NCBI RefSeq assembly: GCF_030463565.1
Contig: NC_134675.1
Span: 18,993,862-19,057,861 of the forward strand
Direction: 5' to 3'
Source: Pelecanus crispus
Taxonomy: Eukaryota; Chordata; Aves; Pelecaniformes; Pelecanidae
Length of the DNA: 64,000 bases
The notes below the pieces were generated by a model. That model searched no databases. It saw nothing but the letters and a program-made list of their open reading frames with translations, and had not been told where the DNA came from. Of this stretch, positions 1 through 64,000 are shown piece by piece. The position numbers and the translations under genes were made by a program. Position 1 is the first letter of the stretch. Each line of letters opens with the position of its first letter.

Positions 1-315
1 TTTCGGCTTATGCTCAAGAGAGAGGATGGAGAGGATACACACCACAGGGCACCCTGTGGTTCTACCTGCGTGACCACGGAGAGGACATGAGGAAGTGGGA
101 TGCAAAAACCCACCTCGACCCTAGAGGCACGGGTGCATGAGTTGCAAGGAAAAACTAATACAAAAGGTGGCTCTCCCAGGAAAATTGCAGCTCCAGTTTC
201 CAGTGAGCAGTTCCCCAGACAGAGGAGGAGGGCTAATTCTACTCCCGATCTTAATAAAGGAACTTTTGATTCACATTTACAAGGAGTGAACAAGGAATAC
301 TATGACCAGTGTTAG
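1..315 (+). pseudogene. gag C-terminal fragment (copy A)
   Basis: This is the end of the Gag reading frame, cut by the window edge. It encodes a Gln/Arg/Lys-rich tail without an intact CCHC zinc knuckle. It ends in TAG at 313-315, immediately followed in the same frame by the region leading to protease. The same TAG lies at the matching point of copies B and C. Identification rests on collinearity with copy B gag; the fragment itself is too low in complexity to recognise alone. Confidence 0.75.
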
Positions 316-3300
316 AGGGGCCCTGCCTCCAGCCAGGTGGAGGAAAGGGACAACAGGGTTTACTGGACTGTGTGGATTCGATGGCCTGGAACATCAGACC
401 CACAGGAGTAGAAGTCTCTAGGGGACACCGGTGCACAGTGCACGCTAATGCCATCAAACTATAGAGGGGCAGAACCCATCTGTATTTCTGGAGGGATAGG
501 GGGATCCCAACAGCTAACTGTACTGGAAGCTGAAGTGAGCCTAACCGGGAATGAGTGGCAAAAGCACCCCATTGTGACTGGCCCAGAGGCTCCGTGCATC
601 CTTGGCATAGACTACCTCAGGAGAGGGTATTTCAAGGACCCAAAAGGGTACTGGTGGGCTTTTGGTATAGCTGCTTTGGAGACAGAGGAAATTAAACAGC
701 TGTCCACCTTGCCCGGTCTCTCAGAGGACCCTTCGATTGTAGGGTTGCTGAAGGTTGAGGAACAACAGGTGCCGATCGCTACCACAACAGTGCATCGGCG
801 GCAATATCGCACCAACCGAGACTCCCTGATTCCCATCCATAACCTGATTCGTCGACTGGAGAGCCAGGGAGTGATCAGCAAGACTCGCTCACCCTTTAAC
901 AGTCCCATATGGCCAGTGCGAAAGTCTAATGGGGAGTGGAGACTAACAGTGGACTATCGTGGCATGAACGAAGTTACCACCGCCACTGAGTGCTGCCGTG
1001 CCAGACATGCTAGAACTTCAATACGAACTGGAGTCAAAGGCAGCTAAGTGGTATGCCACAACTGATATCACTAATGCATTTTTCTCCATCCCTTTGGCAG
1101 CAGAGTGCAGGCCCCAGTTTGCTTTTACCTGGAGGGGTGTTCAGTACACCTGGAACCGACTGCCCCAGGGGTGGAAGCACAGCCCCACCATTTGCCATGG
1201 ACTGATCCAGACAGCACTGGAACAGGGTGAAGCTCCAGAACATCTGCAGTACATTGATGACATCATTGTGTGGGGCAACACAGCAGAAGAAGTTTTTGAG
1301 AAGGGAAAGAAAATAGTCCAAATCCTTCTGAAGGCTGGTTTTGCCATAAAACAGAGTAAGGTAAAGGGACCTGCACAGGAGATCCAATTTTTAGGAATAA
1401 AATGGCTAGATGGACGTCGTCAGATCCCAATGGATGTGATCAACAAAATAACAGCTATGTCCCCACCAACTAGCAAAAAGGAAACACACGCTTTCTTAGG
1501 TGTTGTGGGTTTTTGGAGAATGCATATTCCAAATTACAGCCAGATCATAAGCCCTCTCTATCAAGTGACCCGGAAGAAGAACGATTTCAAATGGGGCCCT
1601 GAGCAGCAACAAGCCTTTGAACAAATTAAACGGGAGATAGTTCATGCAGTAGCCCTTGGGCCAGTCCGGACAGGGCAGGATACTAAAAAAGTGCTCTACA
1701 CCGCAGCTGGGGAGAATGACCCTACCTGGAGCCTCTGGCAGAAAGCACCAGGGGAGACTCGAGGTCGACCCCTAGGGTTTTGGAGTCGGGGATACAGAGG
1801 ATCCGAGGCCCGCTATACTCCAACTGAGAAAGAGATATTGGCAGCATATGAAGGGGTTCGAGCTGCTTCAGAAGTGGTTGGTACTGAAGCACAGCTCCTG
1901 ATGGCACCCCGACTGCCGGTGCTGGGCTGGATTCTTCAAAGGGAGGGTCCCCTCTACACATCATGCAACTGATGCTACGTGGAGTTAGTGGGTTGCATTG
2001 ATCACACAACGGGCTCAAATAGGAAACCCCAGTCGCCCAGGAATCTTGGAAGTGATCATGGACTGGCCAGAAGGGAAAAACCTTAGAATATCACCAGAGG
2101 AGGAGGTGACACGTGCTGAAGAGGCCCCACTGTATAATACATTGCCAGAAAATGAGAAGCAATATGCCCTGTTCACTGATGGGTCCTGTCGTCTTGTAGG
2201 AAAGCATCGGAAGTGGAAGGCTCCTGTATGGAGTCCTATACGGCAAGTCGCAGAAACTGCTGAAGGAGAAGGGGAGTCGAGTCAGTTTGCAGAGGTGAAA
2301 GCCATTCAGCTGGCTTTAGATATTGCTGAAAGAGAAAAGTGGCCAGTCCTTTATCTCTATACTGACTCATGGATGGTGGCAAATGCCCTGTGGGGGTGGT
2401 TACAGCAATGGAAGCAGAGCAACTGGCAGCGTAGAGGCAAACCCATCTGGGCTGCCGCATTGTGGCAAGATATTGCTGCCCAGGTAGAGAACCTGGTTGG
2501 AAAAGTACATCACGTAGATGTCACGTACCCAAGAGCCAGGCTACTGAAGAACATCAAAACAACCAGCAGGTGGATCAGGCTGCTAAGATTGAAGTGGTCC
2601 AGGTGGATTTGGACTGGCAACATAAGGGTGAATTATTTATAGCTCGGTGGGCCCATGACGCCTCAGGCCATCAAGGAAGGGATGCAACATATAGATGGGC
2701 TCCTGACCGAGGGGTGGACTTAACCCTGGACAGTATTGCACAGGTTATTCATGAATGTGAAACATATGCCGCAGTCAAGCAAGCCAAGCGGTTCAAGCCC
2801 CTCGGGTATAGTGAACGATGGCTGAAATATAAATATGGGGAGGCCTGGCAGATTGATTACATCACACTCGCACAGACCCGCCAAGGCAAGCGCTATGTGC
2901 TCACCATGGTGGAAGCAACCACCGGATGGCTGGAAACATATCCTGTGCCCCATGCCACTGCCCGGAACACTCTCCTGGGCCTTGAAAAGCAAGTCCTGTG
3001 GTGACATGGCACCCCAGAAAGAATTGAGTCAGACTACGGGACTCATTTCCGAAACAACCTCATAGACACCTGGGCCAAAGAGCATGGCATTGAGTGGGTA
3101 TATCACATCCCCTCTCATGCACCAGTCTCCAGGAAAATCGAACAATACAATGGACTGTTAAAGACTCCACTGAGAGCAATGGGTGGTGGGACATTCAAAC
3201 ATTGGGATACACATTTGGCAAAAGCCACCTGGTTAGTCAACACCAGGGGATCTGCCAATCGAGCTAGCCCTGCCCTATCAAAACTTTTATGTACTGTGGA

Positions 3301-3502
3301 AGGAGACAAAGTCCCTGTAGTGCACATAAAAAATATGCTGGGGAAGACAGTCTGGGTGACCTCCCCCTCTGGCAAAGGCAAACCCATTCGTGGGATTGCT
3401 TTTGCTCAAGGTCCTGGGTGCACTTGCTGGGTGATGAGCAAGGATGGGGAAGCCCGATGTGTACCTCAAAGGAATTTGATTTTGGGTGAAAATAGTCAAT
3501 GA
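316..3502 (+). pseudogene. ERV-L-like pro-pol remnant (copy A)
   Basis: Retroviral Pol in pieces. The aspartic protease begins with a DTGA-type active site near 424. Reverse transcriptase follows (about 870-1650), with LPQG near 1160 and the catalytic YIDD near 1252. RNase H (about 2155-2540) keeps the TDGS and YTDS acidic motifs. Integrase (about 2640-3502) has an HH-CC-type zinc region, although the first C of the C-x2-C pair reads in a damaged context, and the first core aspartate (QIDY). Breaks include a TAG in the gag-pro linker near 412, a 1-nt insertion near 987, a further indel near 1935, a TAG near 1986, a 1-nt loss near 2525 and a TGA near 3001. The frame ends at 3500-3502. Comparison with copy B places most breaks. 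It cannot produce an intact Pol. Confidence 0.9.
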
Positions 3503-3985
3503 ACTGAATTGTATGATATTAATTGCTATATAATACTGTATGTTATCTCTTATTGTATGTTATCTCTTAACTGTATGTTAATGTAATAATACAGTATAAT
3601 GTTAATATAATAATATAGTCTGTTAATGTTAAGTATATAGTACTGTATGTTATGATTGCTATATGCCACATCAACGGTATTACAGTGAGAATTGCCCAGC
3701 TTAATGAAAATGAACTTTGATGAAACCGTGTTGGAATGAGAACTGGCTTCAGCATGCAACCATCCAACACTGCACACCATCTCTCCTGCTCTGAAAGACC
3801 GATGAAACCCAAAGTCATGGGCTAACTGAACTCAATGGACATTGTAGAGGGATGGGCCATAGACGACGTGAATGATATCTGTGTGTATATATCAAGACAA
3901 GATAGGGAAACCAGGGGTGATTAAGTAGAATTGGAGAGGGAAGGGCCTGTGCATGACGTAGATGGTATAGAATAAGGGGTGGATA
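3503..3985 (+). other. AT-rich non-coding stretch and polypurine tract (copy A)
   Basis: Between integrase and the LTR lies an AT-rich stretch with repeated CTGTATGTTA-like words (about 3530-3660), where other retroviruses carry env. No env-like frame is visible. It closes with a purine-rich AATAAGGGGTGGATA tract directly before the LTR, the expected plus-strand primer. Copy B has the same arrangement at 38794-39269. Confidence 0.75.
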
Positions 3986-4551
3986 TAGTCCTGGTTTCGG
4001 CTGGGATAGAGTTATTTTTCTTCCTAGTAGCAGGCATAGTGCTGTGTTTGGATTTACTATGAGAATAATGTTGATAACCCACTGATGTTTTAGTTGTTGC
4101 TAAGTACTGCTTATGCTAGTCAAGGACTTTTCAGCTTCCCATGCTCTGCCAGGTACACAAGAAACTGGGAGGGGGCACAGCCAGAATAGTTGATACAAAC
4201 TGGCCAAAGCGCTATTCCATACCACATGATGTCATGCTCAGTATATAAACTGGGGGGGGTTGGCCGGGGAGCAGCGATCACTGCTCGGGAACTGTCTGGG
4301 TATCGGTCGGTGGGTGGTGAGCAATTGCATTGTGCATCACTTGCTTTGTATATTATTATTACTATTATTATTATATTGTTATTATTATCATTACTATTTT
4401 ACTTTATTTCAATTCTTAAACTGTTCTTATCTCAACCCAGGAGTGTTTCTCACTCTTACTCCTCCGATTCTCTCCCCCATCCCATCAGGGTAAGGGGAGT
4501 GAGTGAACGGCTGCGTGGTGCTTAGTTGCTGGCTGGGGCTAAACCACGACA
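3986..4551 (+). repeat. 3' LTR of ERV-L copy A
   Basis: A 566-bp LTR of the same family as 32972-33544, 39270-39830, 59500-60074 and 63427-63992. It begins TAGTCCTGG where the family begins TGTCCTGG and ends ACGACA. It contains a TGATGTCA cAMP-response-like site, a TATATAAA box (4242-4249), an ATT-rich microsatellite tract (about 4351-4395) and an ATTAAA-type polyadenylation region near the middle. Confidence 0.92.
4242..4249 (+). promoter_or_regulatory. LTR TATA box (copy A)
   Basis: TATATAAA lies about 10 bases downstream of a TGATGTCA site, at the same LTR position as in copies B (3' LTR) and C. It fits the U3 core promoter of the family. Transcriptional activity is not shown by sequence. 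Confidence 0.6.
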
Positions 4552-4946
4552 CCTCCCCTTGAGGAGGAAAGTGCGGCAGAGACAATGTGTGATGAGCTGA
4601 CCACAACCCCCATTCCCCATCCCCCTGTGCCACTCGGGGGGAGGAGGTAGAGAAAATCTGGAGTGAAGTTGATCTCTTGAAGAAGGGAGGGGTGGGGGGA
4701 AGGTGTTTTAAGATTTGGTTTTATTTCTCATTATCCCACTCTGATTTTAGATTCGCAATAAATTAAACTAATTTCCCCAAGTCGAGTCTGTTTTGCCTGT
4801 GACGGTAATTGGCGAGTGATCTCCCTGTCCTTATCTCGACCCACAAGCTTTTCATTATATTTTCTCTCCCCTGTCCAGCTGAGAAGGGGAGAGATAGAGT
4901 GGCTTTGGTGGGCACCTGGCATCCAGCCAGGGTCAAACCACCACAG
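4552..4946 (+). repeat. 3' half of a second ERV LTR family
   Basis: The segment from the GAGGAGGAAAG region through a long GGGAGGGGTGGGGGG tract to CCACCACAG is the 3' half of a widespread avian LTR. Its 5' half, and much of the same body, appear at 19931-20750. AATAAATTAAA (about 4758) supplies a polyadenylation signal. The 5' part is absent because copy A abuts it at 4551/4552. Confidence 0.8.
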
Positions 4947-5414
4947 TCTTGAAAAGATTTTGGCAATTTAGGGCGTGGTGGTTTGAGGAGGACTGTATTT
5001 ATGCAAATCCTCCCTCTCAAGCTGAAGGACTGCAGACAGGATAGGTAAGATTCGGTCTTCCCTTCTTAAAGAGTGTTGTGCTCCTATAGAAGAGATGCCA
5101 TGTGAACATGAGCTCTCCCAAATCCCAAACCCACAATGCCAGCACAAAGCATCAGCAGGAATCATCTTCACTGCCTCTGCCACCCTGTACCTGTCCAGAC
5201 CCCTTCAGCTCTTATGCTGGAAGGTGAAGGGATCTCACTGAGTTTGCTTACGCTAACGTGGTATCCCAACCTGGGCTCTTAGTACATATCTGTATGCAAA
5301 AAACCCTAGATATTAACTGAGGAGATAAATCAAAAAACAGTTTCAATACAAAATAGCCTCTGCTCTCCTCCCATAATGGTTCTGTAATTTAAATCCCCTT
5401 TCGGTCTAAGAGAT
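4947..5414. other. Unannotated spacer
   Basis: No gene, repeat family or exon was recognised here. The last five bases (GAGAT, 5410-5414) are the left copy of the target-site duplication of the next solo LTR. Confidence 0.5.
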
Positions 5415-6631
5415 TGTGGTGGTACATCTTCCCCCTGCCCCTGGTTTTTTTTCTGTCCTGTTTTTCCCCTTTACTTCGTCTGCTTTACAATCTCAGGAAT
5501 TCGCAGGCCGCAGCTTTTGCGTAGAGAGTTGGTCAGTTAAGCGCTCCTTAATTGTACCAGAAACTCCTACATGGCTGGAGCAGAGAGCGGCTCTGTTCTT
5601 ATCAACATTCATATTATGGCTAACGAGGGGAACAAGAACAAACAGCTACCCCGGACAGCCTTGAAACAGGGTGGTATCATCGCTGCTAGAATTCCAGCAA
5701 CTACCAACCCAAATTGTGGCTCAGATGGAAATTTACTGGTGATTAAAGTCAATCATCTCACAATCCTATAAATGGCAGTCCTAAGTGAGGCCCTTTGAGC
5801 TCTCCTGGACCGCCGTGGGCCGCACCAGCATCTCCCTCTGATCGAAATGTCTCTCAGAGTCAGCGAAAACTAGCAGACTCCGAAAGTCTGCTGCCACCAG
5901 AACTCCATTGCCGGAGATCGACAACGGAGCCTGGGCTGCTGATATTCTTCACTCCTCGAGACTCTACTCTCGCCCGTTGAGAAATGCCAAGGCATTAGAC
6001 GTGAGTATTTCACTAAACTCGAGGGGAATTTTTAACAGGTATACTATTTTCATATATGCATTTATAGTTGTAAGTGTGCATGCATGAAGTAATTTAAGTA
6101 GTTTGTAGATGTATGATTTAATTTTAAAAGGAGTTTTATATTGCTGTATCATTCTTATAGCATTACTCTCCTAAACCATTGACCAAGTCTGAGACTAAGA
6201 GTGGGCCCAGCTGCACCTAGGTTCCTCTCTGAGAAGGAGTTTAGAAAGCAAGGGGGTCCATTCTGAACCTCGTGACTCAACGGGAGGGTCCCCTTTCGCC
6301 CCTCCCCCCCCTTTTTGCCTTTATTCCATATATATGCAATGCTTTTATGAATCATCTTAACTTGTTGTGATTTAATTCTCTTTTATGTGCTTCTGTGTAG
6401 TAATAGAGTGAACCTTGCCATCTTCGAATCTGTAACTAAGTCACTGTTTGATCAATTTTGTCTAATCACTTTATTAATCATTGATGATTGAGTGCTATTA
6501 AAAATACTATAATCAAATTCTGCAATTCGCTATAAGTAAATTCTAACTTTTACTAAATCAAACTGTGTTAAGTCACTCATTCATAGTGAATCGACATAAT
6601 CAGCAGGATTCACAGACCTGCATTCGTGACA
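5415..6631 (+). repeat. Solo LTR, about 1.2 kb, with 5-bp target duplication
   Basis: The element starts TGTGGTGG and ends GTGACA, a TG...CA LTR of 1217 bp. It is flanked by perfect GAGAT duplications at 5410-5414 and 6632-6636. No internal retroviral genes are present, so it is a solo LTR left by LTR-LTR recombination. A second copy lies at about 51589-52756. A block around 6177-6300 is shared with the LTR at 29066-29896 of the env-bearing ERV. Confidence 0.88.
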
Positions 6632-6636
6632 GAGAT

Positions 6637-9600
6637 GAAGCCAGCTGGGCAGCGGGGACAATGTCTCTGGTGTGGCATTTAGTACCTAGCCTGGAACTCA
6701 ATGTGTAGGCATTTCTCCTCCCCTCATATTGCAGCTGAATGACTCCACTGTGTTGATTTGAAATGATCTGACTAATCTGAACTTCCTCTAACAGTTTAAT
6801 GAAATGTCAGAAGTGAACAAGGTCCACAGAACTGAAAAAAGACCATTCAAACAATGATGAAAAGAAACACATGGATAGCAGTTTTTAAAAAGTCTTTGGG
6901 CTATTGGAAATAGTTCAATAAGCTTTAGCCAAGCTGCAATATAAACATACTAAGAAGGGATCAAAAATGTTTTATATAAAGCCGCATTTTTCATCTGGGC
7001 TGTTTAATCTACTTCAGGATTACAAAAAGGAGGTATATGGGGAAAGCTACAATTAGATAAATTTGAAAAAAGAAAAGGACCCTTCCTGCCCCACTCAGAT
7101 CAGTTAGTGTTTGGAAATACAAACCACAGAACAACAACAGTTATGTAGCACTGCTTCCACCATCTGAAATTACAGGAGTGAGAGGTAGAGAGGATCTGGC
7201 AAATTGAGTCCTGTTCCTTTCCAAGAAAAGTTTAATGGTGTTCTCAACTGCAGAAGAAATTAAATATGCTGATCGTGACTCCAATCTCACAGAATACCAA
7301 CTCAGATGGAAAAGCTTACACTGTACTCCCCTGTCAAGCATGGTACAATCAGCTAAAACAAACATGTTGGTGCTTTGCATATCATTAATATTTTACTTCC
7401 TATTAGGAAGTTATTGAGAGCTCTGCTAAAATAGCATTGTCATTACTGAAGACAGCCCCCAAATTTCATGAACTGTCCATGGAAATGAATTTCTGCTTCT
7501 GACTGAAGGTAAGAGGGACACTGTTTTGCTGGTAACAGCTATTACCAAGCATTAATCCTTTCCCCATTCTTATTTTTTTTCTCAGGTACCTTCATATCCA
7601 TTATAATCATGACAGATGTTTAGTGCAATTGTCCTGTGGAGCAAAACATCCTGAAAAGCAAAAATACACCATATCTCTCACCTCCCTTACTACCATTTCA
7701 CTGCAGACCATTGCCATTGCAGCACAGTACACAGGAATCACTGGGACTTCCCAGAATGCAGACTGTATCTCAAAGATTTGACTGTCTAAATTACTCTGGG
7801 AAGCCTCTCCTCCTTCCTGTAGCAGCTCCAGCATTCAGTTCTACTGTCACTGCCTCTCAGCTTTCTGCTATTATGCCATGTTGGAGGGACATTCATGAAC
7901 ATGAGCCACAAAGGAGTTTTAAGCAAACTTAGGGCTGACTGTACATTCTTACATATTAATTAACTTTTGCCCAAAGTCCAGCGCTCAAAGTTAGGAAATG
8001 CCAGGTCTGAGAAATGATAGGGAACCAATTGCCATTGCAACCTTTGCACTCTCAAGCTGATGCCCTATGGAAAAAAAGTTACGCGATCACGTAATCAAAA
8101 GCCAACCGTTGTGCGGAAACCTGGTAGAGGAGAGGGCAGTCTAGAAGTTAGGTGGACAAACTGTCAATCCACTAAAGCATTCAGCATTGCAACTAAATAC
8201 CATTACCTTTACATATTTTTTGTACGTTGAGTTCAAAAGGCTGAACTTTCAAGAAAAAAGGAAATGTTACATAAAATGTCCTCCCTGAGCCCCTCCATTT
8301 GAATTATGCAATGTTTGAATCCTGAATGCTCATTTTTGCTGTGCAGATCACTTGAGCTACAGGATTTAATACATTCACATTACATTATTAATCCAGATAG
8401 AACAGGAAAAATGGATTTGTAGGAATGGATGCAGCTGTGAGTGACTGGAAAACCAAGGGGAAACAGAGCTAATAAGCACAGGAGAGATTTTGAAGACTGC
8501 TAGAAGCTGAAAGGAAGAATCTGGACCTTGATAATATTAAGAAACTGGAACAGCTAGGCCATTACAGAAAAGGCAATGAGGTTAGTACAAGCTTGGCTAT
8601 GGAGAAGGTAATTTTTTTTCTCATCATGGCAGAAGGCAGACAGCCCCATCATCTGTCCTTGTCCTTAGAGAGTACGACTACTTCTGTTAAACACAAAGCT
8701 CCCACTAAAAAACAATCCTTCAGTCTTGGTGCTCAGACTGTGTGTAATCACCCACTAAACATGTCTGTGTGGTGAAGTTGTGGACATGTCCATGACTGCT
8801 CTTGGAGCTTCCTGGGAATTTCCCTGGCTACTGGTGCTTTGGCAATGTCTAAAAGGTCATGCTGGGTTAATGCCTTATATATCTTGAGATCTGGATTTTA
8901 GCTCGATGATATCAGCACAGATGATTACAGCTCCTTGAGCCTCATGCAACAAAAACTTCAGTTTGCAGCACAGAGTTACCACATAATATGGAAGGCTGGA
9001 TTTTCAGAGTGCAGTGAGGTAGGGATGACATCAAACAAAGAGCCTGGTACTGTTATGAAGAAAACCTTGGACTCTTACTCAATGCCCAGAGCTGACAGTA
9101 TTTCACCTTACAGCTTACTCCAGCAAAGCTCAAACGTAAAGACAAAATTCAATATTTCCAGCAGATTTTTTTCTTCGATGAGAAGGTAATAATTGACATT
9201 ACACAATACACCATTGGGTCAATATATTACATTTTCTGCTCCATTAAATCACATCATGATTTTCTGGAACAGAGAACATAAGGAATTGGAACTAGCTGGA
9301 CATCACTGCAGGTGGCATGGGCAAGCAGGATGAAGTGTGTGTTTGTGGAGAACTAAATTTTGTGCCTGCATGAAAAGAGACACTGCAATCTACTTCTGGT
9401 CTTTTAGACCATTTAAGTTGCCATTAAATTTTAAAATATTACTTAACTTAGGATGTTGACTTGTCAAAGAAAAAAACACTGAAAATTTGATTCTATTTAC
9501 ACACTCCTAACTTGCTTCTGGTACTTGTAAATATTCCAACTGCATGTAGTAAAATGAAAAAAATACTTTCTCATAAGAAAATGTACTTCACATGATGACC

Positions 9601-9871
9601 ATGTAATGAAATATTTCTTATAACTTTAATACTTACTAATTTATAATTCAAATCAAAGCTGTTAAAGGCCTGTATAAATAAACAGTGAAGAAAGAAGCTC
9701 TCTTTAATGCAGAGCTAAAACCAGGTTTTTAGAAAAGTACAGAATAATTTCCTTTTAAATGTTAACTCAGATCATTGTACATTGCACAAATGGAAAAGAG
9801 ACAAACAGACAGAAGATGCAATTAAGACACTTCACCGTGAAATTTGTCTTACTTGGGAATTTCTGTTGAAC
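6637..9871. other. Unannotated AT-rich DNA
   Basis: This lies downstream of the SLC38A9 3' end. It holds only short chance open frames (for example 7636-7932 and 8935-9189) with no family resemblance I recognise. No exons, RNA genes or complete repeats were identified. Confidence 0.5.
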
Positions 9872-11879
9872 TAGAATCATAGAATCATAGAATCATTTAG
9901 GTTGGAAAAGACCTTTAAGATCATCCAGTCCAACCATTAACCTAACACTACCAAGTCCACCACTAAACCAATTAAGGGCAGAGTAGCAATTAATTTCATG
10001 TTTCCTGGCTTGGTGGCTGGATTATTTACAATGAAAGTAAAAACTAGGAAACATTAAGGTTGGAAAGGACCTCTAAGATCGTCATGCCAACCATAAACCC
10101 AATACCACCATGCCCACTAAACCATGTCCCAAAGTGCCACGTCGACCCGTTTTTTGAACACTTCCAGGGATGGTGACTCCACCACCTCTCTGGGCAGCCT
10201 GTTCCAATGCTTGACTACCCTTTCCGTGAAGACATTTTTCCTAATATCCAATCTAAACCTCCCCTGGCGCAGCCTGAGCCCATTTCCTCTCGTCCTATCG
10301 CTAACTACTTGGGAGGAGAGACCAACACCCACCTCACTACAACCTCCTTTCAGGTAGTTGTAGAGGGCGATAAGGTCTCCCCTCAGCCTCCTCTTCTCCA
10401 GACTAAACAATCCCAGTTCCCTCAGCCGATCCTCATAAGACTTGTGCTCCAGACCCTTCACCAGCTTTGTGGCCCTTCTCTGGACACGCTCCAGCACCTC
10501 AATGTCTTTCTTGTATTGAGGGGCCCAAAACTGGACACAGTATTCCAGGTGCGGCCTCACCAGCGCCGAGTACAGGGGCACAATCACTTCCCTGCTCCTG
10601 CTGGCCACACTATTCCTGATACAAGCCATGATGCTGTTGGCCTTCTTGGCCACCTGGGCACACTGCTGGCTCATGTTCAGCCGGCTGTCTACCGACACCC
10701 CCAGGTCCTTTTCGGCCAGGCAGCTTTCCAGCCACTCTTCCCCAAGCCTGTAGCGTTGCATGGGGTTGTTGTGCCCGAAGTGCAGGACCCAGCACTTGGC
10801 CTTGTTTAACCTCATACAGTTGGCCTCGGCCCATCGGTCCAGCCTGTCCAGGTCCCTCTGCAGGGCCATCCTACCCTCCAGCAGATCGACACTCCCACCC
10901 AACTTGGTGTCATCTGCAAACTTGCTGAGGGTGCACTCAATCCCCTCATCCAGATCATTGATAAAGATATTGAACAAGACTGGCCCCAAAACAGAGCCCT
11001 GGGGAACACCACTTGTGACCGGCTGCCAACTGGACTTAACTCCATTCACCACTACTCTCTGGGCTCGACCACCCAGCCAGTTTTTTACCCAGCGAAGAGA
11101 ATGCCCATCTAAGCCATGAGCTGCCAGCTTCTTTAGGAGAATGCTGTGGGAGATGTTGTCAAAAGCTTTACTGAAGTCCAGGTAGATGACGTCCACAGCC
11201 TTTCCTTCATCTACCAGGCGGGTCACCAGGTCATAAAAGGAGGTCAGGTTGGTCAAGCAGGACCTGCCTTTCATGAACCCATGCTGGCTGGGCCCAATCC
11301 CCTGGTTGATCTGCACTTCCCTGTTGAGCACACTCAATATGAACCGCTCCATAATCTTCCCCAGCACCGAGGTCAGGCTGACAGGCCTGTAGTTCCCCAG
11401 GTCCTCCTTCCGGCCCTTCCTGTAGATGGGTGTGACATTGGCAAGCCTCCAGTCATGAGGGACCTCCCCTGTTAACCAGGACTGCTGATTAATGATGGAA
11501 AGTGGCTTGGCAAGCTCCTCTGCCAGCTCCCTCAGTACTCTCGGGTGGATCTCATCCGGCCCCATAGTCTTATGAACGTCCAGGTGGCGTAGCAGGTCAT
11601 TAACTGCTTCCTCCTGGGTTATGGGGGGTTCCATTCTGCTCTCTGTCCCTGTCTTCCAACTCAGGGGGCTGAATGTCCTCGGGATAACAGGTCTGGCTAT
11701 TAAAGACACAGGCAAAGAAGGCATTAAGTACCTCAGCTTTTTCCTCATCCTTGGTGGCAATGTTCCGCCCCCGCATCCAGCAAAGGATGGAGATTCTCCT
11801 TGGCTCTCTTTTTGTTGTTAATGTACTTGTAAAAACATTTTTAATTATCTCTTACAACAGTGGCCAGATTGAGTTCTAG
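9872..11879 (-). mobile_element. CR1 LINE, 5'-truncated
   Basis: On the minus strand, a CR1 element ends at 9872 in the diagnostic ATTCTATG-type tail. It is truncated in ORF2 at about 11879. The 3' UTR is composite: two similar tail modules (about 9898-9940 and 10050-10095) are separated by about 110 bp. The same composite tail is found at 47126 and 49662, but not at 18079 or 24620. Confidence 0.93.
10117..11760 (-). pseudogene. CR1 ORF2 reverse transcriptase, C-terminal 547 codons
   Basis: An uninterrupted 547-codon frame encodes the non-LTR retrotransposon reverse transcriptase: the YLDFSKAFD motif A, the FADD catalytic box and the CR1 C-terminal region. The N-terminal endonuclease is missing through 5' truncation. 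The frame is open, but with no promoter or ORF1 it is very unlikely to be active. Compared with the CR1 copies at 18202-19074 and 24735-25694, it is the least damaged in the window. Confidence 0.9.
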
Positions 11880-14194
11880 GATCTACTAGATCCTAAAAGA
11901 ATTTAAGTCTGCTAAAATAAATGGGCATTTTACTATCAGCTTCAATGGCAAGGATTTAATTCATGGGATCATATCCAGATGGAACATGGAAGGACATAAT
12001 CAAATTGAAGTATCTGCACTCATCAGGGTTTGTACCTAAATTAAGCACTGAATCTATAATAAATAAGCACAAGAACTGAATGTGAATTGGCCAATGATGC
12101 TTGCAATCCTGCATCTTTTGTCATTTCTTTTTGTTGTTCAAGTACTCTTCTTCTGTATCAAGTAATGCGGAGGGTTTAGCAATGTATTACAGTTGTGGGA
12201 CGGTAAATGTGTAAAATTTTTTTGAAAGAAGGGGATGTTTGTTGGAAAGAAAATAATACAGAAAGTTTAATTTGTGAAATACGCTACTGAGAACATTGAG
12301 GGAATGTAGCCATTGAGTTACATGCAGTGATGACTACCTAGACATTCAAAGAAGAATTTTACGGGAGAGGTCAGACCCAGTCCCTAAACAGCAGGTGTGT
12401 GGGCCAGTGCTAAATATGTGAGCCAGTGAAAAGGGTGGACAGATATGCCTTAGAGAATAAGGAAATCAAGCAGTGGAAGATAAGAGTACACAGGGATAAT
12501 GTCCAGGATGGGGCAAGCATATCTCTCTAATACAGAACAGATGGTGGGTGTATTCTCCAATTCTGATTTAAAGGCACAAAAAGTTCCACAAGACAAAAAG
12601 AGAGAATCTGAAATAATTATTCTGTTCTGCAGATAATATTCCAAACCCATATGCTCTTGTATTTCATACAAATCAAGGGACATTTATGCAATTCAGTGCC
12701 CTTTACTCAGTTAGAGGAGCCTAAGTCAAACAAACATCATTACTACAAAAATTCACATAATTTCCCAGAGAAGCATGGTAAATTATTTAGGTTACGCTTT
12801 TCATTGTCTTTCTGATGAAAATACGAACTCTTACCCTGCAATGTAATTCTCTTTCCCAACTCAGCTCCTACTTCACAAATATTGCATCACTACAACTTTT
12901 TTCCTCTTTTACTTACTTTGGAGTTTAGCATTGCTCAGAGCCCTCTTTCAATTATTCTATATTTGTTGATTAATTTATAACACTGAAATTCTGTACAAAG
13001 AGGAGCTTTTACTCTCTCTCCCACCACAAAAGATGACATTCCACTAGTGTCTGGCAACCTAATTAATGCATGTTTTGGGTTAAGACTCAGACTCACAGAC
13101 AGCAGGTGAAGGAAGGTGTATGTGTGCATACACATGTACACCCTCTTAGTAAACAAGAAGTTAAAAACAACAACAACAAAACGCTTTCCAGATTCTTCCA
13201 GCTTCTGTTAAGAATTATCTAAAACTTAAATTACTTGATTTAGTTCACAGTTCTGAAGAGTGTTAGCTTTGCCTCTCTGCTGAGGTCCAAAATGTCTAGA
13301 GTAATGTAGTTGACCAGCATAGTGAGAGACCACTAGATTAAAACCCTACAGTGGAGGAAGCAAGCCTGTGATGAACATTGTGTCCAACATACACCCATAA
13401 AAGCACATAGTCTCCTGACAAGACAACTTCGTAGCACATAATAGCCCAGTTAACAGAGTTGAAGTGAGGTCAAGCATGGAATTCTAATTTTATTTGAGTT
13501 TTGTTCTAATTTTTTTTTATCCTCCTGACTTTTTTCATTGTAAGATCACAAATAACTTGTGTACATATTGGTTCCGAATAAAACACTGACATGAGTTTAT
13601 TGTTTCTCTCAGTTGGAATTTCTTAGAGGAAAAATGTTGCCAAAACAATTTAATAGCATATACAAAATTGAGTGCATTTTGACCCAAATGACTATAAATT
13701 AACCTAAAAAAAAGGAAAGACAGTAATTTCTTCATTTTCCAAACAAACCAGGAAAATAACTGCAACAAAAGAGCATTTCAAACAGTCACTGAACAATACT
13801 GTGAAAGCATGTTTGTCAATAAAGGTAAAGACAGTTCCTTTAGAGGAAAGAGGAGTTCTACAGCCTAAGGCTGAAAGCTGTGTGTTTTGAGAAGTGTGCT
13901 GTAAAAAATTTAAATATTTGAGCTTCATTAATCCTTGATGTACGTTCAACAAAAACAGAACTACCCCACTCAAATTTGAACCATTTCACTCCTCACAAAA
14001 TTGTGTTTTTAGAGGAGCAAGACAGGTTTCCTTTCAAGTGCCTAAAAGATGTGTTTTGAATTTATTTCAAAGGTGCAGCTTTTCTCAAGATCATATTGAG
14101 GACTGTTCCATTCTCATGCATGATAGTGTTGCTCAAGGCTGTTGCCAAATGTCACGGTACCACTTGTGACTGCCACGGGGAGAAAGGGAAGTTT
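11880..14194. other. Unannotated DNA downstream of SLC38A9, possible 3' UTR near 14061
   Basis: Mostly unremarkable AT-rich sequence. A minus-strand AATAAA (plus TTTATT at 14061-14066) lies about 130 bases beyond the SLC38A9 stop codon and could be its polyadenylation signal. With such a short word this is weak evidence. Confidence 0.35.
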
Positions 14195-14361
14195 TCACAA
14201 TAGGAATTGTGCAATCAGATTAGCCAGTCCAAGGAGGATTATAAAGATGTGAATGATCAATGCTGGCCATGTCAGGTGCCCAGCATGATGCAGGGAGATC
14301 ACGTAGATGAGGGATGGATACACGAATACAAAGGCCAGATGCACATGTCGTTCCAGAGTAT
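14195..14361 (-). pseudogene. SLC38A9: SLC38A9 last coding exon, 1-nt insertion
   Basis: The acceptor CTTAAG precedes ATACTCTGG (start 14361) and the stop TGA is at 14195-14197. Translation gives Y-S-G, then, after a frame change, [11 protein letters not shown]...[11 protein letters not shown] and a C-terminal helix ending NLIAQFLL. This matches human residues about 507-561. The exon is 167 bp where the intact reading needs 166. The extra base lies within about 14330-14345, between the Y-S-G and AFVF segments. The last two transmembrane helices are otherwise well kept. Confidence 0.9.
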
Positions 14362-16021
14362 CTTAAGGGGGGAGAAGAAGAAATAAAAGCAAAAAAAGAA
14401 TGTTTGTGTTAACTCTTATTTCTTGTTGCCATTTTTTCCCCCTCAAACCAATGAACAGTCTGACTGAACAATAACTATTTGCAGTCACTAACCATCAATT
14501 TCTGTTCCTTGCTGTCCTTTACTGGCACTGAATTATCCCCCCCTGTGCCACTCAGCCCCCTGCCACCCCATACCTGCACTCTAACATGCCTCTGTTGTTT
14601 CAGTCACATCCCCAGCTGCTTCTGGGGACTGACCCCCTATCTTTGACTTGATGTTTTTACTTTCTTTGGGGAAATTTATCAACACACAACAGAAAAATAC
14701 CGGACAGTGCATCCTTTACTGTCAGAACTGCAAGTCTCATTGCACCCCAGCCATCTGAGGACACATGTTAAAGCATGAGAGCATGAAAATTCTCTTGAAT
14801 CTGCAACTTTAATTTTAAATTATTTAATGAGCTCCTAACAAACCATTCTCCAGATCTGAAAATATCAACATGCCCTCCTGGTAACACGATCAACCACAGC
14901 AAGTGAAACATTTAACTGTTCTTTTTCTAACCACTCCCTTGGTTACCAAAACCTTCTGATTATTTTCCCCTACTGTGAGTTTCCACCTACTAAGCTATAC
15001 TGCAACCAAATGTGCATTATTAACTAACAACATATTTTATTTCAAATATTTAAACATTCCTTTAGACAGTAGAAACATCATAATACAGAGTGACTACCTG
15101 CACAACAAAATAAGACTATATAGACAATTTATCAGCTGGAAATTCACTGTTCAAAATGTTTGGTTACTATGCACAGTGAACACATTTGCAGAGGTCAGGA
15201 TCAGTTTGCAGAGAAATGTATTGCATTATATTTATTTGAAATTAATAACTAGACCATCTCTATTGCTGGAATAAGAAAATTTTCACTAAAAGGAGAGGTA
15301 AAAAAAAAAAAAGGAAACGGAAAAAACCTCAAAGATCAGCTACTGAGCAAAAGCAAGTTATTTTGCTGCACTGGTCAGACCCAAGCCTGTCATTCTTTTT
15401 TTATAATTGCAGATTTATATATTTTTAAAAACCTCCTTCTCCTGGTTGCTGTAGGAAAGATGCAAACCAGGAATGAATGACAATGATTACAAATATGATG
15501 GTGTCAAATATAGAAAATAAAACTGATTAGATAAATTCCTCTAATCCTTCTCAATTACATACATCCTAGGTGTTTATTAACATGGTAAATTTAAGACATC
15601 ATTCAGAAGTACTTTTAGTCACTTTTCCCTTTGAAGTTACTTGCTTTCTTGGGTTTTATCACAGACTTTCAAATCAGCTTCAAATGGTCTTAATATAAAA
15701 CTTGAGAGAAACCACACAATAACCAAGCAACTTTTCTACTGACACCATATTCTTTGATGTGTATAGTTACGAGGTCCTCAAATATGGCTCCAATGAAACT
15801 TGGGGAATCATCCCAATCACCTCAGATACAGAGGCACAATTACAGATAGCTGCTTGTCAGAACTTTAAGAGCTGTTTGTTTATACTTTTAAATCATTATT
15901 TACAACTTAAAATAGCATATATAAAGATACAATTACCTGCATTCATACAGTTCTTCTTCAACATCAAGAGGTAAACATGCAGTAACACCACGAGCAAGTT
16001 CAATGTGCAAGCAACGCTTAC
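14362..16021 (-). other. SLC38A9 intron
   Basis: The intron between the last two exons, bounded by GTAAGC at 16016-16021 and the AG at 14362-14363. No repeat family was recognised apart from an A-run at about 15300. Confidence 0.7.
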
Positions 16022-16111
16022 TTTATGATACCTCCTATGTTTGGATAAAATCTTGCCATTGCTACTCCAGCTCCTAGAATTGCTACATTCAGGACGAGCA
16101 CATGGAAAACA
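16022..16111 (-). pseudogene. SLC38A9: SLC38A9 penultimate exon, intact frame
   Basis: A 90-bp exon with acceptor GTGTAG and donor GTAAGC. It encodes [16 protein letters not shown]...FYPNIGGII, matching human residues about 477-507 (a transmembrane helix and the conserved FYPNIGGII segment). Its phases join the exons at 41428-41574 and 14195-14361 correctly. The exon itself carries no stop or frameshift. Confidence 0.9.
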
Positions 16112-18078
16112 CTACACGGAAGTGAGGAAAGAGTGTTAAAATCTATGCTGTATTTATTACAAAATAATACCATTATCCTTCATTTACACTAACATTTTAC
16201 TGGTACATGGATGGTGTTTCTATTTGCACAACTCATTCTATTAAAGCTAATTAATTTCAAAGCAAACATAACATCTACTGAATATTCAGTGTGCCAAACT
16301 CTAAATATCTAGTGTTTTGACTCAAAATATTCTTAAGGAGTAAGTATGTGTAATTTGGCACTTCTTCTGAAAAAACACCATATGTGGTACTCAGCACTCA
16401 AGTATTTCAGATGGATATTCAAATACCAAAGAAACAATACTGTATAACTTAATTCCCACAAGAAAGAATTAGCTTTTTCAGAGAATGATCTGAATTGCTC
16501 AAAGTGAACTAATGGAAACCAGAAGAAAGGAAAAGACGCATCATTGAGTGGAAAACATTACATAGATTACTAGGGGGAAAAAACCACACCTTAATATTTG
16601 ACCTCTAATGCATTTTGATAGAGGATAAACATTTAGGATGTTGGATGTAATTTAATACATGAAATGCATACTATTTATGTTGGATTTTTTTTGTTGAATT
16701 TGGTTTTACAAATAATTTCCTGTTGCTTTCCTTTTTGCATTAAGGATGAAAAAAATGGAGATTTTCTGTTCTCCAAAATCATCTTTTAATGCATGAGACA
16801 AACTCAGTATAGGTATTATGCACAGAGCTCAGACTCAGGAGAGTATAACTTTTCATTGGAGAATATGAAATGTCAGCATATTTTAACATAAGGTAAAGTC
16901 AGGAAATATAAAAAACACTGTGATAATTTGGTCACACAGCTGTTTCTATGAAGGGAAAAAAGAATTCACACAGAGGAAACATACATACACTTACAGTTTT
17001 TGTTTATTCTTCTGAATATTTCATTTCTTAAAATAAACAAAATTTGTAAGCTGATGCTACTGTTTTCTTAACTATACAAAGTATCTGTATTATGGAGGAT
17101 GTCACTAACTAACAAGCTTTTTAAAAGTGACCACTTCCATGGCTGAAAGGCTGGCTGCCAGCTTACAAGTTAGGAAGAAAGATTAGAGATGTAGAGTAGT
17201 CTCATTAAAGTTTAAGGGAATGGAGGTAATTTAAATACAAAGAAATAATTTAAGATATGGACTATTTCTAACATTTGCTCTTAAAATTTGATTTTAAAAA
17301 GACATAAATAACATCTTTAATTTTGTACATGGCATTTTAAGTGGTACAAGAAGAGGTACACCTCAGAGACTGAAGATAGCAGTGGGAATACAGCAGCTGA
17401 AACTTTAACAAAAACATCATCAGATATAAACCTCATAAAACCCCAAGAATAAAAAATAAAATCCCAAGAATTAGACTTATTAGGGAAAGATGATCAAACA
17501 TTTACTGCTTCTCTCATATTGCTAAGGGAAGCCAATTAACTAAACTGTTCACAAAAAAAAGTGTTTGCCATTAAAATTTACTTCCTCTCTCCACATGCAT
17601 ACGGGAGATTGCAAATCTTACTGTCAGATAACACAATTGAAGCCAAATGTTTCTGAACACAGAAAATGACCACAATTCTTGTTTTTTTTTTTTTTTCTGA
17701 GCTTAATCTTTTTTAGCATGATAGATTAAAAAGACTGCAGGCTTAGTTCAGAAACGCTTTACAAATTTGGGTAAGTTCAGATTATTTTAGCAGAAAAACT
17801 GAAAAAAGTATTTCATTCTGACAGGCTTAAAAACAGAAGTGATTTTGTAGAGCAAAGTTATTGCTTTTTAAAAAAATAATTCTAGCTTCTTATAACTTCA
17901 AAAGCAAAGTGGGGTATGTGTGTGTGTAGTGTGAAATGAAGTATTTTTCAACTTCTTGATCTGGGAAAAAACCCTGTCTTGGGGGGGATGTGTTTTGGCT
18001 TAATTGAAAACAATTGTCTCAAAATGCTGGAGCCTCCAAAACAATTCAGTAATAACACAGCACTGCTTTGCAGTTTTA
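16112..18078 (-). other. SLC38A9 intron, unique part
   Basis: AT-rich intronic DNA with no element recognised, except a T-run at about 17681-17696. It lies in the long intron that runs from 41427 to 16112 and holds most of the mobile elements. Confidence 0.55.
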
Positions 18079-19490
18079 TAGAATCATAGAATCATAGAAT
18101 AAAAGAATCGTTTAGGTTGGAAAAGACCTTTAAGATCATCCAGTCCAACCATTAACCTAACATTACCAAGTCCACACTATACCAATCAAGGGTAGACTAG
18201 ACTAAACCATGTCCGAAAGTGCCACATCTAACCATTTTTTGAACGCTTCCAGGGATGGTGACTCCACCACCTCTCTGGGCAGCCGGTTCCAATGCTTGAC
18301 TACCCTTTCCGTAAAGAAATTTTTCCTAATTTCCAATCTAAACCTCCCCTGGCGCAGCTTGAGCCCATTTCCTCTCATCCTATTGCTAACTACTTGGGAG
18401 AAGAGACCAACACCCACCTCACTACAACCTCCTTTCAGGTAGTTGTAGAGAGCAATAAGGTCTCCCCTCAGCCTCCTCTTCTCCAGCCTAAACAACCCCA
18501 GTTCCCTCACCCGCTCCTCATAAGACTTGTGCTCCAGACCCTTCCCCAGCTTCGTTGCCCTTCTCTGAACATGCTCCAGCACCTTAATGTCTTTCTTGTA
18601 TTGAGGGGCCCAAAACTGGACACAGTATTCCAGGTGCGGCCTCACCAGCACCAAGTACAAGGGGACAACCACCTCCCTGCTCCTGCTGGCCACGCTTTTC
18701 CTGATACAAGCCATGATGCTGTTGGCCTTCTTGGCCACCTGGGCACACTGCTGGCTCATGTTCAGCCGGCTGTCTACCAACACCCCCAAGTCCTTTTCGG
18801 CCAGGCAGCTTTCCAGCCACTCTTCCCCAAGCCTGTAGCGTTGCATGGGGTTGTTGTGCCCGAAGTGCAGGACCCGGCACTTGGCCTTGTTTAACCTCAT
18901 ACAGTTGGCCTCGGCACATTGATCCAGCCTGTCCAGGTCCCTCTGCAGGGCCATCCTACCCTCCAGCAGATCGACACTCCCACCCAACTTGGTGTCATCT
19001 GCAAACTTGCTGAGGGTGCACTCAATCCCCTCATCCAGATCATTGATAAAGATATTAAACAAGGCTGGCCCCAAAACAGAGCCCTGGGGAACACCGCTCG
19101 TGACCGGTCACCAACTGGACTTAACTCCATTCACCACTACTCTCTGGGCTCGGCCACCCAACCAGTTTTTTTACCCAGAGAAGAGTACGCCCGTCCAAGC
19201 CATGAGCTGCCAGCTTCCCAAGGAGAATATTATGGGAGATGGTGTCAAAGGCTTTGCTGAAGTCCAGGTAGATGACATCCACAGCCTTTCCTTCATCCTT
19301 CATCCACCAGGCGGGTCACCAGGTCATAAAAGGAGATCAGGTTGGTCAAGCAGGACCTGCCTTTCATGAACCCATGCTGGCTGGGCCTGATCCCCTGGTT
19401 GATCTGCACTTGCCTGTTGAGTTCACTCAATATGAACTGCTCCATAATCTTTCCCAGCACCGAGGTCAGGCTGACAGGCCTGTAGTTCCC
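18079..19490 (-). mobile_element. CR1 LINE fragment with ORF2 remnant
   Basis: A minus-strand CR1 with an ATTCTATG-type tail at 18079. It is 5'-truncated near 19490. The ORF2 reverse transcriptase is open from 19074 to 18202 (290 codons, including the FADD box) and continues upstream with frameshifts (about 19121-19303). The 3' UTR is the short form, without the duplicated tail module. It lies within the large SLC38A9 intron. Confidence 0.92.
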
Positions 19491-19930
19491 TGGGAATTGT
19501 TAGAATTAAGCAGGATCCTCAAGAACAATACCAAAATCAAAAAGCCTGAAAAGGATTAAAATCCATCTGTTTCATGGCAAAAGGTTACACTGTATTTCTC
19601 CCTGGAACATCCTTGTGCCTTTTTCTGCCTTTTTGAAACAGCCCGAGTTGTAACCGTGTTATTGGACAACAGATGTTTAACCTGCAAACTATTTTTTTTA
19701 CCTATGCAGATATTCATACTTCATCTCAGCTCCAAGACAGGAAAAAGCCTTATTCTTAATGGAGAGAAAGGCACTGGCATTTAGAAAAAAAATATCCTTC
19801 TAAATAAAGAAGAATCTGGTATCTAGGGCTACCAGTAGCTGTATTATCTGAGATAGTATTTTTCAAAAGATTCTAAGTTTTATGCAGGTGTGCTCCAGAA
19901 GGGACAAGCATTTCTCAGAGCCCATGACAT
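19491..19930. other. Unannotated spacer
   Basis: Short intronic sequence between the CR1 and the LTR at 19931. No feature was recognised. Confidence 0.5.
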
Positions 19931-20750
19931 TGTACTGGGTTTGTGTGGCAAGGTTTTGGGAGCGGAAGGGCTACAGGGGTGGCTTCTGTGAGAAGCTGCT
20001 AGAAGCTTCCCCTGTGTCCAACAGCACCAATACCAGCTGGCTCCAAGACAGACCCACTGCTGGCCAAGGCCAAGCCAATCAGCGATGGTGGTAGCACCTC
20101 TGTGATAGCATATTTAAGAAGGTGGAAAAGAAACCAACCAGGCACAACTGCAGCTGCAGTGAGGCGTGAGAATATGTGAGAGGAACAACTATGTAGACAC
20201 CAAGTTCAGTGAAGAAGGAGGGGGAGGAGGTGCTCCAGGCACCGGAGCAGAGATTCCCCTGCAGCCCGTGGTGAAGACCATGGTGAGGCAGGCTGTCCCA
20301 CTGCAGCCCATGGAGAACCCCACGGTGGAGCAGGTGGATGCTCAAAGGAGGCTGTGACCCCATGGGAAGCCCACGCTGGAGCAGGCTCCTGGCAGGAATT
20401 GTGACCCTTTGGGGGACCAACACTGAAGAACTGCAGCCCATGGGAAGGACCCACGTTGGAGAAGTTCGTGAAGGACTGTCTCCCGTGGGAGGGACCCCAC
20501 GCTGGAGCAGGGGAAGAGTGGGAGGAGTCCTCCCCTGTGGAGGAAGGAGCAGCAGAGACAACATGTCATGAACTGACCTCAACCCCCATTTCCCATAGAG
20601 AAAATTGGGAGTTGAGCCTGGGAAAAAGGGAGGGGTGGGGGGAAGGTGTTTTAAGATTTGTTTTTATTTCTTATGATCCTACTCTGTTTTGATTGGTAAT
20701 AAATTAAACTGATTTTCCCAAGTCAAGTCTGTTTTGCCCGTGATGGTTAA
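19931..20750 (+). repeat. LTR of the second ERV family, 3' end lost
   Basis: It starts TGTACTGGGTTTGTGTGGCAAGG, the known start of a very common avian LTR. It contains a run of imperfect direct repeats built on CACGCTGGAGCAGG-like and CATGGGAAGG-like words (about 20260-20530). It stops at GCCCGTGATGGTTAA, short of the family's usual CCACCACAG end seen at 4946. It then joins directly to the internal sequence of another ERV. It is therefore a truncated LTR, not the 5' LTR of the ERV that follows. Confidence 0.82.
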
Positions 20751-20795
20751 AAGTCCCCTCCCCCCGAACAAATTGCAGATGTAGAATATGCTGCT

Positions 20796-22121
20796 TTGAA
20801 GTCAGAAAATGAAATATTAAAGACATCACTGACCTTTGAAAAGGAGAACTGTGAGAAATTTGGGACACGAGTAGATACCCTCATGATTGGAAAACAAAAC
20901 TTAAAAACCGAAAATAGGGAACTTAAAATTCTATTAGCCTCAGCTGAAAGGCAAGAAAAACAACTGCAGGAAAAGTTAAATATCTTACTAAATCAAATGC
21001 TGTCCTCAGTCTCGGCTAAACAAATACGCATATTAATTCATTATGCAGATCCTGAGACATGGGATGGAGACATCTGGTATGATAATGACAATGATGAACT
21101 GGTGGAAGATCCTGATCTTACCCCAGAACCTGTACCTATACGACCATTGATCAAAACCAATACCAGAAATGAGGGAGACAATGATGTTTATATTACTGTA
21201 CAGACTGTCCCATGTTCTCCTGCTGAATTAGCAAAGTTACAGGAAAAGTATTCCAGACATCCAGAGGAGTCCGAGACAGCATATGCGTGGCAAGTCTCCC
21301 TTATGGGGGGGATCGAATCTTATTAAGCAAGGAAGAAGCAGGAGGCTACTGGGGCCCTGGAGTGTTTTTAACCACTACACTGGGTGATCATAATTACTCA
21401 TTGACTACACAGGCTGCCTATTGGGCCAGCGACATAGACCCGCAAGAAAGAGGAGATCCCCTTGCTATTAAGACTTCAGGGTTCTCCAATTTGGCTGCAT
21501 CTGTAAAAAAGGCAGCCTGCATACAAGTAATGTATGAGATGCTAAGGAAATCCCCAATGCTAGCCCCCCATTGATTCAGCAAGGCTAACTCCCCTCATCA
21601 GTGGCCTCCCAGGTAGCCTAAAGACATATGTAGCTAATGCCCAGGACCGCATACAAACTACCTGTGCTATGAATGCTGCCATGGCTGCCACGCAGCCCCC
21701 ATGGGAGCAGGTCCATGTGACTACCTGGAGCGAGTTTGTGCAAGAGATAGTGAATTATGGGCGCTGCATGGGTTGGATCAGATCGACTACTGGGAAACCA
21801 CCAGAACCCCCCCCGATGGGTTCACCAGGTCCGCACCGCTAAGCATAAACCAGAGTTGAAACCAAAGTTTGACAAGGAACGTAACGATCTTTGGCGTAGA
21901 GCCTTGGTGATGGGAGTACTACAACAGTTACTATATGGCACTATCTGACCTCCAAGCTCTAGTACAATCGCTAAACCAAAGAATCGATTCATCAGGGAAA
22001 AGTAAAACAGCAGGAAATAAATCGGTTCCTGTCAGACCCATGCCCTCAGCCCCGCAACGAGATTTAATTGATTTAGCAGACACCCCAACAAAAAACTTAC
22101 ATCCCCAGGGAGGACAGGACG
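20796..22121 (+). pseudogene. gag remnant of the env-bearing ERV
   Basis: The first frame (20796-21326) begins with a Lys/Glu/Leu-rich segment of about 75 residues, predicted to be a coiled coil, followed by an acidic linker and a capsid-like start. The frame then shifts to 21287-21574 and again to about 21757-22121. The later segments read like capsid (W-G-P, Y-W-A and related words) and nucleocapsid-proximal sequence. The order and position before protease identify it as gag. I recognise no specific family beyond the class III-like pol that follows. Confidence 0.65.
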
Positions 22122-25100
22122 GTGAGCCACCCTGCCCGGCGGGTGTTAGCTATACAATGGCTCTTTGATAAACACCATGAACCCATCATTGCCATCCCAA
22201 TAGGACCAAAGAGAATTTTTGTAGAGTTCCTTGTTGACACTGGGGCACAGATGTCAGTAATTACTAAACAAATGACCAAGGACCTAAATATAAAACCTGG
22301 TCACCGTAAAATGAAATTTACAGGGATCGATGGAATTATAAGAGAATGCCCCACAGCAAAAATCACCTTATGGCTCCCCACTGAGCAGAAATTAACCCGC
22401 ACCGAAGTGTTGGTTGGTGCTGCTAATACCAATATTTTAGGGTTTGATTTGTTGTACGGTAGAACATGGAAAATCCCCGATGGGTCAGTCTGGAGTTTTG
22501 CTGGACAAAGTGATGGAAAAATAGCATGGCCTGAGGGGGATGAGCCTAAAACTATAAATTTGTTAGAGGTGTCTACACCTTTACCCCCGTCAAAAATTAC
22601 AAATATAAAACAATACCCCTTGCCAGCGGCCATGCAATCAGGTATTGACAAGGTGGTGAAAGATTTAGAAAACCAAAACATCATTACCTGTGCACACTCC
22701 CCATATAACTCTCCTGTCTGGCCGGTGAAAAAAAACAAATGGACAATGGAGAAATGGAGACTTACAATTGATTACAGGTGATTGAATGCCAATACTGCAC
22801 CTTTAACTGCTGCTGTGCCAAACATTGTGGAACTGGTAACTCAAATTCAGGGAGCATCTCACTTGTGGATGGCATCCCTAGATGTAAAGGATATGTTTTT
22901 CATGATCCCACTCCAGGAACATGATAAGGCCCAATTTGCGTTTACTTGGAAAGGGATACAGTATATCTTTAACAGGCTGCCACAGGGATATAAACTCTCC
23001 CCCACCATTGCCCACAACGCCTTGGCAAAGGTTTTAACAGAAATTTCCAGCCCACCGGGCGTCATGATATATCAATATATCGATGACATACTGATAGGAG
23101 GAGAAAACTCAGAAGTAGTCAAGCATACCATGAAAGGTGTACGAGAAAAATTGATGACCTTGGGACTAGACATTCCTCCATCCAAATGCCAGGGACCCAC
23201 ACAGGAAGTTAAGTTCCTGGGGGTCTGGTGGATCAAAGGAGCCGTTTCTATTCCCCCAGACACCCTGGAAAACGCAGAGCATGGGCAGGGCCCATCTAGC
23301 ATGAAGGAGTTGCAGCAAGTTCTGGGAACTTTAGGTGCAAACATATCCCTGGTTTTCCTATTATTGCCCATCCCTTATACAATTTGCTCAGAAAAGGAAA
23401 ATCATGGGAATGGACTAGACAGCATGAGAACGTGTTAGAATTATTAATAAGAGAACTGAAGCTATTCCAACAGCTAGGCCCCATACACCCGACTGACCCT
23501 ATCCATGTAGAATGGGGATTCAGTGAACACAGTTCCCATTGTAATCTATGGCAAAAGGGACCAGAAGGGCTGAAGAGACTGCTAGAGTTTAGCTCCCACT
23601 CTTTCAATGACACCGAAATATTCAGATCTTGAAAAAGGCTTGCTGTCCCTAGTGTGAGCAGTGAAGCAAGTGGAACAGATAAGGAAAGGACAGAGTGTGA
23701 TCATTCGGGGGCCTTTCCATCTCCTAGATATAGTTCACAAGGGTATGGCGCCACCCGCAGGTATTGCCCAGAAACCTACAGTCCGTAAGTGGTATGCCAA
23801 TCTGGAAGGTGTCAATGAAATTATGACCATTACAGAAGGCAACATTAAAATATCTAAACTGCAGAAAGATATAGACAGCACCGTGCTATTCCAAACCCCG
23901 CCAAGCAAACCATCTCTGATTCAGGAGGCACCTCCTCTGAGGAAAGACAGGGACCTTAAGGGGGTATGGTTCACTGATGCATCATCTTATAGGCAAAACC
24001 ATGAGTGGAATTATAAGACCATGGCACTGGAAGTGGCCACGGGGGAAAAGTTAAGCGAAACAGGCAAGGGAATCACACAAGTAGGGGAACTTAGGGCAGT
24101 CCTACTAGCTGCACAACAGGGTGCCAGCCATATCTATACCAACTCATATGCTGTTTTTAAGGGAGCCACAGAGTGGGTAGGCCACTGGACAGCCAACGAT
24201 TGGCAGGTAAATAGAGTCTCAGTCTGGCAAAACAACAGTTGGAAACAATTGCTAAAAATAGGAGAACAAAGGGTGCTGCATATTGGTTGGGTATAAGGGC
24301 ATGACAGGTCAGTTTCTATCACTGCCCAGTTTAATCAACAAGTCGATAGCCTCACACGACTACAAAAAATTGATGTTGTAAGTGATGACCATGAAAGGGA
24401 ATGCTTACTTGAATGGTTGCACATAAAACGAGGTCACATCAGATGAGACGACTTGTATCGAGAAGATATAGCCCGAGGATGGCCTGTATCGGAAAACTGT
24501 GTGAACAAGTGGTAACTGCCTGTTCACAATGTCAGTTGCTACTTAACAAAGTCCAGCCGAGTAAGGCACCTCCCCTGCATATCCGGAACAGGAAAACATT
24601 GTGGCATACCTGGCAGATCATAGAATCGTAGAATCATAGAATTGTTTAGGTTGGAAAAGACCTTTAAGATCATCCAGTCCAACCATTAACCTACACTACC
24701 AAGTCCACACTATACCAATCAAGGGTAGACTAGACTAAACCATGTCCCGAAGTGACACATCTACCCGTTTTTTGAACACCTCCAGCGATGGTGACTCCAC
24801 CACCTCTCTGGGCAGCCTGTTCCAATTCTTGACCACCCTTTCCGTAAAGAAATTTTTCCTAATTTCCAATCTAAACCTCCCCTGGCGCAGCTTGAGCCCA
24901 TTTCCTCTCATCCTATTGCTAACTACTTGGGAGAAGAGACCAACACCCACCTCACTACAACCTCCTTTCAGGTAGTTGTAGAGAGCGATAAGGTCTCCCC
25001 TCAGCCTCCTCTTCTCTAGGCTAAACAACCCCAGTTCCCTCAGTGGCTCCTCATAAGACCAGTGCTCCAGACCCTTCACCAGCTTCGTTGCCCTTCTCTG

Positions 25101-26771
25101 AACACCCTCCAGCACCTCAATGTCTTTCTTGTATTGAGGGGCCCAAAACTGGACACAGTATTCCAGGTGCGGCCTCACCAGCGCCGAGTACAGGGGCACA
25201 ATCACCTCCCTGCTCCTGCTGGCCACACTATTCCTGATACAAGCCAGGATGCTGTTGGCCTTCTTGGCCACCTGGGCACACTGCTGGCTCATGTTCAGCC
25301 GGCTGTCTACCAGCACCCCCAGGTCCTTTTCGGCCAGGCAGCTTTCCAGCCACTCGTCCCCAAGACTATAGCGTTGCATGGGGTTGTTGTGCCCGAAGTG
25401 CAGGACCCGGCACTTGGCCTTGTTAAACCTCATATAGTTGGCGTCAGCCCATCGGTCCAGCCTGTCCAGGTCCCTCTGCAGGGCCATCCTACCCTCCAGC
25501 AGATCGACACTCCCACCCAACTTGGTGTCATCTGCAAACTTACTGAGGGTGCACTCAATCCCCTCATTCAGATCATCGATAAAGATATTAAACAAGGCTG
25601 GCCCCAAAACAGAGCCCTGGGGAACACCGCTTGTGACTGGCTGCCAACTGGACTTAACTCCATTCACCACTACTCTCTGGGCTCGGCCACCCAACCAGTT
25701 TTTTTACCCAGCGAAGACTACGCCCGTCCAAGCCATGAGCTGCCAGCTTCCCAAGGAGAATATTATGGGAGATGGTGTCAAAGGCTTTGCTAAAGTCGAG
25801 GTAGATGACATCCACAGCCTTTCCATCATCTACCAGGCGGGTCACCAGGTCATAAAAGGAGATCAGGTTGGTCAAGCAGGACCTGCCTTTCATGAACCCA
25901 TGCTGGCTGGTCCTGATCCCCATGTTGACCTGCACTTGCCTGTTGAGTTCACTCAATATGAACCTCTCCATAATCTTTCCCGGCACCGAGGTCAGGCTGA
26001 CAGGCCTGTAGTTCCCCAGGTCTTCCTTCCGGCCCTTCTTGTAGATGGGCGTCACATTGGCAAGCCTCCAGTCATCAGGGACCTCCCCTGTTAACCAGGA
26101 CTGCTGATAGATGATGGAAAGTGGCTTGGCACTAGATCGACTACATAGGCCCACTACGACCCTCAGGAGGTAAAAAATACATACTGGTAGGAGTGGAAGT
26201 CATTTCAGGAGTTACCATGGCTACAGCCGTTATGGCTGCCACTGGGGAAAATACAGTCCATAGTCTGAAGGAATGGTTTAGTACGCTCCCCCTTCTTGAA
26301 GAGATTCAAAGCGATAACGGGTTGCATTTTTCAGCTACAGTAGTACAAGACTGGACAAAGGAAGAAGGGCTCTGGTGGGTATTCCATACTTCATACTAAC
26401 CCCAAGCCAACGGTATTGTTGAATGAACAAATGGATTGGTCAAGTGATTTGCTAAAACCCATGAATCTGGGTGGCATCTGTGATTGTCCAACACCATCTA
26501 TCAATTAAACAATAGATGGAGTGGAGACAGTTGTCCAAAGATGAAAGCTTTCTGCGCTTCTGCCACAACTTTGATGCCAAAAGCAGACATAAAACCAGGG
26601 GAATACCCTACTGGCTTTTATGCAGGCCAGCCTGTGCTCGTTAAAATGACTCAGACTGGGACAGTGGCAATGGTATTAACAACCCTGAAGAACCTTTATG
26701 CTTGGGAAGCAAAAGATAGCTCCAGAAAACTCCATCAAATCAGTACTAGATGGATAGTACCCACCTTTTAA
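22122..26771 (+). pseudogene. pro-pol remnant of the env-bearing ERV
   Basis: Protease with a VDTGAQ active site (about 22230). RT in the frame 22600-23438 with LPQG (about 22980) and YIDD (about 23078). RNase H at about 23960-24290 keeps TDAS, but the third acidic residue motif reads YTNS, a catalytic D-to-N change. The integrase zinc region is at about 24400-24560 and the core (SDNG near 26311) continues after the nested CR1. A TGA at 22779-22781, further stops near 23438 and 24296, and frameshifts break it. The frame ends at 26771. Before the CR1 inserted, 24619 and 26139 were adjacent. Confidence 0.87.
24620..26133 (-). mobile_element. CR1 LINE nested in ERV integrase
   Basis: A minus-strand CR1 whose tail begins at 24620. 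ORF2 RT is open from 25694 to 24735 (319 codons, FADD box present), with the upstream part in another frame (25654-26154). It is flanked by AGATC on both sides (24615-24619 and 26134-26138), a 5-bp target duplication. Integrase reads through correctly when the insert is ignored. Short-form 3' UTR. Confidence 0.92.
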
Positions 26772-27072
26772 CCTAACCTCTGCCGGTTAAGTAACAACCG
26801 AGCACCTCTTCTTTTGTGTTCACAGGTACTCCAACTGCCAGAATATTGCACCTGGAATCAAGGACTCCCCTATACTGATCTAGAGTGCCCTCAAGGATTA
26901 GTAATTTTTATTTGTTGGGCATTTCTGTTTCTAGCCCTCGTACTTGTCTGGAAGCCAAGATTTTAATCCCCAAATGTGGTGTTTTGGTTTCCAGATAAGC
27001 ATGAGAATCGGAAGCAATACCACTGTTTTTCCATAGTTGAAATCACTTGTGTGTGTTTATTGAGATGTTAAT

Positions 27073-28934
27073 TTGGAATGTATTCTAAGCATAGTTGCAT
27101 TTATCACTATTAATGTTCTGTTTGTACTATTGATTGTTAAGTGCATCAATATGAGCCTATTATTATGTGTGAATAGTTTTAGGAAGGTGTGTATAAGTTT
27201 AACATGTATATATGCGTTAGGTATGGTAACTGCGTGTGTGATCCCTAGAGATTATGATCGAAGAAGTAAGAGAACGTCAGAAATGCTGCAAGAAAATACA
27301 GCTTTTATGCTGTTACAAGGATTTCTTAGGATGATGAATTGGACCGAGGGTACTACTTGCCTCATGATGCCAATAACCCCTGTGGAGGGACTCCCTTTTT
27401 CGGTAATTCCACTTGACCTGAGCGGAGCACTATCTGATTTATGGAAAAGAAATGACACATTAACACAAGACTTAACATGGATGGGTGTAGAGAATACTAC
27501 TTCTTTTAATTCTATATATCCTTTGGACCTTAACCTTAGCAACATATGGAATACCAATTGCACTATGCAATACTGGCCACAAAACCCCTGGATAAATTCA
27601 TACAATTCACCTGCAAATATCAGTTGCACTGAGGTGCCTTGGCTTAACCAGCCTCCTCGACCACTCTGGGGCCTACCCATTACATTCAAATATTGTGTCC
27701 CAATAAACGCTGAATGGTGTATTGAGTTACTCTCTAAGTATGGATCTGAATGTGGCCCACAATCTAAATAACTTGCATATGGACCACTTCTGATCATCAA
27801 AAACTTTTTAAAAAATGGGTGAGGAGACCTCAATGTACCACACCACTGAGACCAGTCAGACTGTGGAATTGTGCCAACAAGATAAATTGCTCCAATATTG
27901 ATGATTATCTATGGGTATGGTTTGCCTCAGACCTCTATCATGCCTTAAGGAGTATATGTCTGTGTCATAATTATAGTGCTCCGATCCCTGAGCCAGCACT
28001 AGGTTGTAAAAAGGAGGTGGATCCTGACCGCATTACCATCTGGTCAGTCGATAATGCTAGTAAATGTAGAATTCCTACAAGACATTATGAGAATGGACAC
28101 TCTTTGTGTAGTGAAATAGAAAACAGTACATGCGCCACTCTAATGTTACCTGTACCACCTGAAACCGTATGGGTATGTTCTGATGGACAGGTATCAGATT
28201 ACATTCAACCCTATTGGGATGGGTTAGAATGCACTGTAGGACTTCCAAGTTTATGTCCCATAATAGCTTTTAATTATACTCAGTCATTAATACTACCAAG
28301 AGGGTACAGAACCAACAGAAGCGAATTACCCCCTATAAGTTTTCCAAGTTATTATACAACGGGAACGAAGACAGATTTAGGAATGCGAGTATTTTGGGGG
28401 TTTTGGACGGCGATAGTTAAAAATCGATTATATATAGAAAATCTAACATGGCAAGTGGAGGCTCTAGCCAATTGGACGCGGACAGCCATTGAGGCTAGCA
28501 ACACCCAACTACAAGCAACCTCACAGATGACCTTACAAAATCGATTAGCATTGGACATGATGCTACTGAAGGAGAATGGCCTTTGTGGATGGCTGAATAC
28601 CACCTATCCCAACGAAACCTGTTGTATGTCAGTTCCAAATGTATCCACTACCTTGTGTCACACTATAAGCGAAATGTGAAAAATTGTGGACCAGACCCAC
28701 AAGCTCCACAAACGGATGAAACCAAGAGACTGGCAAAGGACTGGGTGGATTTCAAAAGTTTTCAGTTGGTTTGGATTAGAAATTAGTGGATGGATTCAAA
28801 GTTTAATCCAGTATGCATTAATGTTTATCATAATGATTATTATTGTTAGTATTGGTTTGTCATGTGTGAAATCTATGATAACTAGAGCCATAACTATGCA
28901 TGTTAAGATGCTTCAGGTCTATGATCCTGAATAA
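27073..28934 (+). pseudogene. env remnant with gamma-type transmembrane features
   Basis: The surface part (27073-27771) begins with a hydrophobic leader and has many N-glycosylation sequons. A frameshift near 27772-27818 leads to a second frame (27819-28679). This carries the rest of the ectodomain, with a segment resembling the LQNR...LD immunosuppressive-type region near 28537, then a C followed eleven residues later by CC (about 28590-28630). TGA at 28677-28679 ends it just before an in-frame anchor segment. The hydrophobic membrane anchor and short tail are at about 28780-28934. No product containing the whole protein is possible. Confidence 0.8.
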
Positions 28935-29065
28935 ATCCCTTTAATACCACCCCCTATTGAAAATTACCAACCAATACAGTTGAGATCAATCCCTCAACCC
29001 ACCTAGATCCAAATTATACGATGTTCCTCTTAGCGAGTTGTGACTAAAGTCACGGGGGTGGATAA

Positions 29066-29896
29066 TGTGGGACATCGGACTTGTCCGGACTTGTTGGTGC
29101 CGAATGTAGGGTCATGTGGAGGTCAGCAGGAGGTGGTGGGGGTTTTGACTTGAGATGCTTATCTTGCAAAGCAGACTGAGTGACGCCTGGGGTGAGGTGA
29201 AGGCCTCGCAGCCTGATGTTGCTTAAACAAAGCCACAAAGACCCCTCATATTGCTGTACTGAATTCCCCACCCCATACTGGCCCATTGGACCCCACCAAC
29301 CTTCCAGAATTTACAACCCTTGCTAAGGACCAATTGGCACATGATAATTGACTTAGTCCCACCTCACCAAGAGTATAAATCTGGCATTTAGCATCCTCCA
29401 TTTTGAGGATGAGAACCCCAACTAGCAGATGGGTCAACGGGCCTGGACCTCTCACCTCCCCAAGCAGGGACACCTCCTTGGTAAGATTTGCGCCTCCAAC
29501 TACATCAGATGTTACCTGGGAAAGTATCATTAACAAAAGCGCTGAACTATTGACTCGAGCTCGATTTTCTGCAGTTAGTGTATTTATCAACAGCAATTCC
29601 CAATTTGTTATATCGGTTGCCTTAATAAATTACCTGTGTTTTCAAATTTGCAAAGCTGTTTCAGTGAAAGTCCTTGAGAGGGCTCTGACAGGCAAACATC
29701 AACTCTGAGAAGTGGCTATACACACAATCCTTTAGACATAAACTGTTGACCAAGTCTGGGACTAGGACTGGACCTAGCCACACCTAGACTCCTCTCTGAG
29801 AAGGGGTTTAGAAAGCAAGGGGGTCCTTTCTGAATCCTGTGACTCGATGGGAGGGTTCCCCCAGCCACATATTAGACTCATACTAATAACACGACA
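29066..29896 (+). repeat. LTR of the env-bearing ERV
   Basis: It begins TGTGGGACAT right after a polypurine tract and ends ACACGACA. The length is 831 bp. AATAAATTA near 29625 offers a polyadenylation region, and GAGTATAAAT (about 29371) a TATA box. A block at about 29741-29868 is shared with the 1.2-kb LTR family (6177-6300 and 52326-52445). The exact right end is judged from the CA terminus. Confidence 0.72.
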
Positions 29897-29936
29897 CCCC
29901 TCCGCTACCAAAACCTTGCCACGTAAACCCAATACA
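29897..29936 (-). repeat. Short inverted fragment of the 19931-type LTR
   Basis: Read on the minus strand this is TGTATTGGGTTTACGTGGCAAGG and continues to GGTAGCGG, matching the first 35-40 bases of the LTR at 19931. It is in the opposite orientation and abuts the right end of the env-bearing ERV. Confidence 0.7.
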
Positions 29937-32900
29937 CTCTCCCTTAAGTCTTGCTGGTTTTCCCCATTGCAAGGTTAAACTTTCAGACTGACAGAGTCCA
30001 GAAACAACCTTGCATGCCAGAAGATCATTAGAGGGCTTGCTCTATCAAGTTCTCTCCTGGGGAAGTAGTAGCTACAGTTAAGCCACTGAATGACAGTAAC
30101 CATATATATATAATTAACTTCAGCATCCTCAAAGTAAGAGTCAATGCAAAAACTGTGAAACCAAACCCTAGGGCAGAGGATATCTAAGGAAAGAAACTGA
30201 TTTTAAACCCCCTCAGGTCTGATGCAAGGAAATTAAAAGTGCTGGACTCGGCATGAAGTCATAGGGTGAACACACACACACACAATAAGGGAAACAGGAA
30301 AGCAAGGAAAAAAGCAAACCAGGATCATTTAAGTAAGAATTTTTGAAAGGTTACTGTATCTAAAACTGCATTTTCTTTCTGGAAATCTCACTCAAGTGAC
30401 ATTGGTCAAAAGACTATGAATCACAGCAGTTAAGAAGCAAGACAGAAGCTAGGTCAAGAACAGATAGCTAGACATGCATGCAAACAGCAGAAATTTATTT
30501 CATTGCATCAGAAGACACACATCTGTGGGAGAACTGGCAGGTCTGCTGGGCTACCATGGAGTAAAGGGAGGATAATCTTTTATGAAAGCCAAGTGATTTC
30601 TTTCCATCAGCTTATTTAACCTCTCAGAACAGGAAAGATGTTTAAAAAAGTTTTAAAAACTGATCAGATGACTGTACAAAGCATTTTATACATAGCATAT
30701 AATTAATCAAGGGAATTCTCTGTCACAAATATCACTGTAGCCAAGAGCCAACAAAAATAATAATAAAAAAAAGCTTTCTATACATCCAAGAAGATCCAGA
30801 ATCACGTAAGAGACAGCAGATAAGCTGCATGCCTCTGGCCCTAAGTCACCTGTTAAATGACACCATTGCAAACATATCTCACTTTAGAAAAGAAAGTAAT
30901 TTCCCAATATACAACATTTTGGCCTTCCTTTACAGCATCAAGGAGAGAAGAGGAGAATAAACAGTTCCTTGGGTTTTGTTCCAGTATGTCACTTTCTATG
31001 TTGTGGTCTGTACACTAGCATATATTTTGCAAAATGAAAGAAGGAATTAGGATGCCTTCTTTTGTCTCTCAATCTTTCATAGGAAGCACAGAAAGGTTGA
31101 AGGCTTTGTGATGATGCCTGTCAGAAGACTACTGTGCCCAGCATGTCTACACACATATTTGTTTTTAAGACAGGCAGAGACACAGACACAGGTGTCTGAC
31201 ACTGGTACGTAAGAGGAAGGAGAATCCCCCTTCTTAAAAGCAGGGGGGCTTTTGCTCTTCTCCTTACTGCTGGAGGACATAGGATGCTATTCATTACCCC
31301 TATGCTTCAGACAAGCAAGCTGCCACTGTTCAGCTGGTCCCTAATGTGAAACCTGGGAGAAGAAAAAGTATGTATCATCTGCTTAAGCTTTGAAGTTTGG
31401 AGATGATGAGCTGCTTTGTCACGCAAGACTACAGATTAGTAGGATACACCATTGCTAAGCACAGCAAAGCATTGTTAGTAGAAAAATAGCACTACAAAAT
31501 ATCTAAAAAGCATGGGACAGAAGACATGGGGATCAGTCTTCAGACAAGAAAAGCTCCCCTGAAATTGAGTAAATGGTTCTTGATTAAGTCATAATCCATG
31601 GATTAGGAAAAGCCAGGATATGAAACAGAATGTTGCTTTTGGTAGAATTGCCTTAGATTAGATCAATTGTTAAAACTAAGAACTACAAAGCAGCAAACTA
31701 ATACCTTGGTTCTTCATCATATCCAGTGACAGATAAATAGTAAAGAAAAAGGAGTTAAAGCAAAGAATCAAATTGATCTGAGCAATAAAATCACCACTAG
31801 GAAATAAAAATTATCTGGCAGTCCTGTAAGCATGTGTGTGATCAAGCTATTCAATCAACAGCCAGCTTTAAGATGCATCCATCCAGAGCTCAAGTGCTCC
31901 AGCTAATAACTTAATGGCTATCCCTTAACTCCATCCATAGCAGCAGCTGGTATCCACATCTGCAAACAATCACTCATATGAAGAAGCCTGGCTTTTAATA
32001 TCGGGGAGCTTCCAGTTCATGTGAAAACTGCAGCACATCAATATGGAGCAACCCAGAGCTTAAAAATGAAGATAGGAAAATTTACAATGGGGACTGGGAC
32101 TAAAGGAGGGGCTTTTTTTTTTTTGTAAAAAATTAAAAAAAAAATGGGCAGTTATAGCCAGAAGGTAAATTTATAACATTCTCTCAGCTGCAAAGAAAAT
32201 TTAATATAGGAAGGATGCACCTATGGAAATACATGTGATTTAGAATGTTGAATGACAGTGGGGTTAAACGAGGCTAGGTTGCCAACAGAGATACTCAAAT
32301 GCATAATCAATATTAATTCAGCAGACTACCCAATGTGCTGTATATACAGATGGACGGATATAACATCAGTGCACAACCCTAAACCCTACTTCCACAACCT
32401 GAAAATAAAAATAGGAAAAGGTAGAAATATAATGTAAACATACAGAATCAATCACAAAAAGACAAGATTTTAAAATGTGGTTTTTGTTTTTTTCAAATCC
32501 TTCTAGAAGAATGGCACAGAACCTCACTTTCTGCTCTGCTCGTTTTCTCCTGCTTCATCCATTCGGTTCCTTATTACACAGAAATTTTCCCCAGTCAAGA
32601 ATATCTCCCTCCATATACACACCTTATGCACAGACCTAAGAGCTAAAGCTTGAGTCTCCGCAGGTCAGTCTTCTTATTGCCCGAGAACTGTTAGCCCTTG
32701 ACACTGAAGATTTCAATAAAAGAAAACAAGTATATACAATTACTACTGGAGTGCTCATTTTTCCTACACAAAAGCCATGGAACTTAATACTTCCAGGTAG
32801 GTTCTTCAGGGTGGATCAACAGGCTCCACAGTGAGACATCAGTTTATGTCAGTAAGAGCTACTTCTTTATATTTGCAAAACGTTCCTGCACAAAACCAGC

Positions 32901-32971
32901 TGTGGGAAAAACCCAGAATACTGAAATTCTTCCTAGAAATGTGATACAGGCACAGTGCTACTAAAGGACCT
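29937..32971. other. SLC38A9 intronic DNA without recognised elements
   Basis: AT-rich sequence with a short CA run near 30272-30285 and a T/A-rich run near 32110-32140. No exon or repeat family was recognised. The last five bases (GACCT, 32967-32971) are the left target duplication of provirus copy B. Confidence 0.55.
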
Positions 32972-33544
32972 TGTCCTGGTTTCGGCTGGGATAGAGTTAA
33001 TTTTCTTCCTAGTAGCAGGCATAGTGCTGTGTTTTCGATTTAGTAGGAGAAGAATGTCGATAGCACACTGATGTTCTTAGTTGTTGCTAAGTACTGCTTA
33101 TGCTAGTCAAGGACTTTTCAGCTTCCCATGCTCTGCCAGGTGCACAAGGAACTGGGAGGGGGCACAGCCAGAATAGTTGATGCAAACTGACCAAAGGGAC
33201 ATTCCATACCATATGACATCATGCTCAGTACATGAACTGGGGGGGAGTTGGCCGGGGAGCAGCGATCGCTGCTCAGGAACTGTCTGGGTATCGGTTGGCG
33301 GGTGGTGAGCAATTGCATTGTGCATCACTTGCTTTGTGTATTGTTATTATTATTATCATTATTATATTGTTATTATTATCATTATTTTTTACCTTATTTC
33401 AATTATTGAACTGTTCTTATCTCAACCCAGGAGTGGTTTTTTTCACTCTTACTCCTCCGATTCTCTCCCCCATCCGATCGGGGCAGGGGAAGTGAGCGAG
33501 CGGCTGCGTGGTGCTTAGTTGCTGGCTGGGGCTAAACCACGTCA
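32972..33544 (+). repeat. 5' LTR of copy B
   Basis: A 573-bp LTR, TGTCCTGG to GTCA. U3 contains TGACATCA (about 33214-33221). The TATATAAA box of sister LTRs is altered here to TACATGAA (about 33229-33236), so its core promoter is likely weakened. An ATT-rich microsatellite lies at about 33340-33390. Confidence 0.94.
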
Positions 33545-33552
33545 GTCCTTTT

Positions 33553-33570
33553 TGGCGCCCAACGTGGGGC
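33553..33570 (+). promoter_or_regulatory. Primer binding site, tRNA-Lys1,2 type
   Basis: TGGCGCCCAACGTGGGGC, eight bases after the 5' LTR, is the sequence complementary to the tRNA-Lys1,2 3' end, as used by foamy viruses. Copy C has the same site with one change (59474-59491). Confidence 0.85.
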
Positions 33571-33637
33571 ACAAAGGGTTTGAGATAATAACAGATTAAC
33601 CAGAGTGTATTAAGGATTCTGTTAACAGTTACCGGTC

Positions 33638-34603
33638 ATGATATTAGTTCATCTGATCTGCGCCATGTTCTTTTCTTGGCTGTGCATATTAAAGCTTGTT
33701 GTCAGTTTGTGCATTGCGCTATGCTCTGCAGTGATTAAGGATGTTTTGCTTGGGAGGTTCCTTATCAAAACCCTGACCTTGAGCATTCTTTGGTATTTGG
33801 GTTTCATACACAAGTCATTACTGTACTTCGGGTACTACCTCATGGAGAGAGTTAGCAATTATACCTTTTCCTCGGAGAGGTTTGTTGTAGAGGAAATACA
33901 GAATGGCACCTTCACTACCTTCTTCTATAACGCTTCCTCCCTCATTACAGTAACTTTTCAGTATCTTGAACATCCCTGGGCAGTTAAGATAGTTCTATTG
34001 ATACTTCTTGGGAATATTGTTTTGGTTTTGACAAAGGTTAGTAAGCAATTTAAGAATATCATCCAGAGATCTGCCCCAAGGCTGGAGAGTTATGACTGGC
34101 AGGGTGTGCGGGACAGTATGGGCAAGTACATAGGATGGTAGGCAACTCCAGTGTTTTGGAACTTCACCCCTGAACAAGTGCAGAATCCTGAAGAACTAGT
34201 AAAGTATTTGGGAAAAGTATGTTGTCACCCTGGTGACTCCAAAGAGACACAAATCATTGCAACATGCTGGGGACTGGCCCATGCTTATAGAGCCCTGTTC
34301 AACACTATTCAGTACCCTCAAGGGAAAGAGAGGGTCTCTGGATCTGATGACAAAACAACAGGCACTGTGGCTACTCCAAGCCCAGTGACAGGCACTGCAG
34401 CTACTCCAACTACAGCCACAGGCACTACAGCTACTACAACCCCCACCACAGGTACTGCAGCCACTCCAACCCCAGTGACAGGCACCGTGGCTAAACCAGA
34501 GAATCAACCTGCACCAGTATCAGTTGCCCCTATAAAAAAGAAGAAACACACAAGAAAATCAGCTCGTTTAGTAAGGGATGAAGATGAACCAGGGCCATCA
34601 TGA
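33638..34603 (+). pseudogene. Pre-gag membrane-glycoprotein leader (copy B)
   Basis: The frame starts at ATG 33638. It encodes hydrophobic segments near residues 2-32 and 40-68, a loop with three N-glycosylation sequons, and a third hydrophobic segment near 114-132. A TAG at 34139-34141 interrupts it; copy C has Trp there. After the stop the same frame continues (34151-34603) with a conserved region containing W-N-F-T, a Thr/Ala/Pro repeat and a Lys/Arg-rich tail. It ends TGA at 34601-34603, in frame with gag. I do not recognise the family. In layout it resembles the glycosylated, membrane-anchored Gag leader of gammaretroviruses, without evident sequence similarity. Confidence 0.75.
34358..34498 (+). 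repeat. 30-bp tandem repeat in leader (Thr/Ala/Pro-rich)
   Basis: Four full 30-bp units and a partial fifth, each starting ACAGGCACT or similar, encode TGTAATPTP-like decapeptides. The composition suggests a mucin-like, O-glycosylated or flexible linker. The copy C array (58546-58686) has the same number of units. Confidence 0.85.
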
Positions 34604-35608
34604 GAACAGGAGGAGGAAGAACCCATAAATGAGATGGTGACCACCCAATCCCTATCCCTGAGTGAGCTGCGAGATATGCGAAAAGATTTCAGTCGTCATC
34701 CAGGCGAGCACATCATCACCTGGCTGCTCCGATGCTGGGATAACGGGGCCAGTAGCCTGGATTTAGAGGGTAAGGAAGCTAAGCAGCTGGGATCCCTTTC
34801 TAGGGAAGGGGGCATTGACAAAGCAATTGGAAAAGGGGCAAAAACGTTCAGCCTCTGGAGGAGACTTCTGTCAAGCGTGAAGGAAAGGTATCCCTTCAAG
34901 GAGGATGTTATATCTCACCCAGGCAAATCGACGACCATAGAGAAGGGTATCCAGTACTTGAGGGAATTAGGCGTGCTGGAGGTGATTTATAGTGACCTGA
35001 ATGATGAGCAGTTACCCAAAGACCCAGATGAAGTCAGGTGCACACGACCCATGTGGCGGAAGGTGGTACAGAAAGCACCAGCACTGTATGCCAACTCATT
35101 GGCAATACTGGCCTGGAAAGATGACGAGGTACCAACAGTGGATGAAGTGGCTAGACGACTCCAGGAATATGAAGAAAGTATCTCTTCCTCCCTAAGGGCC
35201 TGTGTCTCGGATGTGGAAAAACTGTCTGAAAAACTCAGAGAGGATATGTCCTACTCCCCACCTGTACGGACCAGTATCTCAGCCATTAGGAGTCAACGTC
35301 CTTATGCTCAAGAGAGAGGATGGAGAGGATACACACCAAGGGGCACCCTGTGGTTTTACCTGCATGATCACGGAGAGGACATGAGGAAGCGGAATGGGAA
35401 ATCCACCTCGAACCTAGAGACACAGGTGCGTGAGTTAGAAGTAAAAACTATTACAAAAGGGTGTTCTCCCAGGAAAACTGCAGCTCCAGTTTCCAGTGAG
35501 CAGTTCCCCAGACAGAGGAAGAGGGCTAATTTTACTTCCAATCTTAATCAAGGGACTCTTCATTCACATTTACAAGGAGTGAACAAGGAATACTGTGACC
35601 AGGACTAG
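34604..35608 (+). pseudogene. gag (capsid and tail) of copy B
   Basis: It is open from the codon after the leader TGA to the TAG at 35606-35608; the first Met is at 34634 (324 codons). It encodes a helical capsid-like protein (GEHIITWLLRCWD, AKTFSLWRRLL and PMWRKVV segments), then a Pro/Arg/Lys-rich tail with no intact CCHC zinc knuckle. No internal stop is seen in this copy. The TAG is also present in copies A and C, and the protease frame follows in register. I call it Gag from position and helical content; I know no close named relative. Confidence 0.8.
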
Positions 35609-38600
35609 AGGGGCCCTGCCTCCAGCCAGGTGGAGGAAAGGGACAACCGGGTTTCCTGGACTGTGTGGATTCGATGGCCTGGCACATCAGACCCACAGGA
35701 GTAGAAGGCTCTAGTGGACACCGGTGCACATTGAACCCAAATGCCATCAAGCTATACAGGGGCAGAACCCATCTGTATTTCTGGAGTGACAGGGGGATCC
35801 CAACAGCTAACGTTATTGGGGGACAAAGTGAGCCTAGCTGGGAATGAGTGGCAGAAGCACCCCATTGTGACTGGCCCAGAGGCCCCATGCATCCTTGGCA
35901 TAGCCTACCTCAGGAGAGGGTATTTCAAGGACCCAAAAGGGTACTGGTGGGCTTTTGGTATAGCTGGCTTGGAGACAGAGGAAATGAAACAGTTGTCCAC
36001 CTTGCCTGGTCTCTCGGAGGACCCTTCTGTTGTGGGGTTGCTGAGGGTCGAAGAACAACAGGTGCTGATCGCTACCACAACAGTGCACCGGTGGCAATAT
36101 CGCACCAACAGAGACTCCCTGCTTCCCATCCATAACCTGATTCGTCGACTGGAGAGCCAGGGAGTGATCAGAAAGACTCGCTCACCTTTTAACAGTCCCA
36201 TATGGCCAGTGTGAAAGTCTAATGGGGAGTGGAGACTAACAGTGGACTATCATGGCATGAACGAAGTTACACCGCCACTGAGTGCTGCCGTGCCAGACAT
36301 GCTAGAACTTCAATATGAACTGCAGTCAAAGGCAGCTAAGTGGTATGCCACAACTGATATCACTAATGTGTTTTTCTCCATTGCTTTGGCAGCAGAGTGC
36401 AGGCCCCAGTTTGCTTTTACCTGGAGGGGTGTTCAGTACACCTGGAACCGACTGCCCCAGGGGTGGAAGCACAGCCCCACCATTTGCCATGGACTGATCC
36501 AGACGGCACTGGAACAGGGTGAAGCTCCAGAACATCTGCAGTACATTGATGACATCATTGTGTGGGGCAACACAGCAGAAGAAGTTTTTGAGAAGGGAAA
36601 GAAAATAGTCCAAATCCTTCTGAAGGCTGGTTTTGCCATAAAACAAAGTAAGGTCAAGGGGCCTGCACAGGAGATCCAGTTTTTAGGAATAAAATGGCAA
36701 GATGGACGTCGTCAGATCCCAATGGATGTGATCAACAAAATAACAGCTATGTCCCCACCAACTAGCAAAAAGGAAACACAAGCTTTCTTAGGCGTTGTGG
36801 GTTTTTGGAGAATGCATATTCCAAATTACAGTCAGATCGTAAGCCCTCTCTATCAAGTGACCCGGAAGAAGAACAATTTCAAATGGGGTCCTGAGCAACA
36901 ACAAGCCTTTGAACAAATTAAACGGGAGATAGTTCACGCAGTAGCCCTTGGGCCAGTCCGGGCAGGGCACGATGTAAAGAATGTGCTCTACACCGCAGCC
37001 GGGGAGAATGGCCCTACCTGGAGCCTCTGGCAGAAAGCACCAGGGGAGACTTGAGGTCGACCCCTAGGGTTTTGGAGTCGGGGATACGGAGGATCCGAGG
37101 CCCGCTATACTCCAACTGAGAAAGAGATATTGGCAGCATATGAAGGGGTTCGAGCTGCTTCGGAAGTGGTTGGTACTGAAGCACAGCTCCTGCTGGCACC
37201 CCGACTGCCGGTGCTGGGCTGGATGTTCAAAGGGAGGGTCCCCTCTACACATCATGCAACTGATGCTACATGGAGTAAGTGGGTTGCATTGATGACACAA
37301 TGGGCTCAAATAGGAAACCCCAGTCGCCCAGGAATCTTGGAAGTGATCATGGACTGGCCAGAAGGCAAAAACTTAGAATATCACCAGAGGAGGAGGTGAC
37401 ACGTGCTGAAGAGGCCCCGCTGTATAATACATTGCCAGAAAATGAGAAGCAATATGCCCTGTTCACTGATGGGTCCTGTCGTCTTGTAGGAAAGCATCGG
37501 AGGTGGAAGGCTCCTGTATGGAGTCCTATACGGCAAGTCGCAGAAACTGCTGAAGGAGAAGGGGAGTCGAGTCAGTTTGCAGAGGTGAAAGCCATTCAGC
37601 TGGCTTTAGATATTGCTGAAAGAGAAAAGTGGCCAGTCCTTTATCTCTATACTGACTCATGGATGGTGGCAAATGCCCTGTGGGGGTGGTTACAGCAATG
37701 GAAGCAGAGCAACTGGCAGCGCAGAGGCAGACCCATCTGGCCTGCTGCATTGTGGCAAGATATTGCTGCCCGGGTAGAGAACCTGGTTGTAAAAGTACAT
37801 CACATAGATGCTTACGTACCCAGGAGTCGGGCCACTGAAGAACATCAAAACAACCAGCAGGTGGATCAGGCTGCTAAGATTGAAGTGGCTCAGGTGGATC
37901 TGGACTGGCAACCTAAGGGTGAACTATTTATAGCTCGGTGGGCCCATGACGCCTCAGGCCATCAAGGAAGGGATGCAACATATAGATGGGCTCCTGATCG
38001 AGGGGTTGACTTAATTATGGAGAGTATTGCACAAGTTATTCATGAATGTGAAACATGCGCTGCATTCAAGCAACCCAAGTGGTTCAAGCCCCTCTGGTAT
38101 GGAGGACGATGGCTGTAATATAAATATGGGGAGGCCTGGCAGATTGATTATATCACACTCCCAGAAACCCATCACGGCAAGCGCTATGTGCTCACCATGG
38201 TGGAAGCAACCACTGGGTGGTTGGAAACATATCCCGTGCCCAATGCCGCTGCCTGGAACACCATCCTGGGCCTTGAATAGCAAGTCCTGTGGCGACATGG
38301 CACCCCAGAAAGAATCGAGTCAGACAATGGGACTCATTTCCGAAAAAACCTCATAGATACCTGGGCCAAAGAGCATGGCATTGAATGGGTATATCACCTC
38401 CCTTACCATGCACCAGCCTCGGGGAAAATCGAGCAATACAGTGGACTGTTAAAGACTACCTTGAGAGCAATGGGTGGTGGGACATTCAAACATTGGGATA
38501 CACATTTGGCAAAAGCCACCTGGTTAGTCAACACCAGGGGATCTGCCAATCGAGCTGGCCCTGCCCAATCAAAACTTTTATGTACTGTAGAAGGAGACAA

Positions 38601-38793
38601 AGTCCCTGTAGTGCACATAAAAAATATGCTGGGGAAGACAGCCTGGGTTATTCCTGCCTCAGGCAAAGGCAAACCCATTTGTGGGATTGCTTTTGCTCAA
38701 GGACCTGGGTGCACTTGGTGGGCGATGCGAAAAGATGGAGAAGTCCAATGTTTACCTCAAGGGGATTTGATTTTGGGTGAAAATAGTCAATGA
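35609..38793 (+). pseudogene. pro-pol of copy B
   Basis: Protease (DTGA-type site near 35718, here altered downstream), then RT with LPQG and the catalytic YIDD (about 36544). RNase H (about 37455-37850) has TDGS and YTDS and an intact glutamate-bearing helix. Integrase (about 37920-38793) has H-H/C-x2-C zinc residues, the QIDY and SDNG core motifs and a C-terminal domain ending GENSQ. Breaks: TAG near 35702, TGA at 36212-36214 and 37052-37054 (both CGA in copy A), a 1-nt loss near 37370, TAA near 38116 and TAG near 38278. The frame ends at 38791-38793. Confidence 0.92.
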
Positions 38794-39269
38794 ACTGAAC
38801 TGTATGATGTTAATTGCTCTATAATACTATATGTTATCTCTTAACTGTATGTTAATATCATCATATATTATAATTTTAATATAATAATATAGTATGTTAA
38901 TGTTAAGTATATAATACTGTATGTTATGGTTGCTGTATGCCACATCAATGGTATTACAGTGAGAATTGCCCAGCTTAATGAAAATAAACTTTGATGAAAC
39001 TGTGTTGGAATGAGAAGTGGCTTCAGCATGCAACAGTCCAACACCACACACCACCTCTTCTGCTCTGAAAGACTGTGATGACAGATGGAACCCAAAGTCA
39101 TGGGCTAAATGAACTCAATGGACATTTTAGAGGGATGGGCCATAGACGAAGGGAATGATATCTGTGTGTATATATCAAGATAGGGAAAGTGGTGGTGATT
39201 AATTAGAATGCATTGGAAAGGGGTAGTACCTGTGCATGACGTAGATGGTATAGAATAAGGGGTGGATAC
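38794..39269 (+). other. AT-rich non-coding stretch and polypurine tract (copy B)
   Basis: No env-like frame. CTGTATGTTA-like words repeat near 38825-38940. It ends in the purine-rich AATAAGGGGTGGATA tract (39254-39268) next to the LTR. It is collinear with 3503-3985. Confidence 0.78.
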
Positions 39270-39830
39270 TGTCCTGGTTTTGGCTGGGATAGAGTTATTT
39301 TTCTTCCTAGTAGCAGGCATAGTGCTGTGGTTTGGATTTAGTAGGAGAAGAATGTTGATAACACACTGGTGTTTTAGTTGTTGCTGAGTACTGCTTATGC
39401 TAGTCAAGGACTTTTCAGCTTCCCATGCTCTGCCAGGTGCACAAGGAACTGGGAGGGGGCACAGCCAGAAGAGTTGATCCAAACTGACCAAAGGGACATT
39501 CCATACCATATGACATCATGCTCAGTATATAAACTGTGGGGGGTTGGCTGGGGAGCAGCGATTGCTGCTCGGGAACTGTCTGGGTATGGTCTCAGCAGGT
39601 GATGAGCAATTGCATTGTGCATCACTTGCTCTGTATATTATTATCATTATTATATTGTTATTATCATCATTACTATTTTACTTTATTTCAATTATTAAAC
39701 TGTTCTTGTCTCAACCCAGGAGTGTTTCTCACTCTTACTCCTCCGATTCTCTCCCCCATCCCATCGGGGTAGGGGGAGTGAGTGAGCGGCTGCATGGTGC
39801 TTAGTTGCTGGCTGGGGCTAAACCACGGCA
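39270..39830 (+). repeat. 3' LTR of copy B
   Basis: A 561-bp LTR, TGTCCTGG to CGGCA, followed by the target duplication GACCT (39831-39835). It contains TGACATCA (39511-39518) and TATATAAA (39526-39533). Confidence 0.94.
39526..39533 (+). promoter_or_regulatory. LTR TATA box (copy B, 3' LTR)
   Basis: TATATAAA preceded by a CRE/AP-1-like TGACATCA at 39511-39518. This is intact here, whereas the 5' LTR has TACATGAA at the matching place. Confidence 0.6.
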
Positions 39831-39835
39831 GACCT

Positions 39836-41427
39836 TCATCAGCTTTGGCTGCTGGTGAGAAGCAGTCACCAAAGGAGATATTTTATAAGCAGGCAATAAG
39901 TCTTTACTGTCCTCCCAGAGACAGGTCCTGTGCTTGCTACTAGTCTTCAGTTAGTGCCCATTGCATAGAAAAACTAAGGGCTGACATAGACAGCCAGCCA
40001 GAATATACTATCTCATCACCATAGGTTTAGAGTGATTTAAGTGGCTTCCTAGAAACCATTCTGACTTCTCAGAAACTCTAAATACCTCCCTATAAGGAGT
40101 CTTTAAATAAAATAAAATAATGTAAAATTAAATAGTGAGTGAAGCTACCCACAGGGCATCCTGGAGACAAGAACCAAGTATTTGCATCATGACATTCATC
40201 ATACCATGAAGGCTTAAAACAGCAAGATTTAATTTATCCGAGCAGAGATTGGTATGAAACTGTAGATTCTAGGAGAGGGTATGAGAGAAATGAAAACCAT
40301 TCTGGTCAGAGAGTAACTGGAGGAAGGAGATAGGAAGAGGCACATCCACATAATATAAAGGACATGGCTATTTCCCAGTGGCCATGAAATCCATGTTTAG
40401 CACTTAAATCAATGGCCTTGTTTCCAACGGTAACTTGCAGCAGTTCCTAAATATCTCCTCAACATTGAATTGCTTACAATTTAGCATCAAAAAAGGCAGG
40501 CTTTTTTCACTGCCTATTTTTAGGCATCCAATTTCTAGACCTTTTCATAACTATTTTAGGACCCAGAAGAAACCTGAAACTTGTAACGATGTCTTCCCAG
40601 ACCTGTATGCTACTGCTGATGCCACAGAGGAAATACACATTTCTTCCTAGGATATTTATTTCCTTTCCTCCATGAACAGTAATTCACAATTTAAAATAAG
40701 AAACTCTAAGATAAATGCCAACTTCTCAGCTGTGACAAATTCAGACAATACTCCAAATATAAATGTCCTAAACTTTATTTTAAAAAAACCCAAACAAACA
40801 AAAACTGAACTAAAATTGAGATCTGGATCAGCTCTTCCCTGGAGTTCAGACAGTGTACAAATGCAGGGGTGTGGCTCATCTCTGAAATTAGCATGTGAAA
40901 AGCTATTTTTATAAGCATAGCAGCAGCTTAGATAACACGGCTAACAACTCGCTTAGCTCTGTTTAAAAGCAGATGGATGATTACTAATTAGGCACAATCA
41001 AAACGCGTATTGCACCCTGAAAGGTTAATATCCAGAGTGCACATCCTTCACAGCTTAAAGACTACTTGATGAAATGTTTCTGAACTGAACAAAATTATTT
41101 TCCTGTACAACTTTTATTTTGCCATATAAATGCATGACACAAAGGAACTGTGTTGACAAAATTCCTCTGTTTATTGACAAAATGAAGAGCTAAAACAAAA
41201 GAACATCCCCTTCTGCTCTGCCAAGCTGTAGCAGTCCTGATCTGCAGGCAAGAGTTTATTTTGCATGCCTATTCACCCCCTGACTCTACAAACATTGTGA
41301 AATTAGCTTTTGAAAGTACCTAATGCAGCAATGGAAATCCCCAAAAGCTCAGCCAAATTTCTGACAACAAACAGAAGGCCAGTTAAGCAAAGCGTGCCAA
41401 GCTCTTGTCAAAGGGTAGACTTCTTAC
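39836..41427 (-). other. SLC38A9 intron segment
   Basis: Unique-looking intronic DNA between provirus copy B and the exon at 41428. Only short chance frames were seen (for example 40435-40650). Confidence 0.55.
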
Positions 41428-41574
41428 CTTGGGTAAGCATTTCCAAAAAACTGTCTTAATAGCTGAACTTGTACCAGATAGCCCAACAGTGGGTACAGTC
41501 ATCATCTGGAACAGCAGGAATATTCTTGCAACAAATGACATTATTTAATCTCTGGGAAAGTTATCTAGAAAATT
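41428..41574 (-). pseudogene. SLC38A9: SLC38A9 exon with TAA stop and 2-nt deletion
   Basis: Acceptor TGTTTAG at the 41574 side, donor GTAAGA at 41422-41427. Translation gives NFLDNFPRD, then TAA, then MSFVARIFLLFQMMTV, matching human residues about 428-477. After MMTV the reading fits only in another frame because two bases are missing (V-Y-P expected, observed GTACCC). The exon is 147 bp where 149 is expected, which agrees with the deletion. Either lesion alone would truncate the protein before its last transmembrane helices. Confidence 0.92.
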
Positions 41575-42730
41575 CTAAACATAGGAATAATATTATATTT
41601 ATCAATGGTGGCTTAATTACATGATTTTTAATAGCTGTGTGCAAGAAAGAAAAGGATAAAGGCCATGCAACTACAATTGCTAGATCAACTCCATAACACG
41701 AAATACTGTCTCCCTCTTTTGCCACCAAATACCAACTAATTTTTGAATTAGTAGGGCTGATGTCAGCTTTCATGTTAGCATTAAAGATGGAATTATTTTC
41801 TAATCTTCTGAACATCCTTAAATAATCAAGGCTGTGGAAGGGCCACCTGATTTCTTAGGCAAATGGTTTCATATGCTCCTATTACCTGTCATATCATATC
41901 TAGATATTAAAAACAGTTATTTAATCAGTAAAATTGGATCATATACAAATGAGGAAGGGATCATATACTACAAGTGGGAACACCTAAAAGAGTAGTACAA
42001 TACTTAAGTATCATGAAAATATATAAATGACTTCATAAGTACTTAGGATAACTATAGAAAATAAACAGGAAGAAAACCACTTGTCATCTATTATTTAACT
42101 GTGGATTTCACCCCATGAAGTTATTTCAAATGGTTCAAAAAATTATTTCATGGTTAAAGAGTGGTACCAGTTCTAACTAACCTACAGTCAGAGGAATCCT
42201 TTAAATGCTGCTTTATTGCTAAATATTATGCAAGAGACATGGAACACCTGGCATAAAATGGATCACCAACTGATAACTCCTATCTTTAAAGTAATTTAGG
42301 GTGTGGGAATCAGCCTTGCCTATAAGCAGATAAGAGTTTAATAGCCTTCATAGGGTGTTTCATGTAGTGCTATTATCTGAAGAACTCTGCTGGCAAGGCC
42401 CACCACAGTGTTAGACTCCAAACCTACCCATAAGCAAGGACTCCTATCTAAATGAGGTTGCATTCACATTATATTTCTTTTTCTGGAGTACCTGAAACTG
42501 GTCCCAATGAGTGGGATTGGTCACTGCACACACAACTAAATATAAACATAATACTTTTCAGAATTAAAGAAGCTAAAGAAATTAAAGCCTGAACTGTTCA
42601 TTTGTTCAGTTTGGTCCTTTCTTCATCACTTTCAGAGTATTTATTTAATGTCTGTTTTTACAGAACTACTGGCAACCAGACATGAATGCAAATAAGCTAA
42701 CACAAGCACTACTTATCTGCTTGTGAATAA
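41575..42730 (-). other. SLC38A9 intron segment
   Basis: Intronic DNA between the exon at 41574 and the old CR1. No recognised element. Confidence 0.6.
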
Positions 42731-45200
42731 AATAGAATATTTCAGTTGGAAGGGATATACAACGATCATCTAGTCCAACTGTCTGACCACTTCTGGGCTG
42801 ACCAAAAGTTAAAGCATGTTAGTAAGGGCATTGTCCAAATGCCTTTTAAACACTGACAGGCTTGGGGCATTGACCACCTCTCTAGGAAGCTTGTTCCAGT
42901 GTTTGACCACCCTCTTTGTAAAGAAATGTTTCCTAATGTCAAGTCTGAACCTCCCCTGGCGCAGCTTTGAACCATTCCCATGCATCCTGTCACTGGATAC
43001 CAGGCAGAAGAGATCAGCACCTCCCTCTCCCCCTCCTCAGGAAGCTGCAGAGAGCAATGAGGTCACCCTTAAGCCTCCTTTTCTCCAAACTAGCCAAGTC
43101 CAAAGTCCTCAGCCACTCCTCATAGGACATGCCTTCCAGCCCTTTCACCAGCTTTGTTGCCCTCTGCTGGATGCATTCAAGAACCTTCACATCCTTCTTA
43201 AATTGTGGGGCCCAGAACTCTACACAATACCTAAGGTGAGGCCACACCAACACTGAATCATCTCTCTTGACTGGCTGGTTATACTGTGTTTAATGCACCC
43301 CAGGATGCGGTTTACCCTCTTGGCTGCCAGGGCACACTGCTGACATATTGAGCCTACTGTCAACCAGCACCCCCAGTTCCCCTTCTGCAGGGCTGCTCTC
43401 CAGCCACTCCTCTCCCAATCTATCCTTGTATTCAGTGTTACTCCATCCCAGGTGCAGAATCCAGCATTTGGACTTGTTAAATTTCATGCCACTGATGATG
43501 GCCGGATGCTCTAATTTATCTAGATCCCTCTGCAAGGCCTCTTGTCCCTTGAGAGAGTCAACAGCACCTCCCAGTTTGGTATCATCAGCCAACTTACTAA
43601 TGGTGCATTCAACTCCTGCATCCAGAACACTGACAAAAATATTGAACAGAACTGGCCCTAGAATTGAGCCCTGAGGAACACCACTAGTGACTGGTCGCCA
43701 GCCAGATGTAGCCCCATTCACTACAACTTTTGAGCCCTGCCCTTCAGCCAGTTCTTCACCCAGCACACCATGAACCTGTTCATCTCAGAGCACAGCACAG
43801 TTGGACAACTTGTCCAGAAGGATGCTGTGAGAGACAGTATCAAAAGTGTTACTAAAATCCAGAAAAACTACATCACTTCATCCACTAGGCAGGTGACCTT
43901 ATCATAGAAGGATATCAAATTAGTTAAACAGGTGTTTCCTTTTGTGAACCCATGTGGACTGTGCCTGATGATTGCATTGTCCTTTAAAGGACAGTAGTAC
44001 CCAGTATGATCTTCTCCATAATTTGTCCAGGGACTGAGGTTAGACTAACAGGTCTGTAGTTTCCTGGGTCTTCCCTCATGCCCGTCTTGTAAATTGGAAT
44101 AACATTGGCTAGCTTCCAGTCAGCAAGGACCTCCTCAGACTCCCAAGACCTTTGGCAGATGATCTAGAGGGGTCCTGCCATAGCATCCCCTAGCTCCTTC
44201 AGTACTCTGGGATGAATCCCATCAGGCCCCATGGACTTGTGAACATTCAGCTGATACAACTGCCCCTTACAGTTTCTGTGTCCACAAATGGAAAGTCACT
44301 GTTCCTGCACTCGTGGTCCTCCAACTCAGGGGACCAGGCAGCCCAAGGTCTGTCAGTATTATTAAAGACTGAGGCAAAAAAAGCATTGAATGCCTCTGCT
44401 TTTTCTTCATCCCTGTTAGTCAGGTGACCATCTTCAACAAATATCAGTCCAATGTATTCTTTAGACCTCCTCTTGCTATTAACATACTTAAAAAAACCTT
44501 TCTTGTTGTCTGACACAACCCTGGCCAGTTTCAACTCGAATTGAGCTTTGGCCTTTCATGTCTTCTCCATGCATATATGAACCACATCTCTGTAATCTTC
44601 CTGCGAAGCCTGACCTTGCTTCCAGAGCAATTTCCAGATGCAATTTCTTTTTCCTCTTGAGCTCCACGAGGAGTTCCTTGTTCAGCCAAGCTGGTCTTCT
44701 TCCCCACTCGCTTGACTTGCGACACCATGGGATTCCCTGCTCCTCTGCTTCTAAAAGGTGGTTCTTGAAAACTGACCAGCACTCGTGGACTCCTATGCCC
44801 TCAAAAGCAGATTCCCAGAGGTCACCGCTAACTAGCTCCCTGAATAGCTTAATGTTTGCTCTCTTGAAATCCAGGGTAGCAACTCTTTCATCCTTTTTTC
44901 TCATTACACCAACAATTTTAAACTCAACCATTTCACAATCACTGTGGGCAAGACCGCCACCTACCATCACATCTCCCATGAGTCCTTCTCTATTCACAAA
45001 TAGCAAGTCTAGGAGGGCATCTTTCCTAGTTGGCTCACTGAGTGCTTGTGACAAGAAGTTATCTCCCACAAACTTCAAGAATTTCCAAGACCTGCTTGTC
45101 ACAGAAGTATGATATTCCCAGTTGTGGTAATGCCCATGAGGTATTACCCAACTGACCAGAGTCCAGGACAGACGTGTCTGCCAGGGTGAGTCACGAAGCA
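42731..45200 (-). mobile_element. Older, diverged CR1 LINE
   Basis: A minus-strand CR1 of a different and more decayed subfamily. It runs from a worn 3' tail near 42731 to about 45200. ORF2 is split by many frameshifts and stops: the RT part at 43014-43766 (S-K-L-A-D-D-T-K box, an F-to-L change from FADD) and the endonuclease C-terminal region plus linker at 44247-45201. This is the only CR1 here that reaches back into the endonuclease. The 5' limit is approximate and nearly touches the next exon. Confidence 0.88.
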
Positions 45201-45280
45201 AGCAGCAGTAGCAATTCTTTTTTTAATTCATATTTATTAAAAGGTCAAGGATGTATATATACCGCAGTAAAACATCTCAC

Positions 45281-45394
45281 CTGTTCAATACATTCTTTGA
45301 ATAGCGGTGGTGAAGGAAAAGATGCAAAAATTATCACTCCGACATAAAGATATGTTAATCCCATCAGAAAGTAAGCAATAGAGAGGTCTCTCAC
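45281..45394 (-). pseudogene. SLC38A9: SLC38A9 exon, intact frame
   Basis: A 114-bp, phase-0 exon with acceptor CCTCAG and donor GTGAGA. It encodes 38 residues: [20 protein letters not shown] followed by a segment ending [14 protein letters not shown]. It matches human residues about 390-427 (one transmembrane helix and the following luminal segment). No lesion is visible. Confidence 0.92.
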
Positions 45395-47125
45395 CTGAGG
45401 AAAAATAAAATTTTATTTTGGCCATCACTGATACACCAAAACAGGCAAAACAAAACCTTCATGCAAAGATTTCTATTGCCTTTATTACTGTTACTTTTAT
45501 ATTCATTACTGTTTTATATTTATTACTATTACTTGTACATTTTTACCTTTTCTTTCTATTACTTCAATAGGGACTTCAAATCTGGTCCTGGATCAGACCA
45601 GAAATCTGCAAGGAGATATCCGAAAGTGGAGCTAGACAAGTAGTATGTATCTATGTAGATACAGGAAAGGCACCAAGAAACAGATATGCCAACAGATGTA
45701 GCGTGTCATTGCTGGACGCACAAACATACACAAGTTATTAAAACAAACAAGAACCCCCCTCTACTTTGTTACAATCACCTATTCCTACTAAGAGCCTTGG
45801 GACACAGAGACAGCTGTCAAAGACAGAAAGCCCATCAATGCCATATGTTAAATCTCGTCAGGACTAAAATCTTGCAATTAAAGACATCAGCATACCCAAC
45901 TGCAGATATAATATAAAGGACATTTTTAACAAGCTGCTTTGAAACCTAAGAGCATGATACACATACACACGTACACAGAGTCTCCAAAACAGAAACTAAT
46001 GTCAGGCATCTGTATAAATGCTGTGATAGCGGAAGACACAGCTAATACATCATTAAGTAAAAAAATAATTACAAATAAAACCCAAATAAAACAGAAAGGC
46101 ATGGGTAGGCAGAGGTATATATGCCTTTTAGCTTTAGCATTGTATTTTATAATATAATATTTTAAAATATATAATATATAGAATATTTTAAATTTGCCTA
46201 TCTGCTTCATTACTGAATTTCTATAAACACTCCAGATAATTGCACTAAATAGTAAATAGTAGCCAAAGATTTTTAGGAGAGAGTGCTGAAGTTAGGGTCA
46301 TAAATCCATATTTAACTGTATTACATATACCTAAATATGGATTTAAACCTTAACTTCAGTGTTCACTTCTGAAAATTTTGACTATATTTATACCTAATAC
46401 ATAGAAAGATTGTCAACTACACAAAAATTATTAAAAGTTTGTTAGCAACATTTAGTATTGGAAAGTAAGCAGCAAATCTACTCAAGTACTTTATAAAATT
46501 GCAAAATCCACATATATGTCAGTGACCTAATAGCAATGTATTTAGTGGGTTATTCTTCTACATCAATTCCTTTTTTTGGAAATAGAAAGACCATTTGTTT
46601 CTAGTTATTAACTAACTATATTCTGTATAAGCTTATGCTATGCTACAAGACACTCGTACCTTATAGCAAACCATTTGTTCAGCTGCTGCTAATAATCAGC
46701 TTCTTGAAGCATTATTAGTAATGCTTCAATACGCAACCCTATTTTCCTATGACTGGGAAGCAAGCCTTATTAACTCAGGCACAGAACCAAATTATTAGGA
46801 CTATATGGCTTCCAGAACAGGATTTTATGGCATCCATCCAGCTCACTGAGCATGGGCAAAGCTTGCTCACATCTGTGCATGGAAATGTTTCCCTAAGTGT
46901 TTTTTCACACTATCTCCTTGACAAAAGAAACGCATCCTATACTTTTTCTGGGGTCTTCTGAGGGCAAATGGTGCCTAAGGAAAGCATTAAATGCTAGATT
47001 ACAAGTTTCAAGAAAAGTTCAGAACAAAGCAAGTTTTTAGTGAGGGAACTGGAATCTCCTGCTCACTTTGCCCATGCATTTGTGGTAGATTGATGCCTTT
47101 TCCCCATCAGCCGGCAAGATGCCAA
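45395..47125 (-). other. SLC38A9 intron segment
   Basis: AT-rich intron, including an AT-repeat stretch near 46148-46180. No recognised element. Confidence 0.55.
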
Positions 47126-49112
47126 TAATCACAGAATCACAGAATCATTTAGGTTGGAAAAGACCTTTAAGATCATCCAGTCCAACCATTAAACTAACAT
47201 TACCAAATCCACCACTAAACCAATTAAGGGCAGAGTAGCAATTAATTTCATGTTTCCTGGCTTGGTGGCTGGATTATTTTTAATGAAAGTAAAAACTAGG
47301 AATCATTAAGATTGGAAAGGACCTCTAAGACCATGAGTCCAACCATCAACCCAACAACACCATGCCTACTAAACCATGTCCCAAAGTGCCACATCTACCC
47401 GTTTTTTGAACACTTCCAGGGATGGGGACTCCACCACCTCTCTGGGCAGCCTGTTCCAATGCTTGACTACCCTTTCCGTGAAGAAATTGTTCCTAATACC
47501 CAATCTAAACCTCCCCTGGCGCAGCTTGAGCCCATTTCCTCTCGTCCTATCGCTAGTTACTTGGGAGGAGAGACCAACACCCACCTCACTACAACCTCCT
47601 TTCAGGTAGTTGTAGAGAGCGATAAGGTCTCCCCTCAGCCTCCTCTTCTCCAGCCTAAACAACCCCAGTTCCCTCAGCCGCTCCTCATAAGACTTGTGCT
47701 CCAGACCCTTCACCAGCTTCGTTGCCCTTCTCTGGACACGCTCCAGCACCTCAATGTCTTTCTTGTATTGAGGGGCCCAAAACTGGACACAGTATTCCAG
47801 GTGAGGCCTCACCAGCACCAAGTACAGGGGGACAATCACCTCCCTGCTCCTGCTGGCCACACTATTCCTGATACAAGCCAGGATGCTGTTGGCCTTCTTG
47901 GCCACCTGGGCACACTGCTGGCTCATGTTCAGCCAGCTGTCGACCAACACCCCCAGGTCCTTTTCGGCCAGGCAGCTTTCCAGCCACTCTTCCCCAAGCC
48001 TGTAGCGTTGCATGGGGTTGTTGTGACCCAAGTGTAGGACCCAACACTTGGCCTTGTTGAACCTCATACAGTTGGCCTCGGCCCATCGGTCCAGCCTGTC
48101 CAGGTCCCTCTGCAGGGCCATCCTACCCTCCAGCAGATCGACACTCCCACCCAACTTGGTGTCATCTGCAAACTTGCTGAGGGTGCACTCAATCCCCTCA
48201 TCCAGATCGTTGATAAAGATATTAAACAAGACTGGCCCCAAAACAGAGCCCTTGGGAACACCACTCGTGATGGGCCACCAACTGGACTTAACTCCATTCA
48301 CCACTACTCTCTGGGCTCGGCCACCCAACCGGTTTTTTACCCAGCGAAGACTATGCCCATCCAAGCCATGAGATGCCAGCTTCCTAAGGAGAATGCTATG
48401 GGAGACAGTGTCAAAGGCTTTACTAAAGTCCAGGTAGATGAAATCCACAGCCTTTCCTTCATCCTTCATCCACCAGGTGGGTCACCAGGTCATAAAAGGA
48501 GATCAGGTTGGTCAAGCAGGACCTGCCTTTCATGAACCCATGCTGGCTGGGTCCAATCCCCCGGTTGGCCTGCACATGCCAGTTGAGCGCACTCAATATG
48601 AACTGCTCCATAATCTTTCCCAGCACCGAGGTCAGGCTGACAGGCCTCTAGTTCCCCGGGTCCTCCTTCCGGCCCGTTCTTGTAGATGGGTGTCACATTG
48701 GCAAGCCTCCAGTCATCAGGGACCTCCCCTGTTAACCAGGACTGCTGATAGATGATGGAAAGTGGCTTGGTGAGCTCCTCTGCCATCTCCCTCAGTACTC
48801 TCAGGTGGATTCCATCCAGCCCCATAGACTTGTGTCAGGTCATTAACTGCTTCCTCCTGGACTATGAGGACTCCATTCTGCTCCCCATCCCTGTCTTCCA
48901 GCTCAGGGGGCTGAGTACCCTGGGGATGCCTGGTCTGGCTATTAAAGAGAGAGGCAAAGAAGGCATTAAGTACCTCAGCCTTTTCCTCATCATTGGTGAC
49001 AATGTTCCCCCCTGCATCCAGCAAAGAATGGAGATTCTCCTTGGTTCTCTTTTTATCGTTGATTGTACAAAAAAATCTTTGTATGTTATTGTAGTTACCT
49101 TTCCAGCTAAGA
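47126..49112 (-). mobile_element. CR1 LINE with composite 3' tail
   Basis: A minus-strand CR1 from tail 47126 to about 49112. ORF2 RT is open from 48469 to 47369 (366 codons: YLDFSKAFD motif A and FADD present), with the upstream part (48490-49024) frameshifted. The 3' UTR has the two-module tail (about 47150-47195 and 47310-47350), as in the copy at 9872. Confidence 0.92.
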
Positions 49113-49610
49113 TTATAATGAAACTGGACAAGAATCCTGGAAAGTAGGGGAGGAAAAAAAAAAAATACAGAATTACAATAAAGATGTATTCTAAGACTCT
49201 AACACTGTATCATGTTTAGTCCATTTTGTGTTTTAAGATGGGAAGATATCAAGAAAGAACACAATTTCATCTGGATGAGCAGTGCATAACATGTTCAAAG
49301 GTAAAGGACCAATCCAAAGGCTATGTATCACAAAGGTTCCCAATCCAGTCTTCAACTTTGAGGTTTTCCTAAATAGTGTCAGGTTTCCCTAATGAACCTT
49401 TCATTTGAATAAATTTGTAACGCATCTGTTACTCATTGGTAGCCAGTGAAAAGTACATATAACAGGTTTCTTATCAGATCACAAGAGCAATTTACATTTT
49501 CTTAAGCTTTTACAGTCCCTGGATCGATTTCAAGAGAAGCAGACAGGAAAAAAATTAGTGTCACCTGGCAATCTAGATACAAATCAGCAAAGTATTGTGA
49601 AATTACTTAC
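49113..49610 (-). other. SLC38A9 intron segment
   Basis: Intron between the CR1 and the donor site GTAAGT at 49605-49610. Nothing else was recognised. Confidence 0.6.
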
Positions 49611-50011
49611 ATTGTTTTCTTGATTCCTGTTATTTTGAAGAAGAGTGATGACACAATTGTGGATCCCTGGAAGACTTCAAAAAACGGGTAGACGTGGCAC
49701 TCTGGGACATGGTTTAGTGGGCATGGTGGTGTTGGGTTGATGGTTGGCATGATGATCTTAGAGGTCCTTTCCAATCTTAATGATCCCTAGTTTTTACTTT
49801 CATTATAAATGATCCAGCCACCAAGCCAGGAGGCGTGGGGTTGCTACTCTGCCCTTAATTGGTTTAGTGGTGGACTTGGTAATGTTAAGTTAGGACTTGG
49901 TAATGTTAGGTTAATGGTTGGACTGGATGATCCTACCTAAACGATTCTATGATTCTATGAAGGTGGCAAGTGTCAGAACCCCTGTGAGCTGAGGGAACAG
50001 AATTCTAAACT
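49611..50011 (-). pseudogene. SLC38A9: SLC38A9 exon split by a CR1 insertion
   Basis: The exon starts after CCCTTAG at 50011 and encodes RILFPQLTGVLTLATFI (to about 49959). The coding sequence is then interrupted by about 297 bp of CR1 and resumes (49661-49611) with HNCVITLLQNNRNQENN up to donor GTAAGT. Together this matches human residues about 354-389, a transmembrane helix and cytosolic loop. Without the CR1 the exon is about 104 bp. The insert is in the opposite orientation to the gene, so it can also disturb splicing. Confidence 0.93.
49662..49958 (+). mobile_element. CR1 3' end inserted in SLC38A9 exon
   Basis: The last about 297 bp of a CR1 on the plus strand: the end of ORF2 (the GTGGCACTCTGGGACATGG region with TAG), then the composite two-module 3' UTR and an ATTCTATG tail. 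The flanks are exon sequence on both sides. No clear target duplication is visible, as is common for CR1. Confidence 0.93.
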
Positions 50012-51588
50012 CTAAGGGAGGAAAAAAAGAGTGTTAACAACTTGCTGCTTTGAAACAAACAATGCCAAAACGCAGAGAACATACAGTGTTGTGGAGTCTC
50101 CTGGCAGAAACATGAACTTCCACGACAGACAATCTATCTTGTCTTTGACCATAGCCGACCCCAATGCTTAATCAGGAAGTACAAAATGCATGAAGACAGT
50201 GGTTACTATATAAAACATTCCCCAGAAAAATTTCTCACAAGACCCCAATGATGAAAGATTATCAGGTTAATCTAGAGTTTACACATACAAGCTTTTCTGC
50301 TTCTCAACAGTGTAACTGGAAAGCATTTTTGAGGCAGGAATTGTTTCTGGTGAGACTGTATATGTATTGGTCCCTGAACAGGGAAATGGGGGGAAGGAAT
50401 CATTCACTCTATGAGCATCTTTTGTTGTTTAGAATAATCAAGATCAACAAGTCACTTATGCTACCAGAGGAAAACTGACATCTGTAGATGTTTAAGAGAT
50501 GCCGCTTCCAAACTAAGGCACAAAGGCAGAGCAACTTCTTGTCTTATCATCCACCTTACAGCATCTATGATTTTTTTTTTCTTTTGTCTCCATGGGAATA
50601 GCATTGCTCTGCTTCTTTTAATACTTGAAGGATTACGTCCACAAGATTGTGTTTCTGGAAGCGCTGCAACTGGTCTAGGAATTTACCAATGTGTAACATC
50701 ATTAAAGCACCATCTTTGTTGGCATTTTATAAGGATATATGTACAATTTACAGTGTTAATAGCAATTAGAGATCCCTGAGCTAGTTCAGCTTCTAGAAAG
50801 CATCCAGCAACATAGCAAAACACTCATCAGAGGCTCACAAACCCTTACAGATCAAACCACACAGAGCTCCATGCAAACATATTTAAACCACATTTCTCTA
50901 AAGTGCTATGTAGTCAGCAAGGTAAACACACCCCAGGCTGACAGAACATGCCTTCCCTAGGGCTGGATTCATTGTATCTTCAATACCTAACTAGCATGAT
51001 GTGTTACTGATAGAACTGAGAATGCAAGCAACTTTTGGGCTTGTTTTCCACCCACTACTTTAATCTCAATAATAAAAATCAAACTGACATTCAGAATCTC
51101 TCTCAGCACTGCATTTTCCCCATCACTACAACAACCAGTAGTAGCTAGATTTGTATGCATTAGCTACATGCTTTGTCTATCTCCTAGCAGTACTAGTCAC
51201 GTTGCCAAAATAATCAAACTACTGGGTGCTCCATTTCTTAGTGACCTGCGGCACACATGTAATGCTTTAACTCATTTTACACTAGGACTGCTTAATAGAT
51301 CTTGGACTTGAACTTCAAGACACTTAAAATATGGCTTCTTAGACTTAGGCTGGTTTCCAGTTAATGTGGTTTTGTTAGTGAACCATAGTTCAGGAGAATT
51401 TTATCCTGCTCTCTCACAGTCTGTAGATATGAGGCCACGTGATTCAAAGACTGTCTGATGGGGCAGTTCAGGTTAAACGCATGTTTCCATGCTCGCAATG
51501 GAGCAAGACCAAACATTTTGGTCTATCTACTGACTGAGCAGCACATGCTAGATTATCATTTCTACTTACAGATACCATACTTACAGTG
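50012..51588 (-). other. SLC38A9 intron segment
   Basis: Intron. Short chance frames only (50248-50478 and 50567-50779). No recognised element. Confidence 0.55.
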
Positions 51589-52756
51589 GTGCACCCCCTC
51601 ACACCCCCACCCCACCCCCGCCTTTTCTCTCTCTTCAACTGCTTTACGACCTCAGGAATTCCAGACCACTGCCTTTGTGTAGTGAGTTGGTCAGTTAAGC
51701 GCCCCTTCATTGTACCAGAAACTCCTACATGGCTGAAGCAGAGCGGTCCTGTCCTTATCAAAATCTCTGTATTATGGCTAACGAGGGGGAGCGAGAACAA
51801 ACAGCTACCCCTGACAGCCTTGAAACAGAGCAGTATCATCGTTACTGGAATTCCAGCAACTACTGACCCGGATTGTGGCTCGGATGGAAATTTACTAACG
51901 ACTAAAGCCAATCATCTCACGATCCTATAAAACAGCAGTGCTAAGTGAGGCCCTTTGAGCTCTCCTGGACTGCCACGGGCTGCACCAGCACCTCCCTCTG
52001 AGTGGGATGCCTCTCAGAGCTAGCAAAGTTAGCAAACTCACAAAGTTTGCTACAGTCAGAGGTCCATTGCTGAAGACTGACAGTGGAGCCTGGGCTGAAA
52101 CCCTTCACTCCTCAAGGCTCAACCCTCACCCATTGAGAAATGCCAAGGCATTCGACGTGAATATTTCACTGAACTCAAGGGGAATTTTTAACAGGTATAC
52201 CCTTTTTTTTATATGTATTCATGTCTGTGGGTATGCAAGTGTGAATCAGTTTAAGTAGTCTATAGATGTATGATTTAATTACAAAGTGAGTCTTATACTA
52301 CTGCATTACCCTTAGTCCTATAAACCATTGACCAAGTCTGAGACTAAGATTGGACCCAGCCCCACCTAGACTCTTCTCTGAAAAGGAGTTTAGAAAGCAA
52401 GGGAGTCTATTCTGAACCTCGTGACTCAATGGGAAGGTCCTCCTTATCCCCTGCATACACAGTCTCTCTATGAATCATTCCAACTCAGTGTAACAATTTT
52501 CCTTCATGCACTTCCTCCATGTAGTAATAGAGTGAACCTTGCCATCTTCGAATCTGTAACTAAGTCACTGTTTTGATCAATTTTGTCTAATCACTTTGTT
52601 AATCACTGATGACTGAGTGCTATTAAAATATCACAAGCAAATCCTGCTATTTGCTACAAGTAACTTCTAAACTGCTACCAAATCAAACTGTGTAAAGCCA
52701 CTCATTCACAATAAATTGACATAATTAGCAGGATTCACAAACCTGCATTTGTGACA
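51589..52756 (+). repeat. Solo LTR of the 1.2-kb family, second copy
   Basis: Collinear with 5415-6631 from the GTTGGTCAGTTAAGCG segment through the CCATTGACCAAGTCTG block to a GTGACA end at 52756. The left end is worn (starting around CAGTGGTGCAC) and I see no convincing target duplication. No internal viral genes. Confidence 0.82.
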
Positions 52757-53102
52757 ATTAAGAATAATGCCATACAAAATAAATTAGGTCATTAACACAG
52801 ATGCTAATTATCCAGTGCTTTGAAATCCAAATTGTTACACTGGAGACAAAAGCCATTTGTTAGTCCAGAAACACTGCCTAAAAGTAAATGCAGTGATGGA
52901 GGAAAATAGACAGCATAGATAACACTGTTTCAGAACTATCTACATCTATCTATAAGTTTGCACTTATGCTGCAGGAGTCAGGAGGATTCTTAGGGAATTA
53001 TGGAGATAGTCCAGTTCATCCTCAAAGAATCTGCTTTGGTCTTGCACACAGGCATACTCAGCAAAAATTGCCTGGCTTTGAAGACTCAGCCAGAAAGGAA
53101 AA
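52757..53102 (-). other. SLC38A9 intron segment
   Basis: Spacer between two solo LTRs. Nothing recognised. Confidence 0.55.
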
Positions 53103-53366
53103 TGTCGTGCTTTAACCCCAGCTGGCAACTAAGCTCCACACAGCCACTTGCTCACTCCACCCACAACAGGATGGGAGAGAGAGGCTATGTCCCCTCCCAA
53201 CTTCTTGTGGTGTGAGAAGCAGAAAAGGCCTTGACTCTGTATAAGCACTTCTCAGCAATAACTAAAACATCTCTGTATTATCAACACTGTTTTCAGCACA
53301 AATCCAAAACATAGCCCCATACTAGCTACTATGAAGAAAATAACTATCCCAGCCAAAACCAGCACA
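53103..53366 (-). repeat. Internally deleted solo LTR of the ERV-L family
   Basis: On the minus strand both ends match the 32972-type LTR (CCCAGCCG-like start region, worn to CCAGCCAAAACCAGCACA on the plus strand, and TGTCGTGCTTTAACCCC at the other end). Only about 264 bp remain of about 570: the promoter and microsatellite middle are deleted. Confidence 0.8.
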
Positions 53367-55044
53367 GACAATCATTTTTCTTCTTAGTGACATGACCAAG
53401 CTGAAGAAACTGTTTTACACAGCCTTTCACTTGTTTCTTGGCATTCATATCTTGAAATAGGGTTCTGAATGCCTGGCTAAGACAAGGAAGGAATGACCTT
53501 CAGCAGTTATGGAAGAATGAACAAGCAGATTTAATGCTAGCTAGGGACCTGGGCGGGGGGGGGGGGGGGGGGGGAAGAAGGGGAATGCCAGGTTTTGAGC
53601 AGGCCTCTTCACCAAACGTACACGGAATACACTAGCTAAGCAGTTTATTCTGCTTATTATTGTGCCAGATCAATTTCAGTTCAACTAGAGAGCTGAATCA
53701 ACACAAGGGGGGTGATAGAAGAAGAAAAAGAATAAGTAGCTGCAAGACTACTGCAACTGTCATGTGAGCACACTTAAATCAGTTGAATTTCGCATCAGTA
53801 ACTTCACTCAATTAACTATTATCTGTTGTTTACTTATTGAGTTGTTATTCCTGTTGCTACAGTGCCTTACCATGATTTCACAGATTAGGTCAGATCATAC
53901 TAGAAACATGGAACAACTCTGGAACAACTCTTTTGATCCCCATCTTGCTACAGTAATTCAAAACTCATCCTAATGTTTCAAGTTATCGTTGTTTTCTTCT
54001 CCAATTCTACACTCTTCATCCTATCAATAGTTTGCATCCCATGTGTAAAACTGTTAGTACAGTGCCTGATGTGACTAGGAAACTAAAAATGCACAAACCC
54101 ACTAAAGAAGTCCTAAGAAGGTGCATATGTCTGAACTTTGCCTTAAGTAAATAAGTAATTTTTAAAGAAGGATAAAATACTCTTATTTCTAAGAACAGAA
54201 GGAGTGATCCAATTCAATAGTACAGGACACAACTCCTTGGAGCTAACTGGTCATGCAATTTTGCCTGTTGTAAAGGGGGGGGGGGACGACACGACGACCC
54301 AGCTAAAGACCTAGCCCCTGGTCTCTCTTTCCAGGTCTCCTAAAACAAGAAACTTCACACTATATGTTCATGCAGTGCCACTGTTTATATGATTGTGACA
54401 TCTCACACAGTGATTTGTAACATCACTGGCAGGGGAGGAACAAACAGCCACCAAAACAACATTCGAGAAAGAAAGAGAGACATACTAGAGAGCTAATGGG
54501 TGTTTAAAAGTGAAGAGCTAAGATTATGGACTAAATCCTGAGAGACTGGAAGTATGGGAAAAGCATACTCATAAATTAGGGTGAATGAGCTATTTCATTT
54601 AAGCAAGACAATGTGTGGAGAACTTACAGCACCTTTACCAGTCAGCCTGTCTACAGTTTGTCATTTGTAACTGCTACTGAAATAGGCATGATCTGAAAAT
54701 GGTGCAGCTAGAACTTATTATAATATAGGTGAAACAGGACTATGGCAAGCTCTCTGTCACATGATATACGCTGGAGATCCTTCTGATGGGCACTCCTCCT
54801 CTTATCCACAGTGCTGATACTGTCTCCTAATTAAGGTACATCACCGGGAAAGGGATTCCTTGTCACTTTGTCACAAGGGATCCTTCCTGAGCCTCCACAT
54901 GCAACATCAGACAGCATTTTCTCACTTTATTTACATCACAAAGGTGTTAAAAGGTGAATGAGACAGTCCTTCATGAATTGCTTTAAAAAAAAAATCTTAA
55001 ACCCATCATATATATGTTTCTTTACTGCATTTTAACTATCTTAC
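53367..55044 (-). other. SLC38A9 intron segment with poly-G tracts
   Basis: Intron containing an uninterrupted run of about 20 G at 53555-53574 and a shorter G run near 54277-54286. No recognised mobile element or exon. Confidence 0.6.
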
Positions 55045-55153
55045 CTGGTACAAAAAAAATCATTCTCTGTAAACCACTTGTATTCTAAGTGGATTCCCAA
55101 ATGAGCAGCCTTTACAGTAACCAGAAAAACTAAGTAGACAACTGAAACTGTAC
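55045..55153 (-). pseudogene. SLC38A9: SLC38A9 exon with 1-nt insertion in a T run
   Basis: Acceptor TTCTAG before GTACAGTTTCAG (start 55153), donor GTAAGA at 55039-55044. It encodes [19 protein letters not shown] followed by [14 protein letters not shown], matching human residues about 318-353 (one helix and a luminal stretch). Eight T in a row, where seven would keep V-P in frame, shift the end of the exon: 109 bp against 108 expected. A homopolymer error in the assembly could mimic this single lesion. Confidence 0.9.
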
Positions 55154-56178
55154 CTAGAAAAGGCAAGAGCCAAATAAACACCATGACGCAGTAGAAAGTA
55201 TTTGTGCTGTATTTAATTCTTGTTCCACCCAACTAGTTACCAGTAGCCCAAACACTTAGGGCTGGTTTTCATTCTTAAAAATACAGGCTAGATCTAAATT
55301 TTCTTTTCTTTATTTAATTTATAGGCCAGAGAGAAAGAGTAATGCGCTTGCACCCAATGCAAGCTTTCAGCATGTTTAATGTTCTCCAGATGCTGCACTA
55401 GTGACAGCAGAAGTAGTACCTGGTAATCCCTGGTGGTGGGCAGGTGCGGGGGGTCTCTAGGCAGTAACAGATGGGTTCTAGCTTCAGCTGTCAGGATTTT
55501 AATCTAACATGAGACACAGTTGGCCACAGTACTGCAGCTATTACAACATCCATTCAGTCATTGACTTTTTGAACCAAATGGTCCAGTGAAATATGAATCA
55601 ATGTTTACTCAATTGTGAACTTTACACTGGGAGCTAGAAGCTGATAATAACATTTGATCACTACTGATTTAAACCTTGTCTTGATCATAACCTTGATCAT
55701 AACACAGGACTTGCATTCCATCTCATTGGTTCAGTCATCCAACAATACACAGCTAGAGGACTACAGATAAGATCTGTATAAGATGAGCATAAATATAAGA
55801 TCAGTAAAATTATAAGATGAGTATAAATGCCTTGCTGTGTCTGCATGTGGGATGGAGAGCATATGATCTTGTTCCTGACATTTAAAAGAGGATAGGGGCA
55901 GAAAAAAGGCAGGATAATAACTACCCAAAAAATGAAGGAAACTGTGCAACAGTAATTAAGGCTACTGCGATGCAACCTCCTGGCCAATAATACTACTACT
56001 CACCAGAAGAGAACAGCCGATAAATAAGTAAAGAAAAAGAAACAGCATTATTACAGTTTAGAATACAGAGTGAGAGAAGACATAATTTCATTCTAGCAAC
56101 ATCACCAAGGTTACAAAATAAATTGAGGAAGTTATCATTTGATTACACGGAGCACAGTCAAGGAATTAAGTAGAGAAA
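55154..56178 (-). other. SLC38A9 intron remnant
   Basis: The exons for about human residues 233-317 should lie between 55154 and 62423. I could not find them here or at 60075-62423. The open frame at 55697-55987 has no similarity to SLC38A9. Confidence 0.55.
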
Positions 56179-57414
56179 ATCCATGAGTCAGTATAGAGAT
56201 AAAGGACTGGCCACTTTTCTCATTCAGCAATATCTAAAGCCAGCTGGATGGCTTTCACCTCTGCAAACTGACTCGACTCCCCTTCTCCTTCAGCAGTTTC
56301 TGCGACTTGCCGTATAGGACTCCATACAGCAGCTTTCCACCTCCGATGCTTTCCCACAAGATGACAGGACCCATCAGTGAACAGGGCATATTGCTTCTCA
56401 TTTTCTGGCAATTTATTATACAGTGGGGCCTCTTCAGCACGTGTCACCTCCTCCTCTGGTGATATTCTGAAGTTTTTGCCTTCTGGCCAGTCCATGATCA
56501 CTTCCAAGATTCCTGGGCGACTGGGGTTTCCTATTTGAGCCCGTTGTGTGATCAATGCAACCCACTTACTCCATGTAGCATCAGTTGCATGATGTGTAGA
56601 GGGGACCCTCCCTTTGAACATCCAGCCCAACACCGGCAGTCGGGGTGCCAGCAGGAGCTGTGCTTCAGTACCAACCACTTCTGAAGCAGCTCGAACCCCT
56701 TCATATGCTGCCAATATCTCTTTCTCAGTTGGAGTATAGCGGGCTTCGGATCCTCTGTATCCCCGACTCCAAAACCCTAGGGGTCGACCTCGAGTCTCCC
56801 CTGGTGCTTTCTGCCAGAGGCTCCAGGTAGGGCCATTCTCCCCGGCTGCAGTGTAGAGCACATTTGTAATATCCTGCCCTGCCCGGACTGGCCCAAGAGC
56901 TACTGCATGAACTATCTCCCGTTTAATTTGTTCAAAGGCTTGTTGTTGCTCAGGACCCCATTTGAAATCGTTCTTCTTCCGGGTCACTTGATAGAGAGGA
57001 CTTATGATCTGACTGTAATTTGGAATATGCATTCTCCAAAAACCCACAACGCCTAAGAAAGCTTGAGTTTCCTTTTTGCTAGTTGGTAGGGTCCTTGAAA
57101 TACCCTCTCCTGAGGTAGTCTATGCCAAGGATGCACGGAGCCTCTGGGCCAGTCACAATGGGGTGCTTCTCCCACTCATTCCCAGTTAGGCTCACTTCAG
57201 CTTCCAGTACAGTTAGCTGTTGGGATCCCCCTGTCACTCCAGAAATACAAATGGGTTCTACCCCTCTATAGTTTGATGGCATTAGGGTACACTGTGCACC
57301 GGTGTCCACTAGAGCCTTATACTCCTGTGGGTCTGACGTTCCAGGCCATCAAATCCACACAGTCCAGGAAAACCAGTTGTCCCTTTCCTCCACCTGGCTG
57401 GAGGCAGGGCCCCT
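56179..57414 (-). pseudogene. pro-pol remnant of copy C, RT core deleted
   Basis: Protease at about 57309-57090 with an intact DTGA site. The linker upstream of it has Tyr (TAT) where copies A and B have TAG. At about 57090 the sequence jumps from the equivalent of 35934 to about 36756 of copy B, removing LPQG and YIDD. The remainder (57047-56220) covers late RT, the connection and RNase H TDGS, and ends at the YTDS region. Confidence 0.9.
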
Positions 57415-58440
57415 CTAACACTGGTCACAGTATTCCTTGTTCACTCCTTGTAAATGTGAATCAAAAGTCCCTTGATTAAGATCTGGAGTAGAATTAGCCC
57501 TCTTCCTCTGTCTGGGGAACTGCTCACTGGAAACTGGAACTGCAATTTTCCTGGGAGAACTGCCTTTTGTAATTGTTTTTCCTTGCAACTCACGCATCCG
57601 TTCCTCTAGGGTCGAGGTGGGTTTTCCATCCCACTTCCTCATGTCCTCTCCGTGGTCACGCAGATAAAATCACAGGGTGCCCCGTGGTGTGTATCCTCTC
57701 CATCCTCTTTCTTGAGCATAAGGACATTGACTCCTAAGGGCTGAGATACTGGCCCGTACAGGTGGGGAGTAGGACAGATTCTCTCTGAGTTGTTGGAAGT
57801 CTCGGCCTATTTTTTCAGACAGTTTTTCCACAGCCGAGACACAGGCCCGTAGGGAGGAAGAGATACTTTCTTCATATTCCCGGAGTCGTCTAGCCACTTC
57901 ATCCACTGTTGGTGCCTTGTCATCTTTCCAGGCCAGTATTGCCAACAAGTTGGAATACGATGCTGGTGCGCTCCGTACCACCTTCCGCCACATGGGTTGT
58001 GTGCACCTGACTTCATCTGGATCGTTGGGTAACTGCTCATCATTCAGGTCACTATAAATCACCTCCAGCACGCCTAATTCCCTCAAGTACTGGATACCCT
58101 TCTCTATGGTGGTCCATTTGCTTGGGCAGTATAAAACATCCTCCTTGAACAGATACCTTTCCTTCACGCTTGACAGAAGTCTCCTCCAGAGGCTGAGCGT
58201 TTTTGCCCCTTTTCCAATTGCTTTGTCAATGCCCCCTTCCCTAGAAAGGGATCCCAGCTGCTTAGCTTCCTTACCCTCTAAATCCAGGCTACCGGCCCTG
58301 TTATCCCAGCATCAGAGCAGCCAGGTGATGATGTGCTTGCCTGGATGACGACTGAAATCTTTTCGCATATCTCGCAGCTCACTCAGGGATAGGGATCGAG
58401 TATTTACCATCTCATTTATGGGTTCTTCCTCCTCCTGTTC
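57415..58440 (-). pseudogene. gag of copy C
   Basis: Same frame as the leader, directly after its TGA (58441-58443). The capsid-like part is interrupted by a TGA in the LLRCW segment (58311-58313 region), then open in 58167-57670 and 57642-57415 with one break between. It ends at TAG 57415-57417, the same stop as copies A and B. Confidence 0.8.
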
Positions 58441-59406
58441 TCATGATGGCCCTGGTTCATCTTCATCCCTTACTAAACGAACTGATTTTCTTGTGTGTTT
58501 CTTCTTTTTTATAGGGGCAACTGATACTGGTTCGGGTTGGTTCTCTGGTTTAGCCACGGTGCCTGCCACTGGGGTTGGAGTGGCTGCAGTACCTGTGGTG
58601 GGGGTTGTAGTAGCTGTAGTGCCTGTGGCTGTAGTTGGAGTAGCCGCAGTGCCTGTCACTGGGCTTGGAGTAGCCACAGTGCCTGTTGTTTTGTCATCTG
58701 ATCCAGAGACCCTCTCTTTTCCTTGAGGGTACTGAATAGTGTTGAACAGGGCTCTATAAGCATGGTCCAGTCCCCAGCATGTTGCAATGAGTTGTGTCTC
58801 TTTGGAGTCACCAGGGTGACAACATACTTTTCCCAAATACTTTACTAGTTCTTCAGGATTCTGCACTTGTTCAGGGGTGAAGTTCCAAAACACGGGAGGT
58901 CCCCACTGCCCTAGGTACTTGCCCATACGATCCCACACATCCTTCCGCTCATAACTCTCCAGCCTTGGGGCGGATCTCTGGATGATATTCTTAAATTGCT
59001 TACTAACCTTTGTCAAAACCAAAACAATATTCCCAAGAAGTATCAATAGAACTATCTTAACTGCCCAGGGATGTTCAAGATACTGAAAAGTTTCTGTAAT
59101 GAAGGAGGAAGCGTTATAGAAGAAGGTAGTGAAGGTGCCATTCTGTATTTCCTCCACAAGAAACCTCTCCGAGGAAAAGGTATAATTGCTAACTCTCTCC
59201 ATGAGGTAGTACCCGAAGTACAGTAATGACTTGTGTATGAAACCCAAATACCAAAGAATGCTCAAGGTCAGGGTTTTGATAAGGAACCTCACAAGCAAAA
59301 CATCCTTAATCACTGCAGAGCATAGTGCAACGCACAAACTGACAACAAGCTTTAACATGCACAGCCAAGAAAAGAACATGGCGCAGATCAGATGAACTAA
59401 TATCAT
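58441..59406 (-). CDS. Pre-gag membrane-glycoprotein leader ORF, 321 codons (copy C)
   Basis: An uninterrupted 321-codon frame between the primer site and gag, the best-preserved copy of this protein. Hydrophobic segments: residues about 2-32, 40-68 and 114-132. N-glycosylation sequons N74 (NYT), N89 (NGT) and N98 (NAS) cluster in the loop between the second and third segments. A conserved soluble region follows (about 134-230, with W-N-F-T and a CC pair), then a Thr/Ala/Pro decapeptide repeat (241-287), a basic KKKHTRK tail and an acidic end. It ends TGA, in frame with gag. I recognise no named family. Topology and position suggest a membrane-anchored glycosylated Gag leader. Expression is not shown. 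Confidence 0.75.
   Translation of the reverse strand: MILVHLICAMFFSWLCMLKLVVSLCVALCSAVIKDVLLVRFLIKTLTLSILWYLGFIHKSLLYFGYYLMERVSNYTFSSERFLVEEIQNGTFTTFFYNASSFITETFQYLEHPWAVKIVLLILLGNIVLVLTKVSKQFKNIIQRSAPRLESYERKDVWDRMGKYLGQWGPPVFWNFTPEQVQNPEELVKYLGKVCCHPGDSKETQLIATCWGLDHAYRALFNTIQYPQGKERVSGSDDKTTGTVATPSPVTGTAATPTTATGTTATTTPTTGTAATPTPVAGTVAKPENQPEPVSVAPIKKKKHTRKSVRLVRDEDEPGPS
58546..58686 (-). repeat. 30-bp tandem repeat in copy C leader
   Basis: Four to five 30-bp units encoding TGTAATPTP-like decapeptides, the same unit count and order as in copy B. Confidence 0.85.
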
Positions 59407-59473
59407 GACCGGTAACTGTTAACAGAATCCTTAATACACTCTGGTTAATCTGTTATTATCTCAAACCCTTTGT

Positions 59474-59491
59474 GCCCCACGTTGGGCACCA
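59474..59491 (-). promoter_or_regulatory. Primer binding site of copy C
   Basis: On the minus strand, TGGTGCCCAACGTGGGGC. It differs by one base from the tRNA-Lys1,2-type site of copy B, probably a CpG decay (CG to TG). Confidence 0.8.
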
Positions 59492-59499
59492 AAAAGGAC

Positions 59500-60074
59500 T
59501 GACGTGGTTTAGCCCCAGCCAGCAACTAAGCACCACACAGCCGCTCGCTCACTTCCCCTGCCCCGATCAGATGGGGGAGAGAATCGGAGGAGTAAGAGTG
59601 AAAACAACCACTCCTGGGTTGAGATAAGAACAGTTTAATAATTGAAATAATGTAAAAAATAATGATAATAATAACAACATAATAATGATGATAATAATAA
59701 TAACAATATACAAAGCAAGTGATGCACAATGCAATTGCTCACCACCCGACGACCGATACCCAGGCAGTTCCCGAGCAGCTATCGCTGCTCCCCGGCCAAC
59801 CCCCCCCCAGTTTATATACTGAACATGACGTCATATGGTATGGAATACCCCTTTGGTCCGTTTGGATCAACTATCTCGTCTGTGCCCCCTCCCAGTTTCT
59901 TGTGCACCTGGCAGAGCATGGGAAGCTGAAAAGTCCCTGACTAGCGTAAGGGCTACTTAGCAAAAACTAAAACATCAGCATGTTATCAGCATTCTTCTCC
60001 TACTAAATCCAAAACACAGCACTATGCCAGCTACTAGGAAGAAAATTAACTCTATCCCAGCCGAAACCAGGACA
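59500..60074 (-). repeat. 5' LTR of copy C
   Basis: A 575-bp LTR in minus orientation, ending on the plus strand with CCAGGACA at 60074. It has a perfect CRE, TGACGTCA (59826-59833), and the TATATAAA box (plus TTTATATA at 59811-59818). Confidence 0.94.
59811..59833 (-). promoter_or_regulatory. LTR core promoter: TATA box and perfect CRE
   Basis: The palindromic cAMP-response element TGACGTCA (59826-59833) lies seven bases upstream of TATATAAA (59811-59818, minus strand). Other LTR copies here have TGACATCA or TGATGTCA, so this copy may keep the ancestral CpG form. Confidence 0.62.
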
Positions 60075-61515
60075 GACAGAAAAAAAGGTGCATGCAACCA
60101 TACCCTTAGTCCAGATGGTATTATATGGAAAGAGCTTCCCCTACTCATTTTTCTAATCGTTTTTTTTCAGAAGAGGCTCTGTGGGATGCTTTTTCCATGT
60201 TTTATTTTAAATAAGGGAATCTCTGGAAAACGGTTTAATTCTCACTGTCTACAGTCATCTCTAGTAGTATTTTCTTTCCAGTACACTTCTGTGCTACTTT
60301 ACTGCTCTGCCACACCAGATATTCTCTAGTTTCTGCCACTTCACCGGTACAAGAGTATTAGATAGCAGTTTCCTTATATTTATGTATATACACATGCACA
60401 CAGAAAATGCCCATCAGCCTGGAAATTTAATTAGTGTGTCTCTGGTTAAAATTTGCTTCTGCTGCATGTGGGTGTATTATGCATACAGAGAATCAACTAG
60501 GGCAATAGGCCTCAGACTTTTTAAATGCGATTAACAGCAGCTTGTTTCTCATAAAGAAAGCAAAATTCTTGTGGGAAGAAAACTATTTTTTGCTTCTTCA
60601 TTTTGATTTATGACACCCTGAATCACTATTGAGTTTCTCATATTTATTGTATACAACAAACAGAAGATGCTTTTAAAAAATCACTCATCACCTCCTCGCT
60701 TCACCACTGTTCTGTGTTGCTACTTAAAAAAAGTACCTAGTGTGAAGCCATCAAAAGAACTGATAGCTCTTACAGAATTAGAGCACTTCAAAATTAGTTA
60801 TTATTAGTTATTATAAATATGTTTCCTCTGTACATAAAAGTGTTTTATTTCTGTTTCATAAAACAAAACCAGAACAAAAGCATGGGACACTGTGTTAAAA
60901 AAAGAAAAAAGACAGGATATAATTGGCTTACAGTCCTTGCATTCTGTACGTACTAATTTCTAGACTGTCTAGACCTTAGGAAATCAATTTGTTCCCACCT
61001 AAATTGTATAAAGTTTTTAAGAAGTCATCTGAATGTACTAGAATTAAATACCGTAGCCTGCTTAGGATAACTTAGAAACACATGGCTGGAAGACGCTATT
61101 GTGTCAAACCTACATCCTATTACCCATTTTATAACTTAGTAATTAAGTAGCCACAATGAAAGTTAGGACAAGAATCCAATGATTAAAGTTATCACAGAGC
61201 AAACAACTGGAAACAGTTAAGAGATAAAACAACATGCCAATCTCATGGAAAAGCAGGACTTTTTCCTAGAAAAGGAACTGTTTTGATCATTCTGAAGTTT
61301 TCTTATAAGAATCAGAGTTATTTGGTTTAGAATAATTTAGGATTGAAGTGCTAATCTTATTAAAAAAAGACCCAAAACAAAGTCTAAAATGAAATGGCCT
61401 TAAGAACATATGAATTAGGTCAGCTGTAAAATACACCAGTCATTAACCAATAAAGTAATGCGTGTCCTTCAGGGATGGTGGGAACTAATTAAACTTTAAG
61501 AGGTATAAGTGGCAA
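60075..61515 (-). other. SLC38A9 intron segment
   Basis: Unique-looking AT-rich intron. I searched it for the missing SLC38A9 exons and found none. Confidence 0.55.
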
Positions 61516-61649
61516 GGTTGGTTAGCTCAGTTGGTTAGAGCGTGGTGCTAATAACGCCAAGGTCACGGGTTCAATCCCTGCTCACTGCAGGGGGGTTGGG
61601 CTAGATGACCTCTCAAGGTCCCTTCCAACCCAAAGCATTCTATGATTCT
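61516..61649 (+). repeat. tRNA-Ile/CR1 composite SINE (TguSINE1-like)
   Basis: The head (61516 to about 61583) is a tRNA-Ile(AAT)-like sequence with an A box (TAGCTCAGTTGG), anticodon-loop CTAATAAC and a B box (GGTTCAATCCC). It passes into a CR1-type tail (GGGCTAGATGACCTCTCAAGG to ATTCTATGATTCT). This matches the architecture of the passerine SINE TguSINE1, as I recall it. The acceptor stem does not pair, so it is not a functional tRNA gene. Fourteen bases of its own anticodon region recur right after the tail (61648-61661). Confidence 0.85.
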
Positions 61650-61661
61650 AATAACGCCAAG

Positions 61662-62423
61662 TGTCTGTGCTGTTATTTGCCTCAGAGATTTGTTAATTAC
61701 CTTCAAAACAGAAACTCTTAAATCTTAGTTGTGCTATTCAACGCTATAAGTCAGATTTTCAAAGCTCTCAATTTCATCATTTATTCCCACAACTCTACAT
61801 ACCTAATTGATTGCATCCACAAAAGCTTGTGTGTCTATGCATGTACAAGGGTGTAACTAACCAATATGTTTTCTTTTGTAGCAATGCCAGACTAAAAATT
61901 GTTCCTTCACTGTGCTACAGTTCATTATTCCTTCAGGGATGCTTGCAGAAACTGTCTATATGGTAGCACTGTAACTATGTTTGCTGAAATCTAGAATGAA
62001 ACTAGATTTTTTTTTTTTTTCATTAACCTGGATCATTTTAACAGCCTAGTCTGTCATATGGCTGTTCAAATTGTTACACCCATGCAAACAAGGAGGGAGT
62101 AAAAGTACAAAGTGGAAACAAGCAACCAGGTTTGGGTTGTTTAAATTACACCAAGGAGCCCTATTACTCACATGCAAATCAGATAATTGGTACTTTGTCT
62201 TTCATTAAAAACAAACTTTAACAGAGAGATTGAGAAATTTGCTTTGAAAACATACATGAGTCTGTGCCCATAACTCCATACACAATTACTTATTCTCACT
62301 TGACTTTTCACGCAATGTAACAGAAAAAATCAAGATTAAGTAAACTGGACAATCCTTTTTCAGTATAAAGTCTTGATCTTTCAACAAGATAGCTGTAAAC
62401 ATTAACCAAGCATTAATACTTAC
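61662..62423 (-). other. SLC38A9 intron segment
   Basis: Intron down to donor GTAAGT (62418-62423). A T-run at about 62009-62020. Nothing else was recognised. Confidence 0.6.
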
Positions 62424-62594
62424 TGTATATAAACTTTCCTGTGTTGAACAGAAAATTGGACATAAGCACCCAATAAACAACCATGGCTCCAAACAGTGAT
62501 ACCATAGAAAATAAGAGGCTTGACCACTGACCAAAGGATCCAAAATAATACTTGCAAACATCTGGGAATTCCCAGTTTGAGGTATCTATTAAAG
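62424..62594 (-). pseudogene. SLC38A9: SLC38A9 exon, intact frame, most upstream in window
   Basis: A 171-bp exon with acceptor CTTCAG and donor GTAAGT. It encodes [20 protein letters not shown], then [20 protein letters not shown] and [11 protein letters not shown]. It matches human residues about 177-232, which include one transmembrane helix, with one codon more than human near the 5' edge. Near-identity to human in the [13 protein letters not shown] stretch makes the gene identification secure. Frame and splice sites are intact. Confidence 0.95.
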
Positions 62595-63426
62595 CTGAAG
62601 AAGATACAAAAAACAGAAACATATCTAAACAAAAGGTTATATTAGAGCCAGTAGAACTCTTCATAACAGGATGTGTTCATGTTTCAGAATATTCTGACAC
62701 AAATTTGCAGCGCTTCCAAGATTGCTGTTAACTTTAAAGTATAACATTCATTAGGAAACACTGTTCTATTTCAAACAGGCTACTACATTAATGTTGGGTG
62801 TTTGACTGAAGGAGCCTGAAGAAGTAGAGGCTTTTATTGTGGCCACAATACCACTTTGAGTACTTCCGGAAGCACTGGAATAAGACATGGTGGCAAAAAT
62901 GCAGCCATGCATTTGCAGCTAAAGCCTTTTGCAGGAGTTATAGCAAAGTAGGCCAGACCATGAACTAGTCCTCAACAATGCCCTCAAATGCTTTGTGAAA
63001 AGCTGCAGGTCTTAACTGCCATTTTTTGAGCAAGTCAGGGGTAGTTTATGCATAAAAGCACCAACTACAACAGCTGCAAGATTGGTTTTGAGCAATAAAA
63101 GTACATTCAAAGTAGAACCACTGTCAGTGAGGCAATCGTCCATAAATTGCTTCCAATGCAGAATGCAGAGTAAACAGTTGTACATATTTTAGAGACAGCA
63201 GTATTGCAGCTTTCAGGCAGCTAAATGATTATAAGAATCTTGTTGCTTTATAGGCAGAAAGGGACTTGGACAATTTCTTTTTTATATACAAATACTAGGG
63301 TAATACAGACATACAACACAAGTGGATGCAGCTACAGCCCAAGCTGTTCTACTGCAGAACATGATCAGAAATACATGTAGAGAACCGGACAGCGCTTATG
63401 GAGAAGGAGGGAAGCCTCTAGCTCTT
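62595..63426 (-). other. SLC38A9 intron segment
   Basis: Upstream intron with no exon recognised. The next exon (helices 1-2 of the transporter) must lie beyond the window or be lost. Confidence 0.55.
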
Positions 63427-63992
63427 TGTCCTGGTTTTGGCCGGGACAGAGTTAATTTTCTTCCTAGTAGCAGGCATAGTGCTGTGTTTTCGATTTAGTA
63501 GGAGAAGAATGTTGATAACACACTGATGTTTTAGTTGTTGCTAAGTATTGCTTATGCTAGTCAAGGACTTTTCAGCTTCCCATGCTCTGCCAGGTACACA
63601 AGACACTGGGAGGGGGCACAGCCGAGATAGTTGATCCAAACTGACCAAAGGGACATTCCATGCCATATGACATCATGCTCAGTATAAAAACTGGGGGGAG
63701 CTGGCCTGGGGGCAGCGATCGCTGCTTGGGAACTGTCTGGGTATCGGTCGGCGGGTGGTGAGCAATTGCATTGTGCATCACTTGCTTCGTATATCATTAT
63801 TATTATTGTTATTATATTGTTATTATTATAATTACTCTTTTACTTTATTTCAGTTATTAAACTGTTCTTATCTCAACCCAGGAGTTTTTCTCACTCTTAC
63901 TCCTCCGATTCTCTCCCCCATCCCATTGGGGTAGGGGGAGTGAGCGAGCGGCTGCGTGGTGCTTGGTTGCATTCTGGGGCTAAACTACGACA
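63427..63992 (+). repeat. Solo LTR of the ERV-L family
   Basis: A 566-bp LTR from TGTCCTGG to ACGACA with TGACATCA and a TATAAAAA box (63683-63690). The flanks CTCTT (63422-63426) and CTCTG (63993-63997) agree in four of five bases, a probable decayed target duplication, so it looks like a solo LTR. The window ends eight bases later, so a following internal region can be excluded only from those few bases. Confidence 0.85.
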
Positions 63993-64000
63993 CTCTGTAA

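What the first reader, a model, noticed from the sequence alone, without database searches (positions are those of the whole stretch)
58441..59406. A membrane-glycoprotein leader encoded in frame before gag in an ERV-L-like virus
Copies B and C carry a leader of about 320 codons between primer site and gag. It has three hydrophobic segments, three clustered N-glycosylation sequons (N74, N89, N98), a mucin-like repeat and a basic tail. ERV-L elements are generally regarded as env-less with a simple gag-pol. A glycosylated membrane-anchored leader in register with gag recalls gammaretroviral glyco-Gag by layout, without sequence similarity that I can see. It could represent a little-described accessory or Gag-targeting module.
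Basis: partly seen in the sequence, partly recalled or inferred. Interest (0 to 1): 0.87.

Follow-up and report, generated by a model that had tools for sequence, protein, structure and literature searches.

The report
Membrane-anchored Gag in bird retroviruses
The "leader" is not a separate accessory gene: it is the front part of the Gag protein of a bird endogenous retrovirus family with many young copies, and it looks like a built-in membrane anchor that carries conserved glycosylation sites.

Summary
The 321-codon ORF is real. It lies on the minus strand in copy C; copy B carries it with one TAG. It has three hydrophobic segments, a Pro/Thr repeat and a basic tail. It is not a leader "before gag" but the N-terminal part of Gag. 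In the same genome 72 of 124 scored leader copies sit in one open frame of at least 660 codons, and 99 of 120 scored gag-core copies in a frame of at least 630. The stop that splits leader from core in B and C is CGA in 73 of 82 copies, TGA in 8, CAA in 1: CpG decay. Gags of duck, manakin, raptor and ibis share the layout at 22% or more identity in the membrane part, with hydropathy kept far above a neutral simulation. Sequons N74 and N89 are conserved (68 and 69 of 71 copies), N98 is not (22). Selection is purifying but modest (median dN/dS 0.56; 0.91 in the membrane part between two young lineages). Best reading: a co-translational membrane anchor of two or three spans with the Gag core in the cytosol, in place of a myristoylated matrix, for intracellular assembly. 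Glyco-Gag is not supported.

The parts
58441..59406 (-). Copy C: leader ORF, 321 codons = N-terminal part of Gag (membrane region, helical domain, Pro/Thr linker, basic tail); ends at a TGA (58441-58443) where most copies have CGA
   Evidence: junction codon
59308..59364 (-). Copy C hydrophobic segment 1 (residues 15-33)
   Evidence: Kyte-Doolittle 2.52; helix 2-33 in the model
59245..59301 (-). Copy C hydrophobic segment 2 (residues 36-54)
   Evidence: Kyte-Doolittle 1.79; helix 36-75
59179..59187 (-). Sequon N74, present in 68 of 71 distinct copies and, at that place, in 25 of 27 proteins that cover it
59134..59142 (-). Sequon N89, present in 69 of 71 distinct copies of this genome
59107..59115 (-). 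Sequon N98, present in only 22 of 71 distinct copies
59011..59067 (-). Copy C hydrophobic segment 3 (residues 114-132), followed by the basic stretch KVSKQFKNIIQR
   Evidence: helix 113-143
58723..58956 (-). Most conserved part of the leader (residues 151-228): small helical domain
   Evidence: mean identity 0.59 to P0001 in 26 proteins; model pLDDT 69-87 per block of ten
58551..58686 (-). Pro/Thr/Ala repeat, 10-residue (30-nt) unit; leader length 963 or 993 nt in different copies
58468..58512 (-). Basic tail IKKKKHTRKSVRLVR (residues 299-313)
   Evidence: alignment
57670..58440 (-). Copy C: continuation of the same frame into the Gag core, with a further TGA at 58312-58314
59474..59491 (-). 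Copy C primer binding site TGGTGCCCAACGTGGGGC
59494..60075 (-). Copy C 5' LTR
33638..34603 (+). Copy B: same leader, TAG at codon 168, ends in TGA at 34601-34603
34604..35608 (+). Copy B: Gag core ORF (334 codons), same frame as the leader
33553..33570 (+). Copy B primer binding site TGGCGCCCAACGTGGGGC
32972..33550 (+). Copy B 5' LTR
39269..39836 (+). Copy B 3' LTR (90.9% identical to the 5' LTR)

Best explanation
The leader is the N-terminal domain of the Gag polyprotein of an avian ERV-L-like family. Translation starts at the first AUG after the primer site. The first hydrophobic segment should be read by SRP, and the nascent Gag inserted into the ER membrane with two or three spans: a short N-terminus, one or two spans, a lumenal loop with the sequons (N74, N89), then the last span followed by a basic stretch, a small helical domain, a Pro/Thr linker and the capsid-like core, all cytosolic. 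The domain would take the place of a myristoylated matrix and of Env-assisted targeting in an env-less element, fix Gag to ER or secretory membranes and let particles form there, with the protease later releasing the core. Shown: one ORF, wide presence, conserved hydropathy, sequons and charge pattern, modest purifying selection. Inferred: insertion, number of spans, glycosylation, topology, site of assembly, cleavage.
For: One ORF: 72 of 124 scored leader copies lie in an open frame of 660 codons or more with no stop in the match; 99 of 120 scored core copies lie in a frame of 630 or more with no stop in the match. Junction CGA 73, TGA 8, CAA 1 of 82; of 131 held proteins with the junction motif 125 run on. 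No ATG between primer site and start in 72 of 82. Hydropathy: a window of 1.6 or more in the first ~75 residues in 27 of 27 proteins and in the last segment in 24 of 27, at 22-69% identity to P0001; a neutral simulation keeps both in 9.1% (to 30% identity) and 5.1% (to 25%) of 1000 runs each. Charge after the last segment is +3 or more in 26 of 27. Selection: N:S 262:81 among singletons, 81:44 among variants in 4 or more of 71 copies, p=0.018; stops 14 against 1. N-terminal MG in 0 of 27. Literature: ERV-L Gag listed without myristylation signal (PMC8278194, passages); intracellularised elements including mammalian ERV-L have lost env and altered the Gag N-terminus (PMC3197615, introduction); MuERV-L particles accumulate in the ER (PMC5930517, one passage).
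Against: No experiment shows insertion or glycosylation. Two separate N-terminal windows of 1.6 or more are seen in only 11 of 29 scanned proteins, some of them truncated, so the number of spans is open. The last segment is below 1.6 in P0128, P0131 and P0193; the duck and goose proteins P0154 and P0158 lack the N74 sequon, and P0154 also the basic stretch (net -1); the loop before the last segment is negative in 20, neutral in 3 and positive in 4 of 27. dN/dS of the membrane part is 0.91 between two young lineages, the shared N:S (1.84) is only modestly below the computed neutral 2.43, and the helical domain alone gives p=0.079. The relatives share ancestry, so the hydropathy count is not 27 independent cases. 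The fold models are mediocre (mean pLDDT 65 and 64) and match nothing significantly.
Confidence: 0.74

Rival explanations
1. Glyco-Gag-like accessory form: a glycosylated, extended Gag is made beside a normal leaderless Gag and acts on the host or on release rather than as the structural protein.
For: N-terminal extension in frame with Gag, hydrophobic anchor and sequons; MLV glycoGag has the same layout on paper (PMC12530543, passages). A Met with a good context (by eye) exists at the core start in this lineage (NEMV).
Against: No ATG between primer site and leader start in 72 of 82 copies. The core-start Met is present in 4 of 27 aligned proteins and the next one in 20 of 27, so neither is fully conserved. 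The charge pattern puts the core in the cytosol, opposite to type II glycoGag.
Confidence: 0.08
2. Signal-peptide reading: the N-terminus only routes Gag through the translocon; the first segment is cleaved, or Gag enters the lumen and returns, as proposed for Ty1.
For: Ty1 Gag is translocated to the ER lumen and is unstable without it (PMC3945221, passages). Residues around LCSA in copy C could be a cleavage site (by eye).
Against: The LCSA stretch is not conserved in the raptor, duck and manakin proteins (by eye), and a further hydrophobic segment with a basic flank follows.
Confidence: 0.08
3. A captured envelope-like or host glycoprotein piece, for example the herpesvirus glycoprotein C-like domain proposed inside the gag ORF of the finch TguERVL2.
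For: Boman et al. 2019 report a 137-aa alignment, E=8e-4, in the gag ORF (PMC6523648, section 3.4 read). The leader has sequons and a mucin-like repeat.
Against: Pfam scan of 19 members at E<=0.1 lists no Marek_A or foamy Env, only 4 families with one member each, one of them Mucin; with 53 members at E<=10 the first 25 of 40 families hold no envelope, and Mucin is the commonest (7 members). The gC match may be Pro/Thr composition. The finch consensus itself was not tested.
Confidence: 0.06
4. Passenger sequence without function, kept open by recent spread alone.
For: dN/dS 0.91 in the membrane part between two young lineages; the membrane part is the least conserved of the three parts compared to P0001.
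Against: Same layout in Gags of duck, goose, manakin, raptors and ibis at low identity; stops 14 among singletons against 1 among widely shared variants; hydropathy kept against the neutral simulation.
Confidence: 0.04

Closest known systems
N-terminally altered Gag of intracellularised ERVs (IAP, MusD, mammalian ERV-L/MuERV-L)
   Same: env-less element; Gag N-terminus suited to an intracellular, ER-linked cycle (PMC3197615 introduction, PMC5930517 one passage)
   Different: Here a domain of two or three spans with two conserved sequons. Whether MuERV-L Gag has spans was not tested; the primary paper (PMC2224431) is not held
MLV glyco-Gag
   Same: In-frame N-terminal extension of Gag with a membrane segment and N-glycosylation sites
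   Different: Additional CUG-started form beside normal Gag, single span, predicted type II (PMC12530543 passages); here one conserved start, more than one span, core predicted cytosolic
Avian ERVL gag ORF (TguERVL2_I_Ucy, Boman et al. 2019)
   Same: ERVL element of birds; an odd feature in its gag ORF was noticed
   Different: Described as a disrupted herpesvirus gC-like envelope domain; 'transmembrane' does not occur in the text. Identity of the two families was not tested
Foamy virus Env leader peptide (Elp) / Gag pair
   Same: Gag without myristoylation signal; a membrane-anchored leader serves ER targeting
   Different: In foamy viruses the leader belongs to Env, about 120-130 aa, type II (PMC7828637 passages); here it is part of Gag in an element without env
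Ty1 Gag
   Same: SRP/ER-linked Gag biogenesis in an LTR element
   Different: Ty1 Gag has no discernible signal or span (PMC3945221 passages)

Membership tests
Glyco-Gag (gammaretroviral) | N-terminal extension in frame with Gag with membrane segment and sequons | tested here: met
Glyco-Gag (gammaretroviral) | A second, normal Gag from its own downstream start | tested here: not met
   No fully conserved start at the core: M in 4 of 27 and 20 of 27 aligned proteins. Expression was not testable
Glyco-Gag (gammaretroviral) | Type II topology, Gag part outside | tested here: inconclusive
   Charge pattern argues for the opposite; no experiment
ERV-L / class III ERV | RT/pol affinity | tested here: inconclusive
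   RT of copy B: best solved structures are MLV-type RT (best 122.5 bits) and foamy-type Pr125Pol (119.2), nearly tied; the virus names are recalled from the entries; no tree with ERV-L made
ERV-L / class III ERV | No env between pol and 3' LTR | tested here: met
   Copy B: last integrase frame ends 38793, 3' LTR starts 39269
ERV-L / class III ERV | Gag without N-myristoylation signal and without CCHC zinc knuckle | tested here: met
   MG start 0 of 27; CCHC in 0 of 12 proteins scanned
Intracellularised ERV with ER-targeted Gag (IAP, MuERV-L) | env lost and Gag N-terminus altered for intracellular trafficking | tested here: inconclusive
   env absent in copy B and N-terminus hydrophobic, but trafficking was not tested; definition from PMC3197615 introduction
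Intracellularised ERV with ER-targeted Gag (IAP, MuERV-L) | Particles in the ER | not testable with these tools
   needs microscopy
Herpesvirus glycoprotein C (Marek_A, PF02124) | Profile match | tested here: inconclusive
   No match in 19 members at E<=0.1, none in the 25 of 40 families shown for 53 members at E<=10; the finch consensus was not tested
Foamy virus Env leader | Profile match to foamy Env | tested here: inconclusive
   None; none in the 25 of 40 families shown

The most novel reading that the evidence does not exclude
A whole, still young bird retroelement lineage builds its capsid from a Gag that is permanently a multi-span, N-glycosylated membrane protein. The hairpin of the first two long helices (in the model of copy C) may not only anchor but bend the ER membrane, reticulon-like, so that one domain does the work of matrix, Env leader and budding motif; the 12 proteins scanned show no PTAP/PSAP or YPxL motif.
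Probability: 0.25. Interest if true: 0.82.

Novelty: new variant of a known kind. Interest (0 to 1): 0.62.

Why it matters
ERV-L Gags are listed without a myristoylation signal (PMC8278194, passages), so how env-less class III Gags reach membranes is open. This family offers a concrete, testable answer, with scores of young open copies in one genome and relatives in many birds. It would add a permanently membrane-embedded Gag to the known ways of retroviral assembly, and it offers another reading of the herpesvirus-envelope hint in a bird ERVL gag.

Tried and rejected

Recalled, from no call: TGGCGCCCAACGTGGGGC as a Lys-1,2-type primer site; CR1 as the name of the LINE copies; bird groups and common names; which viruses some PDB entries come from; the positive-inside rule.

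Full report
What is there. The finding gives no strand; the ORF is on the minus strand, 58441-59406, 321 codons, while the plus strand in the frame of those coordinates has many stops. It belongs to copy C of an LTR element whose 5' LTR is 59494-60075(-) and whose primer site is 59491-59474(-). Copy B (32972-39836, +) carries the same leader at 33638-34603 with a TAG at codon 168; B and C differ at 34 of 966 positions. Copy A runs off the window start.

It is the front of Gag. In both copies the frame ends in a TGA and continues in the same frame into the Gag core. In database proteins the same junction is mostly sense: of 131 held proteins with the junction motif 125 run through (R 79, Q 39, W 2, P 2, H 2, K 1) and 6 end there or one residue later, P0001 among them. 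In the window's own genome (1.31 Gb, 310 contigs; window at C45:18993862-19057861) the leader search scored 124 of 3587 candidates and gave 161 matches; the tool calls such counts lower bounds. Of the 124 copies 72 lie in an open frame of at least 660 codons with no stop inside the match (frame lengths typed, tallied). A separate search with the core scored 120 of 3024 candidates: 99 of 120 lie in a frame of at least 630 codons with no stop inside the match, though the match itself is about 340 codons. The common frames 667, 677 and 687 are spaced by 10 codons, the length of the repeat unit. In 82 leader pieces (80 fetched plus B and C) the junction codon is CGA in 73, TGA in 8 (B and C among them) and CAA in 1: both changes are what CpG deamination gives. 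The start is ATG in 79 of 82. No ATG lies between primer site and start in 72 of 82 (one in 9, three in 1); the primer site was recognised in 63 of 82, in the other 19 the whole 120 nt upstream was looked at. Of these 82 leaders 65 join into one cluster at under 2% difference, hence "young".

How far it is conserved. The named hosts among the listed hits are birds, apart from one Klebsiella-labelled protein that I take for contamination; many hits bear no host name, and only 120 of 151 and 120 of 334 hits were listed. Proteins with the N-terminal part include ones from Anas, Anser, Manacus, Buteo, Morphnus, Accipiter and Theristicus; a third search from the Manacus protein added four passerine records, one a chimeric entry. 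Twenty-seven of the 53 proteins of alignment A2 cover the N-terminus. Against P0001 the membrane part (1-143) has mean identity 0.33 (0.22-0.69) and the helical domain (151-228) 0.59. Hydropathy of at least 1.6 is kept in the N-terminal part in 27 of 27 and in the last segment in 24 of 27; P0128, P0131 and P0193 miss it. In the 23 proteins below 35% identity 20 keep both. A neutral simulation (1000 runs each) keeps both in 9.1% at 30% identity and 5.1% at 25%; the proteins are related, so this is no formal test. Two separate N-terminal windows appear in 11 of 29 scanned proteins, some truncated, so I write two or three spans. A sequon at the N74 place is present in 25 of 27; charge after the last segment is +3 or more in 26 of 27; the loop before it is negative in 20, neutral in 3 and positive in 4 of 27. 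By the positive-inside rule the core is cytosolic and the sequon loop lumenal; this reading is mine.

Selection. For 31 leader sequences (20 fetched, 9 of the 80 first pieces, B and C) pairwise dN/dS over codons 10-228 has median 0.56 (IQR 0.47-0.66; 214 pairs with dS over 0.15). Between young lineages the parts differ: for the 667 versus the 687 type the membrane part has 0.91 and the helical domain 0.19; single pairs with very low dS exceed 1. To use old copies as a built-in control I compared variants by sharing: 142 pieces, 27 with a stop, reduced to 71 at least 2.5% apart. N:S was 262:81 among singletons, 94:45 in 2-3 copies and 81:44 in 4 or more (singleton versus 4 or more, Fisher p=0.018); membrane part 166:46 versus 61:31 (p=0.032); helical domain 85:29 versus 18:13 (p=0.079). 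These are three related tests without correction. Stops were 14 among singletons, 1 in 2-3 copies, 1 in 4 or more. Only codons one base away from the commonest were counted, others were dropped. The singleton ratio (3.23) exceeds the computed neutral 2.43, so the control may be biased by CpG decay; against 2.43 the shared ratio 1.84 is a weaker signal. So selection is purifying but modest, and the membrane part evolves fast. Sequons in the 71: N74 68, N89 69, N98 22.

Structure. The leader model (mean pLDDT 65, pTM 0.33) has helices 2-33, 36-75, 113-143 and a small helical domain 151-225; no PDB match at E<=0.001. The core model (pLDDT 64, pTM 0.55) has none either; weak rows include MLV and HIV capsid and Arc, among unrelated proteins that score as high. 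That the core is Gag therefore rests on its place between primer site and pol and on the reading of such ORFs as gag in print, not on a fold match. The ERV-L label was not proven here: the RT is about equally near MLV-type and foamy-type structures.

Mechanism. Most likely the nascent Gag is taken to the ER by its first hydrophobic segment and inserted with two or three spans; N74 and N89 become lumenal and the core stays cytosolic. This would replace a myristoylated matrix (MG start in 0 of 27; no PTAP/PSAP, YPxL or CCHC in the 12 proteins scanned; PPxY only in two, inside the core). It fits the known intracellularisation of ERVs: loss of env plus an altered Gag N-terminus, in mammalian ERV-L, MusD and IAP (PMC3197615, introduction read), and MuERV-L particles in the ER (PMC5930517, one passage). 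Everything after "one ORF with conserved hydropathy, sequons, charge" is inference.

Compared with the known. MLV glycoGag is an additional, CUG-started, single-span form (PMC12530543, passages): alike in part, not a member. Foamy viruses have a membrane-anchored Env leader (PMC7828637, passages). A frog class III ERV has polybasic stretches, and its tagged Gag gathers at the plasma membrane and in the nucleus (PMC8278194, passages). Zebrafish Bik-1 Gag reaches the membrane through its coiled-coil domain (PMC10996621, passages). In birds, Boman et al. noted a "disrupted envelope glycoprotein C" in the gag ORF of TguERVL2_I_Ucy (PMC6523648, passages and section 3.4); my Pfam scans of relatives show Mucin-like composition instead, though the finch sequence itself was not tested. 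In ten searches of open full texts I saw no listed title or abstract start that describes a multi-span Gag in bird ERVs; each listed at most 20 papers, and most subscription papers are not in that library.

Noticed in passing
window 20751-28679 (+): A second retrovirus with a protease frame (RVP, E=2.9e-8) and an env frame matching TLV_coat (E=1.9e-7), apart from the finding.
   Followed up: no
window 10116-10569, 18201-18654, 24734-25187, 47368-47821: Four copies, 94-96% alike, of a LINE reverse-transcriptase region (CR1-like by recall), with a fifth, 60-73% alike, at 42808-43256.
   Followed up: no
window 32972-33550, 39269-39836, 59494-60075: Copy B's own LTRs differ by 9.1%, more than the B and C 5' LTRs do (7.4%) and more than the B and C leaders (3.5%); recombination or conversion is possible.
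   Followed up: partly
window 33638-34603 and 58441-59406: B is the nearest relative of C's leader among the scored copies (93% versus at most 88%); the two lie inverted about 24 kb apart and share the junction TGA.
   Followed up: partly
contig C45 of the own genome (22.2 Mb, holds the window): 39 of 120 scored core copies (hand count) lie on this contig, 1.7% of the genome. The query itself comes from C45, which biases the ranking. It may be the W chromosome, called an ERV refugium in birds (PMC8310711, search listing only).
   Followed up: no
window 57089-57091 (-): Copy C lacks about 820 bp between gag and RT relative to B, and matches B no further than 56179.
   Followed up: no
window 63427-63995 (+) and 53213-53370: A further LTR at the window end and a diverged LTR fragment.
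   Followed up: no
database proteins P0190 and many Grus japonensis entries: A Gag-like protein filed under Klebsiella pneumoniae (probably contamination) and Gag-like frames named ubiquitin carboxyl-terminal hydrolase 4 (probably misnamed).
   Followed up: no
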